This document shows, one piece after another, positions 1 through 64,000 of a stretch of 64,000 bases of DNA. The DNA lies in the NCBI GenBank assembly GCA_028287785.1, contig JAQBOZ010000027.1, positions 1 to 64,000 on the forward strand, written 5' to 3'. The position numbers and the translations under genes were made by a program. This stretch comes from Chlorobiota bacterium. Its GTDB lineage: Bacteria; Bacteroidota; Ignavibacteria; OLB7. The notes beneath the pieces are model-generated. The model ran no database searches and had not been told where the DNA came from. It saw nothing but the letters and a program-made list of their open reading frames with translations. Within the stretch, counting starts at the first letter, position 1, and each line of letters opens with the position of its first letter.

Positions 1-45
1 CGTGGTTGCAACGAAGGCAAGGGCAAGGGAGAGGATCTTCTTCAT
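1..45 (-). CDS. Start of an exported protein, truncated by the window edge
   Basis: Read on the minus strand, an ATG at 45-43 opens 15 codons (MKKILSLALAFVATT) that run off the left edge. A Lys-Lys start followed by a hydrophobic Leu/Ala stretch is the beginning of a Sec signal peptide, so the product is probably periplasmic, outer-membrane or secreted. It is divergent from the MFS gene at 315. Only the signal peptide is visible, so no function can be given. Confidence 0.55.
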   Translation of the reverse strand, partial: MKKILSLALAFVATT

Positions 46-314
46 GATATTGGTCCGAAAGAGGTTTGACGACTGAGTTTGTTATTGAGAACTGCAGGAG
101 GGATGTATCAAGACCGTGCCATCGGACGAAAACGGCGAAATCAGGCTTGAAACGCGCATTGAAGGGGATGGGGAGTGACCGCCATTCGTACAGTGGGTCG
201 CGGTTGTTCCGGTTTCCGTACAGGAATGCGGGTGAGTGCGGGTATAAAATTTCGGGGCATTCCAGGCATGGGAGCGGTTGTTCTGGCCCGGACATTGATT
301 CTCTCCATCTCTTT

Positions 315-1691
315 ATGAAGGAAGATCAACCCATACAGGCTCATGAGGCTTTGACCGGGGAGGAATCGCCGGTCGCGGCAACATCGTCCGATGAATCGCG
401 GCTGAAGGGGATTGTCCGCGCGCTGCGCTATCCCAACTACAGGCTCTTTTTCGGCGGGCAGCTTATATCGCTCATCGGCACATGGATGCAGTCGGTGGCC
501 GAGTCGTGGCTGATCTATCGTCTCACGGGATCGTCGGTGCTTCTTGGAATGGTGGGGTTTGCCGGACAGATTCCGGTGTTTCTTCTGGCGCCGATTGGAG
601 GCATCGTGGCGGATCGGTTCAATCGCCGATCGATTATTATCGTGACCCAGATCTGTTCGATGATTCTCGCGCTCGCCTACGCGGCGATAACCCTTCTGGG
701 TGTGGTGCAGGTGTGGCATATATTCGTGCTCGCGGCTCTGCTGGGCATTGTCAACGCGTTCGATATCCCCGCTCGCCAGTCGTTCGTTGTGGAGATGGTG
801 GGGAAGGAGGATCTTATCAACGCCATCGCGCTTAATTCCTCGATGTTCAACGGTGCGCGTATCGTGGGGCCGGCGGTGGCCGGCATTCTGGTGGCGATGG
901 TTGGGGAGGGGTGGTGTTTCCTGATCAACGGGACCAGCTACATCGCAGTGATCGCCGGGCTGCTGATGATGAAGTTCATCCCGCGCGAGCGTGCGCGCAC
1001 CACGGCAACGCCGCTCGACAATATCATTGAAGGCTTCCGGTTCGTATGGCAGACCCGTCCCATCCGCGCTCTGATGATTCTTCTGGGCGCCACAAGCCTT
1101 GTCGCGATGCCATACGCTGTGCTGATGCCGGTCTATGTGGACAAGATTCTGAAGGGAGGGGCGAGCGATCTGGGCCTGCTGATGGGGGCTTCCGGGGTTG
1201 GGGCGCTGCTCGGCGCGCTGATGCTTGCGGCGCGGCGCGGCGTGAAGGGCCTTGGAAACTGGCTTGTCTATGGAACAGCGGTGTTCGGCATCAGCATCAT
1301 CCTCTTCGCGATGTCGCGGGAATTCTGGGCCGCGGCCCTTTCCCTGGTCCCCGCGGGCTTTGCAATGATGGTGGCGATGGCCTCATCGAATACGCTGGTA
1401 CAGGTGATGGTGCCCGATAATCTCCGGGGGCGCGTCATGGCTGTCTATTCGATGATGTTCATGGGAATGGCGCCACTCGGCGCGTTGCTTGCCGGCGTGC
1501 TGGCAAATCACCTTGGTGCTCCCGCGACGATTGCGATCGGCGGCACGGCGGCCGTTGTGGGGGCGTTGATCTTCAAGATTTACCTTCCGGGGCTGAGAGG
1601 AGAAGCGCGGCAGCTTATCGTTGCCCAGGGAATGGTAGGAGGAAATCCACCCGAGAAAATCGGTGGTCAGGAGGTGACCGCGCAGGTGTGA
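315..1691 (+). CDS. MFS transporter, EntS/MFS_3-like exporter
   Basis: A 458-residue major facilitator superfamily protein with about 12 hydrophobic segments. The loop after the second segment carries the MFS motif-A-like stretch GGIVADRFNRRS (about residues 95-106). The N-terminal NYRLFFGGQLISLIGTWMQ and the later NAFDIPARQSFVVEMV are typical of the EntS-like efflux group (Pfam MFS_3), which exports small molecules by proton antiport; the substrate cannot be told. The frame is open from 66, but I chose ATG 315 because the preceding 83 codons are basic and unlike any MFS start, while residue 1 onward gives the usual short cytoplasmic lead. A 12-bp palindrome (TGATGATCATCA, 1689-1700) overlaps the stop codon. 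Confidence 0.88.
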   Translation: MKEDQPIQAHEALTGEESPVAATSSDESRLKGIVRALRYPNYRLFFGGQLISLIGTWMQSVAESWLIYRLTGSSVLLGMVGFAGQIPVFLLAPIGGIVADRFNRRSIIIVTQICSMILALAYAAITLLGVVQVWHIFVLAALLGIVNAFDIPARQSFVVEMVGKEDLINAIALNSSMFNGARIVGPAVAGILVAMVGEGWCFLINGTSYIAVIAGLLMMKFIPRERARTTATPLDNIIEGFRFVWQTRPIRALMILLGATSLVAMPYAVLMPVYVDKILKGGASDLGLLMGASGVGALLGALMLAARRGVKGLGNWLVYGTAVFGISIILFAMSREFWAAALSLVPAGFAMMVAMASSNTLVQVMVPDNLRGRVMAVYSMMFMGMAPLGALLAGVLANHLGAPATIAIGGTAAVVGALIFKIYLPGLRGEARQLIVAQGMVGGNPPEKIGGQEVTAQV

Positions 1692-2520
1692 TGATCATCA
1701 TCACATCCCTGGAACTTGTACTATTGAAAAAGTGTTTCTCCGATGGAGAAATTGCGGATGATATCGATATCGGCAATCGATTCGTCGAAATTCGATGATC
1801 TTCGCGCGTTGAGCCGATTTCTATCCCCACAACTACTACTCGCTCCGCTCCACGCATAACCGAGCGAAATATTCATTGCCCGCGCATTATTGAGGTCGAC
1901 GAAAAGTGCATATCGCAGTCGATTGACTCCTATCGTTGTATTTTTACCGTATGCCACCGTAATTTACTCCATTCCGCTACTCCCCGAATGATGTCATCGA
2001 TGACCTGCTCCGAATGCATGGATAATATCTCGGGATGTTCATGTGAATATCATCCACCACGACAATCCCGATCATCAAAAATATTACGTGTGTTTTTTCT
2101 GTCCGCCATGTTAATGTCGCACGGGGCGGCACAAACCACTGGAAGCACATGGTTCGATATTAATCGGTTCGGCGATGTTCAGAATTATGGCAACCATGGC
2201 ATACGAGCAACCGCATACGAATGTAGTTTGCTCGCCATATGGTGCTTATTAATGAACCTTATGCGTGAATAATTCCACCATCTCGTCACATTGCGGAAGC
2301 CCCTTTCGACAGACAATGATCTGTTGTGAACCGGTAAACGATCAATCGCTAATAAGATCGATTTTCACACACATGCCTGGAACGCTGCGAGACATGATAG
2401 CCCCTTTATTACTACCATAGTTATCGATAATGGACAAAATGACCTGTGAATATTAAATAAACGGGGTGATGTATTGTATGCAGTACACGGGTTGTAAAGT
2501 TGACCCAATACATTGGATTT
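1692..2520. other. AT-richer region without a convincing gene
   Basis: About 830 bases, visibly richer in A and T than the rest of the window. Short open frames exist (a 78-residue one at 1721-1957 minus and a 94-residue one at 1988-2272 plus), but neither has a recognisable domain, a clear ribosome site or normal local codon use. The perfect palindrome TTATCGATAA lies at 2421-2430, about 90 bases before the XRE regulator, and is a candidate operator. The stretch TATTAAATAA at 2451-2460 could hold a -10 element. The region looks like decayed or horizontally acquired DNA; this is inference from composition. Confidence 0.4.
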
Positions 2521-2796
2521 ATGGGACATAACAATGAGTCCCCGAAGCGACCACGAGACCGTTCTCCGGATATAGCCTTCGGGAAGTTGGTAAAGCGTTA
2601 CAGGCGTGAACGGAGGTTGACGCAGGAGCAGTTATCGTGGGCAACGGGGATGAGCCGAGTATACATATCAGAGATCGAGCGTGGGCTACGCGAGCCAGGT
2701 CTCGGTACCATCCTGAAACTGTCTCGGTCGCTCGGAGTGCCGGCCGGGACATTCGTTAACGAGGTGGAGCACGAACTTCCTGATCCGATTCGCTGA
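2521..2796 (+). CDS. Small XRE-family helix-turn-helix regulator
   Basis: A 91-residue protein that is almost only a Cro/C1-type HTH domain: FGKLVKRYRRERRLTQEQLS, then SRVYISEIERGLREPGLGTI and a closing LGVPAGTF helix (HTH about residues 34-55). Such single-domain XRE proteins are DNA-binding repressors found alone, in phages, or with toxin-antitoxin and restriction systems. ATG 2521 is used; an in-frame TTG at 2500 would add seven residues and neither has a strong ribosome site. No partner toxin, methylase or phage gene lies beside it. The upstream palindrome TTATCGATAA (2421-2430) is a possible autoregulatory site. Confidence 0.8.
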   Translation: MGHNNESPKRPRDRSPDIAFGKLVKRYRRERRLTQEQLSWATGMSRVYISEIERGLREPGLGTILKLSRSLGVPAGTFVNEVEHELPDPIR

Positions 2797-3320
2797 CCTG
2801 GGCGGCTGTACTCCCTTACAGCCCACGGCAGCCTCTTTGCCATCTTCAATCGACGTACCGGTCGACAAATAAGCATTGACCGCATTGTACGCGTAATCAG
2901 CCCACGCATGGTGGTTCGCTGGCCGCGCCGTTGGCGCGCGGTGGAAAAAGCGCGCCTTCTTCGCTGGAGGGGAATATCGCCGCCGGCCTGAATGTCTGAT
3001 TTCATCGGTGTCATGCCGGGCCTGATCCACATGATGTTTCTCCTCTCCCTTGCCGGGAGGGAAAGAAGGGAGGGCTCCGCGGCGGGTTTCATCATGCTGA
3101 ATAATTTCCACGGCATATCAAACCGGAACCGATTCGATGTCGTAGATTTATAGCCGGTATCGGAATCCCTCCTCCGATTCTCATCGTACTGCCAGTTTCC
3201 TTTCAATACCGTATGACGGATGGCCCGGCCATGCGTCATATCCGGCCGATCAAGATATTTCTGATCCCCGTATTGGCTCGACAAGTCAGTCAATGAAGTC
3301 TGTTCGATTCGGTTGCAATT
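2797..3320. other. Intergenic region with possible gene remnants
   Basis: No gene is supported here. A minus-strand frame (2686-3111) holds a stretch that reads like real protein (NHHAWADYAYNAVNAYL, about 2870-2920) but overlaps the XRE gene antisense and lacks recognisable domains; a degraded gene is possible. A hairpin GGCGCGC/GCGCGCC lies at 2933-2956. Around 3049-3090 there is a purine/pyrimidine-biased segment with CCCTTGCCGGGAGGG that resembles dispersed intergenic repeats. Confidence 0.35.
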
Positions 3321-5387
3321 ATGCAAGAAGGTAGTGTGCGGTTAAGGTTGCTGTCGGAAGTAGCGACGGAGCTTCTGTTGAGTCCACGGCCACTCGATGT
3401 CCTTGATGGGGTAATCGAGCGGCTCTGTGCGGAGTTGAACCTCGACTTCCATATGAATCATATGATCGGCGGCCCCGAGGGGCTTCGGCTGAGAAGCTCG
3501 CGCGGGCTTCCGCCGGAGATCACCGGGCGTCTGGCGGCGATGAGGCTGGGGGAGGGGGTGTGCGGGACCGTGGCAAGGAACAACAGGCGGATGATCATTC
3601 CCGATGTGCAGGCAAACGATGATTCCCGGCTGGATCTGCTTCGGTCGGTCGGCGTGCGGGGATATGCCTGCTATCCGCTGCTGGCGGAGGGTCGCCTGCT
3701 GGGAACCCTTGGCATGGGATCGCGCGGCAGCGCCGGGTTCGATGAGGATGAGATCGAGCTGATGCAGATAGTCTGCGGGCAGATAGCGATGGCGCTCGAG
3801 CGGGCGCGGCTTACCACGGAGCTGCAACGGAGAACCGAGGAGCTGGAGGGGGCCGTGGCTACCTCCGAAGTCACGCTGCTTCAGCTTGAAGCCGTTGTCA
3901 AGAGCATTACCGAGGGGATCATCGTCACCGATCTTAAGGGGAATGTGCTGGCGATGAACCCCGCGGCGTTCGAGCTGCTCGGCTTCGATGATGTTGGTGA
4001 CTGTAGCCGCCATTTCGATAATTATCTGGAGATCTTTCAGGCCCACTACCTCGATAGCGAGGTTGTGCCGGTCGAGGAATGGCCGGTGCAGCGGATATCG
4101 CGCGGCGAGAGCTTTATGAACGTGGAGGTGAACGTCAGGCGGCTGGACACGGGTAAATCATGGATCGGGAGCTTCAGTGGCGCGCCGGTCCGGAACAAAT
4201 CGGGCGAGATCATGCTGGCGGCGATCACCATGCGCGATATCACCGAGCAGAAGGCGAACCAGCGGGAGCTGAAGGAGGCGAAGCGCGCCGCGGAATCGGC
4301 AAATCGCGCCAAGGATCAGTTCCTTGAGCTTCTCAGCCACGAGCTTCGCATCCCGCTTACTCCGGTCCTCACGCTGGCCCATATCCTGGAATCCGAGGAT
4401 GGCCTCCCGGAACATCTCCGTCACTACGCCGAGACGATACGGCGGAATGTGGAAACCGAGGTGCTGCTGATCGATGACCTTGTCGATCTGACGCGGCTCG
4501 ACAAGGGAAAGCTCCAGCTCGATCGTCAGGCCGTGAACCTTCACAGTCTGATTGCGCGCGTGCAGAGCTTCTGCCGCGCCGATGTCACCGCGCACCGCGT
4601 CGATCTGTCCGGGGAGCTGGCCGCCGCACATCCCTACATCACCGCCGATCCCATCCGGATTCAGCAGGCGTTCAGGGCGATCGTCAAGAGCCTTGTCCGG
4701 CTGGTTGGCGGTGAAGGACGGATGACCATCAGCTCCGCGAACAGGATGCCGGGCACAATTACGCTGAGCATCACCATCAGCGGAGATCGGGTCCATCCGG
4801 GGCTGATTCCCCATATCCTGGATGCGCTTACCGATGGAGATGCCGTGTCACAGCGATATGGCGGGCTTGGGCTGAGCCTGGCGATAGGCCGCGCGCTGAT
4901 CGAGGCGCATGGCGGAACATTCGGCCCCGCCAGGTCCGCTGATAAAGGCGAAAGCGGGCTGGAGATTGTGCTTCAGACAGCGGAGCCGGCCGGGGCGGCA
5001 GCGGAGGATACCCCGGAAACAACGTCCACCACGGAGAATCTGTGCGTGCTGGTGGTGGAGGATCATGAGGATACAAGGCTTGTGCTTCAGAGCCTTCTGG
5101 AGCGGGATGGCTTCACCGTCTTTACGGCGAACAGCGTCGCCATGGCGCTCGACGTGGCGCGGGGAAATCCTCCCGATCTGCTGATCAGCGATATCGGCCT
5201 GCCTGATGGCTCGGGCTCCGACCTGATGCGCCTTCTCCGCAACCGGCATCCGCTGAAGGGAATTGCAATCAGCGGCTACGGCACCGACGCCGACATCCGC
5301 CGGAATATGGAATCGGGATTCTCCGAGCACCTTACCAAGCCGGTCAGCTACCTGCGGCTGCACGATGCTATAGAGCGGTTGATCTGA
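3321..5387 (+). CDS. Hybrid histidine kinase (GAF-PAS-HisKA-HATPase-REC) with degenerate ATP-binding domain
   Basis: A 688-residue cytoplasmic sensor protein with no membrane segment. Order: GAF (about 10-165), PAS (about 185-310), HisKA with the phospho-acceptor H340 in SHELRIPLTP, an ATPase-like domain (about 440-550) and a C-terminal REC domain (about 570-688) with the Asp in [12 protein letters not shown] and the Lys in LTKP. The ATPase domain is damaged: aligned with the kinase starting at 8476, the N-box reads QQAFRAIVKSL, so both conserved Asn are A453 and S457, and the G1 box reads ITISGDRV, replacing the adenine-binding Asp with I486. The G2 box GGLGLSLAI is intact. HisKA and REC look functional, so the protein may be phosphorylated by another kinase, or act as a phosphatase or docking partner. 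Convergent with the next gene, overlapping 20 bp. Confidence 0.88.
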   Translation: MQEGSVRLRLLSEVATELLLSPRPLDVLDGVIERLCAELNLDFHMNHMIGGPEGLRLRSSRGLPPEITGRLAAMRLGEGVCGTVARNNRRMIIPDVQANDDSRLDLLRSVGVRGYACYPLLAEGRLLGTLGMGSRGSAGFDEDEIELMQIVCGQIAMALERARLTTELQRRTEELEGAVATSEVTLLQLEAVVKSITEGIIVTDLKGNVLAMNPAAFELLGFDDVGDCSRHFDNYLEIFQAHYLDSEVVPVEEWPVQRISRGESFMNVEVNVRRLDTGKSWIGSFSGAPVRNKSGEIMLAAITMRDITEQKANQRELKEAKRAAESANRAKDQFLELLSHELRIPLTPVLTLAHILESEDGLPEHLRHYAETIRRNVETEVLLIDDLVDLTRLDKGKLQLDRQAVNLHSLIARVQSFCRADVTAHRVDLSGELAAAHPYITADPIRIQQAFRAIVKSLVRLVGGEGRMTISSANRMPGTITLSITISGDRVHPGLIPHILDALTDGDAVSQRYGGLGLSLAIGRALIEAHGGTFGPARSADKGESGLEIVLQTAEPAGAAAEDTPETTSTTENLCVLVVEDHEDTRLVLQSLLERDGFTVFTANSVAMALDVARGNPPDLLISDIGLPDGSGSDLMRLLRNRHPLKGIAISGYGTDADIRRNMESGFSEHLTKPVSYLRLHDAIERLI

Positions 5388-6273
5388 CCGCGTTCTCCGA
5401 TGGAACCACGTCGTGCGCCTCGGCAGCCTCGCTCACCGCGGCCTTCGCCTCGGCGGGGGTAAGATCATCGCGCATCCATCCATCGCTTCCATAGTGGAAC
5501 CGCTCGCTCCGCGCCAGCTCGAATATCCCCGACTCCACCGCCCACGATATCCTGTCCACCGTAACGAACGGATGTTCGATCCTGATGACATTGAAGGAGT
5601 TCGGCTCGCCGCGTCCCCGGACCGAGGTCGCGGTTCCGGCCTGCACCACGAGCGCGGAGAACCCTGGAATGTGATAGCGCGTGGTGGTATCTCCCGTGTG
5701 GCTGATATGGTAGTGCCCCGCCATCAGGATATCGGCCCCGCATCGGGCCAGCGTCTTCATCGCCACCTGCGCGCCCCCCACCAGATCGTCATCGCTGAAC
5801 TCCCTGGGAAGATCGAACGGATGATGCGTCACCAGGATTTTCGTGATGCGGTCATCCAGCGGGCAGAATTTCTCACCGATCCGCTTCACCTGTTCGCTGT
5901 TGATCCGTCCGTTCTTGAACGTCAGCGATCGAGCGGTGTTCACGCCGACGATGGCGATCTCCTCATCGCTGTAGCATGGCTCGGTGTCGCTGCTGATATA
6001 GCGTTTGTAGTTGTCGAGCGGGGTCAGGAACCGCGCCACGAAATTGTAGAACGGGACATCGTGATTTCCCGGCACCACGATCTGCGGTTTCGGCAGCGCG
6101 TCCAGAAATGCCCGCGCCTCCCTGAACTGGCCGCGACGGGCCCGCTGGGTCAGATCGCCGGAGATCACCATCACGTCCGGGGCAATCTGGCCGACTTTCG
6201 CAATCAGCGGCTGCACCGTGGCGTAGTCCACCCGGCCGAAATGAATATCCGAAAGATGTACGAGCGTCCGCAT
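5368..6273 (-). CDS. Calcineurin-like metallophosphoesterase (CpdA-like)
   Basis: A 301-residue cytoplasmic phosphoesterase with the complete metallophos motif set: D9-x-H11 (SDIHFG), GD at 39-40, GNHD 69-72, H150 in THHP and GHYH 186-189, which bind the two catalytic metals. The arrangement resembles the cyclic-AMP phosphodiesterase CpdA family, but substrates vary (cyclic nucleotides, phospholipids, nucleotide sugars). ATG 6273 was chosen over an earlier in-frame start at 6351 because it begins just before the first motif and is preceded by GGAGAAGAGG. It lies 25 bp downstream of the lipid-kinase gene and is probably cotranscribed with it, which hints at a phospholipid substrate. The 3' end overlaps the sensor kinase tail by 20 bp. 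Confidence 0.88.
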   Translation of the reverse strand: MRTLVHLSDIHFGRVDYATVQPLIAKVGQIAPDVMVISGDLTQRARRGQFREARAFLDALPKPQIVVPGNHDVPFYNFVARFLTPLDNYKRYISSDTEPCYSDEEIAIVGVNTARSLTFKNGRINSEQVKRIGEKFCPLDDRITKILVTHHPFDLPREFSDDDLVGGAQVAMKTLARCGADILMAGHYHISHTGDTTTRYHIPGFSALVVQAGTATSVRGRGEPNSFNVIRIEHPFVTVDRISWAVESGIFELARSERFHYGSDGWMRDDLTPAEAKAAVSEAAEAHDVVPSENAVRSTAL

Positions 6274-6298
6274 AAATCCTCTTCTCCATATTCGATGA

Positions 6299-7243
6299 TT
6301 ATCCGAGAGCGGCGACCTTCCCGACGGTGACGGCATGTTCGTGAGCGCCATCGGCCGGGGCCATCACCTTGAGTGCCTTCGGCCTGATCCTGTAGTCGAG
6401 AGGCGTATCCAGCGATATCACCTCGCCATCCACCGCCACATCCACCTTTCCGCGACCCGTTTCGATGCATGCCTCGGATACGGCTATCGCATCGAACTGA
6501 TCGGCCTGGCGCAGCGTTCCCACCAGCCCCCGCAACGCCAGCCAGAAGAGCGTGGCGCGCCCGGCATCGTGCGGGACAAAGAGCGAGAGCATGCCGGAAT
6601 CGAGCTCCGATCGCGTTCCGATATCGAATCCATCGATATCGTAGCGGTTGTTGCCGATAAAGACCAGCGGGGTTTCCCTCTCCATCTTCTCCCCGTCGGC
6701 GGTGATCCTGACGTTGAAGCGAGGGTAGCGGCCCAGCATCGTCATGGTGGCCCACGTCAGCGCCAGCCACTTGCTCCTTCCCAGCCTCTCCTGCTGCATC
6801 TCCCGATGTCTGACGATATTCGGGTAGAGCCCGATGCTCGAATTGTTGAGGAAGATGCGGCCGTTGACCTCTCCCACATCCACCAGTCGCGCGCTTCCGT
6901 TTGCCAGAACATCGACGGCCTGATCGAGATCGGGGGGGATGCCCAGGTCCTTCGCGAAATGATTCAGCGTGCCGAATGGAAGCACACCCAGCACCGTCTC
7001 CGTCCCCGCCACGAGCGAGGCCACCGCGTTGATGGTTCCATCGCCCCCTCCGGCCACGATCATCCCGCACCCTTCCGCAAGCGCGCGTTTTGCCAGCCTG
7101 GTGATCTCCTCGCCGCTTCCGGCCAGTTCGATGGTCGCCTTCAATCCGGCGGCATCCAGTCTGCCGGCCAGATCATCGACCGGGTCCCGCCCCTGCTCCG
7201 TGCCGGAGCCCTTATTGATGATGATGCTGATCGTTGATTTCAT
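6299..7243 (-). CDS. Diacylglycerol kinase family lipid kinase (YegS/DgkB-like)
   Basis: A 314-residue protein of the DAGK catalytic family. The ATP-binding signature GGGDGTIN is at about 65-72, followed by LPFGTLNHFAKDLGIP (about 88-103), the second family hallmark. The C-terminal half is the beta-sandwich typical of bacterial YegS/DgkB enzymes. These phosphorylate diacylglycerol or another lipid with ATP at the inner membrane face. It heads a two-gene minus-strand operon with the metallophosphoesterase and is divergent from a PAP2 phosphatase, so enzymes that add and remove lipid phosphates sit side by side. The first ATG at 7243 starts directly at the conserved N-terminal strand. Confidence 0.9.
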   Translation of the reverse strand: MKSTISIIINKGSGTEQGRDPVDDLAGRLDAAGLKATIELAGSGEEITRLAKRALAEGCGMIVAGGGDGTINAVASLVAGTETVLGVLPFGTLNHFAKDLGIPPDLDQAVDVLANGSARLVDVGEVNGRIFLNNSSIGLYPNIVRHREMQQERLGRSKWLALTWATMTMLGRYPRFNVRITADGEKMERETPLVFIGNNRYDIDGFDIGTRSELDSGMLSLFVPHDAGRATLFWLALRGLVGTLRQADQFDAIAVSEACIETGRGKVDVAVDGEVISLDTPLDYRIRPKALKVMAPADGAHEHAVTVGKVAALG

Positions 7244-7382
7244 TCGGGTCGTTTGTTGAAAAACCGTTCAGGATGTGATTTAATCAAGAATCGAGCCGGA
7301 TGTTTTGCCGTTGCTTCCAGCCATGAAAGCCTCACGAGACGCGGAAGAAAGATTTGCACGGTAGTTGCGTATTGTTGCGGGT

Positions 7383-8141
7383 ATGGAAACTCTATCGAAT
7401 CAGCAACAGGACAGGGCAATCGACCAGATTGAGCATATGCCCCCTTCCGGCAGGAAGCGCCTGCTGCAACGCATCGGCTCGTACTATGGGATATCGCTTC
7501 TGATCGCGATGATGGCGCTCTTCTTCTTTGCGTGGCTGGCGGAGGAGGTGCTGGAAAAGGAGTTCGTGGCGATGAACCGGAACATCCTTCTCTGGGTGCA
7601 CTCGTTCGTCTCGCCCGGGCTTACCAGCGTCGCTCTCACGTTTACGTGGATAGGGTCGGTAGTGGGGGTGATGCTGAGCGCCGTGCTGTTCGGCATACTG
7701 CTGGCGCGGCAGCGGAAGTATATCGATATGATCACGCTCGGCATTCTGCTGGCGGGGGGGACATTGCTGGTCTTTTTCCTGAAGATGGCGTTCCATCAGA
7801 TTCGCCCGCAGGTTTTTACGCCGCTCGTCATCGAGTCCAATTTCAGTTTCCCGAGCGGTCACTCGCTGATATCGTTCTGCTTCTGGGGGTTTGCGGCCGT
7901 GTGGCTGCTGCATCAGGGGCCATCGCAATTATGGCGATGGCTTGTGGCCGTTCCACTGCTCCTTATCCCCGCGATGGTCGCGCTCAGCCGGCTTTACCTC
8001 GGGGTTCACTGGCCCACCGATGTCCTTGCCGGCCTGCTGATCGCCACGTTCTGGATCGCCACCTGCTTTATCGGGCAGCGATGGTTTATCAGCCGTCAGG
8101 AGCGTATCGCGGCCGCATCGGCGGACGGGCGCGCGAAGTAG
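7383..8141 (+). CDS. PAP2-family membrane phosphatase
   Basis: A 252-residue integral membrane phosphatase with about six hydrophobic segments. All three PAP2 motifs are intact: K134 to R141-P142 (KMAFHQIRP), PSGH 157-160, and S202-R203 with H209 (SRLYLGVHWPTD). The family removes phosphate from phosphatidic acid, phosphatidylglycerol phosphate, undecaprenyl pyrophosphate or lipid A, usually on the periplasmic side. ATG 7383 is preferred to the in-frame TTG at 7365. TATTGTTG at 7370-7377 is a weak candidate -7 element placed only five bases before the ATG. It is divergent from the lipid-kinase operon. Confidence 0.92.
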   Translation: METLSNQQQDRAIDQIEHMPPSGRKRLLQRIGSYYGISLLIAMMALFFFAWLAEEVLEKEFVAMNRNILLWVHSFVSPGLTSVALTFTWIGSVVGVMLSAVLFGILLARQRKYIDMITLGILLAGGTLLVFFLKMAFHQIRPQVFTPLVIESNFSFPSGHSLISFCFWGFAAVWLLHQGPSQLWRWLVAVPLLLIPAMVALSRLYLGVHWPTDVLAGLLIATFWIATCFIGQRWFISRQERIAAASADGRAK

Positions 8142-8475
8142 GCGCGGCATATATTCATGGTGGTCCCGTCGATGTTCCATGATCTCCGCGCGCCGATGAG
8201 ACGAACAGATCGCTTCGTTGCCGCGTTATCGCTTCCATTGCATTCCCCGCCAGCCGTGCGTCTGTCACAAACGGTCGCCATCCGATCAATATAATGAAAG
8301 GGCGTTGCGGACGACCTGGAGTGATTATCTTCCACGGAGCATGAAATTCCGCAAGTCTGCGGAACGTCACTTTCTCTCGAGACCGGTATATGTTGAGTCC
8401 GTCAGGAATCTGAGATGCCGGCTCCTTACAATCGCTGGTCGTTCACCGGCCGGAATTCCCCCTTCGCTATCTTCA
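8142..8475. other. Intergenic region upstream of the large sensor kinase
   Basis: About 330 bases that hold no separate gene. The frame of the following kinase stays open from 8218, and an in-frame ATG at 8341 preceded by CGGAGC is an alternative start. An exact TATAAT is at 8290-8295 and could be a -10 element, but no good -35 partner lies at the normal distance. Confidence 0.35.
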
Positions 8476-11400
8476 ATGTCGGATACATCACGTCCTCGGG
8501 TTGTCAGCTATGTGGTCGCGTTGCTATCGGCGGCCATCGCGATTCTGTTGAAGACCTCGCTCAACTCGCTTGTCCCCAATTCCAGCCCCTATCTGCTCGG
8601 GCTGGCGCCGGTGATGGTCGCCGCATGGTACGGTGGCCTGGGGCCGGGCATCCTCGCCACTCTCATCGTTGCGTTTGCCGGCAATTATCTCTATGTGGAT
8701 CACCAATGGTCATTCCTGCCGGGAACGCCGGGCGATGTCCTCCATTTCCTTCTCTTTCTCATCGAGGGGATTCTGATAAGCGCTCTGAGCGCCATGCTTC
8801 ACCGTTCGCGGCGGAGTGCCGAGCGGAAGGCGGAGGAGGCGCGGATGCACGAGGAAACGCTTCGGCAGAGCGAGGAACGCTTCCGGATTGCGGCGGGATG
8901 CGCCAGCGATCTGACCTACGAGATCGATCTCCCCACCGGAGCCGTCGAATGGTTCGGCGATATCGACCGGCGCCTTGGCTACGCGCCGGGGAAGTTCCCG
9001 AGAACCGCCCGGGCGCGCCTGGAGATGATCCACCCCGATGACAGGCCGATGGTCCGCGAGGCTATGGATCGCCATCTCGCCGATCGCCGGCCCTTCGAGA
9101 TGGAGTATCGCGTTATCCGCGCCGATGGGGCTCTGCTCCGCTGGACCGATCGGGCGCGGGCAACATGGGATGCCGACGGCGCTCCGATGAAATGGATCGG
9201 CGTGAACACCGATATCACCGAGCGGAAGCACGCGGAGGCATCGCTGATGGAGAGCGAATCCCGTTACCGCAACCTCGTGGAAACATCGCCGGATGCCGTT
9301 GTGCTGCTGGATGACCAGTTCGTTATCGCGATGGCGAACGAGCGAACCGCGCGGCTGCATGGCTATGCCACCGCCGACGAGATGATCGGCATGGAGGCCA
9401 GGGCGTTTGTTGCGGTGATACCGTGGGAACACGCGGTGGAGAAAATCGGGCAGGCGCTGGCGGAGCCGAGGGATCATGGGGAGGAGCTGTTTCTACAGCG
9501 GAAGGACGGCTCGAACTTTCCGGCGGAGATCCGCGCCTCCGCCATCAGGGGGAGCGATGGAGTCCCGCACGGATATATCGCCGTGGTTACCGATGTCACG
9601 GAGCGGCGGATCATCGAGAGGAGATTGCGCGAGCAGACGGAGGTGGTGGAGACCGTCAACAGGATCGGCCGTCTGCTCTCGGCGGAACTGGACCAGCAAC
9701 GGCTGGTGCAGGCATTGACCGACGCGGCCACCGAGCTGACCGGGGCGCAATTCGGATCGTTCTTCTATAATGTTCAGGACGAGAGCGGCGAATGGTACAT
9801 GATGTACTCGATCTCCGGCGTCGGCCCGGAGATGTTCGCCCACTTCCCGATGCCCAGGAACACCGATATCTTCGGCCCGACGTTCCGGGGGGAGGGGGTG
9901 CTGAGGCTCGATGACGTGCGGAAGGACCCCCGCTATGGACGGAACTCCCCGTATTATGGAATGCCTCCCGGTCATCTCCCGGTGGTGAGCTATCTGTCCG
10001 TGCCGGTGGTATCGCGCATGGGAGAAGTGTTCGGCGGTCTTTTCTTCGGGCATCCCGAGCCGGGGATGTTCACCGAGCGGCATGAGCGGATTATCACCGG
10101 GCTGGCGGCTCAGGCTGCGATCGCCATCGATAACGCGCGGCTCTTCGAGGAGGCTCGTCGCGAACGGTCCAACGCCGAGGCGAGCGAGCACCACTACAGA
10201 ATTCTTACCGAGGCGATTCCATCGATCGTCTGGACCGCGCTTCCGAATGGAGAGGTCGATTACTTCAATCAGCAGTGGTCCGCATACGCCGGCCTCCCCC
10301 CGGAGATGACGCTGGGCTGGGGATGGACCGCGGCCCTCCATCCCGATGACGTTCAATACAGTCGCGATCTCTGGTCGCAGACCGTGGAATCCGGCGGGAG
10401 TTATGAGATAGAGTATCGATTCCGGAGAGCGTCGGATGGGGCCTATCGCTGGCATCTCGGCCGCGCGATTCCGGTGCGGGATGAGCATGGGGAAATCCTC
10501 CGGTGGTTCGGCACATGCACCGATATCGACGATCAGAAGAGGGCGCAGGAGACGTTGAAATTCCTGGCGGAGGCCAGCACCATCCTCGGCTCGGGGAACG
10601 AGAGCCATGATGCGCTCCGGCGGGTGGCCTCCATGGCCGTCCCGATCATCGCCGACTGGTGCGTGATCGATCTGGCCGATACGGACAGCGGGACGATCAG
10701 CAGAGTTGCCGTGGCGAACGCGGATGCGGCGGCAGTGGAGCTTGGATACCGGCTGTTTCGGGAGTTCCCTCCCGTGTTTGACGCTTCGGCCGGCGTGGCC
10801 TACGTTGTCCGAACCGGCGCGCCGGAATTCTACGGCGATATCACCGATGATGACCTCCGGGCGATGGCTGCCGGACCCGAGCATTACGAGATGCTGCGGC
10901 ATCTGGGGCTCAGCAGCGGCATGTGCCTGCCGCTGCTGGCGCGCGGCCGGGTGATAGGCGCCATCGCGCTCTTCTATTCCGACTCCGGTCGCCGCTATTC
11001 GGATGAGGAGATCGTGCTGGCGCAGGATCTTGCCCGGCGGGTGGCGTTTTCGGTGGACAATGCGATGCTCCATCGGGCGGCGCAGGAGGAGATCGCGGAA
11101 CGGCGCAGGGCGGAGGTCGAACTGCGCGTCGCGAAGGACGCCGCGGAGGAGGCGAATCGGGCAAAGGATCATTTCCTTGCCGTGCTCAGTCACGAGTTGC
11201 GAACCCCGCTCACCCCCGTGCTGGCATCGGTGCAGGCGCTGGAAGGGGAGGATGGGGTGCCGGAGGATCTGCGCCCGCTGATCCAGATCATTCATCGCAA
11301 TGTGGAGCTGGAGGCAAGGCTGATCGATGACCTTCTGGATCTGACCCGTATCGAGCGTGGAAAGCTCCAGCTCAACCTGGAGACCGCCGATGCGAACGCG

Positions 11401-12240
11401 CTTATCGGCAATGTCCTCGATATCTGCTCCGCCGATATCGCCGCCAAGCGTCTCATGCTCTCGGTCGCGCTCGACGCGTCCCGCCATCATGTTTCCGGCG
11501 ATACCGCGCGGCTCCAGCAGGTGTTCTGGAACCTTATCAAGAACGCCGTGAAGTTCACCCCGGACGGCGGTGATATCGCCGTGATGACGATGAACGATGA
11601 GGCGGGCGCATTTGTGCTTCGCGTGACCGACAGCGGGATCGGCATCGCGAGGGAGGTCCTCCCGAAGATCTTCAACGCGTTCGAGCAGGGGGAGCGGAAC
11701 ATCAATCATCGTTTCGGCGGCCTGGGGCTGGGGCTGGCGATCAGCCGGACGCTGGTCGATCTCCACTCCGGCCATATCGAGGCGGCAAGCGATGGCGAGG
11801 GGACCGGGGCAACGTTCACGGTGGTGTTGCCGACGATCTCACTCGAAGCTCCGGCGGTGGCCGATGCCGATGGTTCCGGCGATCCCCAGGCAATCCGCGT
11901 GCTGCTGGTGGAGGACCACCGGGATACGCGGGAGGTGATGCGGATGTTCCTGGAGCAGCGTGGCTATCAGGTCCGTGTCGCCGAAAACATGGAGGCCGCC
12001 ATCAGGCAGGCGGCGATGCCGTTCGACCTTCTGATCAGCGATATCGGGCTTCCCGATGGAAGCGGGCTCGACCTTATCAGAACGCTGGGCTCGCGGGGGC
12101 CGGTCAGGGCGATTGCCGTGAGCGGTTACGGGATGGAGGAGGATATCCGGCGGAGTATCGAGGCCGGATTTGCCGAGCATCTGACCAAGCCTGTGAAGCC
12201 GGCGCGGCTGGAGGAGGCAATCAGGGCTCTGACCCGCTAG
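8476..12240 (+). CDS. Membrane-anchored hybrid histidine kinase (DUF4118, PAS, GAF, HisKA, HATPase, REC)
   Basis: A 1254-residue sensor kinase. An N-terminal four-helix DUF4118 domain like that of KdpD (about 10-115) anchors it. Then come PAS (about 140-265), PAS (268-390), GAF (400-560), PAS (575-695), GAF (705-860), HisKA with H906 in [10 protein letters not shown], an intact HATPase domain (N-box [15 protein letters not shown]1 TDSGIGIA, G2 GGLGLGLAI) and a REC domain with [12 protein letters not shown] and LTKP. HisKA and REC closely match the kinase at 3321, so the two are paralogs, but here the ATP site is complete. ATG 8476 was chosen because the membrane domain starts at once; ATG 8341 would add 45 basic residues and cannot be excluded. 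No separate response regulator is adjacent. Confidence 0.9.
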
Positions 12241-12328
12241 ATGGTGATCCCCGCTTTATCGAAAAAAAATGTTCTCCGATGCGACACTTCCCGTAATGGG
12301 AGGTCTTTACCTCTGTTCAGGAGATGAT

Positions 12329-12361
12329 TCGCCGCACACACCCCATGCGGCGATGATTTTT
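12329..12361 (+). terminator. Candidate intrinsic terminator after the sensor kinase
   Basis: An 8-bp perfect stem TCGCCGCA/TGCGGCGA (12329-12336 and 12346-12353) with a 9-base loop is followed by TGATTTTT. It lies 90 bases after the kinase stop and before the sigma-factor gene, so it would separate the two transcripts. Confidence 0.55.
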
Positions 12362-12524
12362 CCGACAACAGACATTCCCAGTATCAGTAGCGTCGAATCC
12401 CTCCCGATTCGGTGAAATTGCGAGGAATCCTTCCGGTCTGTTCGTTCATCGGGACGAACAGCCGGGGACGATTCCCGGGATTTCGACAGGAAAGGGCATT
12501 TGAAGCTGCGTAACCCACGAAGTG

Positions 12525-13193
12525 ATGCCCAAAGAGGATACCTCCAACTCTCTTCAGGTGGCGCCGGAATCGCGCGATGAGCTCGACAGCCAGCTCTTTG
12601 CTCGCTTTGTTGAGGGCGATCAGGAGGCATTCAAGACCCTGTACGCTCTTTACGAGCGTCCCCTGATGCTTTACTGTCGTCACATGCTGACCACGACCCA
12701 GGAGACACAGGATGTCTTCCAGGAAGTGTGGCTTCGGATCATACGGATCAGGACACGGCGTGAGAAAGTGGATCGGTTTCGAGCAATGTTGTTCACGATT
12801 GCCAGAAATGCGTCGATCAACCATCTTCGCAACCGGCAGTACAACCGTCCCGTCTCGCTGTCGCAGATCGATCTTGAGAACAACCGTTCGCTCTCCACGA
12901 GCGAAGGGTTCGATGAGATGGAGGACCTTATCAACCGCGCCCTGAAACGGCTTCCCGATTCTCAGCGCGAGGCATTCGTCCTTCACGGAATGCTCGGCTA
13001 TACCTTCCAGGAGATAGCCGATATGCAGGGAATAACGATGACCGGAGCGAAGACCCGTGCATTCAGAGCGCGTTGCTATCTTCGCACCCTCCTGTCGAAC
13101 TGGCTAGGTTTGGCGGAGGAAGAGGCCGACGAGCATATCAATGCAAGGTCTTCGCAACAATCATCCCGATCTTATAAGCCAGAGGGAGAATGA
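12525..13193 (+). CDS. ECF-type RNA polymerase sigma factor
   Basis: A 222-residue sigma-70 family protein with region 2 (about 28-95: EGDQEAFKTLYALYERPLML, then DVFQEVWLRI) and region 4 (about 135-190: LPDSQREAFVLHGMLGYTFQ, EIADMQGITMTGAKTRAFRA). Regions 1.1 and 3 are absent, as in ECF factors. It would direct RNA polymerase to a dedicated promoter set. ATG 12525 is preferred to the GTG three bases earlier. Its stop overlaps the next start as ATGA, so it is translationally coupled to a membrane protein that looks like its anti-sigma factor; an OmpA protein and a T9SS-secreted giant follow. The layout suggests control of surface or secretion genes; the target promoters are not known. Confidence 0.92.
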   Translation: MPKEDTSNSLQVAPESRDELDSQLFARFVEGDQEAFKTLYALYERPLMLYCRHMLTTTQETQDVFQEVWLRIIRIRTRREKVDRFRAMLFTIARNASINHLRNRQYNRPVSLSQIDLENNRSLSTSEGFDEMEDLINRALKRLPDSQREAFVLHGMLGYTFQEIADMQGITMTGAKTRAFRARCYLRTLLSNWLGLAEEEADEHINARSSQQSSRSYKPEGE

Positions 13194-14041
13194 AAACGGG
13201 TGACTTGATAACCTCATATCTCAGCAATGAGATGAACCCGGAGCAGGAGCGGCAGTTTCTGCTTTCGGTTGCGGCCAGCGACTCGTTGCGTCTCGCGCTG
13301 AAATCGCATGTGATGCTCGATCGCATCGTGACTCGGCAGACCCAGCAGGTTAATGTGCCGAGCGCTCTTCGGGAGAACATCTTCGCTCAGATGAGCGCTT
13401 CGATGGGAACCCCCGCGGGAGGCGCCGCCAGCGCGATAAAGAGCCCCGGCATCCTTTCACGGTTCAGCAGGGGCGCCATGATGGCCCTTCTGACGGTGAG
13501 CGGCTTCGCGGCCGGATATTTCATCCATCCGCAGGCGGCCTCCAATCAGTCTGCATCCGGCGCGGCCCGGCAGCCGGCGGTACGGCAGATGGATGGAGGA
13601 GGGCTTCCGTCCGACTCTCCCGCGCCGATTCAGGGGAGCGTAACCACGCAGTCTCCGTCGAAGTCCGCCGCCGAGCCGTCGACGCAGCCGGAAACGGCAT
13701 CGCGGACAGCGTCGAGCCAGCAGATCGCCAGCGCGCCGGTGGAACGTTCCCATTCGGTGGGATCGGTGGGCGTTGCCAGGGCATCCCGTTCGGCCGTCAG
13801 CCTGGCCCCCGCGGTGCTTTCATCGTCGAAGCCCGCTACCGTGGCCCCGGCGCAGACCAGCGCGGCCAGCGAGCCGGACCCGCTCAATCCATCTCCCACG
13901 AAATCTTCGGTGGGCGCCGGCGACGGCAAGAACGGCAAGGTTTCGACGGATGGCGCCGATGGTTCGCCGAAGGCCGATGTGGAGCTGAAGGTCCTCAAGA
14001 GCGATGGTTCGCATCAGAAGATTCAGGGGGATCCTAAATGA
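13190..14041 (+). CDS. Candidate anti-sigma factor, single-pass membrane protein
   Basis: A 283-residue protein whose first 70 residues (MKTGDLITSYLSNEMNPEQE onward) resemble the short helical N-terminus of anti-sigma factors, though the zinc-binding HxxxCxxC motif is absent. One membrane helix lies at about 94-112 (GAMMALLTVSGFAAGYFI). The remaining 170 residues are low-complexity Ser/Ala/Pro-rich and would be periplasmic, ending in a more polar KADVELKVLKSDGSHQKIQ. The ATGA overlap with the sigma gene and the single membrane helix argue for a sigma-sequestering role. This is inference from position and topology; a structural linker protein is an alternative. Confidence 0.65.
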   Translation: MKTGDLITSYLSNEMNPEQERQFLLSVAASDSLRLALKSHVMLDRIVTRQTQQVNVPSALRENIFAQMSASMGTPAGGAASAIKSPGILSRFSRGAMMALLTVSGFAAGYFIHPQAASNQSASGAARQPAVRQMDGGGLPSDSPAPIQGSVTTQSPSKSAAEPSTQPETASRTASSQQIASAPVERSHSVGSVGVARASRSAVSLAPAVLSSSKPATVAPAQTSAASEPDPLNPSPTKSSVGAGDGKNGKVSTDGADGSPKADVELKVLKSDGSHQKIQGDPK

Positions 14042-14042
14042 T

Positions 14043-16178
14043 ATGAGGTTGTACTCCGTGCAAGGGGGGCGGCACCGGATCATTTACCTGAGCCGCTGCG
14101 TGCTTCTGCTCCTCGTCGGCTTCCTCCCTCTCACGCGTTTACAGGCGCAGCCGGTGCCGGCAACCTCGTTCTGGATGCCGGTTGGGGATTCCTCGTTTCG
14201 CCAGCTTCGCTTTGGCATCGACATCGGGCTTGGCCTGTATCGTCATGATGCCTCGTTCAGAGTCTACAGACCCGGCCCGGATACCTGCAATTGCGGGGTG
14301 TTCGGCCCGGGTTCTTCGTCTGGTATCACCGCCGGGCTTTCGTTCGAGCGCTCGATGAGCGCATCGCCATCCCTCTGGCTTATCTCCCGTCTCGGCTACG
14401 CGGACTTCTCCACGGTCCTCAGCTCCCGCGACACCAGCACCGAATCGATCGAGCCGGACGGCCAATCGGTCTACGTTGTCACCCGTCACGAATTCCACGC
14501 ATCGCTTGCCGGGTTGAAGCTTGCCCTTGGCGGTGGGCTGGAGGTTATCCCCGGCGTGATCGTGGGGGTGGCGCCGACTTTGACGGTGATAATGCGGAAG
14601 GGGCAGAATCAGATCGAGCGGATCATCAGCCCGCAGGATACGCCGTTCAAGGAGACCGGCACCGAAACCCGTCCGGTGGCCGGTGGGACGCCGATTCTCT
14701 TCAAGCCCCTTCAATTCGGTGCCGATCTGATGATCGAGGCGAACATCCCGCTTGGCGGACGGCTTGCACTGCGGCCGGAAGTTCGCGGCAGCATCTTCTT
14801 CGGTTCGGTCGCCGATAACGCCGGCTGGAGCCGGAGCGGCCTTGCCGGGCTTATCGGTGTATCGTACGATTTCAGCCATCATCCCGATTCCGTTCCCCTC
14901 CTCGCTACGCATCCGGTCCAGCATCCCGATACCATCCATCTCCAGGACAGCACCCCGAGGCCGTATCTATCGGCAAAGATCAAGGTGTATGGCATCGATC
15001 AGGCCGGGCAGCGCTATTCCGATCCGGTGATCGAGATCGAGCAGGCGCCGTGGGTGGAGGGGGTGCCGATCATTCCCTATATCTTCTTCGACAGCGGTGC
15101 ATCGCGCATCGCCGACCGCTATGTGCAGATTCGGAACCCCGAAGTGCGCGCTCATTTCGCCATCGATTCGCTGGTGGCGATCACTCCGCTGGACATGCAC
15201 TGGCAATCGCTCAACGTGATCGGCGAGCGGCTTCGGGCGAATCCCGGCGTCAGGCTTACGATCAACGGCACGGCGTCGAGCGATGAGGCGGACGCGCAGA
15301 CGCTCGGCGAGCAGCGGTCGCGGTCGGTGGCGCAGTATCTCATGGAGACATGGAAGATTGCGCCGGAGCGCATCACGGTCACATCACCTCCCCGATCGCT
15401 TGGAGGGACGCCGGAGGAGAGCCAGGAGGGACGGCAGGAAAATCGGAAGGCGGAGCTTATTCTGAGTGATGATATCATCCTGAAACCCGTCATCATACAC
15501 AGGCTCGCGACGATTGCCTCTCCACCGGCGGTGCGGTTCTCGCCGGAAATCATCGCCGATACGACCGTGGCGGAGTGGTATATCACCGTCGAGCAGGGGG
15601 GGAAGGAGCTGCTCCATTTCAACGGGGGCAGCAGCGAGGCATCGCTACGGCAGCCGACACAATGGTCGCTGGTTGATATGCGGGTCAATCACGATCTCAC
15701 CCCTGTCCGCTATCGCCTCTATGTTCGCGATGTGCTGGGGCAGGAGGCGACCGACGAGGGGACGTTCAAGGTGGCCGAGCGGACCGTGGTGAAGGAGGAT
15801 GGGCTGCGGAAGGGGCGTGAGGTGATGCAGTACAACATCGTCGGCTTCAAGTACAACTCCGCCGATCTTTCACCGGCGCATATCGCCCAGCTTCAGGATG
15901 TCGCGGCCGCGATCGGGGGCCACGCGGGCGTTCAGGTGGTGGGCTATACCGATCGCGTGGGCGACCCGGAGCGGAACCGACAACTTTCGCTGACGCGGGC
16001 CAGGGCGGTGCAGGATGCCGTGAATCAGGCCAGAATACGGCTTGGCATGCCGCCGATCACCTGGGTTTCCGTCCTTGGGCTCGGCAATGAAAAGGAGATC
16101 TATTCCAATGATCTTCCTGAGGGAAGGCTCCTTTCCCGAATGGTTCGGATTCTGGTGGTTGGGGCTCCGGGGAAGTAA
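14043..16178 (+). CDS. Outer-membrane protein with two OmpA-like domains
   Basis: A 711-residue exported protein. Residues 1-35 form a signal peptide with an extended basic start (CVLLLLVGFLPLTRLQAQ). Residues about 36-290 are beta-rich and look like a small outer-membrane barrel (porin-like Gly/aromatic alternation ending in a YDFSHH strand). Two OmpA peptidoglycan-binding domains follow: about 345-475 (IFFDSGASRI, then GTASSDEADAQTLGEQRSRS) and about 600-710 (FKYNSADLSPAH, then GYTDRVGDPERNRQLSLTRA). The first is atypical, with ASSDEAD where GHTD is usual. It probably tethers the outer membrane to peptidoglycan. It begins one base after the candidate anti-sigma gene. ATG 14043 was chosen over an earlier in-frame start at 14004, which lies inside that gene. 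Confidence 0.85.
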   Translation: MRLYSVQGGRHRIIYLSRCVLLLLVGFLPLTRLQAQPVPATSFWMPVGDSSFRQLRFGIDIGLGLYRHDASFRVYRPGPDTCNCGVFGPGSSSGITAGLSFERSMSASPSLWLISRLGYADFSTVLSSRDTSTESIEPDGQSVYVVTRHEFHASLAGLKLALGGGLEVIPGVIVGVAPTLTVIMRKGQNQIERIISPQDTPFKETGTETRPVAGGTPILFKPLQFGADLMIEANIPLGGRLALRPEVRGSIFFGSVADNAGWSRSGLAGLIGVSYDFSHHPDSVPLLATHPVQHPDTIHLQDSTPRPYLSAKIKVYGIDQAGQRYSDPVIEIEQAPWVEGVPIIPYIFFDSGASRIADRYVQIRNPEVRAHFAIDSLVAITPLDMHWQSLNVIGERLRANPGVRLTINGTASSDEADAQTLGEQRSRSVAQYLMETWKIAPERITVTSPPRSLGGTPEESQEGRQENRKAELILSDDIILKPVIIHRLATIASPPAVRFSPEIIADTTVAEWYITVEQGGKELLHFNGGSSEASLRQPTQWSLVDMRVNHDLTPVRYRLYVRDVLGQEATDEGTFKVAERTVVKEDGLRKGREVMQYNIVGFKYNSADLSPAHIAQLQDVAAAIGGHAGVQVVGYTDRVGDPERNRQLSLTRARAVQDAVNQARIRLGMPPITWVSVLGLGNEKEIYSNDLPEGRLLSRMVRILVVGAPGK

Positions 16179-16259
16179 ATCGTCACGCCCGTCTCCCGGC
16201 CATTGTCGTTTGATAAATGTTTGATAAACTTGTCGATTGATTGGCGATTCTCCGGCACA

Positions 16260-16285
16260 TTGGATCGTCATCCAACGGCTTTTTC
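16260..16285 (+). terminator. Candidate intrinsic terminator after the OmpA gene
   Basis: TTGGAT-CGTC-ATCCAA (16260-16275) forms a 6-bp stem with a 4-base loop, followed by CGGCTTTTTC. It lies 82 bases after the OmpA stop. If real, the T9SS-secreted protein that follows has its own promoter and must start after it, which supports the ATG at 16374. Confidence 0.5.
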
Positions 16286-16373
16286 TCCTTATCGAGTACT
16301 GTTCCGATCGTTGCGTTACGCATGTACCGATATCGTCAGTCGTGAGTGTGGCCGGAGATTCCTTCGGTGCGTC

Positions 16374-19300
16374 ATGCTCGCGTCCTTCTGCGTGCTGCTG
16401 TTTCACCTGGCTGGTGAGACCGTGCATGCACAGAATGGCTGGTGGGATCTACAGCGGGCGACCTCCGGCGGATACGACAAGAGCAGCCCCAGAATCGCGG
16501 TGGATCAGTGGGGGATAACCCATCTTGTATGGGCTTCCAATGATCCCAATCGCTCCGGCCTTCAGCTTTTCTACAGCACCGATGCCACCGGCCAGTTCAA
16601 CTCCCCGATTCAGGTAACCGATACCGGCAACGTCTACGATTCGGCGACGGTGACGTTCAAACCGTGGACGTTCCGGCTGGACCGTTTCGGCGGAGCGCAC
16701 GTCGGGTTTATCGCCAATTTCCGGAACCGCCTCCGCCTCTTCTATACATCGAACGCCAACCCGGAGCGCGCCTTCGGTCGCGCGCGGCAGCTTACCGATT
16801 CGGCCCTCCAGTACGGGATGGCCGTCGATTCGTTCGGCGTTGCCCATTTCGTCTGGGTGGAATACTATGGCGGCGCGGAGGCTCGCTTCGTCTACTGGAA
16901 CAGCAGGGAGCCCGGAACCCGGAAGGTGATTGCGACCCGTGAGTGCGTGAGCGGTGTCGGCGGGTGTTATATCGGCCTTCCCGAGGTCGAGATCGGGCGT
17001 GATGGAATCGTGGTAGCCTATCGGTCCGATTCCGGTTCGGTCTATCTTATCAGGCAGATCGATGGGGTCTTCAGGCCGATCGTCCAGGCATCTCCGACCC
17101 CCGGCTACGATGCCGCGCTGACGAAATCCGGCAAGGCCGATCTCCGCATGCGGATGTCGATCGATACGGTCGGCGCCATCCATATTCTCGCATCCCATTT
17201 CGATTCCCTCAATCGCCATAGCCTTTTCCATCTCTCCGATGCCGGCGGGTCGTTCGGATATCAGTTCCTTGCCACCGCGCTCGATTCACTCCCGAGCGAT
17301 TTCGATCTTGCCTACAACGGCGCCGATCGTCTCTCGGCCGTCTGGACCGCGTTTCGTCCCGTCCGGCCGTGGGATATCCCGCGCATCGGGTTCGCGGAGC
17401 TGCTGGATAATGGGCATGGCGTCTGGAAAAATTCAACGCGCATCAACGATCTCAACGACGAGATTCATGCCGACAGGACGATCTGGAAGACAGGATGCAG
17501 AATCGCCTCGGCGGGGGATCGGGTTGTCCTCTGCGGGATCGAGAAGATCGCAAGCGAGCGCGCCCAGCAGCAGATTTCGGTGATCGCGCGCATGTCGGTG
17601 CGTCCCGTTGTCCGGTATATCCTTCCGGATGCCGCCTCCGCCGGGATGAACGTCGTCGTGGAGACATACGCGCATCCCAGGGAGAAGGGCTCGTTCGGTG
17701 TCGATGGCATGCGTGGCGATGCCGCGCGCCTTGAGTGCGTGAACTCCGCCGATAACGATCGGCTGGTGATCGGCCCCTCGGTTGTGAGCTGGGAGGGGCG
17801 GCTGGTTTCCACCATGATATTCGTCAAGGCCGATGCGGCTTCCGGGCCGGTCCCGATGCGGCTTCATATAGGCGATGCGTTCAGCAATGCCGATACGTTC
17901 TTTATCGTTCAACCACAGCATATCGGTGGCGTTTCCGGCCATCTCTCCGGCGATGGCGCGCTCGGCTCCGGCGGCATCTACGGCCGTCGCTCGAAGCGCG
18001 GCGTCCTCGTCGTCGATTCGCTGATCCTGTCGAAGGGAACGTTTTCAGTCGATACCGCCGATACCGATCCACTTGCCCCCGGCAACCAGGGCTTCCTCCC
18101 GATAACGATACTCTCGCGCGGTCCCGTGCGGATCGATTCCGGCGCCACGCTCTCGGTGGCCGCCACGCACGATCTCTCCAGAGGAATCTATGGACAGGCC
18201 GGCCCCGGCGGTGGTGGCGGCGGGACGGGGGGAGAGCGCGGAATCGGATCGGGATATACGGGTGGGGCTTCCGCCGCGCGTATCGAGCAGGACTGGTTTA
18301 TGGGCGTTTCAACCGGCTCCGGCGGAACGCACAGCGGGGAATGGAATGGCGGCGGTTCTCTCTCCGGGACTCCGGGCGGAGCGTCCTATACCAACGCCAC
18401 GGGTGGCGGAGGGACGGGGCATCCGTTCGGCACATCGGGATCGTTCGGGGCGGTGACGCCGCGCGAGCCTGTGGAGGGGAATGCCGGTGGGTTCGGCGGT
18501 GGAACGGGGGGGGCGAAGGCTCCTTCGGTGACCGACTTCAGTTCGGGCGGCGGCGGCGGCGGTTTTGGGACGGTTGGTCGTCCCGGCGGCGCGTTCAAGG
18601 AGGATAACGGCGGCAGGCCGATCGGCACCATCGAGCTTGTCCCGATAGCGGGGGGCTCGGGCGGCGGCGGCGGCGGCTACAGCGCCAGCGGTTATGCCAG
18701 CGGCGGCGGCGGCGGCGGCGCGCTTGCCCTCTTCTCCTACAGCTCGATTCGCGTCGATGGACGCATCGATGCCAGCGGCGCGGACGGCATCAAGGCGCCA
18801 TCGGCGACCAACGGGAGCGGCGGTGGCGCCGGTTCCGGTGGCGGGCTGCTGATTGGAGCTCAGGGGCCGATCGCATTTGGATCGCACGGCACGCTCCGCG
18901 CGCTTGGCGGCAACGGTGGTCAGGGCTATACAAAGGATAATTCAGGCGGACGGAACGGCGGCGATGGCGGCAACGGCCGCATCCGTATCGATGGTCATCG
19001 CATAACCGCGGGGACGCTTCAGTCCGCGCCGGCACCCGAATATATGGGGCCGGGCACCGACGGCAGCGGCGCGGTGGTTGCGCGACCCGGTTCCATCCTT
19101 ACCGGATATGGAATGCCCGGTGGCAGGATCAGGATCTATACCCGCCCCGAGACGGGGAGCTGGTCGTACGCCGCCCCACACACGGTGACGGCGGATGCCA
19201 ACGGCGTCTGGCGCGACACGCTCGGGCAGGACGCGGCCTCCGGTCGGCTCTATGTGGTTGCCATGCAGCAGATCGGGACAAAGCCTTCGGGGAACCAGTA

Positions 19301-22034
19301 CGCGGTTGCGCCGGAATGGGTGATGTCCACCGCCTCCGGCAGCATGTTCGGTCGCCCGGCGATATCGCTTCCATCGGACAGCATCAACTTCTCCTGCATT
19401 CATTTCCAGAGCTGCGACAGCGCCTCGATCATCATCGGCAACCCCGGCTACGTGAGCGATCTTGTCCTCAGCGACATGAAGATCACCGGTCCGGGGGCAA
19501 CTTCCTTCTCCCTTGCCGGCAACACATTGTATATACCGGCCGGCAGCAGCCGTCCGTTGACCGTCCGTTTCTGCCCGGTGGATACCGGCAGCTTTACGGC
19601 GGAGCTGGTGATGCGGACCAATCTCGGCGGCGATATGATGCGCGTGCATCTTTCGGGATGCGGCATCAGCGGCCTGCTGAGCTGCGCCACCGACCGGATC
19701 GATCTTGGTGAAACCTGCCTTGGCGAGTGGCATCAGGGGACCATCGCGATTCGCAACAACGGCGCCGCTCCCATGATGATCTCCCGTCTTGCGGGCCTCC
19801 CGGCCGATGTCACGATCGGTGCCGTCACCCCCGCGCTGCCGCTGATGATCGGCGCGGGAAGCGGGAAGGGGTTGTCCTTCAGCTTCCTTCCAAAGCGGCT
19901 CGACACCGCCGGCATCCCCATCAGGGTGATCAGCAATACCGTCGATTCCATCTTCACGATCAAGGTTCGTGGCGTCAACGCCGGGCCGGATATCCAGATC
20001 CCCGCGACGGTCGATTTCGGTGAAGTCGCGGCGATCGCCGGGGATTCGTGTCATATCGCGAGCATCGTCATCGGGAATCGCAACGCTAAAAGCAGTCTCA
20101 AACTTGGCGGCGTTCTGCTGCAATCCACGGATTTCACACTGCTCGATCCGCCACCGGCCGGCACGGAGATCGGGCCGGGGGGAAGCCTGACCCTGCATGT
20201 CCGGTACTGCGTGGGGGAGCCGGGGCCCGTGAGCGCGTCGGTGCGGCTGACCGGAAACGGCGGCGACTGCACTGTCGATACGGCGGTTGTCCTGAGGGCG
20301 ACCGGGGTTCGGAGCAAGGGGTATATCGTGCTGCTTCATCCGAAGCCGGTCAGAATGATCACGCTCCATCCAGCGCTGGTCGGCATGCTGACCAATGAGG
20401 ACTCGGTGGTGATTGCCAATGTCGGAGGCACATCGGTGCCGATGCAGATGCCGCGCATTGTCGCGACGATGCCCGGCGTCTTCTCCATGCGTGCGTCGGC
20501 CGGCTCGTTCCCGAAAGTCCTCGATCCGGGGGCATCGTACACGATCTATGTTTCGATGAAGCCCGATGGAATCGGCGTCCGCGAGGCCCGGCTCATGCTC
20601 GGGACCGGCGATGGCTCGTGGAGCCAGAGCCTGAAGATTCAGGGAGAAGGGGTGATGCCCGGTTTCGTGGTCAACACCTCGTCGCTGGAGTTCGGCAATA
20701 CCCGCGTTCATCCTGACAGCTCCGAGGCGCGCGAGGTGATGATCTACAACGGTGGCGGCCTCCCGGTCACCATCGACAGCGTCGTCCTCCGGGGCTCGGC
20801 CGATTTCATCCTCAAGGATTCGACCTATTTCTTCCCCGACAGCCTGTTCGGCGGCACCGCAACGTGGCGGGCCAAGGATACGATGCGCCTCTACTATTTC
20901 TTCAAGCCCGGACATGAGGGGACACAGCGGGCCACGGTGACCATCTATAACTCGACCGGCTATCAGCCGGTGGTGTCGCTATCGGGTTGCGGCGTGCTCG
21001 AGCATCTGGTGGGAAATCTGTCGAGGGTGGATTTCAACTGTCTGCTCCCCGGCGAACAGAAGGATTCCGTCGGCATCGTGACCGTGACCAACACCGGCAC
21101 CTATCCGATGGATCTCCATGCGATCCGGGTGGATCAGTCCAGCGGAGCATCGAACTTCAGGGTAACCGGGGGGAAGGTTCCCGATGTCATCAACGCCGGT
21201 GAGTCGCGCACATATTCCGTCCTCTATAAAGCTGGGGATGTTCCCGCCGCGGGGACCATCGTCTTCGAGACATCCGCCCCCGAGCCGTATGGAATCGGCG
21301 TCAGCGGCACGGTCTGTTCCATCGAGGAGCGGACCATCGACCTGACGATTTCCAACCGGAAGGAGCGGGTGGGCGCGTACGTGGAGGTGCCTATCCTGAT
21401 CCGCCTGCCGATCGCCTCCTCCACGCCGATCGCCTACTCCTTCACGCTCGACTACGCCTACGATCTTCTGGCGCCTCTGCTGGCCTCACGCCCCGATGCC
21501 CGTCCGCTGAACATCACCAATGCCGTCAGCAGCCAGGCGACGATGACGCAGAAGACCCCCGGAACGCTCGTGATATCCGGGACGATCGCTCCGGGCCGCT
21601 CGGGGGATACGCTGCTCGCGATTCCCTTCAAGGTCCTGCTCGGCAGCACCTATCACACCGCGATCACGATGTCGAAGCCGATGGTGTCGCTTCCGTCGAT
21701 GCGGGTAAGCCTCATCAACGGCATGTTCGATGCCGTCGATTGTGATACCAGCGGCAATGTAATCCTCCTCGGCAACTATGCCCTCGGACAGAACAGGCCC
21801 AACCCCTTCACAAAGTCGACGATGATACCGTACACGCTCGCGAAGGAGGACAACGTGCGGCTGGTGCTCTACAACGACAAGGGAGAGGCGGTGCGCCTGC
21901 TGCTGAATGAAGTGCAGTCCGCCGGGGAGCATCAGTATCTCCTGAACGATCCCGCGCTTCCGAGCGGCATCTACACCTACGAGATGGTCAGCGGCTACTT
22001 CCACAAGAGCCGCCAGATGATCGTCATCGAATAG
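16374..22034 (+). CDS. Giant T9SS-secreted surface protein with glycine-rich region, ASH repeats and cohesin-like module
   Basis: About 1886 residues. A hydrophobic signal peptide (ASFCVLLFHLAGETVHAQ) leads into a beta-propeller-like region with repeated His-Val-Trp/Phe blades (to about 480). A long Gly-rich stretch (about 606-880) follows, then six choice-of-anchor-D/ASH domains (about 985-1650), a cohesin-like beta domain (about 1653-1790) and a type-A T9SS sorting domain (about 1800-1886; ALGQNRPNPFTKSTMIPYTL, then LPSGIYTYEMV). It should cross the outer membrane by T9SS and be attached or released after tail cleavage. ATG 16374 puts the signal peptide at the start, but the frame is open from 16203 and a non-ATG start giving a more basic N-terminus (RRFLRCVM) is possible. 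The role is probably adhesion or matrix; no catalytic motif is visible. Confidence 0.88.
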   Translation: MLASFCVLLFHLAGETVHAQNGWWDLQRATSGGYDKSSPRIAVDQWGITHLVWASNDPNRSGLQLFYSTDATGQFNSPIQVTDTGNVYDSATVTFKPWTFRLDRFGGAHVGFIANFRNRLRLFYTSNANPERAFGRARQLTDSALQYGMAVDSFGVAHFVWVEYYGGAEARFVYWNSREPGTRKVIATRECVSGVGGCYIGLPEVEIGRDGIVVAYRSDSGSVYLIRQIDGVFRPIVQASPTPGYDAALTKSGKADLRMRMSIDTVGAIHILASHFDSLNRHSLFHLSDAGGSFGYQFLATALDSLPSDFDLAYNGADRLSAVWTAFRPVRPWDIPRIGFAELLDNGHGVWKNSTRINDLNDEIHADRTIWKTGCRIASAGDRVVLCGIEKIASERAQQQISVIARMSVRPVVRYILPDAASAGMNVVVETYAHPREKGSFGVDGMRGDAARLECVNSADNDRLVIGPSVVSWEGRLVSTMIFVKADAASGPVPMRLHIGDAFSNADTFFIVQPQHIGGVSGHLSGDGALGSGGIYGRRSKRGVLVVDSLILSKGTFSVDTADTDPLAPGNQGFLPITILSRGPVRIDSGATLSVAATHDLSRGIYGQAGPGGGGGGTGGERGIGSGYTGGASAARIEQDWFMGVSTGSGGTHSGEWNGGGSLSGTPGGASYTNATGGGGTGHPFGTSGSFGAVTPREPVEGNAGGFGGGTGGAKAPSVTDFSSGGGGGGFGTVGRPGGAFKEDNGGRPIGTIELVPIAGGSGGGGGGYSASGYASGGGGGGALALFSYSSIRVDGRIDASGADGIKAPSATNGSGGGAGSGGGLLIGAQGPIAFGSHGTLRALGGNGGQGYTKDNSGGRNGGDGGNGRIRIDGHRITAGTLQSAPAPEYMGPGTDGSGAVVARPGSILTGYGMPGGRIRIYTRPETGSWSYAAPHTVTADANGVWRDTLGQDAASGRLYVVAMQQIGTKPSGNQYAVAPEWVMSTASGSMFGRPAISLPSDSINFSCIHFQSCDSASIIIGNPGYVSDLVLSDMKITGPGATSFSLAGNTLYIPAGSSRPLTVRFCPVDTGSFTAELVMRTNLGGDMMRVHLSGCGISGLLSCATDRIDLGETCLGEWHQGTIAIRNNGAAPMMISRLAGLPADVTIGAVTPALPLMIGAGSGKGLSFSFLPKRLDTAGIPIRVISNTVDSIFTIKVRGVNAGPDIQIPATVDFGEVAAIAGDSCHIASIVIGNRNAKSSLKLGGVLLQSTDFTLLDPPPAGTEIGPGGSLTLHVRYCVGEPGPVSASVRLTGNGGDCTVDTAVVLRATGVRSKGYIVLLHPKPVRMITLHPALVGMLTNEDSVVIANVGGTSVPMQMPRIVATMPGVFSMRASAGSFPKVLDPGASYTIYVSMKPDGIGVREARLMLGTGDGSWSQSLKIQGEGVMPGFVVNTSSLEFGNTRVHPDSSEAREVMIYNGGGLPVTIDSVVLRGSADFILKDSTYFFPDSLFGGTATWRAKDTMRLYYFFKPGHEGTQRATVTIYNSTGYQPVVSLSGCGVLEHLVGNLSRVDFNCLLPGEQKDSVGIVTVTNTGTYPMDLHAIRVDQSSGASNFRVTGGKVPDVINAGESRTYSVLYKAGDVPAAGTIVFETSAPEPYGIGVSGTVCSIEERTIDLTISNRKERVGAYVEVPILIRLPIASSTPIAYSFTLDYAYDLLAPLLASRPDARPLNITNAVSSQATMTQKTPGTLVISGTIAPGRSGDTLLAIPFKVLLGSTYHTAITMSKPMVSLPSMRVSLINGMFDAVDCDTSGNVILLGNYALGQNRPNPFTKSTMIPYTLAKEDNVRLVLYNDKGEAVRLLLNEVQSAGEHQYLLNDPALPSGIYTYEMVSGYFHKSRQMIVIE
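18190..19010 (+). repeat. Glycine-codon-rich low-complexity segment
   Basis: About 270 codons inside the giant secreted protein are dominated by GGN, with runs of five to seven Gly (for example GQAGPGGGGGGTGG) mixed with Ser, Thr and Ala. The DNA is an irregular GGC/GGT/GGG array without one exact unit. Such stretches resemble Gly-rich autotransporter-like passenger regions and are prone to length change by slippage. Confidence 0.8.
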
Positions 22035-22051
22035 CCGCGCGCTGCGGCCAT

Positions 22052-23137
22052 TCACGGTTTCGCCTTCTCCTCTATTTCCCTCAGCAGATCCGCCGCCGCC
22101 CTCACGACATCCGCCGTATCGATATCCCGAAGCAGTTCCCCATGTTCCGCCTGCACAATCCTGTAAGGCACGCCCCGTGGAGCCCATCCTCCCGGATGTC
22201 CCATCCGCCAGTACATCACCACCGTCGGCACGCCGGCAGCGGATGCCACGTGTACCGTTCCCGTGTCGGGCGTTACCACCATTTTCGCGTGCGCCATGCC
22301 GGCGGCGGCGCTCAGGAGCGATGTGAACCGGAGTGGATATCCCCCGACTGCCGCTGCTATCCGTGCCACCAGTTCCCCTGCGACCGGGGCCCCGGTGATC
22401 CCGATCGGGTAGCCCAGCGCCGCCAGCCCGCGCGCCAGCTCGATATTCTGCTCCTCGGTCAACTCCCGTATCGAAGCGCTCGCGGAGATATTGAGAAGGA
22501 TGAACGGTCGTGAGAGGAGATCGTGCCGCGCCAGCTCGGACTCCGCGCCGCGCCGGTCGGATTCCGGGATGTGGAGCGTGTAGGGATAGTCGGGAAGCGG
22601 GGCATCGAGGTGCAGCCCTTCCCGGAGGAGCGACAGCGTCCGATCGCTGAAATGCCCGTCGGCGGCGGACGGCGTGGCATGGTGCATCAGAAAGTCGTGG
22701 CCGGTGGTGCTCTTGCCGATGATCCTTCCCCGTGGCGCCAGCAGCCGCGCCAGCAGGGCCGGCAGCGTGGTGCGCCCAAGGATAAGCTGGAAGACCGCGT
22801 CGTAGTTCCGGCTGCGGCATTCACGGATCGCGCGGAGCCTTCCGGCGGCCGAGTTCTCCCAGACGATCACCCGATGAACGCGGGGATCGCGATCGACAAG
22901 GACCCTGTTGGCGGGGCTTGCAAGCAGATCGATCTCGACATCGGGCGCCAGATCCTTCAGCGCCGAGAGGAACGGCGTGGTGATCACCATATCGCCGAGA
23001 CGATCGTAACGGATCAGGAGGACGCGACGGAGATTCTCCGGTCGGAGCTTCGGGAGACCCTGCTCCGGCCCGCCGATGCGGAGGAGCCGGAGCATTCCCC
23101 GGCGTACTGTTCGTTCCAGCGATGTTGCTATGCTCAC
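22052..23137 (-). CDS. Glycosyltransferase family 9 (heptosyltransferase-like)
   Basis: A 361-residue GT9 protein with the family N-terminus (NLRRVLLIRYDRLGDMVITT) and the C-terminal sugar-nucleotide half with MVVTPDTGTVHVASAAGVP, the usual GT9 donor-site signature. GT9 enzymes such as WaaC and WaaF add heptose to lipid A inner core on the cytoplasmic face; in this phylum they may add other sugars to LPS or glycan. It is the only glycosyltransferase here apart from the GT-C array at 28.4-35.1 kb. Convergent with the T9SS giant (17 bases apart) and divergent from the UPF0173 gene. Confidence 0.9.
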   Translation of the reverse strand: MSIATSLERTVRRGMLRLLRIGGPEQGLPKLRPENLRRVLLIRYDRLGDMVITTPFLSALKDLAPDVEIDLLASPANRVLVDRDPRVHRVIVWENSAAGRLRAIRECRSRNYDAVFQLILGRTTLPALLARLLAPRGRIIGKSTTGHDFLMHHATPSAADGHFSDRTLSLLREGLHLDAPLPDYPYTLHIPESDRRGAESELARHDLLSRPFILLNISASASIRELTEEQNIELARGLAALGYPIGITGAPVAGELVARIAAAVGGYPLRFTSLLSAAAGMAHAKMVVTPDTGTVHVASAAGVPTVVMYWRMGHPGGWAPRGVPYRIVQAEHGELLRDIDTADVVRAAADLLREIEEKAKP

Positions 23138-23438
23138 GTGCGGATGAAGATCATCGGCGGGAGGGAAGGAGCCGGTCCCGCGCGGAGAATGGGTTGATGG
23201 GGCTCCGCGGGAAAATTACGATCCTTTCGGACGATCCTGCCGGTCAATTCTCCGGAATCGTCACGCATCTGCCCCCGCGCTTCGTTCCGGTCGCGCAATG
23301 GTGGTTTCATCTCGGCTTGCGCGTTGCACGTGCCGGACGTTTGGGGTATCTTGTGATGATCCCCTAGTAGTGGAAAGAAAGGCGTTGGCGCCTCCGCATA
23401 CCTCGGCACGTTCATCTTCAGGCTCCTGCACGGTCTTT
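23138..23438. other. Divergent intergenic region
   Basis: Three hundred bases between the start of the GT9 gene and the UPF0173 gene. It contains the promoter candidate at 23324-23353 and no supported gene; small frames on both strands lack domains. Confidence 0.5.
23324..23353 (+). promoter_or_regulatory. Candidate Bacteroidota-type promoter (TTG-N20-TATCTTG)
   Basis: TTG at 23324-23326, a 20-base spacer, and TATCTTG at 23347-23353 match the known Bacteroidota layout (-33 TTG, 19-21 bases, -7 TAnnTTTG) with one T missing. Transcription would start near 23360, giving a leader of about 80 bases before ATG 23439 and ruling out an in-frame start at 23298. Confidence 0.5.
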
Positions 23439-24140
23439 ATGTCCTCCGATATCACGCTCGCATTTCTCGGCCATTCCGCCTGGCGCATTCTGCACGGCGA
23501 TTACGACATCCTCATCGATCCGTTTATCACCGGCAACCCGGTGGCAACCGTCACGGCCGATCAGCTCGACCCGACCCATATCATCCTGACGCATGGTCAT
23601 GGCGATCATCTCGGCGATGCCATCGGCATCGGGTCGCGGGGGAAGGCGCAGGTGATCTCCACGTTCGAGGTCGCCAATTATGTCCGCGGCAGGGGCTGCG
23701 CGGACGCCGTGGGGATGGGGATCGGCGGCGCGCACAATTTCAATTTCGGACGGGTGAAGTTCACGATCGCCCATCACAGCTCCTCGGCGCCGGACGGCAC
23801 CTATCTGGGAAACCCGGCCGGTGTGGTGATCACCATCGGCGGCAGGTCCATCTATCACGCCGGCGACACGGCCCTCTTTCTGGACATGCAGTTGATCGGC
23901 TCGCGGGATCATCTCGATGTGGCCCTCCTCCCGATCGGCGATTACTTCACGATGGGGGTCAAGGATGCCGTCACGGCCGCCGAATTCCTGATGCCGGATC
24001 TGGTGATCCCGATGCACTACGATACCTTCCCGCCGATCAAGGTGGATGCCGAGGATTTTCGCAGCAGGCTTGAGGAGAAGGGAATTCGATGCGCGGTCCT
24101 CCGGCCGGGGGAATCGCACACCATTCCCGCCGGAGCGTAG
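23439..24140 (+). CDS. UPF0173 metallo-beta-lactamase-fold hydrolase
   Basis: A 233-residue member of the UPF0173 (YtkL-like) group. The metal-binding motif HGHGDHLGD (H52, H54, D56, H57) is complete, with later H-bearing segments IAHHSSSAPDG and IYHAGDTALF and a closing IPMHYDTFPPI. The fold is a metal-dependent hydrolase; the physiological substrate of this widespread family is not established. ATG 23439 was chosen because the product then begins right at the first strand and the promoter candidate lies upstream. It starts a short plus-strand run with the CopD-like and Nudix genes (9-base gap, then ATGA overlap). Confidence 0.88.
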   Translation: MSSDITLAFLGHSAWRILHGDYDILIDPFITGNPVATVTADQLDPTHIILTHGHGDHLGDAIGIGSRGKAQVISTFEVANYVRGRGCADAVGMGIGGAHNFNFGRVKFTIAHHSSSAPDGTYLGNPAGVVITIGGRSIYHAGDTALFLDMQLIGSRDHLDVALLPIGDYFTMGVKDAVTAAEFLMPDLVIPMHYDTFPPIKVDAEDFRSRLEEKGIRCAVLRPGESHTIPAGA

Positions 24141-24149
24141 GCCCAATCA

Positions 24150-24668
24150 ATGGAATCTCCGTCCCTCTTTCTCTATCAGCTCGGCGGCTACGCGGTAAAG
24201 CTGGCGCACGTCTTTGGAGCGATCATCTGGCTGGGGGGCGTTCTCTTCATGGCCGGCGTGGCTACCCCGATCCTGAATTATTACCGGAAACCGGAAACCG
24301 CCGATCCCACGGTCGCCTCGGCGGTTGAAAAGCTGGAGGAGCGCCTTGTCGGCTTCAACTGGATGGGGCTCTGGACGGTGTTCATCAGCGGCTTCGTCCT
24401 CTCGCTCTACAGCGGCGGGTTCGTCTGGTTCAGGTTCGCGGGGCTTACCGACTGGGCGATTCACCTGAAGATATTTCTCTGGCTGCCGATCGCGATGGTG
24501 AACTTCCTGCTGAGCGCGTCCTTCAAGGAGCTGAAAACGGCGCGACGCGAGCCCGTGGATGGCGAGGATCTTACCCCGCGCGATGTGGTGGAGTGGCGGA
24601 TTGTTTCCCTGAGACGGATCAATGTCTATCTCGCTTTCGGTATCATCATTTTGATTGCACTGCTATGA
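24150..24668 (+). CDS. CopD/HemJ-like four-helix membrane protein
   Basis: A 172-residue protein with four membrane helices at about 15-40, 72-90, 103-122 and 150-171. H20 (KLAHVFGAIIWLGG) and H105 (DWAIHLKIFLWLP) sit inside helices as in CopD-type copper-uptake proteins and the HemJ family, where such His residues bind heme or metal. The overall pattern best fits the CopD superfamily. Lying between a hydrolase and a Nudix enzyme, it has no clear pathway partner. The stop overlaps the next start (ATGA), implying translational coupling. Confidence 0.65.
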   Translation: MESPSLFLYQLGGYAVKLAHVFGAIIWLGGVLFMAGVATPILNYYRKPETADPTVASAVEKLEERLVGFNWMGLWTVFISGFVLSLYSGGFVWFRFAGLTDWAIHLKIFLWLPIAMVNFLLSASFKELKTARREPVDGEDLTPRDVVEWRIVSLRRINVYLAFGIIILIALL

Positions 24669-25255
24669 GCCAGCCTGACGGCGGGAAGGATGTTCGGAAA
24701 TGGGAGACGCTCAGTGATGAGAAGATCGCCGACTGCCGTATCTTCACCGTCCGCGGGGCCAGACGCAGAATGCCGGATAGCCGGAAGGAAGGGGAGTTCT
24801 ATTATATCGATTCCAGGGACTGGGTCAATGTTGTGGCGCTTACCGGAAACGATGAGATCGTCCTGATCCGGCAGTATCGCCATGGAACCGATGAGATAGA
24901 GCTTGAAATCCCCGGCGGCATCCTGGATGAAGGCGAATCGCCGGAGGATGCGGCGCGGCGCGAGCTTCGCGAGGAGACGGGCTACAATCCCGATCCGAAG
25001 AACGTAACGCTGATCGGTCGCGTCCGCCCGAACCCGGCGCTCCTCAACAACTGGGCCTACACGGTGCTGGTGACGGGGCTGGATGCGCGGGGGGAGGCGA
25101 GCTTCGATGAGCACGAGCATATCGAGATGGAGCTTCGGCCGGCATCGGAGATCGACGAGCTGCTGACGTCCGGAGCGGTGACGCACGCGCTGGTCGCGAA
25201 CGCGTTTCAGTGGTATCGCCTCCATCGCGATGGGAGGAAATGGAGCGGGGGATGA
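24665..25255 (+). CDS. Nudix hydrolase, ADP-ribose pyrophosphatase type
   Basis: A 196-residue Nudix enzyme. The Nudix box is exact: G85-x5-E91-x7-R99-E100-L101-x-E103-E104-x-G106 ([20 protein letters not shown]). The preceding [18 protein letters not shown] is typical of the NudF/ADP-ribose pyrophosphatase group, which splits ADP-ribose or sugar nucleotides into AMP and a sugar phosphate. ATG 24665 overlaps the stop of the membrane-protein gene. An earlier in-frame start at 24593 would lie inside that gene and is rejected. Confidence 0.9.
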
Positions 25256-25364
25256 TGGAGCGGGGCGATCATCGGCAATTTTCAGACAGATCAACGAATC
25301 GGTTGAAGCGGTGCTGAACCGGGGGGTCTTTGGGAGGGGCGTGGATATATATCGAGGGCGAGCA

Positions 25365-26336
25365 ATGGGAAAAGTTATCGCGGTAGCAAATCAGAAGGGA
25401 GGCGTTGGCAAAACGACCACGGCGGTGAACCTTGCCGCGTCGCTGGCCGCCGCCGAACAGCCTACCCTGCTGATCGACATAGATCCCCAGGCCAACGCGT
25501 CGAGCGGGCTTGGCATCAATTCGCAGAAGATGACCAGGACGATCTACGAGGTTATCGTCGACGGCATTTCGCCGACCGACGCGGCCCTGAAGACCGATCT
25601 GGCGTTTCTGGAGGTGATCCCGTCGCATATCAACCTGGTTGGAGCGGAGATCGAGATGATCGATGTGCCGCATCGCGAACGGGTGCTGACCAAGGCGCTT
25701 GAATCGATGCGGAAGAAATACACGTATATCATTATCGACTGCCCTCCGTCGCTCGGCCTGCTGACGCTTAACGCGCTCACCGCCGCCGATTCCATCCTGA
25801 TCCCCGTGCAGTGCGAATATTACGCGCTGGAGGGGCTGGGCCAGCTTCTGAACACGATCTCCATCGTCAAGAAGCATCTCAACCAGACGCTCGATATCGA
25901 GGGCGTGCTGCTGACGATGTACGACAGCCGCCTCCGGTTGTCCAATCAGGTCTCCAGCGAGGTCCGGCGGTATTTCGGCGACAAGGTGTTCGAGACGGTG
26001 ATCACGCGCAACGTCCGGCTGAGCGAGGCGCCCAGCCACGGCAAGCCGGTGCTGCTGTACGACGCGCTGTCGATCGGCACGAAGAACTATATCGATCTCG
26101 CCACGGAAATCCTCCGTCGCGACGGGAATATGACGGAGGCCCCGGCGAACGATCCTCCGGTCCCCGCAACGCAGGGTCGGGCCGCGTTTCCGGCCGGGCC
26201 GGTTGCCCCGCCTCCGGCGCCCGCCTCCGTTCCAACGACCGAAAACGGCGGGGTTGCCGGCGAGCCGACGGTGGACGCGCCACGGCATGATGTCTCGAAC
26301 GATGTACCATCCGCCAAGCTGGGGCAGAACAGATGA
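25365..26336 (+). CDS. parA: Chromosome-partitioning ATPase ParA (Soj)
   Basis: A 323-residue deviant-Walker ATPase. Walker A is KGGVGKTT (11-18), with [15 protein letters not shown] and [18 protein letters not shown] further on. ParA dimerises on ATP, coats the nucleoid and moves ParB-parS complexes. Usual chromosomal ParA is about 255-265 residues; this one has an extra Pro/Ala-rich C-terminal tail of some 60 residues (from about 260). ATG 25365 begins directly at the first strand; an open upstream extension (from 25230) is ignored. It overlaps parB by ATGA. No parS was seen in the window and no replication-origin genes flank the pair. Confidence 0.93.
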
Positions 26337-27295
26337 GCAAGAACAAGACAGTGTTGGGAAGAGGGCTCGGCGCGCTTCTCTCCGGGGTGACCACGGAGCA
26401 GGAGGATCTGGAACGCCAGAACCTGCCGGGGGATGACGGACGGTCGGTCGGGACGATCTGCGCCATCGATATCGCCCGTGTCCGCCCGAACCCGTTCCAG
26501 CCCCGCGTCGATTTCGGCGCTCAGGCGCTGGATGAGTTGAAGCACTCGATTCTCGAGAACGGCGTGATCCAGCCGATCACCGTCCGCCGCGTGGATGGCG
26601 GCTTCGAGCTTATCTCCGGCGAGCGTCGCGTGCGCGCGTCGATCGCGGCCGGCCTTACCGATATCCCCGCCTACATCCTGAATGTGGAGTCGGATCGGGG
26701 GATGCTGGAGCTGGCGCTGATCGAGAACGTGCAGCGGGAGAACCTGAACCCGATCGAGGTCGCGCTCGGCTATCAGCGGCTTCTCCGGGAGTGCAGCCTG
26801 ACGCAGGAGGAGGTTTCCCACAAGGTCGGGAAGGACCGCTCCACCGTCACCAATTTTCTCCGGCTGCTGAAGCTGCCGGCCCCCATCCAGTCGTCGCTCC
26901 GCAACAACGAGATCTCCATGGGGCATGCCCGCGCGCTTGTCACCATTCCCGAGGATGGGGACCGCCTGGAGGTATGGCGCAAGGTGCGCGATGAGGGGCT
27001 CTCCGTGCGACGGACCGAGGCGCTGGTCAAGCAGGTGATGCGCCAGGAGGCGGTAAAGGCGAAGGAGCGGGTGACCAGCGACAAGCCGCAGCGGCCGACC
27101 GATGTTCCCGCCCGCGCCACGATGGAAGTGATGTATACCGAGATCGCCAACAGGATGCAGCACGTCCTGGGGACGCAGGTGCGGATCAAGGGAAACCCCG
27201 CCGGCGACGGATCGCTGGTGATAGATTTCTACACGAGCGAGGATCTGGAACGGCTGCTCGATCTCTTTGCGATCATCGAGCGCCAGAACCGCTGA
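26333..27295 (+). CDS. parB: Chromosome-partitioning protein ParB (Spo0J)
   Basis: A 320-residue ParB. It has the Ala/Leu/Gly-rich N-terminus that stimulates ParA ([11 protein letters not shown]), the CTP-binding motifs GERR (96-99) and [10 protein letters not shown] (131-140), a helix-turn-helix around 155-176 ([20 protein letters not shown]) and a C-terminal dimer domain (about 265-320). ParB loads on parS, slides as a CTP clamp and is moved by ParA. The start overlaps the parA stop (ATGA). Confidence 0.94.
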
Positions 27296-27363
27296 TCTCC
27301 GGTATTGGTATATTGGCGCCGGCTTTGAAGGCTCCGGCACGTTGTTTTCGAACGTTGATCTGA

Positions 27364-27933
27364 ATGGAACTGACCGATTACCTCGCAATACTTGGCTTGA
27401 TCGCCGGCGGCGCCTATATCGTGCTGGCGGTGATCGCCTTTGGCCGATCGCGACGGCGCCATGCCGGGGAGGAGATCGAACGGGGTCGCGTGGTGCTGAA
27501 CTTCGAGGAGAATGAGCTGCTCGAAGGGGAGCCCACCGATGACCGGATGCACAAGCTGGCGGCGATCTGCGCCTCGCTCGGCAAGCGCGTCTTCGCCGAG
27601 GATTTCGATTTCACCGTGGAGAGCATCGCCCGTCTGGACAGGGCAATCATGACCGGCTGGGGGGAGAGCGATGAGGAGATCAACCCTCAGGTCCTCTTCT
27701 CGTTCGGCGCCTACGTTGGCGAGGTGCTGGTGCGCCGCACCCGCGGGCGCTGGGTCAGCGGCATGACCGAGAACGATCCGGCAACCGTGCTGTTCCTTGG
27801 CCCGAACGACGACACCGTCAGCGTCTCCCCGTTTATGATGGTGCGCGAGAAGTTCGATAACATGTACAAGTTCGATCTCTCCATCGCGTTCACCGCGCTG
27901 GAGCAGAAGCTGAAAGAGCTGAAGGCCGCATGA
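27364..27933 (+). CDS. Unknown protein with one N-terminal membrane helix
   Basis: A 189-residue protein I do not recognise. A single membrane helix at about 7-25 (LAILGLIAGGAYIVLAVIAF) is followed by a basic RSRRRH, so the rest should be cytoplasmic. The soluble part has a conserved-looking core (VLFSFGAYVGEVLVRRTRGRW, about 118-138, and VSPFMMVREKFDN). It lies 68 bases after parB and overlaps the thioesterase start by ATGA, so it is probably cotranscribed with it. TATATTG at 27309-27315 is a weak promoter candidate. Confidence 0.75.
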   Translation: MELTDYLAILGLIAGGAYIVLAVIAFGRSRRRHAGEEIERGRVVLNFEENELLEGEPTDDRMHKLAAICASLGKRVFAEDFDFTVESIARLDRAIMTGWGESDEEINPQVLFSFGAYVGEVLVRRTRGRWVSGMTENDPATVLFLGPNDDTVSVSPFMMVREKFDNMYKFDLSIAFTALEQKLKELKAA

Positions 27934-28346
27934 TACGCCGCGATACCACCATCCGCGTCCGCTACCGCGATACCGATCAGATGGGGGTTGTCTACCACGG
28001 CGTCTATCTGGAGTTCTTCGAAACCGGCCGCACCGAGCTTCTCCGTCAACTGGGGTTCCCCTACGCCTCGCTGGAGGAGTCCGGCGTGATGCTCCCGCTG
28101 ATCGACGCCTACATCAAAATGCTCCGCCCCGCGCGCTACGATAACCTCCTTACTGTCACCGCAACCGTCGTCCGCCCGATCACCGCGCGCATGAGAATCG
28201 ATTACGAAATCCATTATGCCGGCGCCCTGCTGGTCAGCGGCTACACGGTTCATGCGTTTACCACCGTGGATGGCATGCGCCCGGTCCGCCCGCCGAAATC
28301 GTTTCTGGAAATGCTGGATCGGGAAGAGGGAAATGAGACGGCCTGA
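27930..28346 (+). CDS. YbgC-type acyl-CoA thioesterase (hotdog fold)
   Basis: A 138-residue 4-hydroxybenzoyl-CoA thioesterase family protein. The N-terminal signature VRYRDTDQMGVVYHGVYLEF contains the catalytic Asp (D-T-D-QMG) and His-Gly turn of the YbgC/FadM group. These hydrolyse acyl-CoA or acyl-ACP thioesters; YbgC proteins often associate with the Tol-Pal envelope system, but no tol genes are seen here. Coupled to the preceding gene by an ATGA overlap and convergent with the glycosyltransferase array. Confidence 0.9.
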   Translation: MIRRDTTIRVRYRDTDQMGVVYHGVYLEFFETGRTELLRQLGFPYASLEESGVMLPLIDAYIKMLRPARYDNLLTVTATVVRPITARMRIDYEIHYAGALLVSGYTVHAFTTVDGMRPVRPPKSFLEMLDREEGNETA

Positions 28347-28389
28347 TGCCGTGTCGTGGATATCATCGCCAGCGTGCACAACCACCGCG

Positions 28390-30060
28390 TCAACGATCAT
28401 CCCGCCGGAACAGGACGAAGTTCGTCGTCCGCAGCGCCTCCCGGTAATCCGCGCGGAGAAGTGAGTCGACGCCGGGAAGGGCAAGCAGCGCGCCGAGCGA
28501 TGTCCCGTCGTTGCCGGTCAGTGTGCGGATGGTATCCCCCCGCTGCGCCACGATAAAGCGCGGCCGGCGGCTCAGGATATAGGCGCCGGTGGTGTCCCGC
28601 CACTGCCGTGGCGCGAAGTCCGCGATCAGAAACGCGGAGTGATAGATCTTGAATCGCGGCACCTCCCCGGCAAGTTGATAGACAAGCGCCCCAAGGCTCG
28701 ATACCACGAACATCTCATCCCCCGGCTCCTTTCCCTCATGCACCATCGCGCCGATCCGCTTTATCTCATCGCGCGGGTAGAGATGGCCCATCTCATCATA
28801 GCATGCCTCCATCGACCACCCGCCGTGACCGATGGCGCGGATCACCGGCAGCGTCCGCCAGATGTAGCGCGGCAGCGGCCCAAGCGGCAGCATCGCGATT
28901 GCGGCGGCCCAGACCCCGACGCGGAACGCGACCGACCGGCGACCGGAAGCGCGAATCCGCGCGATGATCTCCCCAACCGCCGCCGTTGCAACGATGGCGC
29001 CGAACGCATAGAGCCTGCTGTAATGGTAGACATAGTGCCGTCCCTCGATCGAGATGGTGATGAAGAGGAGGATCACGGCGAGCGCGGAGAGGCGGAGAAG
29101 CGCGGTTGCTTCAGGGAGATCGGGCGCCATGATCCTTCGCCGGGAGAAGGCCAGCGCGCAGCCGATGATCGTGAGGAGCAGCAGCGCCACCGAGTAATGA
29201 AGGAGGAAATAACCGGAAGCCCAGGCGATGAAATTATGGACGATGACCGCCGCCGAGGAGGTTTCAATGCCGGCGTAGCCCGCCGTAAAGCGCATCATCA
29301 GCCCGAAATCGTCTGCGGCGCCGAACCCGATGATATAGGCCGCGAAGAGGATGATCACCGGCAGAAATCCGCAGAGCATCAGCCCGCAGTGGCGCGCGAG
29401 CGTTCGCCGGTCTGCCCGGAAGGCCAGAAGCTCGCCGAGCATCGCCACGCCGAGCATCGCCCCCAGCGTCAGCTTGAGCATCGCCAGCACCCCCGCCAGC
29501 AGGCCGACCGCGATAAATCCCGCCGCGTTTCTCCGGCGGATCAGAAGCCAGAGCATGGCGCAGCCGATCAACCCGCAGTAGCTCTCCGACTGCCCCTCGC
29601 AGCCGAACCGCTGGCCGCTGTAGAGGACCGCGTAGCAGAGCGCGGCCGCGATCGCGAGGAGATCGCTTCGCAACGCATGGCGGACCAGCGCGATGATCAT
29701 CATGCAGGTGAGCGACTGGAGAATCAGATCGAACAGGTGGACGCCGAGATCGCTGGGGCCGAAGATCGCGATCGCCAGCGCGTAGGTATAGTAGATCAGC
29801 GGCGGCTTCACGTCCACGATATCGCGATAGTGAATCGACCCCTGGAGGATCTTTCGCCCGCTCTCGAAGAACATCGCCTCGTCGGGGCCGAGCGGCAGGA
29901 ACAGGGGAGGGGCAAGAGCGATCAGCAGCAGGAGCGATGCGACGAGCCATCCCCACGGCGCAAGCCTCCGGCGTCCGTCGGGATCGCGCGGGAGAAGCCG
30001 GGCCGCCAGGCGGGATTGCCCCGGCGATGATGTGCGTTCGATGGGATCGATTGGGCTCAT
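28390..30060 (-). CDS. GT-C membrane glycosyltransferase, paralog 4 of a tandem array
   Basis: A 556-residue protein with about 10-12 membrane helices of the GT39/ArnT/PMT type. The first outside loop has LGPDEAMFFESGRKI, with the Asp/Glu expected at a GT-C active site, then HYRDIVDVKPPLIYYTYAL and the QSESY motif shared by all four genes. The C-terminal ~120 residues form a soluble domain ending LLALPGVDSLLRADY. Enzymes of this class move sugars from polyprenyl-phosphate donors onto lipids, glycans or proteins on the periplasmic side. It is last in the minus-strand operon, 52 bases after the previous gene. The acceptor and donor are unknown. Confidence 0.82.
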   Translation of the reverse strand: MSPIDPIERTSSPGQSRLAARLLPRDPDGRRRLAPWGWLVASLLLLIALAPPLFLPLGPDEAMFFESGRKILQGSIHYRDIVDVKPPLIYYTYALAIAIFGPSDLGVHLFDLILQSLTCMMIIALVRHALRSDLLAIAAALCYAVLYSGQRFGCEGQSESYCGLIGCAMLWLLIRRRNAAGFIAVGLLAGVLAMLKLTLGAMLGVAMLGELLAFRADRRTLARHCGLMLCGFLPVIILFAAYIIGFGAADDFGLMMRFTAGYAGIETSSAAVIVHNFIAWASGYFLLHYSVALLLLTIIGCALAFSRRRIMAPDLPEATALLRLSALAVILLFITISIEGRHYVYHYSRLYAFGAIVATAAVGEIIARIRASGRRSVAFRVGVWAAAIAMLPLGPLPRYIWRTLPVIRAIGHGGWSMEACYDEMGHLYPRDEIKRIGAMVHEGKEPGDEMFVVSSLGALVYQLAGEVPRFKIYHSAFLIADFAPRQWRDTTGAYILSRRPRFIVAQRGDTIRTLTGNDGTSLGALLALPGVDSLLRADYREALRTTNFVLFRRDDR

Positions 30061-30112
30061 GCGATTTCGTTCGTGCGGGGGGCCGCGCGGCGGTGCGCGG
30101 CGGCATGTGTGA

Positions 30113-31747
30113 TCATCGGCGCAGGTAGACTTCGAATATCGGAGTGATGAGGCCCGGATCGTAACGGGCGTTCAGCAGCGAATCGATGCCCGGCAATGCC
30201 CGTAACGCCTGGGCCGAGGAGAGCGGGGAGCCGGTGACGCCGGGGATGGAGTCGTTGCTCTGAAGCACCAGAAAGCGGGGAGGGGAAGCGAGGAGATCGG
30301 CCCTGATGGAGTCCTTCCATTCCCCCGGCGAAAACGGCGAGACGAACGCCGCGAAGAAGTAGAGCGGCCGCTCCGGCAGCGCGTGTGCCGCGTAATATAC
30401 CAGCCCACAGGCGTTGGCCGCCACGAAGACCCCATCTCCCCGGGCTCGCGCGTTGAGGATAAATCGTCCCACCGCTTCCGCCTCGGCAACGTTCGCGATG
30501 TTCTCGCCGCGATGTTCCCTTGTGGCATCCCGCAGGTTTGCCATCTCCTGCCGTACGCTGATCCCGGCAAACCAGATATAGCGGGGGAGAGGGGAAAGCA
30601 AAAGGGTGAGGGGAACGATGATCGCCGCCGCCAGCCACGTGTAGACGCCGTGCTCCCGCCGCGTTCCCACCGAGCGGAGAATCGCCACAAGCCCGAAGCC
30701 GGCCAGCACCGCGGCGAACGCATGGATCCGGCTGAATTGATACGGCGCGAACTTTCCCTCGATCGCGATCGTGCCGATCATCCCGAGAAACCCGAGTGTC
30801 GCGCATTGCAGCAGTCGCGTTCCTCCTTCGCCGTCCGTCGCCGGAAACGCCGAGCGGTAGATGCCGATGCCGGTGGCGGCCATCATCAGGAGCGTGTAGA
30901 AATTGCCGAAGTAGTAGAGGAGCGCGATGGTCCCCGCCTTGAACAGCTCTCCCGGATGTTCCCACCCCAGCCGCGCATACCCCGAGGTAAAGCGTTGCAC
31001 AAGCTGGAAGCTCCCATAGGTGCCGGAGAGTTTCAGGTAGAGAAAGAAGATCGCGATGATGGCCGCCGTGCCGCACGCCATCAGGATCGCGTCGCGGAGG
31101 GCGCGGCGCCACGGAGGGAGGAGCGTCGCGATCTCCGCAATCACCGCCACGGCGAGCAGCGCGCCGAAGGTCGCCTTCAAGAGCATCGCCACGCCGGCGA
31201 GGAGGCCGATCGCGACGGCCCGCGCCGCGGTTCCGCGCGCCAGCAGGAGATGGAGCATTCCCGCCGAGATCAGCGGGAGATAGCTCTCCGACTGGATCGT
31301 TCCGCTTCCCGCTCCCGATGCGTAGAGCACCGCGTAGCAGATTGATGCGATGGCTCCCCAGAGATCATCGGCGGCCGCGCGACGGATCAGGGTGAAGATC
31401 AGCGCGCAGGTCGCGCTCTGAAGGATCAGATCGAGCAGGCGGATCGATATCTGGTCATCGCCGAACAGCGCGATGGCCGCGGCGTAGATATAGTAGATCA
31501 GCGGCGGCTTCACATCCACCACGTCGCGGTAGTAGAGCCCTCCGTGCAGCAGCTTCCGGGCGCCGGTGAAGAAGAGGCTGATATCCGCGTCGAGCGAGTA
31601 GAAGAGCGTCGGCAGGAGAAGGATCACGCAGACCGCCAGGGTCGCGATCACCCCGCGCCGGCTGAAGCGCCGGGGGGCGAACCGTGACAACCGCGAAGAT
31701 AGATCCGGCAAGGCTTCGGTGGCGATATGGTCGGTTGATGATTTCAT
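30113..31747 (-). CDS. GT-C membrane glycosyltransferase, paralog 3 of a tandem array
   Basis: A 544-residue multi-pass protein, clearly paralogous to its neighbours (YYRDVVDVKPPLIYYIYAAA, QSESYLPLIS, and a C-terminus with RALPGIDSLLNARYD). The first-loop motif differs: SLDADISLFFTGARKL, so the acidic residue after the conserved Asp is lost, which may alter the donor or activity. It lies 15 bases after paralog 2 and 52 bases before paralog 4. Confidence 0.82.
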   Translation of the reverse strand: MKSSTDHIATEALPDLSSRLSRFAPRRFSRRGVIATLAVCVILLLPTLFYSLDADISLFFTGARKLLHGGLYYRDVVDVKPPLIYYIYAAAIALFGDDQISIRLLDLILQSATCALIFTLIRRAAADDLWGAIASICYAVLYASGAGSGTIQSESYLPLISAGMLHLLLARGTAARAVAIGLLAGVAMLLKATFGALLAVAVIAEIATLLPPWRRALRDAILMACGTAAIIAIFFLYLKLSGTYGSFQLVQRFTSGYARLGWEHPGELFKAGTIALLYYFGNFYTLLMMAATGIGIYRSAFPATDGEGGTRLLQCATLGFLGMIGTIAIEGKFAPYQFSRIHAFAAVLAGFGLVAILRSVGTRREHGVYTWLAAAIIVPLTLLLSPLPRYIWFAGISVRQEMANLRDATREHRGENIANVAEAEAVGRFILNARARGDGVFVAANACGLVYYAAHALPERPLYFFAAFVSPFSPGEWKDSIRADLLASPPRFLVLQSNDSIPGVTGSPLSSAQALRALPGIDSLLNARYDPGLITPIFEVYLRR

Positions 31748-31762
31748 GATGTAGCGGCGCGC

Positions 31763-33418
31763 CTACTGGTCCCCCCGCTGTTTGAACACGATAAATGTGG
31801 TATCACCCGACCTCAGGGAATCATAGCGGGCGCGCAGGAGTGAATCGACCCCCGGAAGCGCGCGGAGCGTTTCCAGCGACGAGGCGTTCGATCCCGTGAC
31901 ATCGGGGAGCCGGTCGCTCGTCTCGGCGACGATGTACCGCGGCTGCTCGCGGAGAATATAGGCCCGCGTGGAATCCTTCCATTCCCGTGGCGCGAACGGC
32001 GCGGTCACGAACGCGAAGTGATTGATGTTGAACTCCGGCACCACCCCGGCCTGCTGGTAGATCGTCCCGGCGGTGCTGGATGCAACGAAGACCTTTCCGG
32101 TATGACCCTGCTCTATCCACATCCGTATGAGGAGTCCCGTCTCTCGTGCCTGCCATCCCGTAACTCCCCCGGAATAATCGTCAGCTGCCATGTTCTCGGG
32201 GAACCCATCGTATCGCCACATCTGCCATGCGATCCCGGCACAGTTCACCGCGTATCGTGGAATCGGCGTGAAGAGGAGCAGCGCCGGAATCGCGATCGCG
32301 AACATCACGGGCCCCCGGACCCGCTCCGCGCCATGGTTCCTGAACAGCCGCGGGATCGCCGCGAGGCCGAAGGCCGTGAGAATCGCGCCGAACGGATAGA
32401 GCCTGTCGAAGTGATAGAACGCATATTTCCCCTCGATGACGATCGTGCCGAACAACAGGACAAAGGCGATGACGCAGAACCGGAGGAGCGATTCGCGGGT
32501 GATATCCCGTTCGCCGGGGCGACGGAGCGACAGCCCCACGCCGACGGCCAGGGCAAGGAGGAAGACGATGGAATAATGATCGCAGAGATGGAGCGCCGGG
32601 TGCTCCAGGAGATTGCGAAACCATTGCGCCGGCGATGCGAGGCTGATACGCGAATAGCCGGAGATAAACCGGTTGACCAGCATGAAATCGTGCCATGCCC
32701 CGAAGGCCGTCAGATAGATCGGCAGCAGCGATGCCACCGCGATAAACCCGCCGATCATCATCACCGCGTCCTTCACCGTGTTCCGCAGTGAGCCGGCGCG
32801 GAGCATCCAGCCCGCGAGGATTGCTATCGGAAGCATCATCCCGAATGTGAACTTGAAGAGGAAGAGCGCGCCGCAGATCGCGCCGATGCCGGGGAAGCGC
32901 CGGCGCGATTCGCCGAAGAGGATCATCCGCGCGATCAGCAACCCCCCCAGCCCCACGAAGCTCTCCGGCTGCGCCTGGCTGGCAAAATCCTGGGCGTAGT
33001 AGAGAAGGAGATAGCAGAGCGCGGCAAGCGCGGCGATCAGGTCGTTCGACGAGACGCGGCGGACAAGGCCGATCATCACCCGGCAGGTCAGCGCCTGGAG
33101 GAGAAGATCGAAGATCCGTATCGCGATGGCATGCCCGGTGAAGAGCGTGATCGCAAGCGCGTACATGTGATAGATCAGCGGCGGCTTTACATCGACGATA
33201 TCGCGATAGTGAACCGCCCCCTGAAGAATCTTCTGTCCGCTGACGAAGAAGAGGGCCTGATCCGGCCCGAGCGGCAGCAGGAGCGATGGGAGCATCACCA
33301 GCAGCAGCACGGCTCCCACGGCGATCCATCCCCGCACGGAAAATTTCACGACGGCGTAACCGGCCCGCGTCATCGGCGGCTGATCGGGACTGAGGAAGTT
33401 CTCCGCAAACCGGCTCAT
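31763..33418 (-). CDS. GT-C membrane glycosyltransferase, paralog 2 of a tandem array
   Basis: A 551-residue multi-pass protein of the same family (LGPDQALFFVSGQKIL, HYRDIVDVKPPLIYHMYALA, AQPESFVGLGG, C-terminal RALPGVDSLLRARYD). Its ATG overlaps the stop of the preceding paralog by four bases, so the two are translationally coupled. As in paralog 1, Gln follows the conserved first-loop Asp. Confidence 0.83.
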   Translation of the reverse strand: MSRFAENFLSPDQPPMTRAGYAVVKFSVRGWIAVGAVLLLVMLPSLLLPLGPDQALFFVSGQKILQGAVHYRDIVDVKPPLIYHMYALAITLFTGHAIAIRIFDLLLQALTCRVMIGLVRRVSSNDLIAALAALCYLLLYYAQDFASQAQPESFVGLGGLLIARMILFGESRRRFPGIGAICGALFLFKFTFGMMLPIAILAGWMLRAGSLRNTVKDAVMMIGGFIAVASLLPIYLTAFGAWHDFMLVNRFISGYSRISLASPAQWFRNLLEHPALHLCDHYSIVFLLALAVGVGLSLRRPGERDITRESLLRFCVIAFVLLFGTIVIEGKYAFYHFDRLYPFGAILTAFGLAAIPRLFRNHGAERVRGPVMFAIAIPALLLFTPIPRYAVNCAGIAWQMWRYDGFPENMAADDYSGGVTGWQARETGLLIRMWIEQGHTGKVFVASSTAGTIYQQAGVVPEFNINHFAFVTAPFAPREWKDSTRAYILREQPRYIVAETSDRLPDVTGSNASSLETLRALPGVDSLLRARYDSLRSGDTTFIVFKQRGDQ

Positions 33419-35067
33419 GGCGATACCTCCGGTTGTGCCGTGATGCTGCCGGTTGTATCGGAGGAGCGCTCGTAGAGATCGAACACGGCGGTCTGCGTTC
33501 GGAGAACGTAGCGGGCACGGAGGATATCGCGCATCCCCGCCAGCCCCTGGAACAATTGATCGGAGCTTAGCATGAGCCCCGTCTGATCCTCCCGCGCGTC
33601 ATCCCGCTGCGTCACGATAAACCGCGGCTGCCTCGTTCTGATATACGCTGTTGTCTCGTCGATCCAGGCTCGCGGCGCTGACCCCATCGCGACCGACGGG
33701 GAGAAGAGGACGGGGAGATCGGGGAGCTGCCCCGCGTGATAGTAGACCATGCCGGCCACATTGCCGGCCACGAAAAGCCTGTCGCCGGGGGCCGCGTGCC
33801 GGCGGACATATCCGCCGATCGTTTTCAGTTCGGTTCGCGACAGCCCATCGGCGAGCCTTCCGTAATAGCGGTCGAAGGCGGCTTCGCCTCCGGTGACCCG
33901 CATGGCAATCGGCACGCTCCACCAGCCATAGTGAAACAACGGGCCATAGAGGAGCGCGCCGGCGAGCGTCGCGAGCGCGATGAGGAGCGCATATGGGCTG
34001 CGAAGGTCCATCGTCCGGGCTTTCCGAGCCAGGGCCGCCAACCCGATGGCCGAGAGGATGGCGCCGAACGGATAGATCCTTCCGAAGTGATAGATATAAA
34101 ATCGTCCCTCGATGCAGACCGACAGGAGCAGCACCAGCATCATCGACACGCAGATCCCGGTGAGGCGCCACATCTCCCGTTGGCCGGGTCGGGTCGGACG
34201 GAGCGTTACCCCCATGCCGGCCGCGGTGGCGATAAGAAGCAGGATCGAATAATGTTCGCTGACGGACTCCGGGATCTGCTTCAGGATGGTCTTCAGGAGC
34301 GCCGCGGGATGCGCCCATTGCAGCCGGGCGTATTCCGTGGTGAACCTCCGCATCACCATGAACTCCGGCCAGACATGGAAGGCGGCCGGGTAGATCACGG
34401 CGAATGACGCCACCGCCACAAAGCCGACCGCGCAGATCGAAAGCGAGCGGAGAAGCGCGCGCCACGATGTCCCGAACACCGCGAGTTCCGCCAGCAGCAC
34501 CCCCGCCAGCACGATCCCGAGCGTGAATTTCAGAAGAAAGAGGAGGCCGCCGAGCGCGCCGATCAGCAGGTAGCCGGATGGGGTTCTGCGGTAGAGAAGG
34601 AGGTGGACCATTGCCAGGGAGATCAGCCCTGTAAAGCTCTCCGGCTGCGCGATATTCTGAAAATTCATCCCGACATAGAGGATGGCGTAGAGCGCCGCCG
34701 AGAGGATGGCGAGAAGATCGTTTCCCGAGACCTTTCTGACGAGCGCGATCATCAGCCAGCAGGTGGAGCCCTGGAGAAGAAGATCGAACAGGGCGATCGA
34801 GCTTTCCCGCTCGCCGAACAGAGCGATCGCGGCGGCGTAGATATAGTGGATCGCCGGCGGCTTTACATCGATGACATCGCGGTAGTAGATGGCGCCGCGG
34901 AGAATCCGCTGCGCGCTGATGAAGAAGGCGCTCTGGTCGGGGCCGATGGGGAAGCCGAGAAGTGGGACCAGCAGCAGGCCGATCGCGATCCCGGCGACGA
35001 TCCATCCCGCGCGCGTCAGGCATGGCGGTGCGCCGGGAGGGGTCACGGGGAGGGTCAATCTCAGCAT
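33415..35067 (-). CDS. GT-C membrane glycosyltransferase, paralog 1 of a tandem array
   Basis: A 550-residue multi-pass protein heading the four-gene array (IGPDQSAFFISAQRIL, YYRDVIDVKPPAIHYIYAAA, AQPESFTGLIS). Its C-terminus departs from the other three: QGLAGMRDILRARYVL replaces the LPGVDSLL motif. No ribosome site is evident before ATG 35067. The transcript probably starts between this gene and the hairpin at 35135-35171. Confidence 0.82.
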   Translation of the reverse strand: MLRLTLPVTPPGAPPCLTRAGWIVAGIAIGLLLVPLLGFPIGPDQSAFFISAQRILRGAIYYRDVIDVKPPAIHYIYAAAIALFGERESSIALFDLLLQGSTCWLMIALVRKVSGNDLLAILSAALYAILYVGMNFQNIAQPESFTGLISLAMVHLLLYRRTPSGYLLIGALGGLLFLLKFTLGIVLAGVLLAELAVFGTSWRALLRSLSICAVGFVAVASFAVIYPAAFHVWPEFMVMRRFTTEYARLQWAHPAALLKTILKQIPESVSEHYSILLLIATAAGMGVTLRPTRPGQREMWRLTGICVSMMLVLLLSVCIEGRFYIYHFGRIYPFGAILSAIGLAALARKARTMDLRSPYALLIALATLAGALLYGPLFHYGWWSVPIAMRVTGGEAAFDRYYGRLADGLSRTELKTIGGYVRRHAAPGDRLFVAGNVAGMVYYHAGQLPDLPVLFSPSVAMGSAPRAWIDETTAYIRTRQPRFIVTQRDDAREDQTGLMLSSDQLFQGLAGMRDILRARYVLRTQTAVFDLYERSSDTTGSITAQPEVSP

Positions 35068-35134
35068 GCTGGAGGAGAGGAACGGTTAGTACGCGGCCGG
35101 GAAACCGACAATGTGGCACGGCGGGCCGAATATG

Positions 35135-35171
35135 GCAAGGCGCCCACGGATTGTTCCGGTGGGCGCCTTGC
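35135..35171. terminator. Strong 13-bp hairpin between citrate synthase and the glycosyltransferase array
   Basis: Perfect arms GCAAGGCGCCCAC (35135-35147) and GTGGGCGCCTTGC (35159-35171) with an 11-base loop. It lies 33 bases past the citrate synthase stop. There is no T-run on either strand, so it is either a terminator that works without a U-tract or a 3'-end stabiliser. Confidence 0.6.
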
Positions 35172-35203
35172 AAACACCACGATGCGCGTTCAGCGATCGG
35201 AGA

Positions 35204-36328
35204 TCACCGCTGGGCGATCGGCTCGTACTTCTGATCGATCTTGCCGGTGTAATCGGACGCCGGGCGGATCAGGCGGTTGTCCGCCTGCTGCTCGATGACG
35301 TGGGCCGTCCAGCCGACCATGCGGCTCATGGCGAAGATCGGCGTGAAGAGATCGATCGGAATCCCCATCATGTAGTAGGCCGATGCCGAGTAGAAGTCCA
35401 CGTTCGGGTAGAGCTTCTTCTGCTCCAGCACCACCTGCTCGATGGTCCGGGACATCTGATACCACTGGGTCTGGCCGGTTTCCTGGCCGAGCTGCTCCGA
35501 CATCTTCCGGAGATGCGTGGCGCGCGGGTCCTCGGTCTTGTAGACGCGATGGCCGAAGCCCATGATCTTCTTCTTGCTGGCGAGGGCGTCGGTGATCCAG
35601 CTCTCGGCGACCGACGGGTCCTTGACCTCCAGAAGCATCTTCATCACCTGCTCGTTGGCGCCGCCGTGGAGCGGTCCCTTCAGCGCGCCGATGGCGCCGA
35701 CGATCGCCGAATACATATCGGAGAGGGTGGCGGCGATGACGCGGGCGGTGAAGGTGGATGCGTTGAACTCGTGATCGGCGTGGAGGATGAGGGCCACATC
35801 CATCATCTTGACATGCTCCGGCGTGGCCTCGGCCCCAAGGAGCATCCAGAGGAAGTTCGCCGCGATCGAGAGGCCCGGCTTCGGCATGTAGATGTCGCCG
35901 CCGCTCCTGAGGCGATGGATCAGCGCGACGATGAGCGGGGTCTTCGCGATCAGGCGGATCGCCTTCCGATAATTCGCCTCGCGACCGTTATCGTTCTGGT
36001 CCGGATCGAAGAAGGAGAGGGAGCTGACGATGCCGCGGAGTGCCTCCATCGGGTTGCTCTCGGCCGGCAGGGCCATCATCTGGGCGATGATCTCGCGCGG
36101 GAGATGGGATTCCGCACGGAGCTGGCCGATGAACTCGTCGAGCTGCTCCTGCGTGGGGAGGTCTCCGTTCAGCAGGAGGTAGCTGACCTCCTCGAAGCTT
36201 CCCTGGACCAGATCGTGGATATCGTAGCCGCGATAGATGAGACGGCCCTCGATTCCATCGATGAAACTGATCGCCGATTCGCCGGCTATTATATCCTCAA
36301 GACCTTTTTTCTGCTGTAGTTCAGCCAT
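35204..36328 (-). CDS. gltA: Citrate synthase
   Basis: A 374-residue citrate synthase of the short (about 370-residue) class that lacks the N-terminal extension of E. coli GltA. Catalytic residues are visible: His in LILHADHEFNASTF, His in GPLHGGANE, GFGHRVYK, and Asp in the VDFYSASAYYMMGIP region. It condenses acetyl-CoA and oxaloacetate to citrate, entering the TCA cycle. ATG 36328 has AGGAG about 12 bases upstream. A consensus -7 element (36379-36386) lies about 50 bases upstream. It is monocistronic, with a strong hairpin after its stop. Confidence 0.95.
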   Translation of the reverse strand: MAELQQKKGLEDIIAGESAISFIDGIEGRLIYRGYDIHDLVQGSFEEVSYLLLNGDLPTQEQLDEFIGQLRAESHLPREIIAQMMALPAESNPMEALRGIVSSLSFFDPDQNDNGREANYRKAIRLIAKTPLIVALIHRLRSGGDIYMPKPGLSIAANFLWMLLGAEATPEHVKMMDVALILHADHEFNASTFTARVIAATLSDMYSAIVGAIGALKGPLHGGANEQVMKMLLEVKDPSVAESWITDALASKKKIMGFGHRVYKTEDPRATHLRKMSEQLGQETGQTQWYQMSRTIEQVVLEQKKLYPNVDFYSASAYYMMGIPIDLFTPIFAMSRMVGWTAHVIEQQADNRLIRPASDYTGKIDQKYEPIAQR

Positions 36329-36644
36329 GGAAGTGTACTGCTCCTAAGATTTCATTTGAGATGACGCTCATAAACAAGCAAAGATAGGAAATCGTAAGGG
36401 TTTGATGGAATTGATCGTCAATCCCGCTACAAAAGGTTAACATTGTATCTCCGCGCGATCATCCCTTCCATTGGAAATCTTCAGGGTTTCAGCGCCCGAT
36501 ACGCCGGTGCCGGCGCCTGGAGCTGGCCGCGGATTTTTTTTGCCCGTGGACCGGCGCGGTTCCCGGACGTTCCGTCAAACGCAATTCCCGAGTGGCTGAA
36601 GCCGTCCGTGGCCGTCCGCCCGGCCGGCTTCCCTGTCGATATCT
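36329..36644. other. Divergent intergenic region, citrate synthase / LolC-E permease
   Basis: About 316 bases. The minus-strand promoter of citrate synthase is at 36379-36386. On the plus side no clear promoter is seen for the permease; the last 200 bases are GC-rich with the direct repeat GGCCGTCCG near 36608-36618. No gene is supported. Confidence 0.5.
36379..36386 (-). promoter_or_regulatory. Consensus TAnnTTTG -7 element of citrate synthase
   Basis: On the minus strand the bases read TATCTTTG, an exact match to the Bacteroidota -7 consensus TAnnTTTG. It would start transcription near 36372 and leave a leader of about 45 bases. No TTG was found at the expected -33 distance. Confidence 0.5.
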
Positions 36645-37892
36645 ATGCGCTTTCCCTCTCCGTTCTCATCCTATACGTTCCTGATTGCCCGGCGGTATCT
36701 GGCCCCCTCCCGCCGGAACCGCTTTATCAGCTTTATCACCGCCATCTCGGTGCTCGGGGTGATGTTCGGCGTTACGGCGCTGCTGGTATCGCTCGCCATT
36801 CTGGATGGGTTCGATCAGACGCTCCGCTCCAACATGGTGGCGTTCGTGGGGCATATCGAGGTGTCGTCGTTCGGGAACAGGCCGATACGGAACTACCAGA
36901 AGACCGTCGCCACGCTGCCGGAGAGGGTGCCGGAGGTGACCAGGATCAGCCCGTTTGTCTCCCGCGAGGCTATCATCCGCTCGGGCTCCGGTCTGGAGGG
37001 GGTGGTGCTGAAGGGGATCATCCCGGGCGTGGATGTCTCCTCCATCCGCGACCGGATGGTGGCGGGGAGCTTCTCGTTTCCCCGGCTCGACAGCGCGCAG
37101 CTTGGCCGGCTTCTCCTCGGGGAGCGGTTGACGCAGAAGCTGAAGGTGAAGATGGGGGATACGGTGGTGATCTTCGCCCCGAACGGCGTTCCCTCCCCCG
37201 ACAACCCTCCAACGATCCAGCAGTTCGTGATCAGCGGGATCTACCGGACCGGGATGGCGGAGTATGATGATGTCTACACGTATACATCGCTGGACCAGGC
37301 GCAGCATCTGTTCGAATATCCGTCGGACCAGGTTTCCGGCTACGATATCCTGGTGAAGGATATCAACAAGGCCAACGAGGTGGCCCGCAAGCTCGATACC
37401 GCGCTCGGGTTTCCCCACTATCCCCGGACGCTGTTCGATATCTTCGAGCAGGTCTTTGCCTGGCTCGATCTCCAGCGCGAGCCCATTCCGATCGTCCTGG
37501 GGCTGATCATCATCGTCGCCGTCTTCAACATCGCCTCCACGCTGCTGATGGTGGTGCTGGAGAAGACCGAGTCGATCGGCGTCCTCTCGACGCTTGGGGC
37601 GCGGCCCACCGGCATCATGAAGATATTCGTGGGGCAGGGGTTGCTGATAGGGGGGGTGGGGACGATGCTGGGGGTGATTCTTTCGCTTGCATTCACGCTG
37701 ATCCAGATGCACTACAAGCCGTTGAAGCTGGACGCCGATATCTATTTCATCGACGCGGTGCCGGTTGCTCTCACCTACTGGCACTATCTTCTGGTGATAT
37801 CGATCTCCCTGATCCTGTCGGTGGTCTTTACGGTCATCCCGGCGCTGATCGCCGCGCTGGTCCGTCCGGTCAGGGCGCTCCGCTTCCGGTAG
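36645..37892 (+). CDS. LolC/LolE-family ABC transporter permease
   Basis: A 415-residue permease with the FtsX/MacB layout: one membrane helix near the N-terminus (about 30-52), a large periplasmic domain (about 55-275), and three helices at the C-terminus (from about 285, near 335 and 380). The N-terminal FLIARRYLAPSRRNRFISFI is typical of lipoprotein-releasing permeases. Such proteins pull lipoproteins from the inner membrane for LolA, powered by a LolD ATPase that is not encoded next to it. A single LolC/E-type subunit (LolF-like) may serve both roles. It is 158 bases upstream of dnaG, separated by a palindrome cluster. Confidence 0.88.
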   Translation: MRFPSPFSSYTFLIARRYLAPSRRNRFISFITAISVLGVMFGVTALLVSLAILDGFDQTLRSNMVAFVGHIEVSSFGNRPIRNYQKTVATLPERVPEVTRISPFVSREAIIRSGSGLEGVVLKGIIPGVDVSSIRDRMVAGSFSFPRLDSAQLGRLLLGERLTQKLKVKMGDTVVIFAPNGVPSPDNPPTIQQFVISGIYRTGMAEYDDVYTYTSLDQAQHLFEYPSDQVSGYDILVKDINKANEVARKLDTALGFPHYPRTLFDIFEQVFAWLDLQREPIPIVLGLIIIVAVFNIASTLLMVVLEKTESIGVLSTLGARPTGIMKIFVGQGLLIGGVGTMLGVILSLAFTLIQMHYKPLKLDADIYFIDAVPVALTYWHYLLVISISLILSVVFTVIPALIAALVRPVRALRFR

Positions 37893-37932
37893 GCCGTGCA
37901 TGAGGTTATACCCCATGCACCAGCTATGCCGT

Positions 37933-38027
37933 CCCTGTAGGGCTGTGAAAAAGATGTATAAAGCAGAGGCATTGCCTCAAGCCCCGGAGGGGCGCAATCC
38001 CTTCTGCGCGGGGCGATGCCCCGCGCA
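37933..38027. repeat. Cluster of four short palindromes between the permease and primase genes
   Basis: Four hairpins in 95 bases: CCC-TGTA-GGG (37933-37942), GAGGCA-T-TGCCTC (37966-37978), CCCC-GGA-GGGG (37982-37992), and a 10-bp perfect stem TGCGCGGGGC-GAT-GCCCCGCGCA (38005-38027). The series looks like a REP/PIT-like extragenic palindromic element. The last stem could also end transcription of the permease gene. Confidence 0.6.
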
Positions 38028-38050
38028 TCAGTTATTATTGGTAAGGTTCC

Positions 38051-39994
38051 GTGGCCGCGATTCCAGAAGAGATAGTTGACCGGGTAAAGAACGAGGCGAA
38101 CATCGTCGATGTGATCTCCGACTATGTCCGTCTCCGTCGTACCGGCAAGAACTGGCTGGGGCTCTGCCCGTTCCACGACGACAAGAAGCCATCCTTTCAC
38201 GTCGAGCCTCAGCGGGGGATCTTCAAGTGCTTTGCCTGCGGAAAGGGGGGGAATGTCTTCACCTTTCTGATGGAGCTGAACGGCTGGACATTTCCGGAGA
38301 CCGTCAGGAGCCTGGCGCAGGCTCTGGGGATCGAGATCCCGGAGGATACGAAGGACCGCCAGCAGTACAGCGACAACGAGCGTCTTGCCGCCGCCGTCCG
38401 TGATGCCGCCGATTTCTATCTTCAGACGCTCCGCTCGGATACCGGCCTTGCAGCGCAGGCATACTTCAGAAAGCGCGGCCTGACCGATGAAACCATCACC
38501 CGTTTCGGGCTGGGCTATTCGCCGGATGACTGGGAGCAACTGCTGAACCGGCTGACGCAGGGGGGGTATTCACCGCAGGAGCTGGAGCGGGCCGGGCTGG
38601 TGATCAAGCGCGAGGGGCGTTCCGGCTGGTACGACCGGTTCCGCGGCCGCGCGATGTTCCCGATCTTCACCACCACCGGGCGCGTTGTCGGCTTCGGCGC
38701 CCGGCGGATGAAGGAGGACCCCGATCAGCCGAAGTACATCAACTCCTCCGAATCGCCGATCTACCAGAAGAGCCGCGTTCTCTACGGGCTGTTCCAGGCC
38801 AAGGACGCGATCCGCAGGTCCGGCATGGCGCTCCTGGTGGAGGGGTATATCGATGTGATCTCGCTCCACCAGTCGGGGATCAACACCGCCATCGCCACCT
38901 GCGGCACCGCCATCGCGACGGAGCACGCGGATCTTATCAGCAGATACTGCACCCGCGTGGTGCTGGTGTTCGACAGCGATCTGGCCGGGCAGAACGCCAC
39001 CGAGCGGGGGATCGATGTGCTGCTGCGGAAGGGGATCGATGTCTCCGTGCTCCGGTTGCCGGATGGGGAGGACCCCGACACGTTCGTGCAGAAGTTCGGG
39101 CAGAAGGAGTTCGAGCGGAGGATCGGCGAGAGCACGTCGTTTCTGGAGTTCCTGGCGCGCCGGATGAAGAACGCCGGCGATTTCGACGCGCCGGACAGGC
39201 AGACCGAGTCGATCAGGGCGATCGTCTCAACCATCTCCCTGATCCCCGATGCGCTGAAGCGGGAGCTGTATATCCAGAAGCTGGCAGCCGATTACCATCT
39301 GCCGGAAGCATTGATGGCGCAGGAGGTGGAACGCGCCCTTGGCGAAAAGGCCGGCCGTCGCCGTCGCGAGCTGCTGCCGAAGCCCGCCACGCCGCCGATT
39401 CCGGAGGAGGATGCGGTCGCCATCGCCGCCCCGGCCGAGCCCGCGCCGATGGGGGAACCGATCCCCCCCGCCAGAACCGCCAGGCCGGTCCCGCCGAAGC
39501 CGGTGACCAGAAGCGAGCTGCCGTCGGCGGAGATCGGCCTTCTCAACGTGTTGCTTCATGGCGATCCGCAGCTGCTGGAGCATGTCTTTGCCCGGATCGA
39601 TCCCGATGATTTCGCCCACCCGTTGACGCGGGAACTGGTGGGGCTGGTGCTTGGGCATTACGTGAACCAACGCTCCTTCACGCTCGATGAGCTGGTGATG
39701 GAGGATCTGTCGCCGGAGCTCCGCGACCTGATCACCCTCCTGGCGATCGAACGGGAGTCGATCTCCGACCACTGGGTCCGAAGCGATCCGGAGATCACCG
39801 AGCCGAACCCCTGGAAGATCGCCCGCGACTGCCTTATCCGGATCGAGCAGGAGAGCATCGATCGTGAAAGCCGGTCGATTCAGGACACGCTGCTGAACCC
39901 CGAGCTGACCGATGAGAAGCGGATGGAGACGCTGAACCGGTTTATGGAGCTTCGGCGTCGCCATGAGGAGCTGGGGGTGCTGATCAGCGGATGA
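38051..39994 (+). CDS. dnaG: DNA primase DnaG
   Basis: A 647-residue primase. The CHC2 zinc finger is complete (C39, H42, C60, C63 in CPFHDDKKPSF and CFACGKGG). The catalytic core carries the Toprim motif LLVEGYIDV and VFDSDLAGQNA with its metal-binding acidic residues. A Pro/Ala-rich linker (about 445-495) leads to a C-terminal helicase-binding domain (about 500-647). DnaG synthesises RNA primers at the replication fork with DnaB. The start is GTG at 38051; TATTATTG at 38033-38040 is a weak -7 candidate only ten bases upstream. It is not in the classic rpsU-dnaG-rpoD arrangement. Confidence 0.95.
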   Translation: MAAIPEEIVDRVKNEANIVDVISDYVRLRRTGKNWLGLCPFHDDKKPSFHVEPQRGIFKCFACGKGGNVFTFLMELNGWTFPETVRSLAQALGIEIPEDTKDRQQYSDNERLAAAVRDAADFYLQTLRSDTGLAAQAYFRKRGLTDETITRFGLGYSPDDWEQLLNRLTQGGYSPQELERAGLVIKREGRSGWYDRFRGRAMFPIFTTTGRVVGFGARRMKEDPDQPKYINSSESPIYQKSRVLYGLFQAKDAIRRSGMALLVEGYIDVISLHQSGINTAIATCGTAIATEHADLISRYCTRVVLVFDSDLAGQNATERGIDVLLRKGIDVSVLRLPDGEDPDTFVQKFGQKEFERRIGESTSFLEFLARRMKNAGDFDAPDRQTESIRAIVSTISLIPDALKRELYIQKLAADYHLPEALMAQEVERALGEKAGRRRRELLPKPATPPIPEEDAVAIAAPAEPAPMGEPIPPARTARPVPPKPVTRSELPSAEIGLLNVLLHGDPQLLEHVFARIDPDDFAHPLTRELVGLVLGHYVNQRSFTLDELVMEDLSPELRDLITLLAIERESISDHWVRSDPEITEPNPWKIARDCLIRIEQESIDRESRSIQDTLLNPELTDEKRMETLNRFMELRRRHEELGVLISG

Positions 39995-40213
39995 GCCGGT
40001 CATCGATGCCACATCTCCTCCGGCTGCATCGGGCCTGACGGCACGGCGGGCCGGGAGGCGATCAACGGAAGATTGATATTCCACCGGTGATTTCCCGTCA
40101 TCCGCCGCCGTCCCTGAGATAGGTCACCGCGCGCGACGGCGGGGTGATCCCCAATGGGCTCGTATCGTTCACGGGCGTGCCCGGCTCCCTCCCCATTTCT
40201 CGCGCGAGATATC

Positions 40214-43200
40214 ATGCGCCATCGTACACGCTGCCTCTGTCTGCTGCTTGTCATCGCCGCCGTCGGCTCCGCTCATGGTCAGAGGAGATCCGATTCGCTC
40301 CCCGAACCGCGCGCGACCGCGTTGAACTTTACCGAGAATCGGGGGCAGATCGTTGACTCCAGGGGAGCGCTCCGTCCTGATCTCCTCTATACCGCCGCTC
40401 TGGGCAACGTCCGCCTCTACTTCCGGCGCGACGGCCTCAGCTACGTCTTCAACCTCCATCACAACGATTCCGCGCGCGCGCATCGTCCACTGTCGTCATC
40501 GGAGCGCGCCGCGACAATCCCCGACACGGTTGAGCGCTACCGGATGGATATGACGCTTGTGGGCGCCAACCCCGTCGCGCGGATCGAGAGCGGCGAGCCC
40601 TCGGAGCTGACCAACAACTACTACCTCTCGCATTGTCCCGGCGGGATCACCGGCGTCCGGAATTTCCATCGCCTCACCTATCACGACATCTATCCGAACA
40701 TCGATCTGGCCTTCTACACCCGCGATGGCGCGCTGAAGTATGATTTCATCGTCCGTCCCGGCGGCGATCCGGCGATGATCCATCTCCGGTACGATGGCGC
40801 GGAGGGCATGAAGAAGGCGGGGGAGAGGATCGTGGTGAGCACCCCGCTCGGCGCGGTGGAGGAGGGGGCGCCGCTGGCATACCAGTCGAACGGGAAGGAT
40901 ATGCCGATGAGCGATGGTACAGCGAGTGGCAACGTCGGCTGCCGGATGCTGCTCGACCGAAGCGATATCCGGTTCGCGGTGGATCGCTACGATGGCGCGC
41001 GGACGCTGGTGATCGACCCGAGGCTTCTGTGGGCGACGTACGTCGGGGGGAATGGGGAGGATATCGTCTCCAGCTATCTGAACGGTCGGCTCGCGGTGGA
41101 CGGGCAGAAGAATATCTATATGAACGGCACCACCTCCAGCACGGATTTTCCGGTGGTGAGCGGCGTACAATCCACCCTGAACGGGCAATCGGATGAGTTC
41201 GTCATAAAATTCTCCCCCGGCGGAACGGAGATCTGGGGGACATACCTCGGCGGGTCGCTTAATGAGGAGCATGGCGCGATATCCGTCGATCTCAACGGCA
41301 ATGTGGCGGTGACCGGAGCCACATTCAGCAGCGATTTCCCCCTGGCCGGCCCCACGTTTCAATCGCGATTGGTGGGCCCCTCCGATATCTTTATCGCGAC
41401 GTTCACGCCGGGGGGGCTGCTGAAATGGTCCACCTACTATGGGGGGAGCGACTATGATTACGGGATAGGGGTACGGATCGATCCAACCGGAAACGTGATT
41501 GTCGCGGGGGCCGCGGAGAGCAGTGATTTTCCGCTGACAAGGCCCGGCCCCGGTGGGGTTGCCGTTATAAAGTTCAATGCCGGCGGCTCGCGCCTGTGGG
41601 CATATGGTTACGAGGCGGAGACCGTCTTCGCCGTGGCGACCGATGCGGTGGGAAATATCGTCCTGACGGGCACCATCAATACTGCCGGAACCTCGATAGT
41701 CACGGCGGGGGCCCAGCAGCCGACATACGCCGGTAATGGGGATGCCTATGTGCTGAAACTCGATCCTCTCGGAACGCCGATCTGGGGAACATATTTCGGC
41801 GGCGCTCAGAACGAGGTGGGGGGGGATATCGCCGTCGATCAGAGCAACGGAGGCATCGTCTTCACGGGCTATACCTCAAGCCCGGATTTCCCCGTCACCC
41901 CCGGAGCGGTGCAGTCGCGTCTGCATGGCATCGCCGACGCGTTTGTCGTCAGGCTGAGCAGCGCCGGCCTGCTTGTCTGGTCCACCTACCTTGGCGGCGC
42001 CACCCCCGTATCACTCGGTGCGATCAATTCCGGCGAGGCGGTTTGTCTTTCTCCCTGTGGCGATGTCTTCCTGACGGGCTATACCGCATGTTCCGATTTT
42101 CCCGTTACGACCGACGCCACGCAACCCAGGAACGGCGGCGGGGATGATGGGTTCCTGGTGAAGTTCGACCCACGCGGGAGGCTCGTCTGGGCCACATACT
42201 GCGGCGGTGAGGGAGCCGAACGCCCCCGTGGCATCGCGGTCGATTCCCTGGAGGGAACCTCCATTGCCGGGGGAACATTCAGCCGGCGCTTCCCGACAAC
42301 GCCCGGCTCCTTCAGGCCGAACTACAATGGCGGCACCGACGATGCGTTTCTCGCGAAGTTCTTTCTCGAGTTCGAGGTGCGGATCGCCGCGGACGGCCCT
42401 CTGACGATCTGCGAGGGAAAGAGCGTCACGCTCTCGGCTCCGGCCGGCTATCTCCGCTACAACTGGTCCACCAACGAGCATACTCAGAGCATCAGGGCCA
42501 AGGCCGCCGGCACCTACTGGTTTAACGCGCTGGATCAGGATGGCTGCCCGGGATTATCGGATACCGTCACCGTGAAGATCAACAAACGGCCGGCGCTGAC
42601 TATCAAAAGCAGCGGCCCGCTGGCCTTCTGCGCCGGCGACAGCGTCCTCCTCTCGATAGCCGCGGCCGGGATCGTCTCCTACCGCTGGCTCCCCCCGGCG
42701 GTCAGCACAAGTGCCCGCGTCTGGGTTGGCAGCACCGGTGATTACTCCGTTCAGGTGGTCGATGCCAATGGCTGTACCTGGGATGTGGGCCCCGTTCACG
42801 TGCAGGTCAACCCCGTTCCCCCCGTTCCCGTCTTCTCCTTCGGCGATACCCTCCGGGTCTGCGCCGACAGCAGCGCCGTGCTCGATGTCGGCACCGGAAA
42901 CGGCTACAGGAAGTATCGATGGTTCGATGGTGGCGGCCGTCTGATCGACAGCGCCAGGATGATCCGCGTCACGCAGGGAGGCAACTACTCGGTCATCGTC
43001 TATGATGCGCTCGGCTGCTTCGTCGGCAGAGCTGTCACGGTGGCGTACTATCCGCCGGTGAAGCCCGTGCTTCAGGTCCACGGCCCCCTCTCGTTCTGCG
43101 AAGGGGACAGCGTGCTGCTGAATGTGGGAGGCGGGACGTTCGTCGATTATCGGTGGCCCGGTGCGCGGGTTACGGCCGGCATCACGGTACGCGCGTCCGG

Positions 43201-45127
43201 CCGTTATTTCGCCAGGGTGATCGATGCCAACGGCTGTCCCGGCGTCACCGATACGGTTGCCGTGACGGTCCATCCCGTCCCGGTCGCGACGATCGGCGGC
43301 GCGCTCTTCGTCTGCACCGACGCGGTGGCGCACTACAGCGTCCCGCATCGCGACAGCGCCCGCTATCACTGGACATGCGCCGGCAACGGCGCCATTGTGG
43401 GCGTCGAGGACAGCAGCGGCGTTACCGTCCACTGGGGGGGTGCAGGGCAGGGGATGCTCACGGTTTCGGTGATCGATACGCTCTCCGGCTGTTCGGCGAC
43501 ATCATCGGCCAGCATCAGCATCGGCACCACGCTGAAGCCGGATATCACCGGGCCGAGGAGCTTCTGCGCGGGGGATACGATCGAGCTGGACGCCGGCAGC
43601 GGCTATGAACGTTATCAGTGGATCGGGGGGGAGCAAACCCAGAAGATCCGCGTGCACAGCGCCGGGCGTTACGGGGTGATCGTGCGCGATATCGGCGGCT
43701 GCACCGGCGCCTCCGATACCATCACGATCATCGCGACGGCCCCGCGCGCGCCGCTGGTCAGCGGCCCGGCCAAGGTCTGCATCAACTCGACGGCGACCTA
43801 TGCGGTGGCCGAGATCACGGGCGATCGCTATGAGTGGAGCGTGAGCGGCGGCGCGATCGTCAACGGCGCCGGCAGCCATCAGATCGATGTCCAGTGGGGG
43901 GGCGGCCCGGCCGGCCTGGTCAACCTTACCGAGCGTTCGGGGGAAGGGAGTTGCGCCGGGATTGCGCCGGCGCTGCCGGTAGCCATCGGCACGGCGCTGG
44001 AGCCGGTGATTACGGCCTCGGGACCGCTGGCGCTCTGTCCGGGGGATAGCGTGGACCTGGATGCCGGCGCCGGTTACGCCAGCTATGGGTGGTCGAGCGG
44101 GGAGTTGTCACGGGTGATTCGCGTGGGGGATAGCGGGACCTATCACGTCACCGTCAGCGACGCGGGCGGATGTTCCGGTTCGTCGGTGGATCTCCGTGTG
44201 GATCATCATCGGGCGCCCATCGTCTCCATCATGCCCGCCGGCCCGGTGGAGTTGATCGAAGGAGACAGCGTGGATCTGGACGCCGGTGCCGGCCACGCCC
44301 TGTACAACTGGGGCGGCGGCCGGACGGCGCGCCATCTCATCGTCAAAAACGGTGGGACGTACGCGGTGGCGGTGATCGACAGCGGGGGGTGTCGTGGGGG
44401 AGACTCGGTGCGGGTGGTGCTTGTTCCGCGTGGTGGGTATCAGGGGCATGCGCTGGTGGAGCTGGGGTCGGCCACGGCGGCGCCGGGGGAGAGAGTTCTG
44501 CTGCCGATCATCCTCGACTCGTCCGATCATCTGCCGGTGAGCGCGGCGATGCGGGCCTATCAGGCGCGCCTGCGGTTCAACGGGAGGCTGCTGCTGCCGG
44601 CCGGCGCCACGCCGATCGGCGTGATGGATGGAGCCGATCGCGTGCTTACCGTTGATGGGACGATCCCGGCCGGCTTCAGCGGCGGGCGGTTGAGGGATCT
44701 GGAATTTATCGCGGCGCTGGGGGATACGCTCGTCACGCCGTTGCGTCTGGAGCGGTTTACCATCGGCCGTGGGGACAGCCTTGTGGTGGCGCGGACGGTC
44801 GATGGGGTGTTTACGCTGCGGGGCGTGTGCATGTCGGGGGGGAATCGGCTGGTTGTCAGCGATGGCGCGCTGGTGCTGAAGCCGGTACGTCCGAACCCGG
44901 TGAGCGATATCGGCGAGCTGCAGTACGAGGTGGTGGAGGACGGGCGGACGCGGCTGTCGGTGAGCGATGCGCTGGGGCGTCAGGTGCTGACGCTGGTGGA
45001 TGGGGATGTCGCGGCAGGGGCATACAGCGTGACGTTCGGGACAGCGGGGTTGTCGTCGGGGATCTATTTCGCGACGCTCGGCACGCGCACCGCGCGGCTC
45101 TGCGTTGCGTTCCAGATCACCCATTGA
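40214..45127 (+). CDS. Giant T9SS-secreted protein with SBBP propeller, Ig-like repeats and cohesin-like module
   Basis: A 1637-residue protein. A signal peptide (CLCLLLVIAAVGSAHGQ) leads a DUF7948-like region (FTENRGQIVDSRG, then HDIYPNIDLAFY; about 30-270). SBBP beta-propeller repeats follow (about 275-720; recurrent WGTYLGG and DFPVT). Nine Ig-like/PKD-like modules come next (about 720-1415), many with the pattern CxGDSVxLxxG..Y..Y.W and a late GGC. A cohesin-like domain (about 1420-1550) and a type-A T9SS tail (VRPNPVSDIGELQYEV, then LSSGIYFATL) close it. It should be exported by T9SS and shown on the surface or released; adhesion or polymer binding is likely. ATG 40214 puts the signal peptide at the start. 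Confidence 0.9.
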   Translation: MRHRTRCLCLLLVIAAVGSAHGQRRSDSLPEPRATALNFTENRGQIVDSRGALRPDLLYTAALGNVRLYFRRDGLSYVFNLHHNDSARAHRPLSSSERAATIPDTVERYRMDMTLVGANPVARIESGEPSELTNNYYLSHCPGGITGVRNFHRLTYHDIYPNIDLAFYTRDGALKYDFIVRPGGDPAMIHLRYDGAEGMKKAGERIVVSTPLGAVEEGAPLAYQSNGKDMPMSDGTASGNVGCRMLLDRSDIRFAVDRYDGARTLVIDPRLLWATYVGGNGEDIVSSYLNGRLAVDGQKNIYMNGTTSSTDFPVVSGVQSTLNGQSDEFVIKFSPGGTEIWGTYLGGSLNEEHGAISVDLNGNVAVTGATFSSDFPLAGPTFQSRLVGPSDIFIATFTPGGLLKWSTYYGGSDYDYGIGVRIDPTGNVIVAGAAESSDFPLTRPGPGGVAVIKFNAGGSRLWAYGYEAETVFAVATDAVGNIVLTGTINTAGTSIVTAGAQQPTYAGNGDAYVLKLDPLGTPIWGTYFGGAQNEVGGDIAVDQSNGGIVFTGYTSSPDFPVTPGAVQSRLHGIADAFVVRLSSAGLLVWSTYLGGATPVSLGAINSGEAVCLSPCGDVFLTGYTACSDFPVTTDATQPRNGGGDDGFLVKFDPRGRLVWATYCGGEGAERPRGIAVDSLEGTSIAGGTFSRRFPTTPGSFRPNYNGGTDDAFLAKFFLEFEVRIAADGPLTICEGKSVTLSAPAGYLRYNWSTNEHTQSIRAKAAGTYWFNALDQDGCPGLSDTVTVKINKRPALTIKSSGPLAFCAGDSVLLSIAAAGIVSYRWLPPAVSTSARVWVGSTGDYSVQVVDANGCTWDVGPVHVQVNPVPPVPVFSFGDTLRVCADSSAVLDVGTGNGYRKYRWFDGGGRLIDSARMIRVTQGGNYSVIVYDALGCFVGRAVTVAYYPPVKPVLQVHGPLSFCEGDSVLLNVGGGTFVDYRWPGARVTAGITVRASGRYFARVIDANGCPGVTDTVAVTVHPVPVATIGGALFVCTDAVAHYSVPHRDSARYHWTCAGNGAIVGVEDSSGVTVHWGGAGQGMLTVSVIDTLSGCSATSSASISIGTTLKPDITGPRSFCAGDTIELDAGSGYERYQWIGGEQTQKIRVHSAGRYGVIVRDIGGCTGASDTITIIATAPRAPLVSGPAKVCINSTATYAVAEITGDRYEWSVSGGAIVNGAGSHQIDVQWGGGPAGLVNLTERSGEGSCAGIAPALPVAIGTALEPVITASGPLALCPGDSVDLDAGAGYASYGWSSGELSRVIRVGDSGTYHVTVSDAGGCSGSSVDLRVDHHRAPIVSIMPAGPVELIEGDSVDLDAGAGHALYNWGGGRTARHLIVKNGGTYAVAVIDSGGCRGGDSVRVVLVPRGGYQGHALVELGSATAAPGERVLLPIILDSSDHLPVSAAMRAYQARLRFNGRLLLPAGATPIGVMDGADRVLTVDGTIPAGFSGGRLRDLEFIAALGDTLVTPLRLERFTIGRGDSLVVARTVDGVFTLRGVCMSGGNRLVVSDGALVLKPVRPNPVSDIGELQYEVVEDGRTRLSVSDALGRQVLTLVDGDVAAGAYSVTFGTAGLSSGIYFATLGTRTARLCVAFQITH

Positions 45128-45292
45128 CAGATTCCGATCCCTGAATTTTTCCCCTCGATTTCCATCGTTGGTTTTGTTTCGATCCGGTGGTCCGCGCGTC
45201 TACACTCCCATACGGCATCGGGAACGGCGGGTCCGGCTAATATCATGATCGCTCGATCGTCACCGTCCCGGTCCACCTGTTCCGGCATCAGC

Positions 45293-45351
45293 CCGTACCG
45301 GCTCAATCAATGTTCCCGAAGGATAGCCCTTGACGAACCGGCCCGGTACGG
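45293..45351. promoter_or_regulatory. Nine-bp inverted repeat overlapping the promoter of the PorW-like gene
   Basis: Arms CCGTACCGG (45293-45301) and CCGGTACGG (45343-45351) are perfect inverted copies, 41 bases apart. The right arm lies in the spacer between the -33 and -7 promoter elements. This is the geometry of an operator for a dimeric or looping regulator; an mRNA hairpin is unlikely because the right arm precedes the predicted start site. Confidence 0.4.
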
Positions 45352-45359
45352 CTAACTTG
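45330..45359 (+). promoter_or_regulatory. Candidate promoter (TTG-N20-TAACTTG), near-leaderless
   Basis: TTG at 45330-45332, 20 bases, then TAACTTG at 45353-45359. The ATG of the lipoprotein gene begins at 45367, seven bases further, so transcription would begin at or next to the start codon and the mRNA would have almost no leader. Confidence 0.55.
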
Positions 45360-45366
45360 ACCCTCT

Positions 45367-47688
45367 ATGAACCTTCGTCGCATTTCCTATTCCGGATTTC
45401 TCCTCCTCCTTGGGGGGCTTGGGCTGGCGGCCTGCCAGCCGACCCGCAATTTCACCACCTACTATAATCTCTTCTATAATATGGAGCGGATTATGGACGA
45501 GGTGGAGGATGAGGTGCTCTATATCCGCGAGCAGAAGCAGCCCGAGCCGGTCTTCTATATCCCGTACGATGATCTGGATCGCAGCGGCGCCAAGTACTAC
45601 GCCCATCTCGAACGGCGGTCGATGACCAACGATGAGATGCGCGCCAACAAGGTGAAGCTGGACTCGATCCTCATCAAGGGATCGAAGCTGATGGCCCGCC
45701 ATTCCAAGAGCGATTATTTCCCCGACGCTGTCTTTTATATCGGCAAGGCCTATTTCTACCTTCGGGAGTGGTTCCAGTCGCAGAAGAAGTGCGAGGAGAT
45801 GATTACGGGATTTCCCGACAGCCGGTTCTACCCTGATGCCCATCTGGTGCTCTCGATGGACCTCATGGAGCAGGGGAAGATCGCCGAGGCGGAGCGGATG
45901 CTCTCGCGGACCATCGATATCGGCTGGGGGCGGAAGCGACGGGATATCCTCATCGAGGCGTTCCGGCTCAATGCCGATCTTCAGCTCGGCGAGGGGAATG
46001 TTGCGGAGGCGGTCAGGCCGTACGAGCGTGCGCTTATCCTCAGCTCCGACGATGAGGACAGGGCACGCTGGCGCTACGAGACCGGGATGATCTACTATCG
46101 CCAGGGGGATTTCAGGAAGGCGCTGGAGGAGTTCGCGAAGGTCGATGATCTCTCCCCCGATATCCTGACGCAGTTCCAGACCGGGATGCAGCGGGCGGCC
46201 GCGTATCGCGCCCTTGGTCGGAATGAGGACGCCACCAAACAGCTTGCCCAGTTGAGAAAGAACGGGAATTTCGAGGGATGGTACGGGATGGTGGATCTGG
46301 AAAGCCTGAACCTGGCGGCGGCGCAGTCCGGCGGCACCGAGGCGACCGACGAACAGCTCCAGCAGATCGATTCGATCTCCCCCGGAAAAGCGTATTCCGC
46401 CTATGCCATTTATGAACGTGCTGTCCGATCCTATCGGCAGGGTGACTACAATGCCGCCCTCGCCAGCTTCCAGAAAGTGCAGGCCGCCAATGTGCCGTTT
46501 CAGCGCCGCGCCGCGCGCTACTCCAACCTTCTCGCCAGGTACTTCGAGCAGACCGCCAAGGCGAGGGCGCTGACGAACGGGTATTCGCCTGAATCCTATC
46601 CGGATTCATCCAAGAGTGTTGTCTCGGACGCGTATTACAGCACGGCCCGCGTGTTCGTATCGCTCGATCTCCCCGATTCCGCACAGCATTACTACGATCT
46701 TTCGGGGCAGTGGTCCAGACGTGGGAGCGTGGAGGCGGCCCGATATTACTATGTGCAGGCGATGAGCGATCTGGATTCCGGCCGGAACGCGCAGTCGGAT
46801 TCCCTCCTCCAGATCCTGGTGGATAACTACAGCCTCACCGATTACGGCGCGGATGCACGAAAGCGGCTTCACTATACCGAGTTCGCGAAGGTGGATACGG
46901 CGGAGGATCTCTATCTCTCCGGCAGGAGCTTTATGAACGTGGGGGATAATGACCGGGCGCTGACGCAGTTGCACAAGGTGATTGCCGATTATCCCGCCTC
47001 CCCGTACGCGCCGCAGGCCTACTATGCCATCGGCCTGATCTACGAGCAGAAGCTTGGCCGTCCCGACAGCGCCTTCAGCTATTACGCGCGCATCGTCGAT
47101 CTCTATCCGAAAAGTGAGCAGGCCAGCACCGTCCGCCCGGTGATCGATGCCGTCAATATGGACAAGGTGCGGCGGGAAAGGGAGAAGGCCCCGGCGGATA
47201 CGGGAACGGCAAAAGGGGCCGCGGCGTTCCCCGCCAACGTGCCGGTGAAGAAGCAGGAGGAGCTGGTGCCGCTTGGCGCGGGGGGCGGGGGGCTTCAGGG
47301 GCCCGTTGGAAACCCCTCACCGAGTGCCGGAAAGCCGGGGAGCCTGAACCCGTCCGGAGCGGGGAATGTGCGGCTTGGAACGCCACCCGCCGGATCGGTT
47401 CCGGCCGGCGGCGTCCCGCCGAAGAATGCTCAGGAGGGAAACGGGGGAGGCGACGTAAAGCCGCCCCAGGGAAATGCCCAGGCCGGGAGATCGCCGGAAA
47501 CCGGCAGGACGCAGAACAATGCGCCGAAGGAGGGCTCGGCTCCGGGGAGCAAGCCGCAGGATTCGACATCATCGAATGCCAGGCCCTCCGGCGGAACGAC
47601 GAAGGATGTCCCGCCGAAAAAGCCCGCGCCGAGCGGAACGCCCGCGGTGGCACCCAAGCCGAAAACCCCGCCCGGAAAGAAGAAATAG
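45367..47688 (+). CDS. TPR lipoprotein, PorW/SprE-like
   Basis: A 773-residue lipoprotein. The signal peptide ends in a lipobox GLAAC, lipidated Cys23, followed by TRNFTTYYNLFYN, which recalls the start of PorW/SprE, a TPR lipoprotein of T9SS and gliding. From about 95 to 600 it consists of TPR helices (for example YFPDAVFYIGKAYFYLREW, then YDLSGQWSRRGSVEAARYYY). The last 170 residues are Pro/Gly/Ser-rich. In Bacteroidota PorW links outer-membrane parts of the T9SS; here that role fits the two T9SS cargos in the window but rests on partial resemblance. A Tol-like or BamD-like TPR lipoprotein is the alternative. Confidence 0.7.
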   Translation: MNLRRISYSGFLLLLGGLGLAACQPTRNFTTYYNLFYNMERIMDEVEDEVLYIREQKQPEPVFYIPYDDLDRSGAKYYAHLERRSMTNDEMRANKVKLDSILIKGSKLMARHSKSDYFPDAVFYIGKAYFYLREWFQSQKKCEEMITGFPDSRFYPDAHLVLSMDLMEQGKIAEAERMLSRTIDIGWGRKRRDILIEAFRLNADLQLGEGNVAEAVRPYERALILSSDDEDRARWRYETGMIYYRQGDFRKALEEFAKVDDLSPDILTQFQTGMQRAAAYRALGRNEDATKQLAQLRKNGNFEGWYGMVDLESLNLAAAQSGGTEATDEQLQQIDSISPGKAYSAYAIYERAVRSYRQGDYNAALASFQKVQAANVPFQRRAARYSNLLARYFEQTAKARALTNGYSPESYPDSSKSVVSDAYYSTARVFVSLDLPDSAQHYYDLSGQWSRRGSVEAARYYYVQAMSDLDSGRNAQSDSLLQILVDNYSLTDYGADARKRLHYTEFAKVDTAEDLYLSGRSFMNVGDNDRALTQLHKVIADYPASPYAPQAYYAIGLIYEQKLGRPDSAFSYYARIVDLYPKSEQASTVRPVIDAVNMDKVRREREKAPADTGTAKGAAAFPANVPVKKQEELVPLGAGGGGLQGPVGNPSPSAGKPGSLNPSGAGNVRLGTPPAGSVPAGGVPPKNAQEGNGGGDVKPPQGNAQAGRSPETGRTQNNAPKEGSAPGSKPQDSTSSNARPSGGTTKDVPPKKPAPSGTPAVAPKPKTPPGKKK

Positions 47689-47726
47689 GACGGCGGAAGA
47701 TCCTGGGCTCAAACAGCAATCGTGGC

Positions 47727-47754
47727 ATGCCTCGCCGGAAACCCGGCGGGGCAT
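47727..47754. terminator. Twelve-bp hairpin after the PorW-like gene
   Basis: ATGCCTCGCCGG (47727-47738) pairs with CCGGCGGGGCAT (47743-47754), with a single G-U pair and loop AAAC. It lies 39 bases past the stop. As with other hairpins in this window, no U-tract follows. Confidence 0.5.
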
Positions 47755-47807
47755 CATCGCAATGGGCCATGTCGGGGGCGGAGGAACAAGAAATAACCAA
47801 TAAGAGA

Positions 47808-47837
47808 CTGATCGGCAACGGATGAATTCCTAAATTG
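47808..47837 (+). promoter_or_regulatory. Candidate promoter (CTG-N20-TAAATTG), near-leaderless
   Basis: TAAATTG at 47831-47837 has CTG, one base off TTG, 20 bases upstream. The chosen ATG of pyrK is at 47847, nine bases downstream, again implying a very short leader. Weaker than the 45330 element because the -33 half is imperfect. Confidence 0.38.
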
Positions 47838-47846
47838 GCGTCCACC

Positions 47847-48635
47847 ATGTTCCAAGAGACCGTTACAATCCTCGAATCGCGGCAGGTTGCCGATAACGTC
47901 CACACGCTCGCGTTTGCTTCAGAGCGAATAGCACGAGCCACCCGGCCGGGTCAGTTCCTCAATATCAAGCCGAACAGCTCGCTCGATCCGCTTCTCCGAA
48001 GGGCGTACAGCGTCCACAGGATCGAAGGGGATCGCGTGGAGATCATTTATAATATCGTCGGGCAGGGCTCGGCGATCTTCGCATCGAAGCGTCCGGGCGA
48101 TCCGCTGGACGTGCTTGGCCCGCTCGGCGTCCCCTTCCATTACGAGGGGGAGTATGCCACGGCGGTCCTTGTCAGCGGAGGAGTCGGGATAGCGCCGATG
48201 CCGGTGCTGGGTGCCGCGCTGGCCGCGCTGGGGAAACGGGTGATCAACATCCACGGCGCGCGGACGGCCGGGATGATCGCCAACGACGGCCGGCTGATCG
48301 ACCCACGGTTTGCGACCGACGATGGTTCGCTCGGCTTCCGTGGGAACGTGGTGGGGGCGCTCGGACAATATCTGGAACAGGAGGGGGCCGCCGATCTTCG
48401 CGTCTTTGCCTGCGGGCCCAACCGGATGCTCTCCGCGCTCGGCGGGTTCTGCAATGCCCGTGGAATCGCCCTGGAGGTTTCGCTCGAATGCCAGATGGCG
48501 TGCGGGATCGGCATCTGCCAGGGGTGTCCGGTGGAGATGGGGACGGGCGACAGGAAGTACACGCTGGTCTGCACGCACGGCCCCAACTACGATTTCCGCG
48601 ACATCATCCTCGATTCGCTTCCGTCGGTTCATTGA
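47847..48635 (+). CDS. pyrK: Dihydroorotate dehydrogenase electron-transfer subunit PyrK
   Basis: A 262-residue ferredoxin-reductase-type protein. It has the FAD-binding RRAYSVHRIEGDRVEIIYNI, an NAD-binding VSGGVGIAPMPVL, and a C-terminal [2Fe-2S] site with Cys in ECQMACGIGICQGCP and LVCTHGP, the four-Cys pattern of PyrK. It passes electrons from class 1B PyrD to NAD+ in pyrimidine synthesis. ATG 47847 is used; an in-frame TTG at 47835 would overlap the candidate -7 element. It lies 88 bases before pyrD. Confidence 0.93.
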   Translation: MFQETVTILESRQVADNVHTLAFASERIARATRPGQFLNIKPNSSLDPLLRRAYSVHRIEGDRVEIIYNIVGQGSAIFASKRPGDPLDVLGPLGVPFHYEGEYATAVLVSGGVGIAPMPVLGAALAALGKRVINIHGARTAGMIANDGRLIDPRFATDDGSLGFRGNVVGALGQYLEQEGAADLRVFACGPNRMLSALGGFCNARGIALEVSLECQMACGIGICQGCPVEMGTGDRKYTLVCTHGPNYDFRDIILDSLPSVH

Positions 48636-48723
48636 GCTTTCGGGGGATTGCCTCCTCCGGCGCTTCCGGCATCCCGTCGCTTATCGATGAACAATCCTGC
48701 AATCACATATCTCCGATCCTTCC

Positions 48724-49671
48724 GTGCCCTCTACTGAAATCACGATCCGCAACGTAACGTTCAAGAACCCGGTGCTTACCGCGTCGGGGACATTCGGCTA
48801 CGGCCTGGAGTGCGAGGCGTTCCTTGACGTGTCCCGGCTTGGTGGCGTGGTGACCAAGAGCATCAGCCGCAAGCCGCGCGACGGCAACCCGCCGCAGCGG
48901 ATCGCCGAGACCACGGCCGGCATGCTCAACTCGATCGGCCTGGCGAATGTCGGCGTCGATGTCTTCCTCCAGAGCAAGCTCCCGCTGCTCCGGGAGCGGG
49001 GCGCCACCACGATCGTCAACATCGCGGCCAGCTCCATCGAGGAATATTGCGAGGTGCTGGAGATGTGCGAGGAGCAGGAGGGGGTTTCCGGCTACGAGAT
49101 CAACGTAAGCTGTCCGAACGTGAAGGACGGCGGCCTGAACTTCGGCACCCACTGCCCGTCGGTGGCGCAGATCACGCGGGAGCTGCGGCGGCGGACCGAA
49201 AAGATGCTGGCGATCAAGCTGACGCCGAACGTCACATCGATCGGGGAGTTCGCGCGGGCATGCGAGGCAGAGGGGGCCGATGCCGTTTCGTGCGTCAACA
49301 CCTTCATCGGGATGGCCGTCGACGTTCGCACGCGGCGGCCGAAGATCGCCACGATCACCGGCGGCTATTCCGGCCCGGCGATCAAGCCGATCGCGCTGGC
49401 GAAAGTGTACGAGGCCCGCAAGGCGGTGAGCATTCCGATCATCGGCATCGGCGGGATCATGAGCGCGGAGGATGCCATCGAGTTTATGATCGTCGGGGCG
49501 TCGCTGGTGCAGGTGGGGACCGCGCTCTTCATCGATCCGGCGGCCGGGGTGAAGATCGCCGCGGGGATCGAGGGATATCTTGCCGAGCAGAAGATGGACT
49601 CGGTACGGGATCTGATCGGATCGCTCGATACATCGATGCAGCCGTCGCTGATTGCCGCCGGCTGGAGCTGA
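48724..49671 (+). CDS. pyrD: Dihydroorotate dehydrogenase, class 1B catalytic subunit
   Basis: A 315-residue FMN enzyme of class 1B. The active-site Cys is C130 in YEINVSCPNVKDGGLNFG; the N-terminus (FKNPVLTASGTFGYG) and the GIGGIMSAEDAIEFM phosphate-binding loop are characteristic. It oxidises dihydroorotate to orotate with NAD+ through PyrK, which lies directly upstream. The start is GTG 48724. Confidence 0.95.
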   Translation: MPSTEITIRNVTFKNPVLTASGTFGYGLECEAFLDVSRLGGVVTKSISRKPRDGNPPQRIAETTAGMLNSIGLANVGVDVFLQSKLPLLRERGATTIVNIAASSIEEYCEVLEMCEEQEGVSGYEINVSCPNVKDGGLNFGTHCPSVAQITRELRRRTEKMLAIKLTPNVTSIGEFARACEAEGADAVSCVNTFIGMAVDVRTRRPKIATITGGYSGPAIKPIALAKVYEARKAVSIPIIGIGGIMSAEDAIEFMIVGASLVQVGTALFIDPAAGVKIAAGIEGYLAEQKMDSVRDLIGSLDTSMQPSLIAAGWS

Positions 49672-49810
49672 ACATCCGGCTCTGAACGTTCATGGGGGCC
49701 ATCGGGCCCGTTCAGGGAGGCCCTCCGGGGTTTCCCCGAAGCACTCTCCGGGAACAGGGATATCATCCCGCGCAACGTCATCCTTCACAGTCCTTCATCG
49801 CATCACATCC

Positions 49811-52138
49811 GTGGCAAAACTGACACTGAAACGCGCGGACAACGGCGCAACGCTCGACATCTTCTCCAACCAGCCCGATACGGCGCCGGCGGAGGAGAAG
49901 AATCGCGTGATCGATTTCATCCACGAGCTTAACCCGGTGCAGCGGGAGGCGGTGACCAATGTGGACGGGCCGACGCTGATCGTGGCGGGGGCCGGCTCCG
50001 GCAAGACGCGCGTGTTGATCTACAGGATAGCGTATCTGCTGGCGAACGGGGTGAAGCCGTGGAATATTCTGGCGCTGACCTTCACCAACAAGGCGGCCGG
50101 GGAGATGAAGGGGAGGATAGCGCAACTGGTTGGGGAGGAGCAGGCGCGGCCGCTCTGGATGGGAACGTTCCACTCGGTGTTCAGCCGCATCCTCCGTCGC
50201 GAGGCGGAGAAGATGAACTACACCTCCAGCTTCACCATCTACGACAGCGACGATTCCCTGGGGGTGGTGCGGACCGCGATGGCGGAGTTCGGCGTCTCCA
50301 CGCAGGATTTCTCGCCGAAGATGATTCACAGCCGGATCTCCGCCGCCAAGAACGCGATGATCAATCCCTCGCTCTACCGCTCGCGCGCCGGCGATGCCCT
50401 GGAGCAGAAGATCGCGCTGGTGTATGAAAGTTACGAGCGGAAGCTGCGGGCGAACAACGCCATGGATTTCGATGATCTTCTGGTGAAAACCATCGAGCTG
50501 TTCGAGCGATTCCCGGAGGTGCTGAAGAGCTATCAGGAACGGCTGCGCTATATCCTGATCGACGAGTATCAGGATACCAACCGGGCGCAGTACGTGGTGG
50601 TGCAGATGCTTGCGTCGCTCCATCACAACATCTGCGTGGTGGGGGACGACGCGCAGTCGATCTACAAGTTCCGTGGCGCGGATATCCGGAACATCCTCGA
50701 TTTCGAGCAGGACTATCCCGACTACAACGTCATCCGCCTGGAGCAGAATTACCGATCCACCAAGACCATCCTTGCCGCGGCCGATGATGTGATCAAGAAC
50801 AACCGGCAGCGGATCGACAAGACGCTCTGGACGGAGAATCAGGAAGGGGAGAAGGTGCGGGTGATCACCCTGCGGGATGAGCGGGAGGAGGGGGAGGAGA
50901 TCGTCAGGATGATCCAGAAGGAGGTCAGGACCGGCAAGACGCTGAACGATATCGCCGTGCTTTACCGGACCAACTCGCAGTCGCTTTCGATCGAGGACGC
51001 GATGCGGAGAAGCAACATCCCGTACGGGCTGGTGGGTGGCGTGGCGTTCTACCGTCGCAAGGAGGTAAAGGACGCGCTTGCCTATCTCCGGCTGGTGGTG
51101 AACGATCGCGATGATGAATCGTTCGGCAGGGCTGTCAACACGCCTGCGCGGGGGATCGGGGAGACCACGATGAAGCGGCTCCGCTACTTTTCGACGCAGC
51201 ACGGCATGTCGCTGATGGCCGCGGCGCGCAATCCCGAGCGGGTGCCGGAGCTGACCCCGAGGGTGGGGAACATGCTCTCGAAGTTCGCCGGGATGATCGA
51301 CCTGTATCGGAACCACGTGGGGGACATGCCGCCGGCGGAGCTGGCGCGGACGCTGCTGGCGGAGTCCGGGCTGCTTCAAAGCTTCAAGGATGAGGGGACG
51401 CCGGAGGCGATAGCCCGATGGGACAACGTGCAGCGGATTCTCTCGCACATCGCGGAGTATACCGAGGGAAACCGGGAAGTGACGCTGGATCAATATCTCC
51501 AGGAGATCTCCCTGCTTTCCGAGGCCGACACGTACGATTCATCCTCCGAGCGGGTGACGCTGATGACGATCCACTCGGCGAAGGGGCTGGAGTTCCGCGT
51601 GGTGATCGTGTCGGGGCTGGAGGAGGGGCTGTTTCCGGTGGGGAACTCCTCGCAGCAGCAGGAGGATCTGGAGGAGGAGCGCCGGCTGTTCTATGTTGCC
51701 GTGACGCGTGCCAAGGAAGTGCTCTATCTGACGAACTGCGAGCGCCGGTATCGGTTCGGGGAGTTGAGCTATCCCACGCCATCGCGATTCCTGAACGAGA
51801 TCAGGGACGAACTGCTGGAGTTCAACGCAACGGCGCCTCCGCGTCCGGCGCAGGGGAGATACGGGTTCGAGGGGACGCTTCCATCCGCCGGAGGGGCGCG
51901 CCGTGGGCAGCCGAAGCCAAAGGAGCCGGAGCTGATCGATCACCAGGAGTTCCCCGACGATTTCTCGCAGACGCCGAAGACGCTCCAGGTCGGCTCCAAC
52001 GTCTTTCACGCGGTATTTGGTCGCGGAAAAGTCGAGGCGATGGTGGGGAAGGGGGACAAGACCAAGCTGACGGTCCGGTTCGAGACGGCGGGGAGAAAGC
52101 AGTTGATGCTGAAGTTCGCCAACCTTCGGATCGTTTGA
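49811..52138 (+). CDS. UvrD/PcrA-type DNA helicase
   Basis: A 775-residue superfamily 1A helicase with Walker A GAGSGKT (60-66), IDEYQDTN (motif II), VGDDAQSIYKFRGAD (III), EQNYRST (IV), TIHSAKGLEFRVV (V) and VAVTRAKEVLYL (VI). It unwinds DNA 3' to 5' in mismatch and nucleotide-excision repair and clears proteins from DNA. The C-terminal ~110 residues include a Tudor-like module (NVFHAVFGRGKVEAMVGKGD) as in PcrA, which contacts RNA polymerase. GTG 49811 was chosen (MAKLTLKRAD...); the open frame upstream to 49652 overlaps the pyrD end. Confidence 0.94.
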   Translation: MAKLTLKRADNGATLDIFSNQPDTAPAEEKNRVIDFIHELNPVQREAVTNVDGPTLIVAGAGSGKTRVLIYRIAYLLANGVKPWNILALTFTNKAAGEMKGRIAQLVGEEQARPLWMGTFHSVFSRILRREAEKMNYTSSFTIYDSDDSLGVVRTAMAEFGVSTQDFSPKMIHSRISAAKNAMINPSLYRSRAGDALEQKIALVYESYERKLRANNAMDFDDLLVKTIELFERFPEVLKSYQERLRYILIDEYQDTNRAQYVVVQMLASLHHNICVVGDDAQSIYKFRGADIRNILDFEQDYPDYNVIRLEQNYRSTKTILAAADDVIKNNRQRIDKTLWTENQEGEKVRVITLRDEREEGEEIVRMIQKEVRTGKTLNDIAVLYRTNSQSLSIEDAMRRSNIPYGLVGGVAFYRRKEVKDALAYLRLVVNDRDDESFGRAVNTPARGIGETTMKRLRYFSTQHGMSLMAAARNPERVPELTPRVGNMLSKFAGMIDLYRNHVGDMPPAELARTLLAESGLLQSFKDEGTPEAIARWDNVQRILSHIAEYTEGNREVTLDQYLQEISLLSEADTYDSSSERVTLMTIHSAKGLEFRVVIVSGLEEGLFPVGNSSQQQEDLEEERRLFYVAVTRAKEVLYLTNCERRYRFGELSYPTPSRFLNEIRDELLEFNATAPPRPAQGRYGFEGTLPSAGGARRGQPKPKEPELIDHQEFPDDFSQTPKTLQVGSNVFHAVFGRGKVEAMVGKGDKTKLTVRFETAGRKQLMLKFANLRIV

Positions 52139-52228
52139 ATCACATGGCGGGAAGTTTCGGGGGGCCACCCCATGGAATGGTCCCGAGGGGGCCGGCGGGG
52201 CATTCCGTTGAAATCCCCTGCCGGCGCG

Positions 52229-52261
52229 GGCCGTGGACATATGGCCCCACGGCCGATTTTT
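52229..52261 (+). terminator. Intrinsic terminator of the UvrD/PcrA gene
   Basis: GGCCGTGG (52229-52236) and CCACGGCC (52247-52254) form an 8-bp stem followed by GATTTTTC. It lies 90 bases after the helicase stop and ends transcription before the envelope block. Confidence 0.65.
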
Positions 52262-52416
52262 CGGGGTATTCGAGGGGCTGGCAATATTCCGAAAATCCAT
52301 CGTCGTAATAATCACGGCAAGCAGTGTTTGACGATGTTGAGCGGTCTGTGATGGTGCACGTGAATGGTGGTGGAGCATTGGAAAGCGGTCTAATCATCGC
52401 CAAAGAGAAATTTTTC

Positions 52417-52500
52417 TTGATTTGTAGCTGGACCGCGCTGTATTATCGCTCTACGATGCGACCTCTATTTCCCAACGCGGCGTAATAATCCGTATATTTG
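52417..52500 (+). promoter_or_regulatory. Promoter candidates for the envelope block
   Basis: Two alternatives are visible. TTGATT at 52417-52422 and TATTAT at 52441-52446 are 18 bases apart, an E. coli-like sigma-70 layout. TATATTTG at 52493-52500 matches the Bacteroidota -7 consensus exactly but has no TTG at -33. Either gives a leader of 240-290 bases before ATG 52744. Confidence 0.4.
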
Positions 52501-52743
52501 CGACTCTTGATGAGCGCTTGCCTGGCCCATGCCGGGTCTGGGAGATTCGCAGACGGAACAGGCTGAGCGCTTTCACACTTCCCTTCATCGATGTTGTCGA
52601 TGCGCTCTCAATCGTCGGCACGCTCGATTCTTCGACGCTCACATCGGAACTCTCCAGTCTTGTCGTTTACTGTATATCATCCCGGTTGAACTTCGCGACC
52701 GCATCTGTACTCACCCGTCTCTCCATGAGAAAGGAAAACGAAT

Positions 52744-54663
52744 ATGTCTAAAGGCGGAGCCGGCAAGGTCTACTTCGTTCTATACCTTGCGGTCATTCTC
52801 GAACTGTTGATCATCTTCATCGAGCGCGATGAGGCTGAGGAAGGGCTGCGCAAGCAGCAACAGCAGGCGATTCAGATCGTTCAGACGATCCTTTCGCAGT
52901 TGCAGACCGGCAGTGGCGTTCAGGCCATTACCGCAAGTCCGAAGGATAACATCGTTATCAACGATAAGGACCCGAGTGCCAACAAGCGGAACTACGATAT
53001 CACCGTCGCCGTCGGCGATCCCAAGGTGATCTATCCGGTTCCCGGGCATCCGGGTGATTCCGTGCATGGCGACGACGTTGCCAAGCTGGAGTATATCGTC
53101 TCCCACACCCCGAACGACAAGCTGACGGAGGATGTTCTGGGGGATGACACCACCGACATCGTCAACGGCAACGTCCTGTTCAAGGCGGCCCTAGGAACAA
53201 CACTGGACGGATATAAAACTCCTCGTCAGGAGTATGGAGGGGGCATCCCCGCCGATCCGGGCGAGCCATATTTCTCGCTGAACGAGGATAAGACCCGTCT
53301 CCAGGTCGAAAAGGGACGGCGCGTAAAGGTCTTCAGCGTCAACTTCAAGCCGAACCAGGGTCCGGGTTGGTATCGCCTCCGTTTCTACTCGGAGACGAAC
53401 CGGATTCTTGGCGTCAACGGCGAGGTGAAGGATGACGATACGATCCGCATCGGCAATATCAAGCTGACGGTGAAGCAGCTCCATCAGGTGCAGAAGGTGC
53501 TTGCCAAGGAGAAGGGGAAACCCGGTGGAGCTAACAACGACCAGGTCGAGAAATATATCGAGACCCTCCTGTCGCCGGACGCATACAAGAACATGAAGGA
53601 GAACCAGAGCAGCACATCCTTCAACGTTCACGTGGTCCGTCCGGAGGCCCCGCCTCCCTCAAAGCCGTATGTGACGATCGCCGCGCGCGACACCGTCTAC
53701 TGGTACGACGTTGCCCCGTTCTCGGTCCAGGTCAAAGCCGGCCCGAAGGAGGCTTCGAGGAATCTGGCCGGTGGAATCCTGAAGACGGTCGACGAAGCGC
53801 AGAACCTGTACAGCGCCGATATCGAGAAGCCGGAGGTGACCCCGACCGGCACGAAGATCTCCGTTACCGTGACAAATGCGGGGGCGGAGCCGGCCAAGGA
53901 TGAGAAGATTCTGATGGTGGACAAGCCGACGCTTCGGGCGGCTGATCCCGGCGCCAGGGTCCCGACCAATGGGACCGCCAAGTGGCGGGGCCTTTCCGCC
54001 ACCGTGGGGCAGGCGTATGACCCTTCGAGCGAGTGGTTGAACACCTACATCCCGTCGAACGATTATCAGACGAAGGTCTGGATTCGCGGCAAGGAAGTGC
54101 TCAACGTTTCGGGGGTGAAGATTGCCAAGAGCCCGAACCTGGTGATTCCGGACGGCACCAAGGCCGAGGATATCCTGACGAGAGTCTACTGGAAGCCGGG
54201 GGGGACATCCGATACCAACAAGTGGAAGCTCCTGCTGAGCAATCAGGAGAATCAGGGAGCTGTTATCCCGCTCGAAAAGCGGAAGATGGAAGTCGGTTTC
54301 CCCAAGCCGATCATGGATCCGGGGAGCCAGGGCTATGATGTCCAGTTCCAGATCAAGCCGACGCATCTCGTGTACGAGTCGGGCGATATCATGATCAGCC
54401 AGCCGATCGGCGCCCAGCAGTTCCCTGTTTCGGTGACTGCATCGTGCGAGGACTGCTCCAAGTACGGGCTTGATGTCAGCATCGAACAGGGCTCGGACGA
54501 CAAGACCTGGAAGCTGTTCATGCGCGCCAAGAGCTGGGCTCAGGTCCAGAAGGCGATGAAGGAGCTGAACGGCAAGCGGTTCGATATCGGCCTCAACCTC
54601 CAGGGGAAGGGGAAGCCTTCCACCGAGGGGATGTCGATCACGACAACCGTCTCCGCTCGCTAA
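52744..54663 (+). CDS. Unknown inner-membrane protein with a large periplasmic beta-rich region
   Basis: A 639-residue protein I cannot assign to a family. A single membrane helix at about 9-26 (VYFVLYLAVILELLIIFI) is followed by a short coiled-coil-like RDEAEEGLRKQQQQAIQIVQ and then some 580 mainly beta residues in repeated-looking blocks (for example RYNY-type strands around 340 and 520-600). The topology, one N-terminal helix and a long periplasmic arm, is like GldM/PorM, the T9SS motor arm, but the helical first domain of GldM is missing and no diagnostic motif is seen, so that is only a possibility. A Cys pair (CEDC) is at about 571-574. ATG 52744 is preceded by AGAAAGGAAAAC. Two hairpins follow the stop. 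Confidence 0.78.
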   Translation: MSKGGAGKVYFVLYLAVILELLIIFIERDEAEEGLRKQQQQAIQIVQTILSQLQTGSGVQAITASPKDNIVINDKDPSANKRNYDITVAVGDPKVIYPVPGHPGDSVHGDDVAKLEYIVSHTPNDKLTEDVLGDDTTDIVNGNVLFKAALGTTLDGYKTPRQEYGGGIPADPGEPYFSLNEDKTRLQVEKGRRVKVFSVNFKPNQGPGWYRLRFYSETNRILGVNGEVKDDDTIRIGNIKLTVKQLHQVQKVLAKEKGKPGGANNDQVEKYIETLLSPDAYKNMKENQSSTSFNVHVVRPEAPPPSKPYVTIAARDTVYWYDVAPFSVQVKAGPKEASRNLAGGILKTVDEAQNLYSADIEKPEVTPTGTKISVTVTNAGAEPAKDEKILMVDKPTLRAADPGARVPTNGTAKWRGLSATVGQAYDPSSEWLNTYIPSNDYQTKVWIRGKEVLNVSGVKIAKSPNLVIPDGTKAEDILTRVYWKPGGTSDTNKWKLLLSNQENQGAVIPLEKRKMEVGFPKPIMDPGSQGYDVQFQIKPTHLVYESGDIMISQPIGAQQFPVSVTASCEDCSKYGLDVSIEQGSDDKTWKLFMRAKSWAQVQKAMKELNGKRFDIGLNLQGKGKPSTEGMSITTTVSAR

Positions 54664-54675
54664 CGCAGTCGAACT

Positions 54676-54718
54676 GTATATTCGCAACCCGCCCGGCGGA
54701 TACGTCGGGCGGGGTTGT
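54676..54718 (+). repeat. Stem-loop repeat unit A (terminator-like)
   Basis: GTATATTCGC leads into CAACCCGCCCG (54685-54695), which pairs with CGGGCGGGGTTG (54706-54717) with one bulged G. It lies 22 bases after the membrane-protein stop, so it may end that transcript. It has no U-tract. Unit B at 54874 shares its first 11 bases and stem sequence. Confidence 0.55.
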
Positions 54719-54873
54719 GTAAGGCCCATCAGGGATTATCAGAGCTTTTGATGGCCGCGGTCCGGCGCTTTGTGGGGCGATAACGGTATCCGATGCCCCT
54801 TCACGCCGGGAACTTTCCGGTCGGATCAGGGTCGGTATTGATAACTCGATCGAAAAGTTGATGCTCCTGCATC

Positions 54874-54918
54874 GTATATTCGCAGCCCCCCGCCAGCGTA
54901 CTGTTCCGGCGGGTTGCA
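54874..54918 (+). repeat. Stem-loop repeat unit B
   Basis: GTATATTCGC at 54874-54883 is followed by GCAGCCCCCCGCC (54882-54894), which pairs with GGCGGGTTGC (54908-54917) leaving a CCC bulge and one G-U pair. The sequence and position mirror unit A 198 bases earlier, suggesting a duplication or a small dispersed element. Confidence 0.5.
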
Positions 54919-55034
54919 GATCCCACGCATGTAACAAAGCGCTTCGGCGGAACGGCGATCTTTCCTAAGTTGTTCCCCGTTTGCGCCTCGTTTGCTGAAG
55001 CATATCCTACACATATAATTCACGGAACAACCTC

Positions 55035-56852
55035 ATGAGGATACCTATCGCCCGGCAGGTGACATATGCAGCGTTCGTCGCTCTCGCAGGCGTCGCGTTC
55101 ATCGTCACCACACCCCTCCGTGCTCAGGAACGAGACACTGTTCAGAAGAAATTGCGGCTCAGCCGCTCTCTGGCCGCTCTCAGTCGTTCGCTCGACGATA
55201 TCAAATGGTCGTCGGTTGGGATTTATCGCGTCGAGGAGGATCTGGGCAAGCGCCTGCTGGAGCCGCTGAAGCGCGGTTCCGCCAAGGACAGCGCCGATCT
55301 CAGCGTCGCCATGGCGCCGCTGATTCCCGAGGGATGGAGTGGTGATGCCTATAACGGCGTTCTCCGCATTGCCCGCAGCCCGCGGCCGGCGCGCGATCTC
55401 GCGAAGTTCAAGGAGGCTCTGGCCTCGCTCTTCGGCATTGCGGCTGATGACATGGAAGATCAGGAAGTCGAGCCGGTTCAGCAGATCGCCGTGCGGATCG
55501 TGAACCAGTTGAACAGCAACCCGAAGGTGTACTACCTCGTTGCCACCCGCGACAAGGCCAACCCCGGCCTGATTGCCCTGCTGGGCGGCGATGAAAAGGA
55601 TGGCGACTTTATCCTGAAGGGACAGCCGCTGGCCGGCATCGATGTCTACAACTATCTTCAGACCGCGGACTCCACGCTGTATGGCGATCTCAAGACCGCC
55701 GTCTCGGACCGGAGCACCAGTCTTAATAACAGAATGAACGACCTCCGCAACCTGGCGGATATCGTTATCGTGCCAACATCGCGCGTTCGCGCCTCCTATC
55801 TCGACGAGGATCGGTTCCCGCATGTGCTGCTGAGCATCAGCAACGGCCGGCCGCTCCGCAGCCAGGATTCCGCCCGTCTCGAAGCTGCAAACATCCTTAC
55901 TGGCGATCCCACGCTTCCGCAGCTGGGCTCCGCCACCCCGGCAAGCGTCGAGTATCCGTATGAGGTGACCGTCGGCACGGACATCCTTGCATCCTTCATG
56001 GCGTACAAGGTGACCAACGATACGCTGCCGGTTCCGGAGGCTGACTGGGGCGTTGAGCTTCGGAACAACTTCGACGAGATCAACTATCCCTCCATCTGGG
56101 GCGGTCGTCTGACGTTGAACGCCATTCTTGAGAACATCAAGGTTGGCGCGGTGCTTCCGCAGATTCGTTTTGGCGGGAACACCCTCGATTCCAGCGGCAT
56201 CGGCTCCAACCGGCAGAAGATCATCGGCGGTTACGGCATTGCCCTGTCGGGCGATTTCGCGGCGCCGATCCTCAACAACTCCGGCCTGTTCAATTTCTAC
56301 GGCAGCTACACCTTCAGCGAGGCGAACACCGAGAAGATCAAGCTGTACACGCCTCCCGCGGATGTGAACCTGAACGAGCAGGGATACCTTATCCGCTATG
56401 CCTTCCAGGGGTATTACTCCTTCGGATTCTATGCGGATGCCGATGCGAAGCATCTCTTCCGTCTGAAGATCGGCGGCACCGTCTACGGCGTGGATGCGTT
56501 CACCCGTCAGATCGACACCTCCGCCACGATCGATACCTCGGGGGGGGCCTCGGCTCCCACGCATCTGGTCAAGGGGGAGAACTTCAATCATGGTGGCGTC
56601 TCCGGCAAGATCGAGTATATGAAGACCGGTTCGACGATTCCGTGGGGCCTTGGAGTTCAGTACTTCGATCAGTCGATTCTCTCGAACGTCTGGATTCAGT
56701 TCGCTATCAACCGTCGGCTCGACCTGAAGATCGAAGGGAAGTACTTCGCTCCTCTGAGTCCGTCTGATCGCCTTCTCACGCATCCATGGGAGAATCCGAA
56801 CCTGATCGTTCCATCGGTGAGCGTCAAATATCACTTCGGACCGCAGCCGTAA
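55035..56852 (+). CDS. Exported beta-barrel protein, unknown function (1)
   Basis: A 605-residue exported protein that I do not recognise. A signal peptide (YAAFVALAGVAFIVTTPLRAQ) precedes a helical to mixed N-terminal part (about 30-300) with conserved-looking IVPTSRVRASYLDEDRFPHV. From about 320 on, alternating Gly/aromatic strands (YGIALSGDFAAPIL, FYGSYTFSEAN, YYSFGFYADADAKHLFRLKI) end in VPSVSVKYHFGPQP, as expected for an outer-membrane barrel (C-terminal aromatic near the end). It is followed by hairpins at 56862-56945 and a second barrel gene. Confidence 0.75.
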   Translation: MRIPIARQVTYAAFVALAGVAFIVTTPLRAQERDTVQKKLRLSRSLAALSRSLDDIKWSSVGIYRVEEDLGKRLLEPLKRGSAKDSADLSVAMAPLIPEGWSGDAYNGVLRIARSPRPARDLAKFKEALASLFGIAADDMEDQEVEPVQQIAVRIVNQLNSNPKVYYLVATRDKANPGLIALLGGDEKDGDFILKGQPLAGIDVYNYLQTADSTLYGDLKTAVSDRSTSLNNRMNDLRNLADIVIVPTSRVRASYLDEDRFPHVLLSISNGRPLRSQDSARLEAANILTGDPTLPQLGSATPASVEYPYEVTVGTDILASFMAYKVTNDTLPVPEADWGVELRNNFDEINYPSIWGGRLTLNAILENIKVGAVLPQIRFGGNTLDSSGIGSNRQKIIGGYGIALSGDFAAPILNNSGLFNFYGSYTFSEANTEKIKLYTPPADVNLNEQGYLIRYAFQGYYSFGFYADADAKHLFRLKIGGTVYGVDAFTRQIDTSATIDTSGGASAPTHLVKGENFNHGGVSGKIEYMKTGSTIPWGLGVQYFDQSILSNVWIQFAINRRLDLKIEGKYFAPLSPSDRLLTHPWENPNLIVPSVSVKYHFGPQP

Positions 56853-56861
56853 GGCCACGGC

Positions 56862-56945
56862 TACCGGGTTGTGCGAAAGCCCGGTATAGTGCGGCTTCCG
56901 CCGCGAGTTGCCCCACTACTACGCTGCCATGCGGCGGTGGGGCAA
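56862..56945. terminator. Three consecutive hairpins between the two barrel genes
   Basis: TACCGGGTT/AGCCCGGTA (56862-56886; 9 bp with one U-G), GCGGC-TTCC-GCCGC (56891-56904) and TTGCCCCAC/GTGGGGCAA (56908-56945; 9-bp perfect stem, 20-base loop). None has a U-tract. They may end the first barrel transcript or protect its 3' end; the third could also be in the leader of the next gene. Confidence 0.5.
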
Positions 56946-56999
56946 TGAGAAATAAACGTTCATACCGATAGCAAACCCTATAGCAAGGACAGAAGTAGA

Positions 57000-58469
57000 A
57001 TGAGCAAGTTCGTGCTGATCGCCCTCGCGGTCGTATTGGTCTCACTCGGCACTCATAGCACTCCGGCATCTGCCCAGGGTGGAGCACCCACGCTCCGTGA
57101 GATTCAAGCTATGATCGACAGCGCAAAGACGCTCGATCCGGAAATCGAACGCTATCTTCCCCGATGGCGGATTCAGGAGGCGGATCTCAAAATCAAGATC
57201 GCCGCGATTTTCAGCAGCGATGGCCTTCCGATCAAGGAAACCGATTCGATGATCGTGACGGCCACCTTTCCCCGTCCCAACGAAGCGCAGGAGCTTCTGA
57301 CGCTTCGCGCGGGCGCCAGCGGCGTTGTCAGCGGGAAGGATGCCATCCGGCGGTATGTTGGAGAGGCCCTTTACCGGCAGATCCTGGCGCGTGCGTACGC
57401 GCATACCGTGATCGAGCCGGCATCGCCGCTGACCGAGTCGCAGAAGGATCGTATCGGCAGTGTCTTCTATCCGTCGGTTGCGCGGCAGTTCGTCGCAGTC
57501 TCGGCATTCCGCCAGGCGGTGCAGCTTGGAACCACGGGAGCGCGACTGGAGCATCTTATCGGCGACGATGAGATCGGGTATCACTTCTGGTCGTCGGGAC
57601 AGGGGAAGGCCGCCATCAGCTATCCGATCATCCGGCTCGACAACCCCGATCTTCGGGCCAAGGGAGTTCCGGATATCCTTAGCATCATGCTTGGCGCGGC
57701 CTATCGTCTGAAGTTCGGAACGCCGAGCGACAACTTCCTGGGTGGGGTGATCACCCCAAGGCTGCTGAATGGGACCATCGGCGCCAAGGCTCTGACCCAT
57801 GTTGAATATCGCCTGCCGCAGGTGAACGATATCGGCTTCTCGCTCCACGCGGAAGTTCCGTTCGGCAAGATGCAGCAGGGAGAAGAAGTGGATCTGAGTG
57901 AGGCTGGTGTTGTGAATGCGCCCGGCATCTATGCCTTTGTGAAGGATAAGCGCCCGACCGTCGATACTGTTCTGAGCGCCTATTTCCTTCGGACGGTGGC
58001 GCAGGGAACGGTCTTCTGGGAGACGTGGCTGAATGATTACGAGCACTTCTTCCGCATCAGCCTGGGAGCGTCGTATCAGGAGGTGGAATGGTCGGCTCTG
58101 GCGAAGTTGAGCGCAACCACCAACCAGTACGAGCATGTTCATCTCGGGAAGGATGGGGCGATTCTGGGGACCGATAACAAGGCTGCGATTCCCAACGGAG
58201 TGGAAAATCTCCGGCTCATCCATCCGACCGAGCTTCAGGACTGGATCTACGCCAAGGTGGAATATCTGAACCAGTCCGGTTTCCCGTTCGGCATGAGCGC
58301 GCAGCTCGCCAATCGTAATCTTCTGATCTCCGGCTTTATCCCGGTGATCCCGAACTGGCTCTTTCTTGAGGCAAAGTATTCCACGCCGATTCTGCGCGAT
58401 CAGCCGGCTCCGTGGGAGTCGCGGTCGTTCTTTATGATCTCTCCGGTTCTCCGGATCAAGATCGACTAA
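57000..58469 (+). CDS. Exported beta-barrel protein, unknown function (2)
   Basis: A 489-residue exported protein without a recognised family. The signal peptide is short (FVLIALAVVLVSLGTHSTPASAQ). Residues 25-190 are mixed helix/strand (IVTATFPRPNEAQELLTL, then ARAYAHTVIEP). Residues about 200-489 are amphipathic strands (FGTPSDNFLGGVITPRLL, VEYRLPQVNDIGFSLHAEVP, GFPFGMSAQLANRNLLI) ending in SPVLRIKID, consistent with an outer-membrane barrel. ATG 57000 has AGGA ten bases upstream. It lies after the related-looking barrel gene 1, and the pair share the layout of soluble N-domain plus C-terminal barrel. Confidence 0.75.
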   Translation: MSKFVLIALAVVLVSLGTHSTPASAQGGAPTLREIQAMIDSAKTLDPEIERYLPRWRIQEADLKIKIAAIFSSDGLPIKETDSMIVTATFPRPNEAQELLTLRAGASGVVSGKDAIRRYVGEALYRQILARAYAHTVIEPASPLTESQKDRIGSVFYPSVARQFVAVSAFRQAVQLGTTGARLEHLIGDDEIGYHFWSSGQGKAAISYPIIRLDNPDLRAKGVPDILSIMLGAAYRLKFGTPSDNFLGGVITPRLLNGTIGAKALTHVEYRLPQVNDIGFSLHAEVPFGKMQQGEEVDLSEAGVVNAPGIYAFVKDKRPTVDTVLSAYFLRTVAQGTVFWETWLNDYEHFFRISLGASYQEVEWSALAKLSATTNQYEHVHLGKDGAILGTDNKAAIPNGVENLRLIHPTELQDWIYAKVEYLNQSGFPFGMSAQLANRNLLISGFIPVIPNWLFLEAKYSTPILRDQPAPWESRSFFMISPVLRIKID

Positions 58470-58502
58470 CCATGTGGCTGGGCCGGCGTTATATCATCGA
58501 TA

Positions 58503-58597
58503 TGAGCCGGCTCAACTGAAACATATCCCGAAGTTATGGGTCTCACTGTTTGTAGCCGGATCGTATCATTCCTCTGGCGCGGCATTGAGACCCTTTT
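58503..58597 (+). terminator. Palindrome and long-loop hairpin with T-run after barrel gene 2
   Basis: TGAGCCGGCTCA (58503-58514) is a perfect 12-bp palindrome. GGGTCTCA (58538-58545) and TGAGACCC (58586-58593) form an 8-bp stem with a 40-base loop, followed by TTTT. The T-run favours a terminator or the 3' end of a small RNA. No gene lies between 58470 and 58707. Confidence 0.45.
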
Positions 58598-58707
58598 GCG
58601 TGACACCATTTGTAGTGTGTCGATTGAACAGGAATGCTGATGTTCGCGCCGTAGTCTAGCGTCTTGAATTCGCAGTTGCCCCTGTTTTCGTTATCGAGCA
58701 TCGTTTC

Positions 58708-60057
58708 ATGATCGGTCCTTTTACCGTATTTCTTCGCCGAACGATCCCTTTCGTCGCGCTCATGGCAGCGCTTTGGATTGGTACGGCCTTGCTGTGCGGC
58801 GCGCAGCCGGTCGGCGGAACCAACCCGGCGCAGAATTCCGTCACATCGCTCTCCCTGAAGGACACCGCCCTTCACGTCTCCGTCCGCAACATCGACATCA
58901 CCCGCTTTCCGGTGATCAGCATCGTCTTCGACGCGTTCGATTCGCAGGGGATGTCGGTTGTGGGGATCGACAAGAAGGATATCCTCATCTCGGAAAACGG
59001 CGTCCAGCAGAATATTCTCACGCTCTCCTCCATCACGCGATCCAACCGGGTTCCGATCGATTTTGTGTTCATCATCGATCAGACCGGCAGCATGGGGAGC
59101 AAGATCGAGGCGGTGAAGCAGAATATCGATGACTTCACGACACGGCTGGCGGCCAAGGGAATCGATTATCGTCTGGGGCTGGTGGTGTTCGACGACAACG
59201 TGGCGGAGCGTCACTGGCTGACGGAGGATCTGAATGAGTTCAAGGGATGGGTCGATGCGCTGGTCGCGCACGGCGGCGGCGATATCAAGGAGAACGCGCT
59301 GGAGGCGCTCCGGGCGGCCACCGGCATGAACTTCCGGATGAGCGCCAACCGCTACGCCATCCTTATCACCGATGCACCGTTTCATCAGTACGGCGAGCAT
59401 GGATACGGTCGCACGATGTACACCACCAGGACCATGATCAACACCCTGGTCCATTACGATATCAGGACGTTCTGCATCACGGCGCCGGAGGTGCTGGGGT
59501 ACAAGCAGATCGCCGATGGAACCGATGGACAGGTGTTCGATATCAACCAGCCGTTCGCGGAGATCCTCAACAAGTTCGTGACGACGGTAACATCGCTGTA
59601 TACGGCCACCTACAAAACCGGCACCGATCTGATTCCCGACTCGATCAAGGTGGAGTTGAAGATCCCGGGGGCGAACATCGTGGTGAAGAAGAACTTCTCG
59701 GTGCTGGAGATCGGCAGGAAGCTGGTGGTGGATAATATCCAGTTCGGCACCAACCAGTATACGATCGAGCATGGCTCGCAGTCCAGCCTTGACTACCTCG
59801 TCCGCCTTCTCAAGGCGCGGACCAGCCTGAAGCTGAGAATCGAGGGATTTACCGATAACGTGGGGGATGCGTCGCGCAATATGAAGCTGTCGTTCGCCCG
59901 CGCCGACGCCGTGAAGGATTATATGGTCCAGCGGGGCATCCACCCGGATCGTCTCTTTACCATCGGCTACGGCGCCACGCGCCCGACAGCCACCAACGAC
60001 AGCGATGAGGGACGGCGTCTGAACAGGCGGACCGAGTTCATCATCATGCAGAAGTAG
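58708..60057 (+). CDS. VWA-domain plus OmpA-domain envelope protein
   Basis: A 449-residue exported protein. After a signal sequence (RRTIPFVALMAALWIGTALL, up to about 32) comes a short beta domain (about 50-115), then a von Willebrand A domain (about 118-315) with the MIDAS motif D124-x-T-G-S128 (DQTGSMGS), then an OmpA peptidoglycan-binding domain (about 340-449; GFTDNVGDASRNMKLSFARA, EGRRLNRRTEF). The combination links a metal-ion adhesion or assembly domain to the cell wall. It could be a scaffold for the neighbouring barrel proteins. The preceding 238 bases carry hairpins and no gene. Confidence 0.88.
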   Translation: MIGPFTVFLRRTIPFVALMAALWIGTALLCGAQPVGGTNPAQNSVTSLSLKDTALHVSVRNIDITRFPVISIVFDAFDSQGMSVVGIDKKDILISENGVQQNILTLSSITRSNRVPIDFVFIIDQTGSMGSKIEAVKQNIDDFTTRLAAKGIDYRLGLVVFDDNVAERHWLTEDLNEFKGWVDALVAHGGGDIKENALEALRAATGMNFRMSANRYAILITDAPFHQYGEHGYGRTMYTTRTMINTLVHYDIRTFCITAPEVLGYKQIADGTDGQVFDINQPFAEILNKFVTTVTSLYTATYKTGTDLIPDSIKVELKIPGANIVVKKNFSVLEIGRKLVVDNIQFGTNQYTIEHGSQSSLDYLVRLLKARTSLKLRIEGFTDNVGDASRNMKLSFARADAVKDYMVQRGIHPDRLFTIGYGATRPTATNDSDEGRRLNRRTEFIIMQK

Positions 60058-60236
60058 TCGCCGCCGGTCGCGGTTGCCCGATTGCGTCGCCGCGTATCAT
60101 CCCATCATTTCCCTTCCGTCAATCTCCGGCCTCAACATTGGTCTGATTTCTGCATTGTAGCAACATTCAGAAAAACAGGATGATCCGTTTCGCGTTCCGA
60201 TCGGATCGTCATCCATATTCAAGGACAATTCACAGG

Positions 60237-60731
60237 ATGCCGATAATGAAGTCAGCAACGCAGATTCTTATGACCGCCACCGTCGCCTGCGGGCTCTGCC
60301 TGATGGCGTGCGGCCCGAAAGAGGGGACGCAGACGCATATCGATGTTTCGACCCCAGGCAATTCCACCGATACGGTGGTGCAGCAGAACACGACGGTGGT
60401 GCAGCCGGTGCAGACCGATACGGTGGTACAGCAGAAGACGGTGGTGCAGCAGAAGACGGATACCGTGGTGCAGCACCGCGTGGATACCGTCGTGAAGAAC
60501 CCGACCGCGCCAGTCAGCAGCGTGACGGCGCAGGAGAAGGCCCGCATCGACAGCTGGCTCAGCGCTCATGCGGATACCCTCAATCGCTACGGCGATTCCA
60601 AGGCGACCATGTACGCCGGCGGAACTCCGCTGTTCAACGAGGCGACCGGCAAGACGATGGATCGGTATGATTACATCGTGATGAAACATCCGGATCGTCC
60701 GTGGCTGGTGACGTCAGTGCCGAGACGGTAG
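60237..60731 (+). CDS. Small repeat-bearing lipoprotein
   Basis: A 164-residue lipoprotein. The lipobox is CLMAC with Cys25. Residues about 45-85 form a tandem repeat built on TDTVVQQ, TVVQQK and VDTVVKN. The C-terminal half (TAQEKARIDSWLSAHADTLN, then MKHPDRPWLVTSV) looks folded. ATG 60237 (MPIMKSATQ) is used; ATG 60246 is nearly as good. No function is evident; position after the VWA-OmpA gene places it in the envelope block. It converges with the NAD+ synthetase gene. Confidence 0.78.
   Translation: MPIMKSATQILMTATVACGLCLMACGPKEGTQTHIDVSTPGNSTDTVVQQNTTVVQPVQTDTVVQQKTVVQQKTDTVVQHRVDTVVKNPTAPVSSVTAQEKARIDSWLSAHADTLNRYGDSKATMYAGGTPLFNEATGKTMDRYDYIVMKHPDRPWLVTSVPRR
60368..60501 (+). repeat. 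In-gene tandem repeat coding TDTVVQQ-like units
   Basis: Five to six imperfect copies of about 17-21 bases (core ACGGTGGTGCAGCAG) lie in the lipoprotein gene. The units give repeated Val-Val-Gln-Gln peptides and can vary in number by slippage. Confidence 0.7.
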
Positions 60732-60753
60732 AATGTGATGGCGCGGTGATGAT

Positions 60754-60796
60754 CGTCGGGGGCATTGGTCGGGGGCATTTTTACAATGCCCCCGAC
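60754..60796. terminator. Bidirectional terminator hairpin between convergent genes
   Basis: GTCGGGGGCATT (60768-60779) and AATGCCCCCGAC (60785-60796) form a perfect 12-bp stem with loop TTTAC. A second direct copy of the left arm, GTCGGGGGCATT, lies at 60754-60765, so two alternative stems are possible. It sits between the lipoprotein stop and the NAD+ synthetase stop and serves both directions. Confidence 0.7.
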
Positions 60797-60801
60797 ACCG
60801 A

Positions 60802-62862
60802 TTACGGCACATTCCGCCGCAATTCATCCAGCCAGACATCCGCTTCCGAATCGCTCGGCGCGCGCCAGTCGCCGCGTGGCGATAATGATCCGCCGGAGCC
60901 GACCTTCGGGCCGTTCGGGATGCAGGAGCGTTTGAACTGGCTGATCTTGAAGAACCGGTAGAGAAACACCCCCAGCCACTGCTTGATAATCGCCAGATCG
61001 TATTCCGTCTGCTTGTCCGCCGGCAGCCCCTCCGGCCACGATCCGCGCGTTCGGCTGCTCCACGCGTGCCGGCTGAGGAACGCCACCTTGCTCGGGCGGA
61101 AACCGTAGCGCGTGATATAGTAGAGATTGAAATCCTGAAGCTCGTACGGCCCGATCTTCTCCTCGGTGCTCTGTGCGGGCGCCTCCCCCCTGCCATCGCC
61201 CGGAACCAGCTCCGGCGAGATCTCCGTGTCCAGAATCGATTGAAGAAAGCCGCCGGTTTCCGCGTTGAACTGGCGCGTGGCGATCGTCCACCGGATCAGA
61301 TGCTGGATCAGCGTCTTCGGCACCGAGGCGTTCACGTTGTAGTGCGACATATGATCCCCCACGCCGTATGTGGCCCAGCCAAGCGCCAGCTCCGAGAGAT
61401 CCCCCGTTCCCAGGACTATCGCGTTCAGAAAGTTCGCCAGCCGGAAGAGATGGGATGTCCGCTCTCCCGCCTGTACGTTCTCGAACGTGACATCGTAGAC
61501 CGCCTCTCCCGCGCCGGACGGATGCCCGATATCGGCCAGCATCTGCCGCGATGATGGTTTGATATCGATCTCCGAGGCGGTGGTGCCAAGCGCCTTCATC
61601 AGCCCCCACGCGTTGCCGTAGGTCCTGTCGCTCGTGGCGAAGCCGGGCATCGTGTAGGCGTGAATGTTCGTGCGCGGCAGGCCGAGCCGGTCCATCGCCT
61701 TTGCCGCCACAATCAGCGCCTGTGTGGAATCGAGACCTCCTGACACACCGATCACGATCTTCTCGATTCCCGTGGCGATCAGCCGCTTCATCAGCCCGTG
61801 AACCTGGATGTTGTACGCCTCGTAGCAGCGCTCGTCGCGGAGCCGCGGGTCGTTCGGCACATAGGGGAATCGCTCCACCTCGCGCATGAGCGATTGCGCC
61901 GTCTCCGGCAGGCCGAGCTGAAACTCGACGCGCCGGAGCTGGCGGAGCTTCTGGAGGTGATCCCCAACCGAATCGTTGAAGCTCGTCAGCCGCATCCGGT
62001 CCTGCGCCAGCCGCTCCAGGTCGATATCGGCCGCCACCAGTTGTTCATCGCCGGCGAAGCGTTCGGATTCACCAAGCAGCTCGTTGTTCTCGTAGATCAT
62101 CGCGTGGCCGTCCCACGCCAGATCGGTGGTCGATTCTCCGGGGCCGGCCGCCGTGTAGAGATAGGCCGCCACGCATCGTCCCGACTGCGAGGCGCAGAGC
62201 GCGCGCCGGTACTCCGCCTTGCCGATCGTGATGTTGCTGGCGGAGAGATTGCAGAGGACCGTGGCCCCTGCCAGGGCGGCGTAGGTGCTTGGGGGAATCG
62301 GCACCCAGACATCCTCGCAGATCTCCGCGTGAAGGGAGAAGTTGGGGATGTCGGTCGCGTCGAAGATCAGGTCGTTGCCGAAGGGGACCGCCTGGCCGAG
62401 GAAGCGGACGGTGCGGGAGACGGCATCGCGGCCGGAGGTGAACTGCCGTTTCTCGTAGAACTCCCGGTAGTTCGGCAGATAGCTTTTCGGGATGATCCCG
62501 AGGATCGCGCCGCGATGAATCACCACCGCGCAGTTGAAGAGCTTCCCCTCGAACCGCAGCGGCGCTCCCACCATGATAACCGGCATCAGATCGCGGCTTG
62601 TGTCCAGCACGGCCGCCACCGCGCCGATCGTGGCGTCAAGAAGGGCATCCTGCTGAAACAGATCGTCGTTGGTGTAGGCGCTCAGCCCCAGCTCGGGGAA
62701 GATGGCGACGGCTGCCCCCATTTCGGAGGCGCGGCGGGCAAGCCCGATGGTCTGTTCCACGTTGAAGGCGGGCGCGGCCACCTTCACATGGGGGATGCAG
62801 ACGGCGGCGCGGATGAACCCATGCCGGTAGATGGAATCGAACGGAATATCGTGCTGAATCAT
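60802..62862 (-). CDS. nadE: Glutamine-dependent NAD+ synthetase
   Basis: A 686-residue two-domain enzyme. The N-terminal nitrilase-type glutaminase has E57 (FPELGLSAY), a Lys near 126 ([16 protein letters not shown]) and the catalytic Cys near 181 ([11 protein letters not shown]). The C-terminal synthetase has the ATP-pyrophosphatase P-loop [10 protein letters not shown] (about 367-376) and [20 protein letters not shown]-type substrate loops. It makes NAD+ from NaAD with glutamine-derived ammonia. ATG 62862 was chosen because the preceding 23 residues of the open frame are unlike the family. Length is that of the fused form (about 650-690). Divergent from the nucleotidyltransferase. Confidence 0.94.
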
Positions 62863-62931
62863 CCCGCAAAAGTATGAACTATCCGCACACCACGCGGCGT
62901 TTAACAAGCCGTAACCACTCCAGCCGCTCAA

Positions 62932-62960
62932 TTGCCGTTACCTTCGCATTTCGTAAGTTG
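62932..62960 (+). promoter_or_regulatory. Candidate promoter (TTG-N19-TAAGTTG)
   Basis: TTG at 62932-62934, a 19-base spacer and TAAGTTG at 62954-62960 match the Bacteroidota layout. The ATG of the nucleotidyltransferase follows at 62989, about 22 bases from the predicted start site. Confidence 0.5.
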
Positions 62961-62988
62961 CGCGGTCAATCTTCATTCCCTATCTCCA

Positions 62989-63987
62989 ATGCGAGCAATC
63001 ATACCAGTGGCGGGTGTCGGCAGCAGGCTCCGCCCACATACATATACTCTTCCGAAAGTCCTTCTCAACGTTGCCGGAAAGCCTATCCTGGGTCATATCC
63101 TCGATAAACTTCTCGAGGAGGGGATCACCTCCGCCACGATCATCGTGGGCTACATGGGGGAGATGGTGGAGGAGTACGTCAGGTCCAACTACAGCTTCGA
63201 TGTGGAGTTCGTGCAGCAGCCGGTGCGCGAGGGGCTGGGCCATTCCATCTATCTGGCGAAGCATATCCTTGGCGATGATCCCGTGCTGATCATTCTTGGC
63301 GATACGATCTTCGATGTCGATCTCCGCCCGGTTCTCAATGGCGATTACTCCTCGCTCGGCGTCCATCATGTGGAGGATGCGCGACGGTTCGGCGTGGTGG
63401 AGATGGAGGGAGATTTCGTGAGCCACCTTGTGGAGAAGCCCGATGTTCCGCCCACCAACCTGGCGATCGTCGGGCTTTACTTCATCAAGCATCCCGCCCT
63501 GCTGGGGGAATGCCTGACGGAGCTTGTGGATGGGGACCACCGCACCCGCGGGGAGTACCAGCTTACCGACGCGCTTCAGATGATGATCGATCGCGGCGAG
63601 AAGTTCACCACGTTCAACGTGGAGGGATGGTATGACTGCGGCAAGCCGGAGACCCTTCTGGAAACCAACCGCCATCTTCTCGATCGGGAGCTGGGCCAGC
63701 CGCCGGTGATCCCGGGCGTGGTGGTCAATCCTCCCGTTCATATCTCTCCCACCGCGCGGATCACCAACGCGATCATCGGCCCGTATGCCACGATCGCCGA
63801 TGGCGCCGTTGTCTCCGACGCGGTGATCGCCGATTCGATCGTCGGCGCCAATGCATCGGTGCGGCAGACGATGCTGCGCGGGTCGATCATCGGGAACGAC
63901 GCGATTGTGAGGGGGACATACAACCGCATCAATGCCGGCGCCAGCTCGGAGCTGGGGCTGGGCTGCTTTGCATCTGACGGCTGCTGA
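62989..63987 (+). CDS. Sugar-phosphate nucleotidyltransferase with left-handed beta-helix tail
   Basis: A 332-residue enzyme of the RmlA/GlmU-type pyrophosphorylase family. The nucleotide loop is VAGVGSRLRPHTYTLPKVLL (8-27, with R13 and K23), and the metal-binding Asp region ILGDTIFDVDL is near 103-112. The C-terminal 90 residues carry imperfect hexapeptide repeats (ISPTARITNAIIGPYATIAD, about 250-270) of a left-handed beta-helix, as in dual-domain enzymes. It transfers a nucleotidyl group to a hexose-1-phosphate, supplying activated sugar for LPS or the glycosyltransferases in this window. ATG 62989 is chosen over an open extension to 62932, which overlaps the promoter. The stop at 63985-63987 is the last gene feature. 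Confidence 0.9.
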   Translation: MRAIIPVAGVGSRLRPHTYTLPKVLLNVAGKPILGHILDKLLEEGITSATIIVGYMGEMVEEYVRSNYSFDVEFVQQPVREGLGHSIYLAKHILGDDPVLIILGDTIFDVDLRPVLNGDYSSLGVHHVEDARRFGVVEMEGDFVSHLVEKPDVPPTNLAIVGLYFIKHPALLGECLTELVDGDHRTRGEYQLTDALQMMIDRGEKFTTFNVEGWYDCGKPETLLETNRHLLDRELGQPPVIPGVVVNPPVHISPTARITNAIIGPYATIADGAVVSDAVIADSIVGANASVRQTMLRGSIIGNDAIVRGTYNRINAGASSELGLGCFASDGC

Positions 63988-64000
63988 ACATTCCGAGCCC

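Follow-up and report, generated by a model that had tools for sequence, protein, structure and literature searches.

A conserved four-gene envelope unit as a candidate part of a type 9 secretion motor in Kapaibacterium-type bacteria

Four neighboring genes (genes 1-4, Table 1) probably encode part of a proton-driven, envelope-spanning motor that powers the type 9 secretion system (T9SS) in place of GldL and GldM (GldLM) in Kapaibacterium-type bacteria and some of their relatives. They lie in a window of 64,000 nucleotides (G000:C13:1-64000), the whole stretch of DNA analyzed here, which belongs to a 4.75 Mb assembly that is 95% complete. The motor reading draws on which genes are present and in what order, on their co-occurrence, on the linkage to PorU, on topology and folds as predicted, and on the lack of canonical GldL and GldM matches. 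The real unit comprises genes 1-4 (52744-60057) and a GldL-like partner encoded elsewhere, outside the window.

Table 1. Positions of the genes under study, of intergenic hairpins and of secretion-related genes (window coordinates unless a contig or locus is named)
Feature	Position	Strand	Length	Description
Gene 1	52744-54663	+	639 aa	Single-TM inner-membrane protein with tandem periplasmic Ig-like beta domains; candidate GldM-like inner motor subunit or shaft
Gene 2	55035-56852	+	605 aa	Signal peptide, soluble N-domain of ~300 aa, C-terminal outer-membrane barrel
Gene 3	57000-58469	+	489 aa	Signal peptide, N-domain of ~130 aa, FadL-like barrel (153-489)
Gene 4	58708-60057	+	449 aa	VWA domain, then C-terminal OmpA peptidoglycan-binding domain
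Gene 5	60180-60731	+	183 aa	Repeat lipoprotein; outside the unit
RNA hairpin, genes 1/2	54664-54760			z -3.5; without T-run
RNA hairpin, genes 2/3	56853-56960			z -3.3; without T-run
Putative large cargo	16203-22034			Sorting-domain match just under the cut-off
Putative large cargo	40154-45127			C-terminal sorting-domain match (TIGR04183), 23.7 bits, cut-off 23
PorW/SprE-like TPR lipoprotein	45367-47688			NF052312, E 4e-26, under its cut-off
Second GldL-like/GldM-like pair	C13 ~306836-309189 (L162 7837-10190)			Same contig, outside the window; genes overlap by 4 bp; inner subunit without TM Glu
SprA	G000:C2:297503-303949			995 bits

A four-gene unit conserved among relatives

The initial annotation had described five consecutive plus-strand genes, and open reading frames were found exactly at the positions given. 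Its view that proteins 1, 2, 3 and 5 belong to no recognized family holds, as none has a convincing match in Pfam or NCBIfam, and its assignment of protein 4 to the VWA-OmpA type is borne out by an OmpA match (E 1e-21). Genes 1-3 and their profiles also gave nothing convincing against Pfam, NCBIfam and PDB sequences, and clear matches to unrelated families did not appear in these searches. The proposed topology was borne out in prediction for gene 1 (one TM helix, then beta structure) and gene 3 (N-domain followed by a barrel), and gene 2 shares the barrel with gene 3. The lipoprotein encoded by gene 5 has to be removed from this picture: the gene is absent after gene 4 in a genome of the same genus (L032), and no such gene occurs among the flank clusters common to at least five loci.

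Conservation of the gene order, suggested earlier as a check, was examined in relatives, the named ones being MAGs of Candidatus Kapaibacterium, Chlorobiota and Ignavibacteria. A contig scan with the gene 1 alignment yielded 80 loci, in which genes 1-4 were then called with four protein profiles. The complete order g1-g2-g3-g4 is present at 57 loci (gene 3 is split in one) and g1-g2-g3 at 7 more. Where more than 5.5 kb of sequence follows gene 1, genes 2 and 3 are present in 60 of 64 loci; in these testable loci, which stem from many families, the order g1-g2-g3 is far above chance. In the four exceptions (L071, L073, L076, L102), a GldL-like gene immediately precedes the homologue of gene 1. 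Median gaps between successive genes of the unit are 34, 29 and 86 bp, and genes 1-2-3-4 stay together in several families despite differing flanking genes. Among the genomes of the class, the gene 1 search was positive in 24 of 61. The gene 1 family is also present on two public MAG contigs assigned to Armatimonadetes and Bradyrhizobiaceae (L065 and L104), so these assignments are probably wrong; a weak gene 1 match in the genome under study (G000:C2:259934, E 0.26) was disregarded.

The structured hairpins noted between the first three genes do exist in this genome, and an Rfam search with both gave no match. Since most relatives have gaps of only ~30 bp, leaving no room for them, the hairpins are not a conserved part of the unit.

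Comparison of their profiles shows the barrels of genes 2 and 3 to be homologous to each other (hhalign P 98.6, E 7e-16). For gene 3, the predicted structure (pLDDT 83.2) shows the N-domain followed by the barrel, with FadL-family TbuX as the best VIA match (Z 14.5); a T9SS translocon chain, 6h3i_F, reaches Z 12.8, tied with many barrels. We take this chain to be PorV. No sequence match between gene 3 and PDB chains was found, and hhalign comparisons of genes 2 and 3 with GldK, and of both genes and their f9 and f12 counterparts with GldN and PorP, gave nothing. Gene 4 follows gene 3 in 57 loci, and its OmpA domain makes it the putative peptidoglycan anchor.

The inner-membrane pair and its relation to GldL and GldM

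The predicted structure of gene 1 (pLDDT 83.5) consists of a single 51-residue helix (5-55) and subsequent beta domains. Only one TM segment is predicted (9-27), followed by an ERD motif (27-29) and the large periplasmic region. The TM helix is nearly invariant, with E20 invariant in 50 sequences; beyond the family of gene 1 itself, identity in the nearest families is 60-68% over the first 75-84 residues and much lower over the remainder. The Foldseek/VIA matches of gene 1 are generic tandem Ig-domain proteins. GldM/PorM is not among the matches listed, an absence there that is not counted against kinship, and a search with the GldM model TIGR03517 gave no match. The GldM D2-D4-like fold named as support by the initial annotation was not obtained; the prediction shows an Ig-like chain that lacks a helical D1 bundle such as that of GldM.

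A candidate partner came to light in family f2, where a multi-TM protein is encoded just upstream of a gene 1-type gene; on visual inspection, the two helices at its end look like those of GldL. Profiles of this terminal hairpin (A6) and of the gene 1 N-terminus (A7) were searched in the 61 genomes of the class. Each was found in 27, and the 27 genomes are identical; the genomes are mostly MAGs and kinship inflates such counts of co-occurrence, which nonetheless involve eight families. Gene 3 is present in 25 of these 27 genomes and in none of the 34 others. The remaining two (G012 and G016) harbor an operon of a GldL-like gene, a short TM protein, a periplasmic protein and proteins akin to gene 2 (P 91 in hhalign) and, weakly, to gene 3 (P 55). 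The second helix of the hairpin carries an intramembrane Glu (E57) that is invariant in all 19 rows of A6, accompanied by an invariant Arg. Most first-type GldL-like proteins have four predicted TM helices. A Pfam scan of five GldL-like proteins (E 1) showed no MotA_ExbB match, and the best PDB match of the profile, complex I subunit 4L (E 0.22), was taken as chance.

The two genes are linked in several families. In f2, f9, f12 and a further clade, the gene 1-type gene has a GldL-like gene as its immediate upstream neighbor, the arrangement L-M-g2-g3 occurs twice in G025, and the G033 chromosome encodes a seven-gene block on one strand, L2-M2-L1-M1-barrel-barrel-VWA-OmpA, with a similar block in G042. 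Many genomes have two motor pairs; an equivalent of E20 is missing from the second-type inner subunits. The genome under study has such a second pair (Table 1), and no first GldL-like gene was found in its assembly. In this lineage that gene is unlinked to gene 1, and sister genomes keep it beside an SSB gene. That SSB gene is matched at only 33% in this assembly, which points to an assembly gap as the likely reason for the missing gene.

The invariant Glu residues of gene 1 and of its partner bear on the reading of the unit as a passive envelope scaffold, or a tether between outer membrane and peptidoglycan, that transduces no energy. A VWA-OmpA protein, an Ig-like rod and barrels would suit such a role. 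However, by far the most conserved part of gene 1 is the TM helix with its buried Glu, which a tether would not need, and in the same genomes the partner hairpin carries a second Glu that is likewise invariant. A passive structure is therefore regarded as very improbable.

Descent from GldL and GldM is a separate matter. Alignments (hhalign) of the GldL-like protein with GldL and of the gene 1 TM segment with that of GldM gave E values of ~0.05 to 0.27. In 60 column-shuffled controls, 11 and 10, respectively, were as good (GldL-like against GldL, score 14.4: 11/60). As the alignments lie within this null, the claim of homology to GldL/GldM was dropped. Gene 1 and its partner might still be GldM and GldL themselves, too far diverged by descent for the models to recognize and unchanged in the proposed function: GldL-like and GldL proteins align in register (GAA in the first helix, Glu in the second), the gene order is the same, and the beta region of gene 1 aligns with GldM at E 1e-3 and P 22 (hhalign). 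Against this stand, besides the shuffled null, the lack of a helical D1, the four rather than two helices predicted for most first-type GldL-like proteins, and the absence of the PRQKMI start of GldM from gene 1-type proteins. Such descent is conceivable, on balance somewhat doubtful. It is judged rather unlikely that a proton-driven rotary motor with two parts arose independently of GldLM, took over the T9SS across the lineage and couples to the outer membrane via the FadL-like barrel pair in place of the GldK/GldN ring.

Type 9 secretion without canonical GldL and GldM

According to reviews, the T9SS belongs to the FCB group as a whole and has GldLM for its motor (PMC11205867). SprA is strongly present in 60 of the 61 genomes of the class, including the one studied here, whereas canonical GldM (TIGR03517) and canonical GldL (TIGR03513, above cut-off) were each found in none of the 61; the absence of the motor is judged from these two models. 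A class with SprA and no detectable GldL/GldM contrasts with the motor described in the reviews (PMC11205867). The models performed as expected on positive controls: GldM of L197 scores 608 bits, and the GldL model was positive in 14 of 61 genomes of a phylum sample, where the GldM gene lies beside GldL and GldK, GldM and GldN are found alongside in most cases. No genome of the phylum sample harbors both GldL types. In six genomes from three families (G009, G019, G028, G037, G046, G055), the next gene after the first-type GldL-like gene encodes a homologue of the PorU/C25 sortase. The matches to PorU are strong in the peptidase region and lie below the curated whole-protein cut-offs. The window itself had been said to hold two T9SS cargos and a PorW-like protein: one cargo exceeds its cut-off, and the other cargo and the PorW-like lipoprotein score below theirs.

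The earlier idea of a divergent T9SS or gliding module finds good support in SprA without canonical GldL/GldM, the exact co-occurrence of the GldL-like protein, PorU adjacency and strict synteny. It stands on gene content, linkage and gene order, while the GldM D2-D4-like fold was not obtained. In the proposed machine, the GldL-like protein would form a ring in the inner membrane, and its invariant hairpin Glu, which lies in the last TM helix, would carry the proton. The helix of gene 1 would serve as the axle within this ring, and its tandem beta domains would transmit movement through the periplasm. At the outer membrane, the barrels of genes 2 and 3 would take up the movement via their N-domains and hand it to the SprA translocon, with gene 4 tying the assembly to peptidoglycan. 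The ring and axle arrangement, the use of protons, the transfer of force and the contact to SprA are inferred from GldLM.

The same genes could instead form a separate proton-driven trans-envelope machine, serving in surface motility, in the movement of adhesins or in transport at the outer membrane in the manner of TonB/ExbBD or Tol-Pal, with the T9SS powered by something as yet unrecognized. Such a machine would agree with 33 of the 61 genomes of the class that have SprA and neither canonical GldLM nor the module, a number that likewise weighs against a secretion motor (the 34th module-less genome, which is incomplete, shows none of these). The 34 module-less genomes comprise families f3, f4, f5, f7, f8, most of f9, f11, f13, f16 and f17. 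The T9SS can therefore exist without the module, and these 33 genomes may harbor a further unrecognized motor. Location fits a separate machine as well, for the cluster does not adjoin SprA and the SprA neighborhoods, checked as a possible motor site, contain no module genes. Where two motor pairs are present, at least one may serve another purpose, and the FadL-like barrel fold is that of a transporter. Yet the GldL-like gene directly precedes PorU in six genomes, the module tracks genomes with SprA and without GldLM, and the L-M-outer-membrane-protein arrangement resembles a T9SS operon. A machine apart from secretion is accordingly considered unlikely, and a motor for the T9SS remains the preferred reading, despite homology to GldL/GldM falling within the null, the generic Ig matches of gene 1 in place of a GldM-like fold, and the first GldL-like gene missing from this assembly.

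Beside SprA itself, a gene for the T9SS response regulator PorX (717 bits) was observed at L244 4826-6388, and response-regulator genes with a similar start lie beside SprA in several other genomes of the class.

Comparison with known systems

No description of the module was found in the literature searched, a search whose coverage leaves out most subscription journals. The module is a named, testable candidate for the powering of the T9SS in such bacteria. With it, one more lineage of ion-driven motors made of two parts would stand next to MotAB, ExbBD and GldLM, and it could reveal how such a motor connects with the outer membrane when there is no GldK/GldN ring. Annotators could use models made from the alignments to recognize the motor in many genomes where it carries no label.

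Compared with the MotAB, ExbBD and TolQR stators, most GldL-like proteins have four predicted TM helices with a ~100-aa segment between the pairs, and MotA likewise has a segment of ~100 aa between its TM pairs. The TM segment of MotB and ExbD carries a carboxylate, as does that of the gene 1 inner subunit. In contrast to these stators, the scanned proteins have no MotA_ExbB or MotB/ExbD Pfam match, and the peptidoglycan domain resides on a separate protein, gene 4. Gene 3 shares its barrel fold with PorV and the FadL family and adds an N-terminal soluble domain of ~130 aa; as noted above, gene 3 has no sequence match among PDB chains. PorE and other OmpA-type T9SS anchors share the peptidoglycan-binding domain of gene 4, which has a VWA domain in front; the multidomain architecture of PorE differs from that of gene 4.

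The closest likeness is to GldL/GldM (PorL/PorM). In GldLM, GldM spans the periplasm and E49 of GldL is essential (PMC8986121, PMC5790014, PMC9389320); GldM has a helical D1 domain (PMC5790014), and E49 is the proton residue in Flavobacterium (PMC8986121). The module differs in that it has no family-model match, demonstrable homology or helical D1, in the extra TM pair of most GldL-like proteins, and in the invariant Glu of the first-type inner helix. Both systems have the two-gene L-M order, and both occur alongside SprA and PorU. In each, the inner subunit has one TM helix and continues in a long beta-structured part in the periplasm, and the partner has a hairpin whose intramembrane Glu is invariant and a cytoplasmic tail rich in charge. 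Downstream, the module continues with two barrels and the VWA-OmpA protein, whereas canonical operons continue with GldN.
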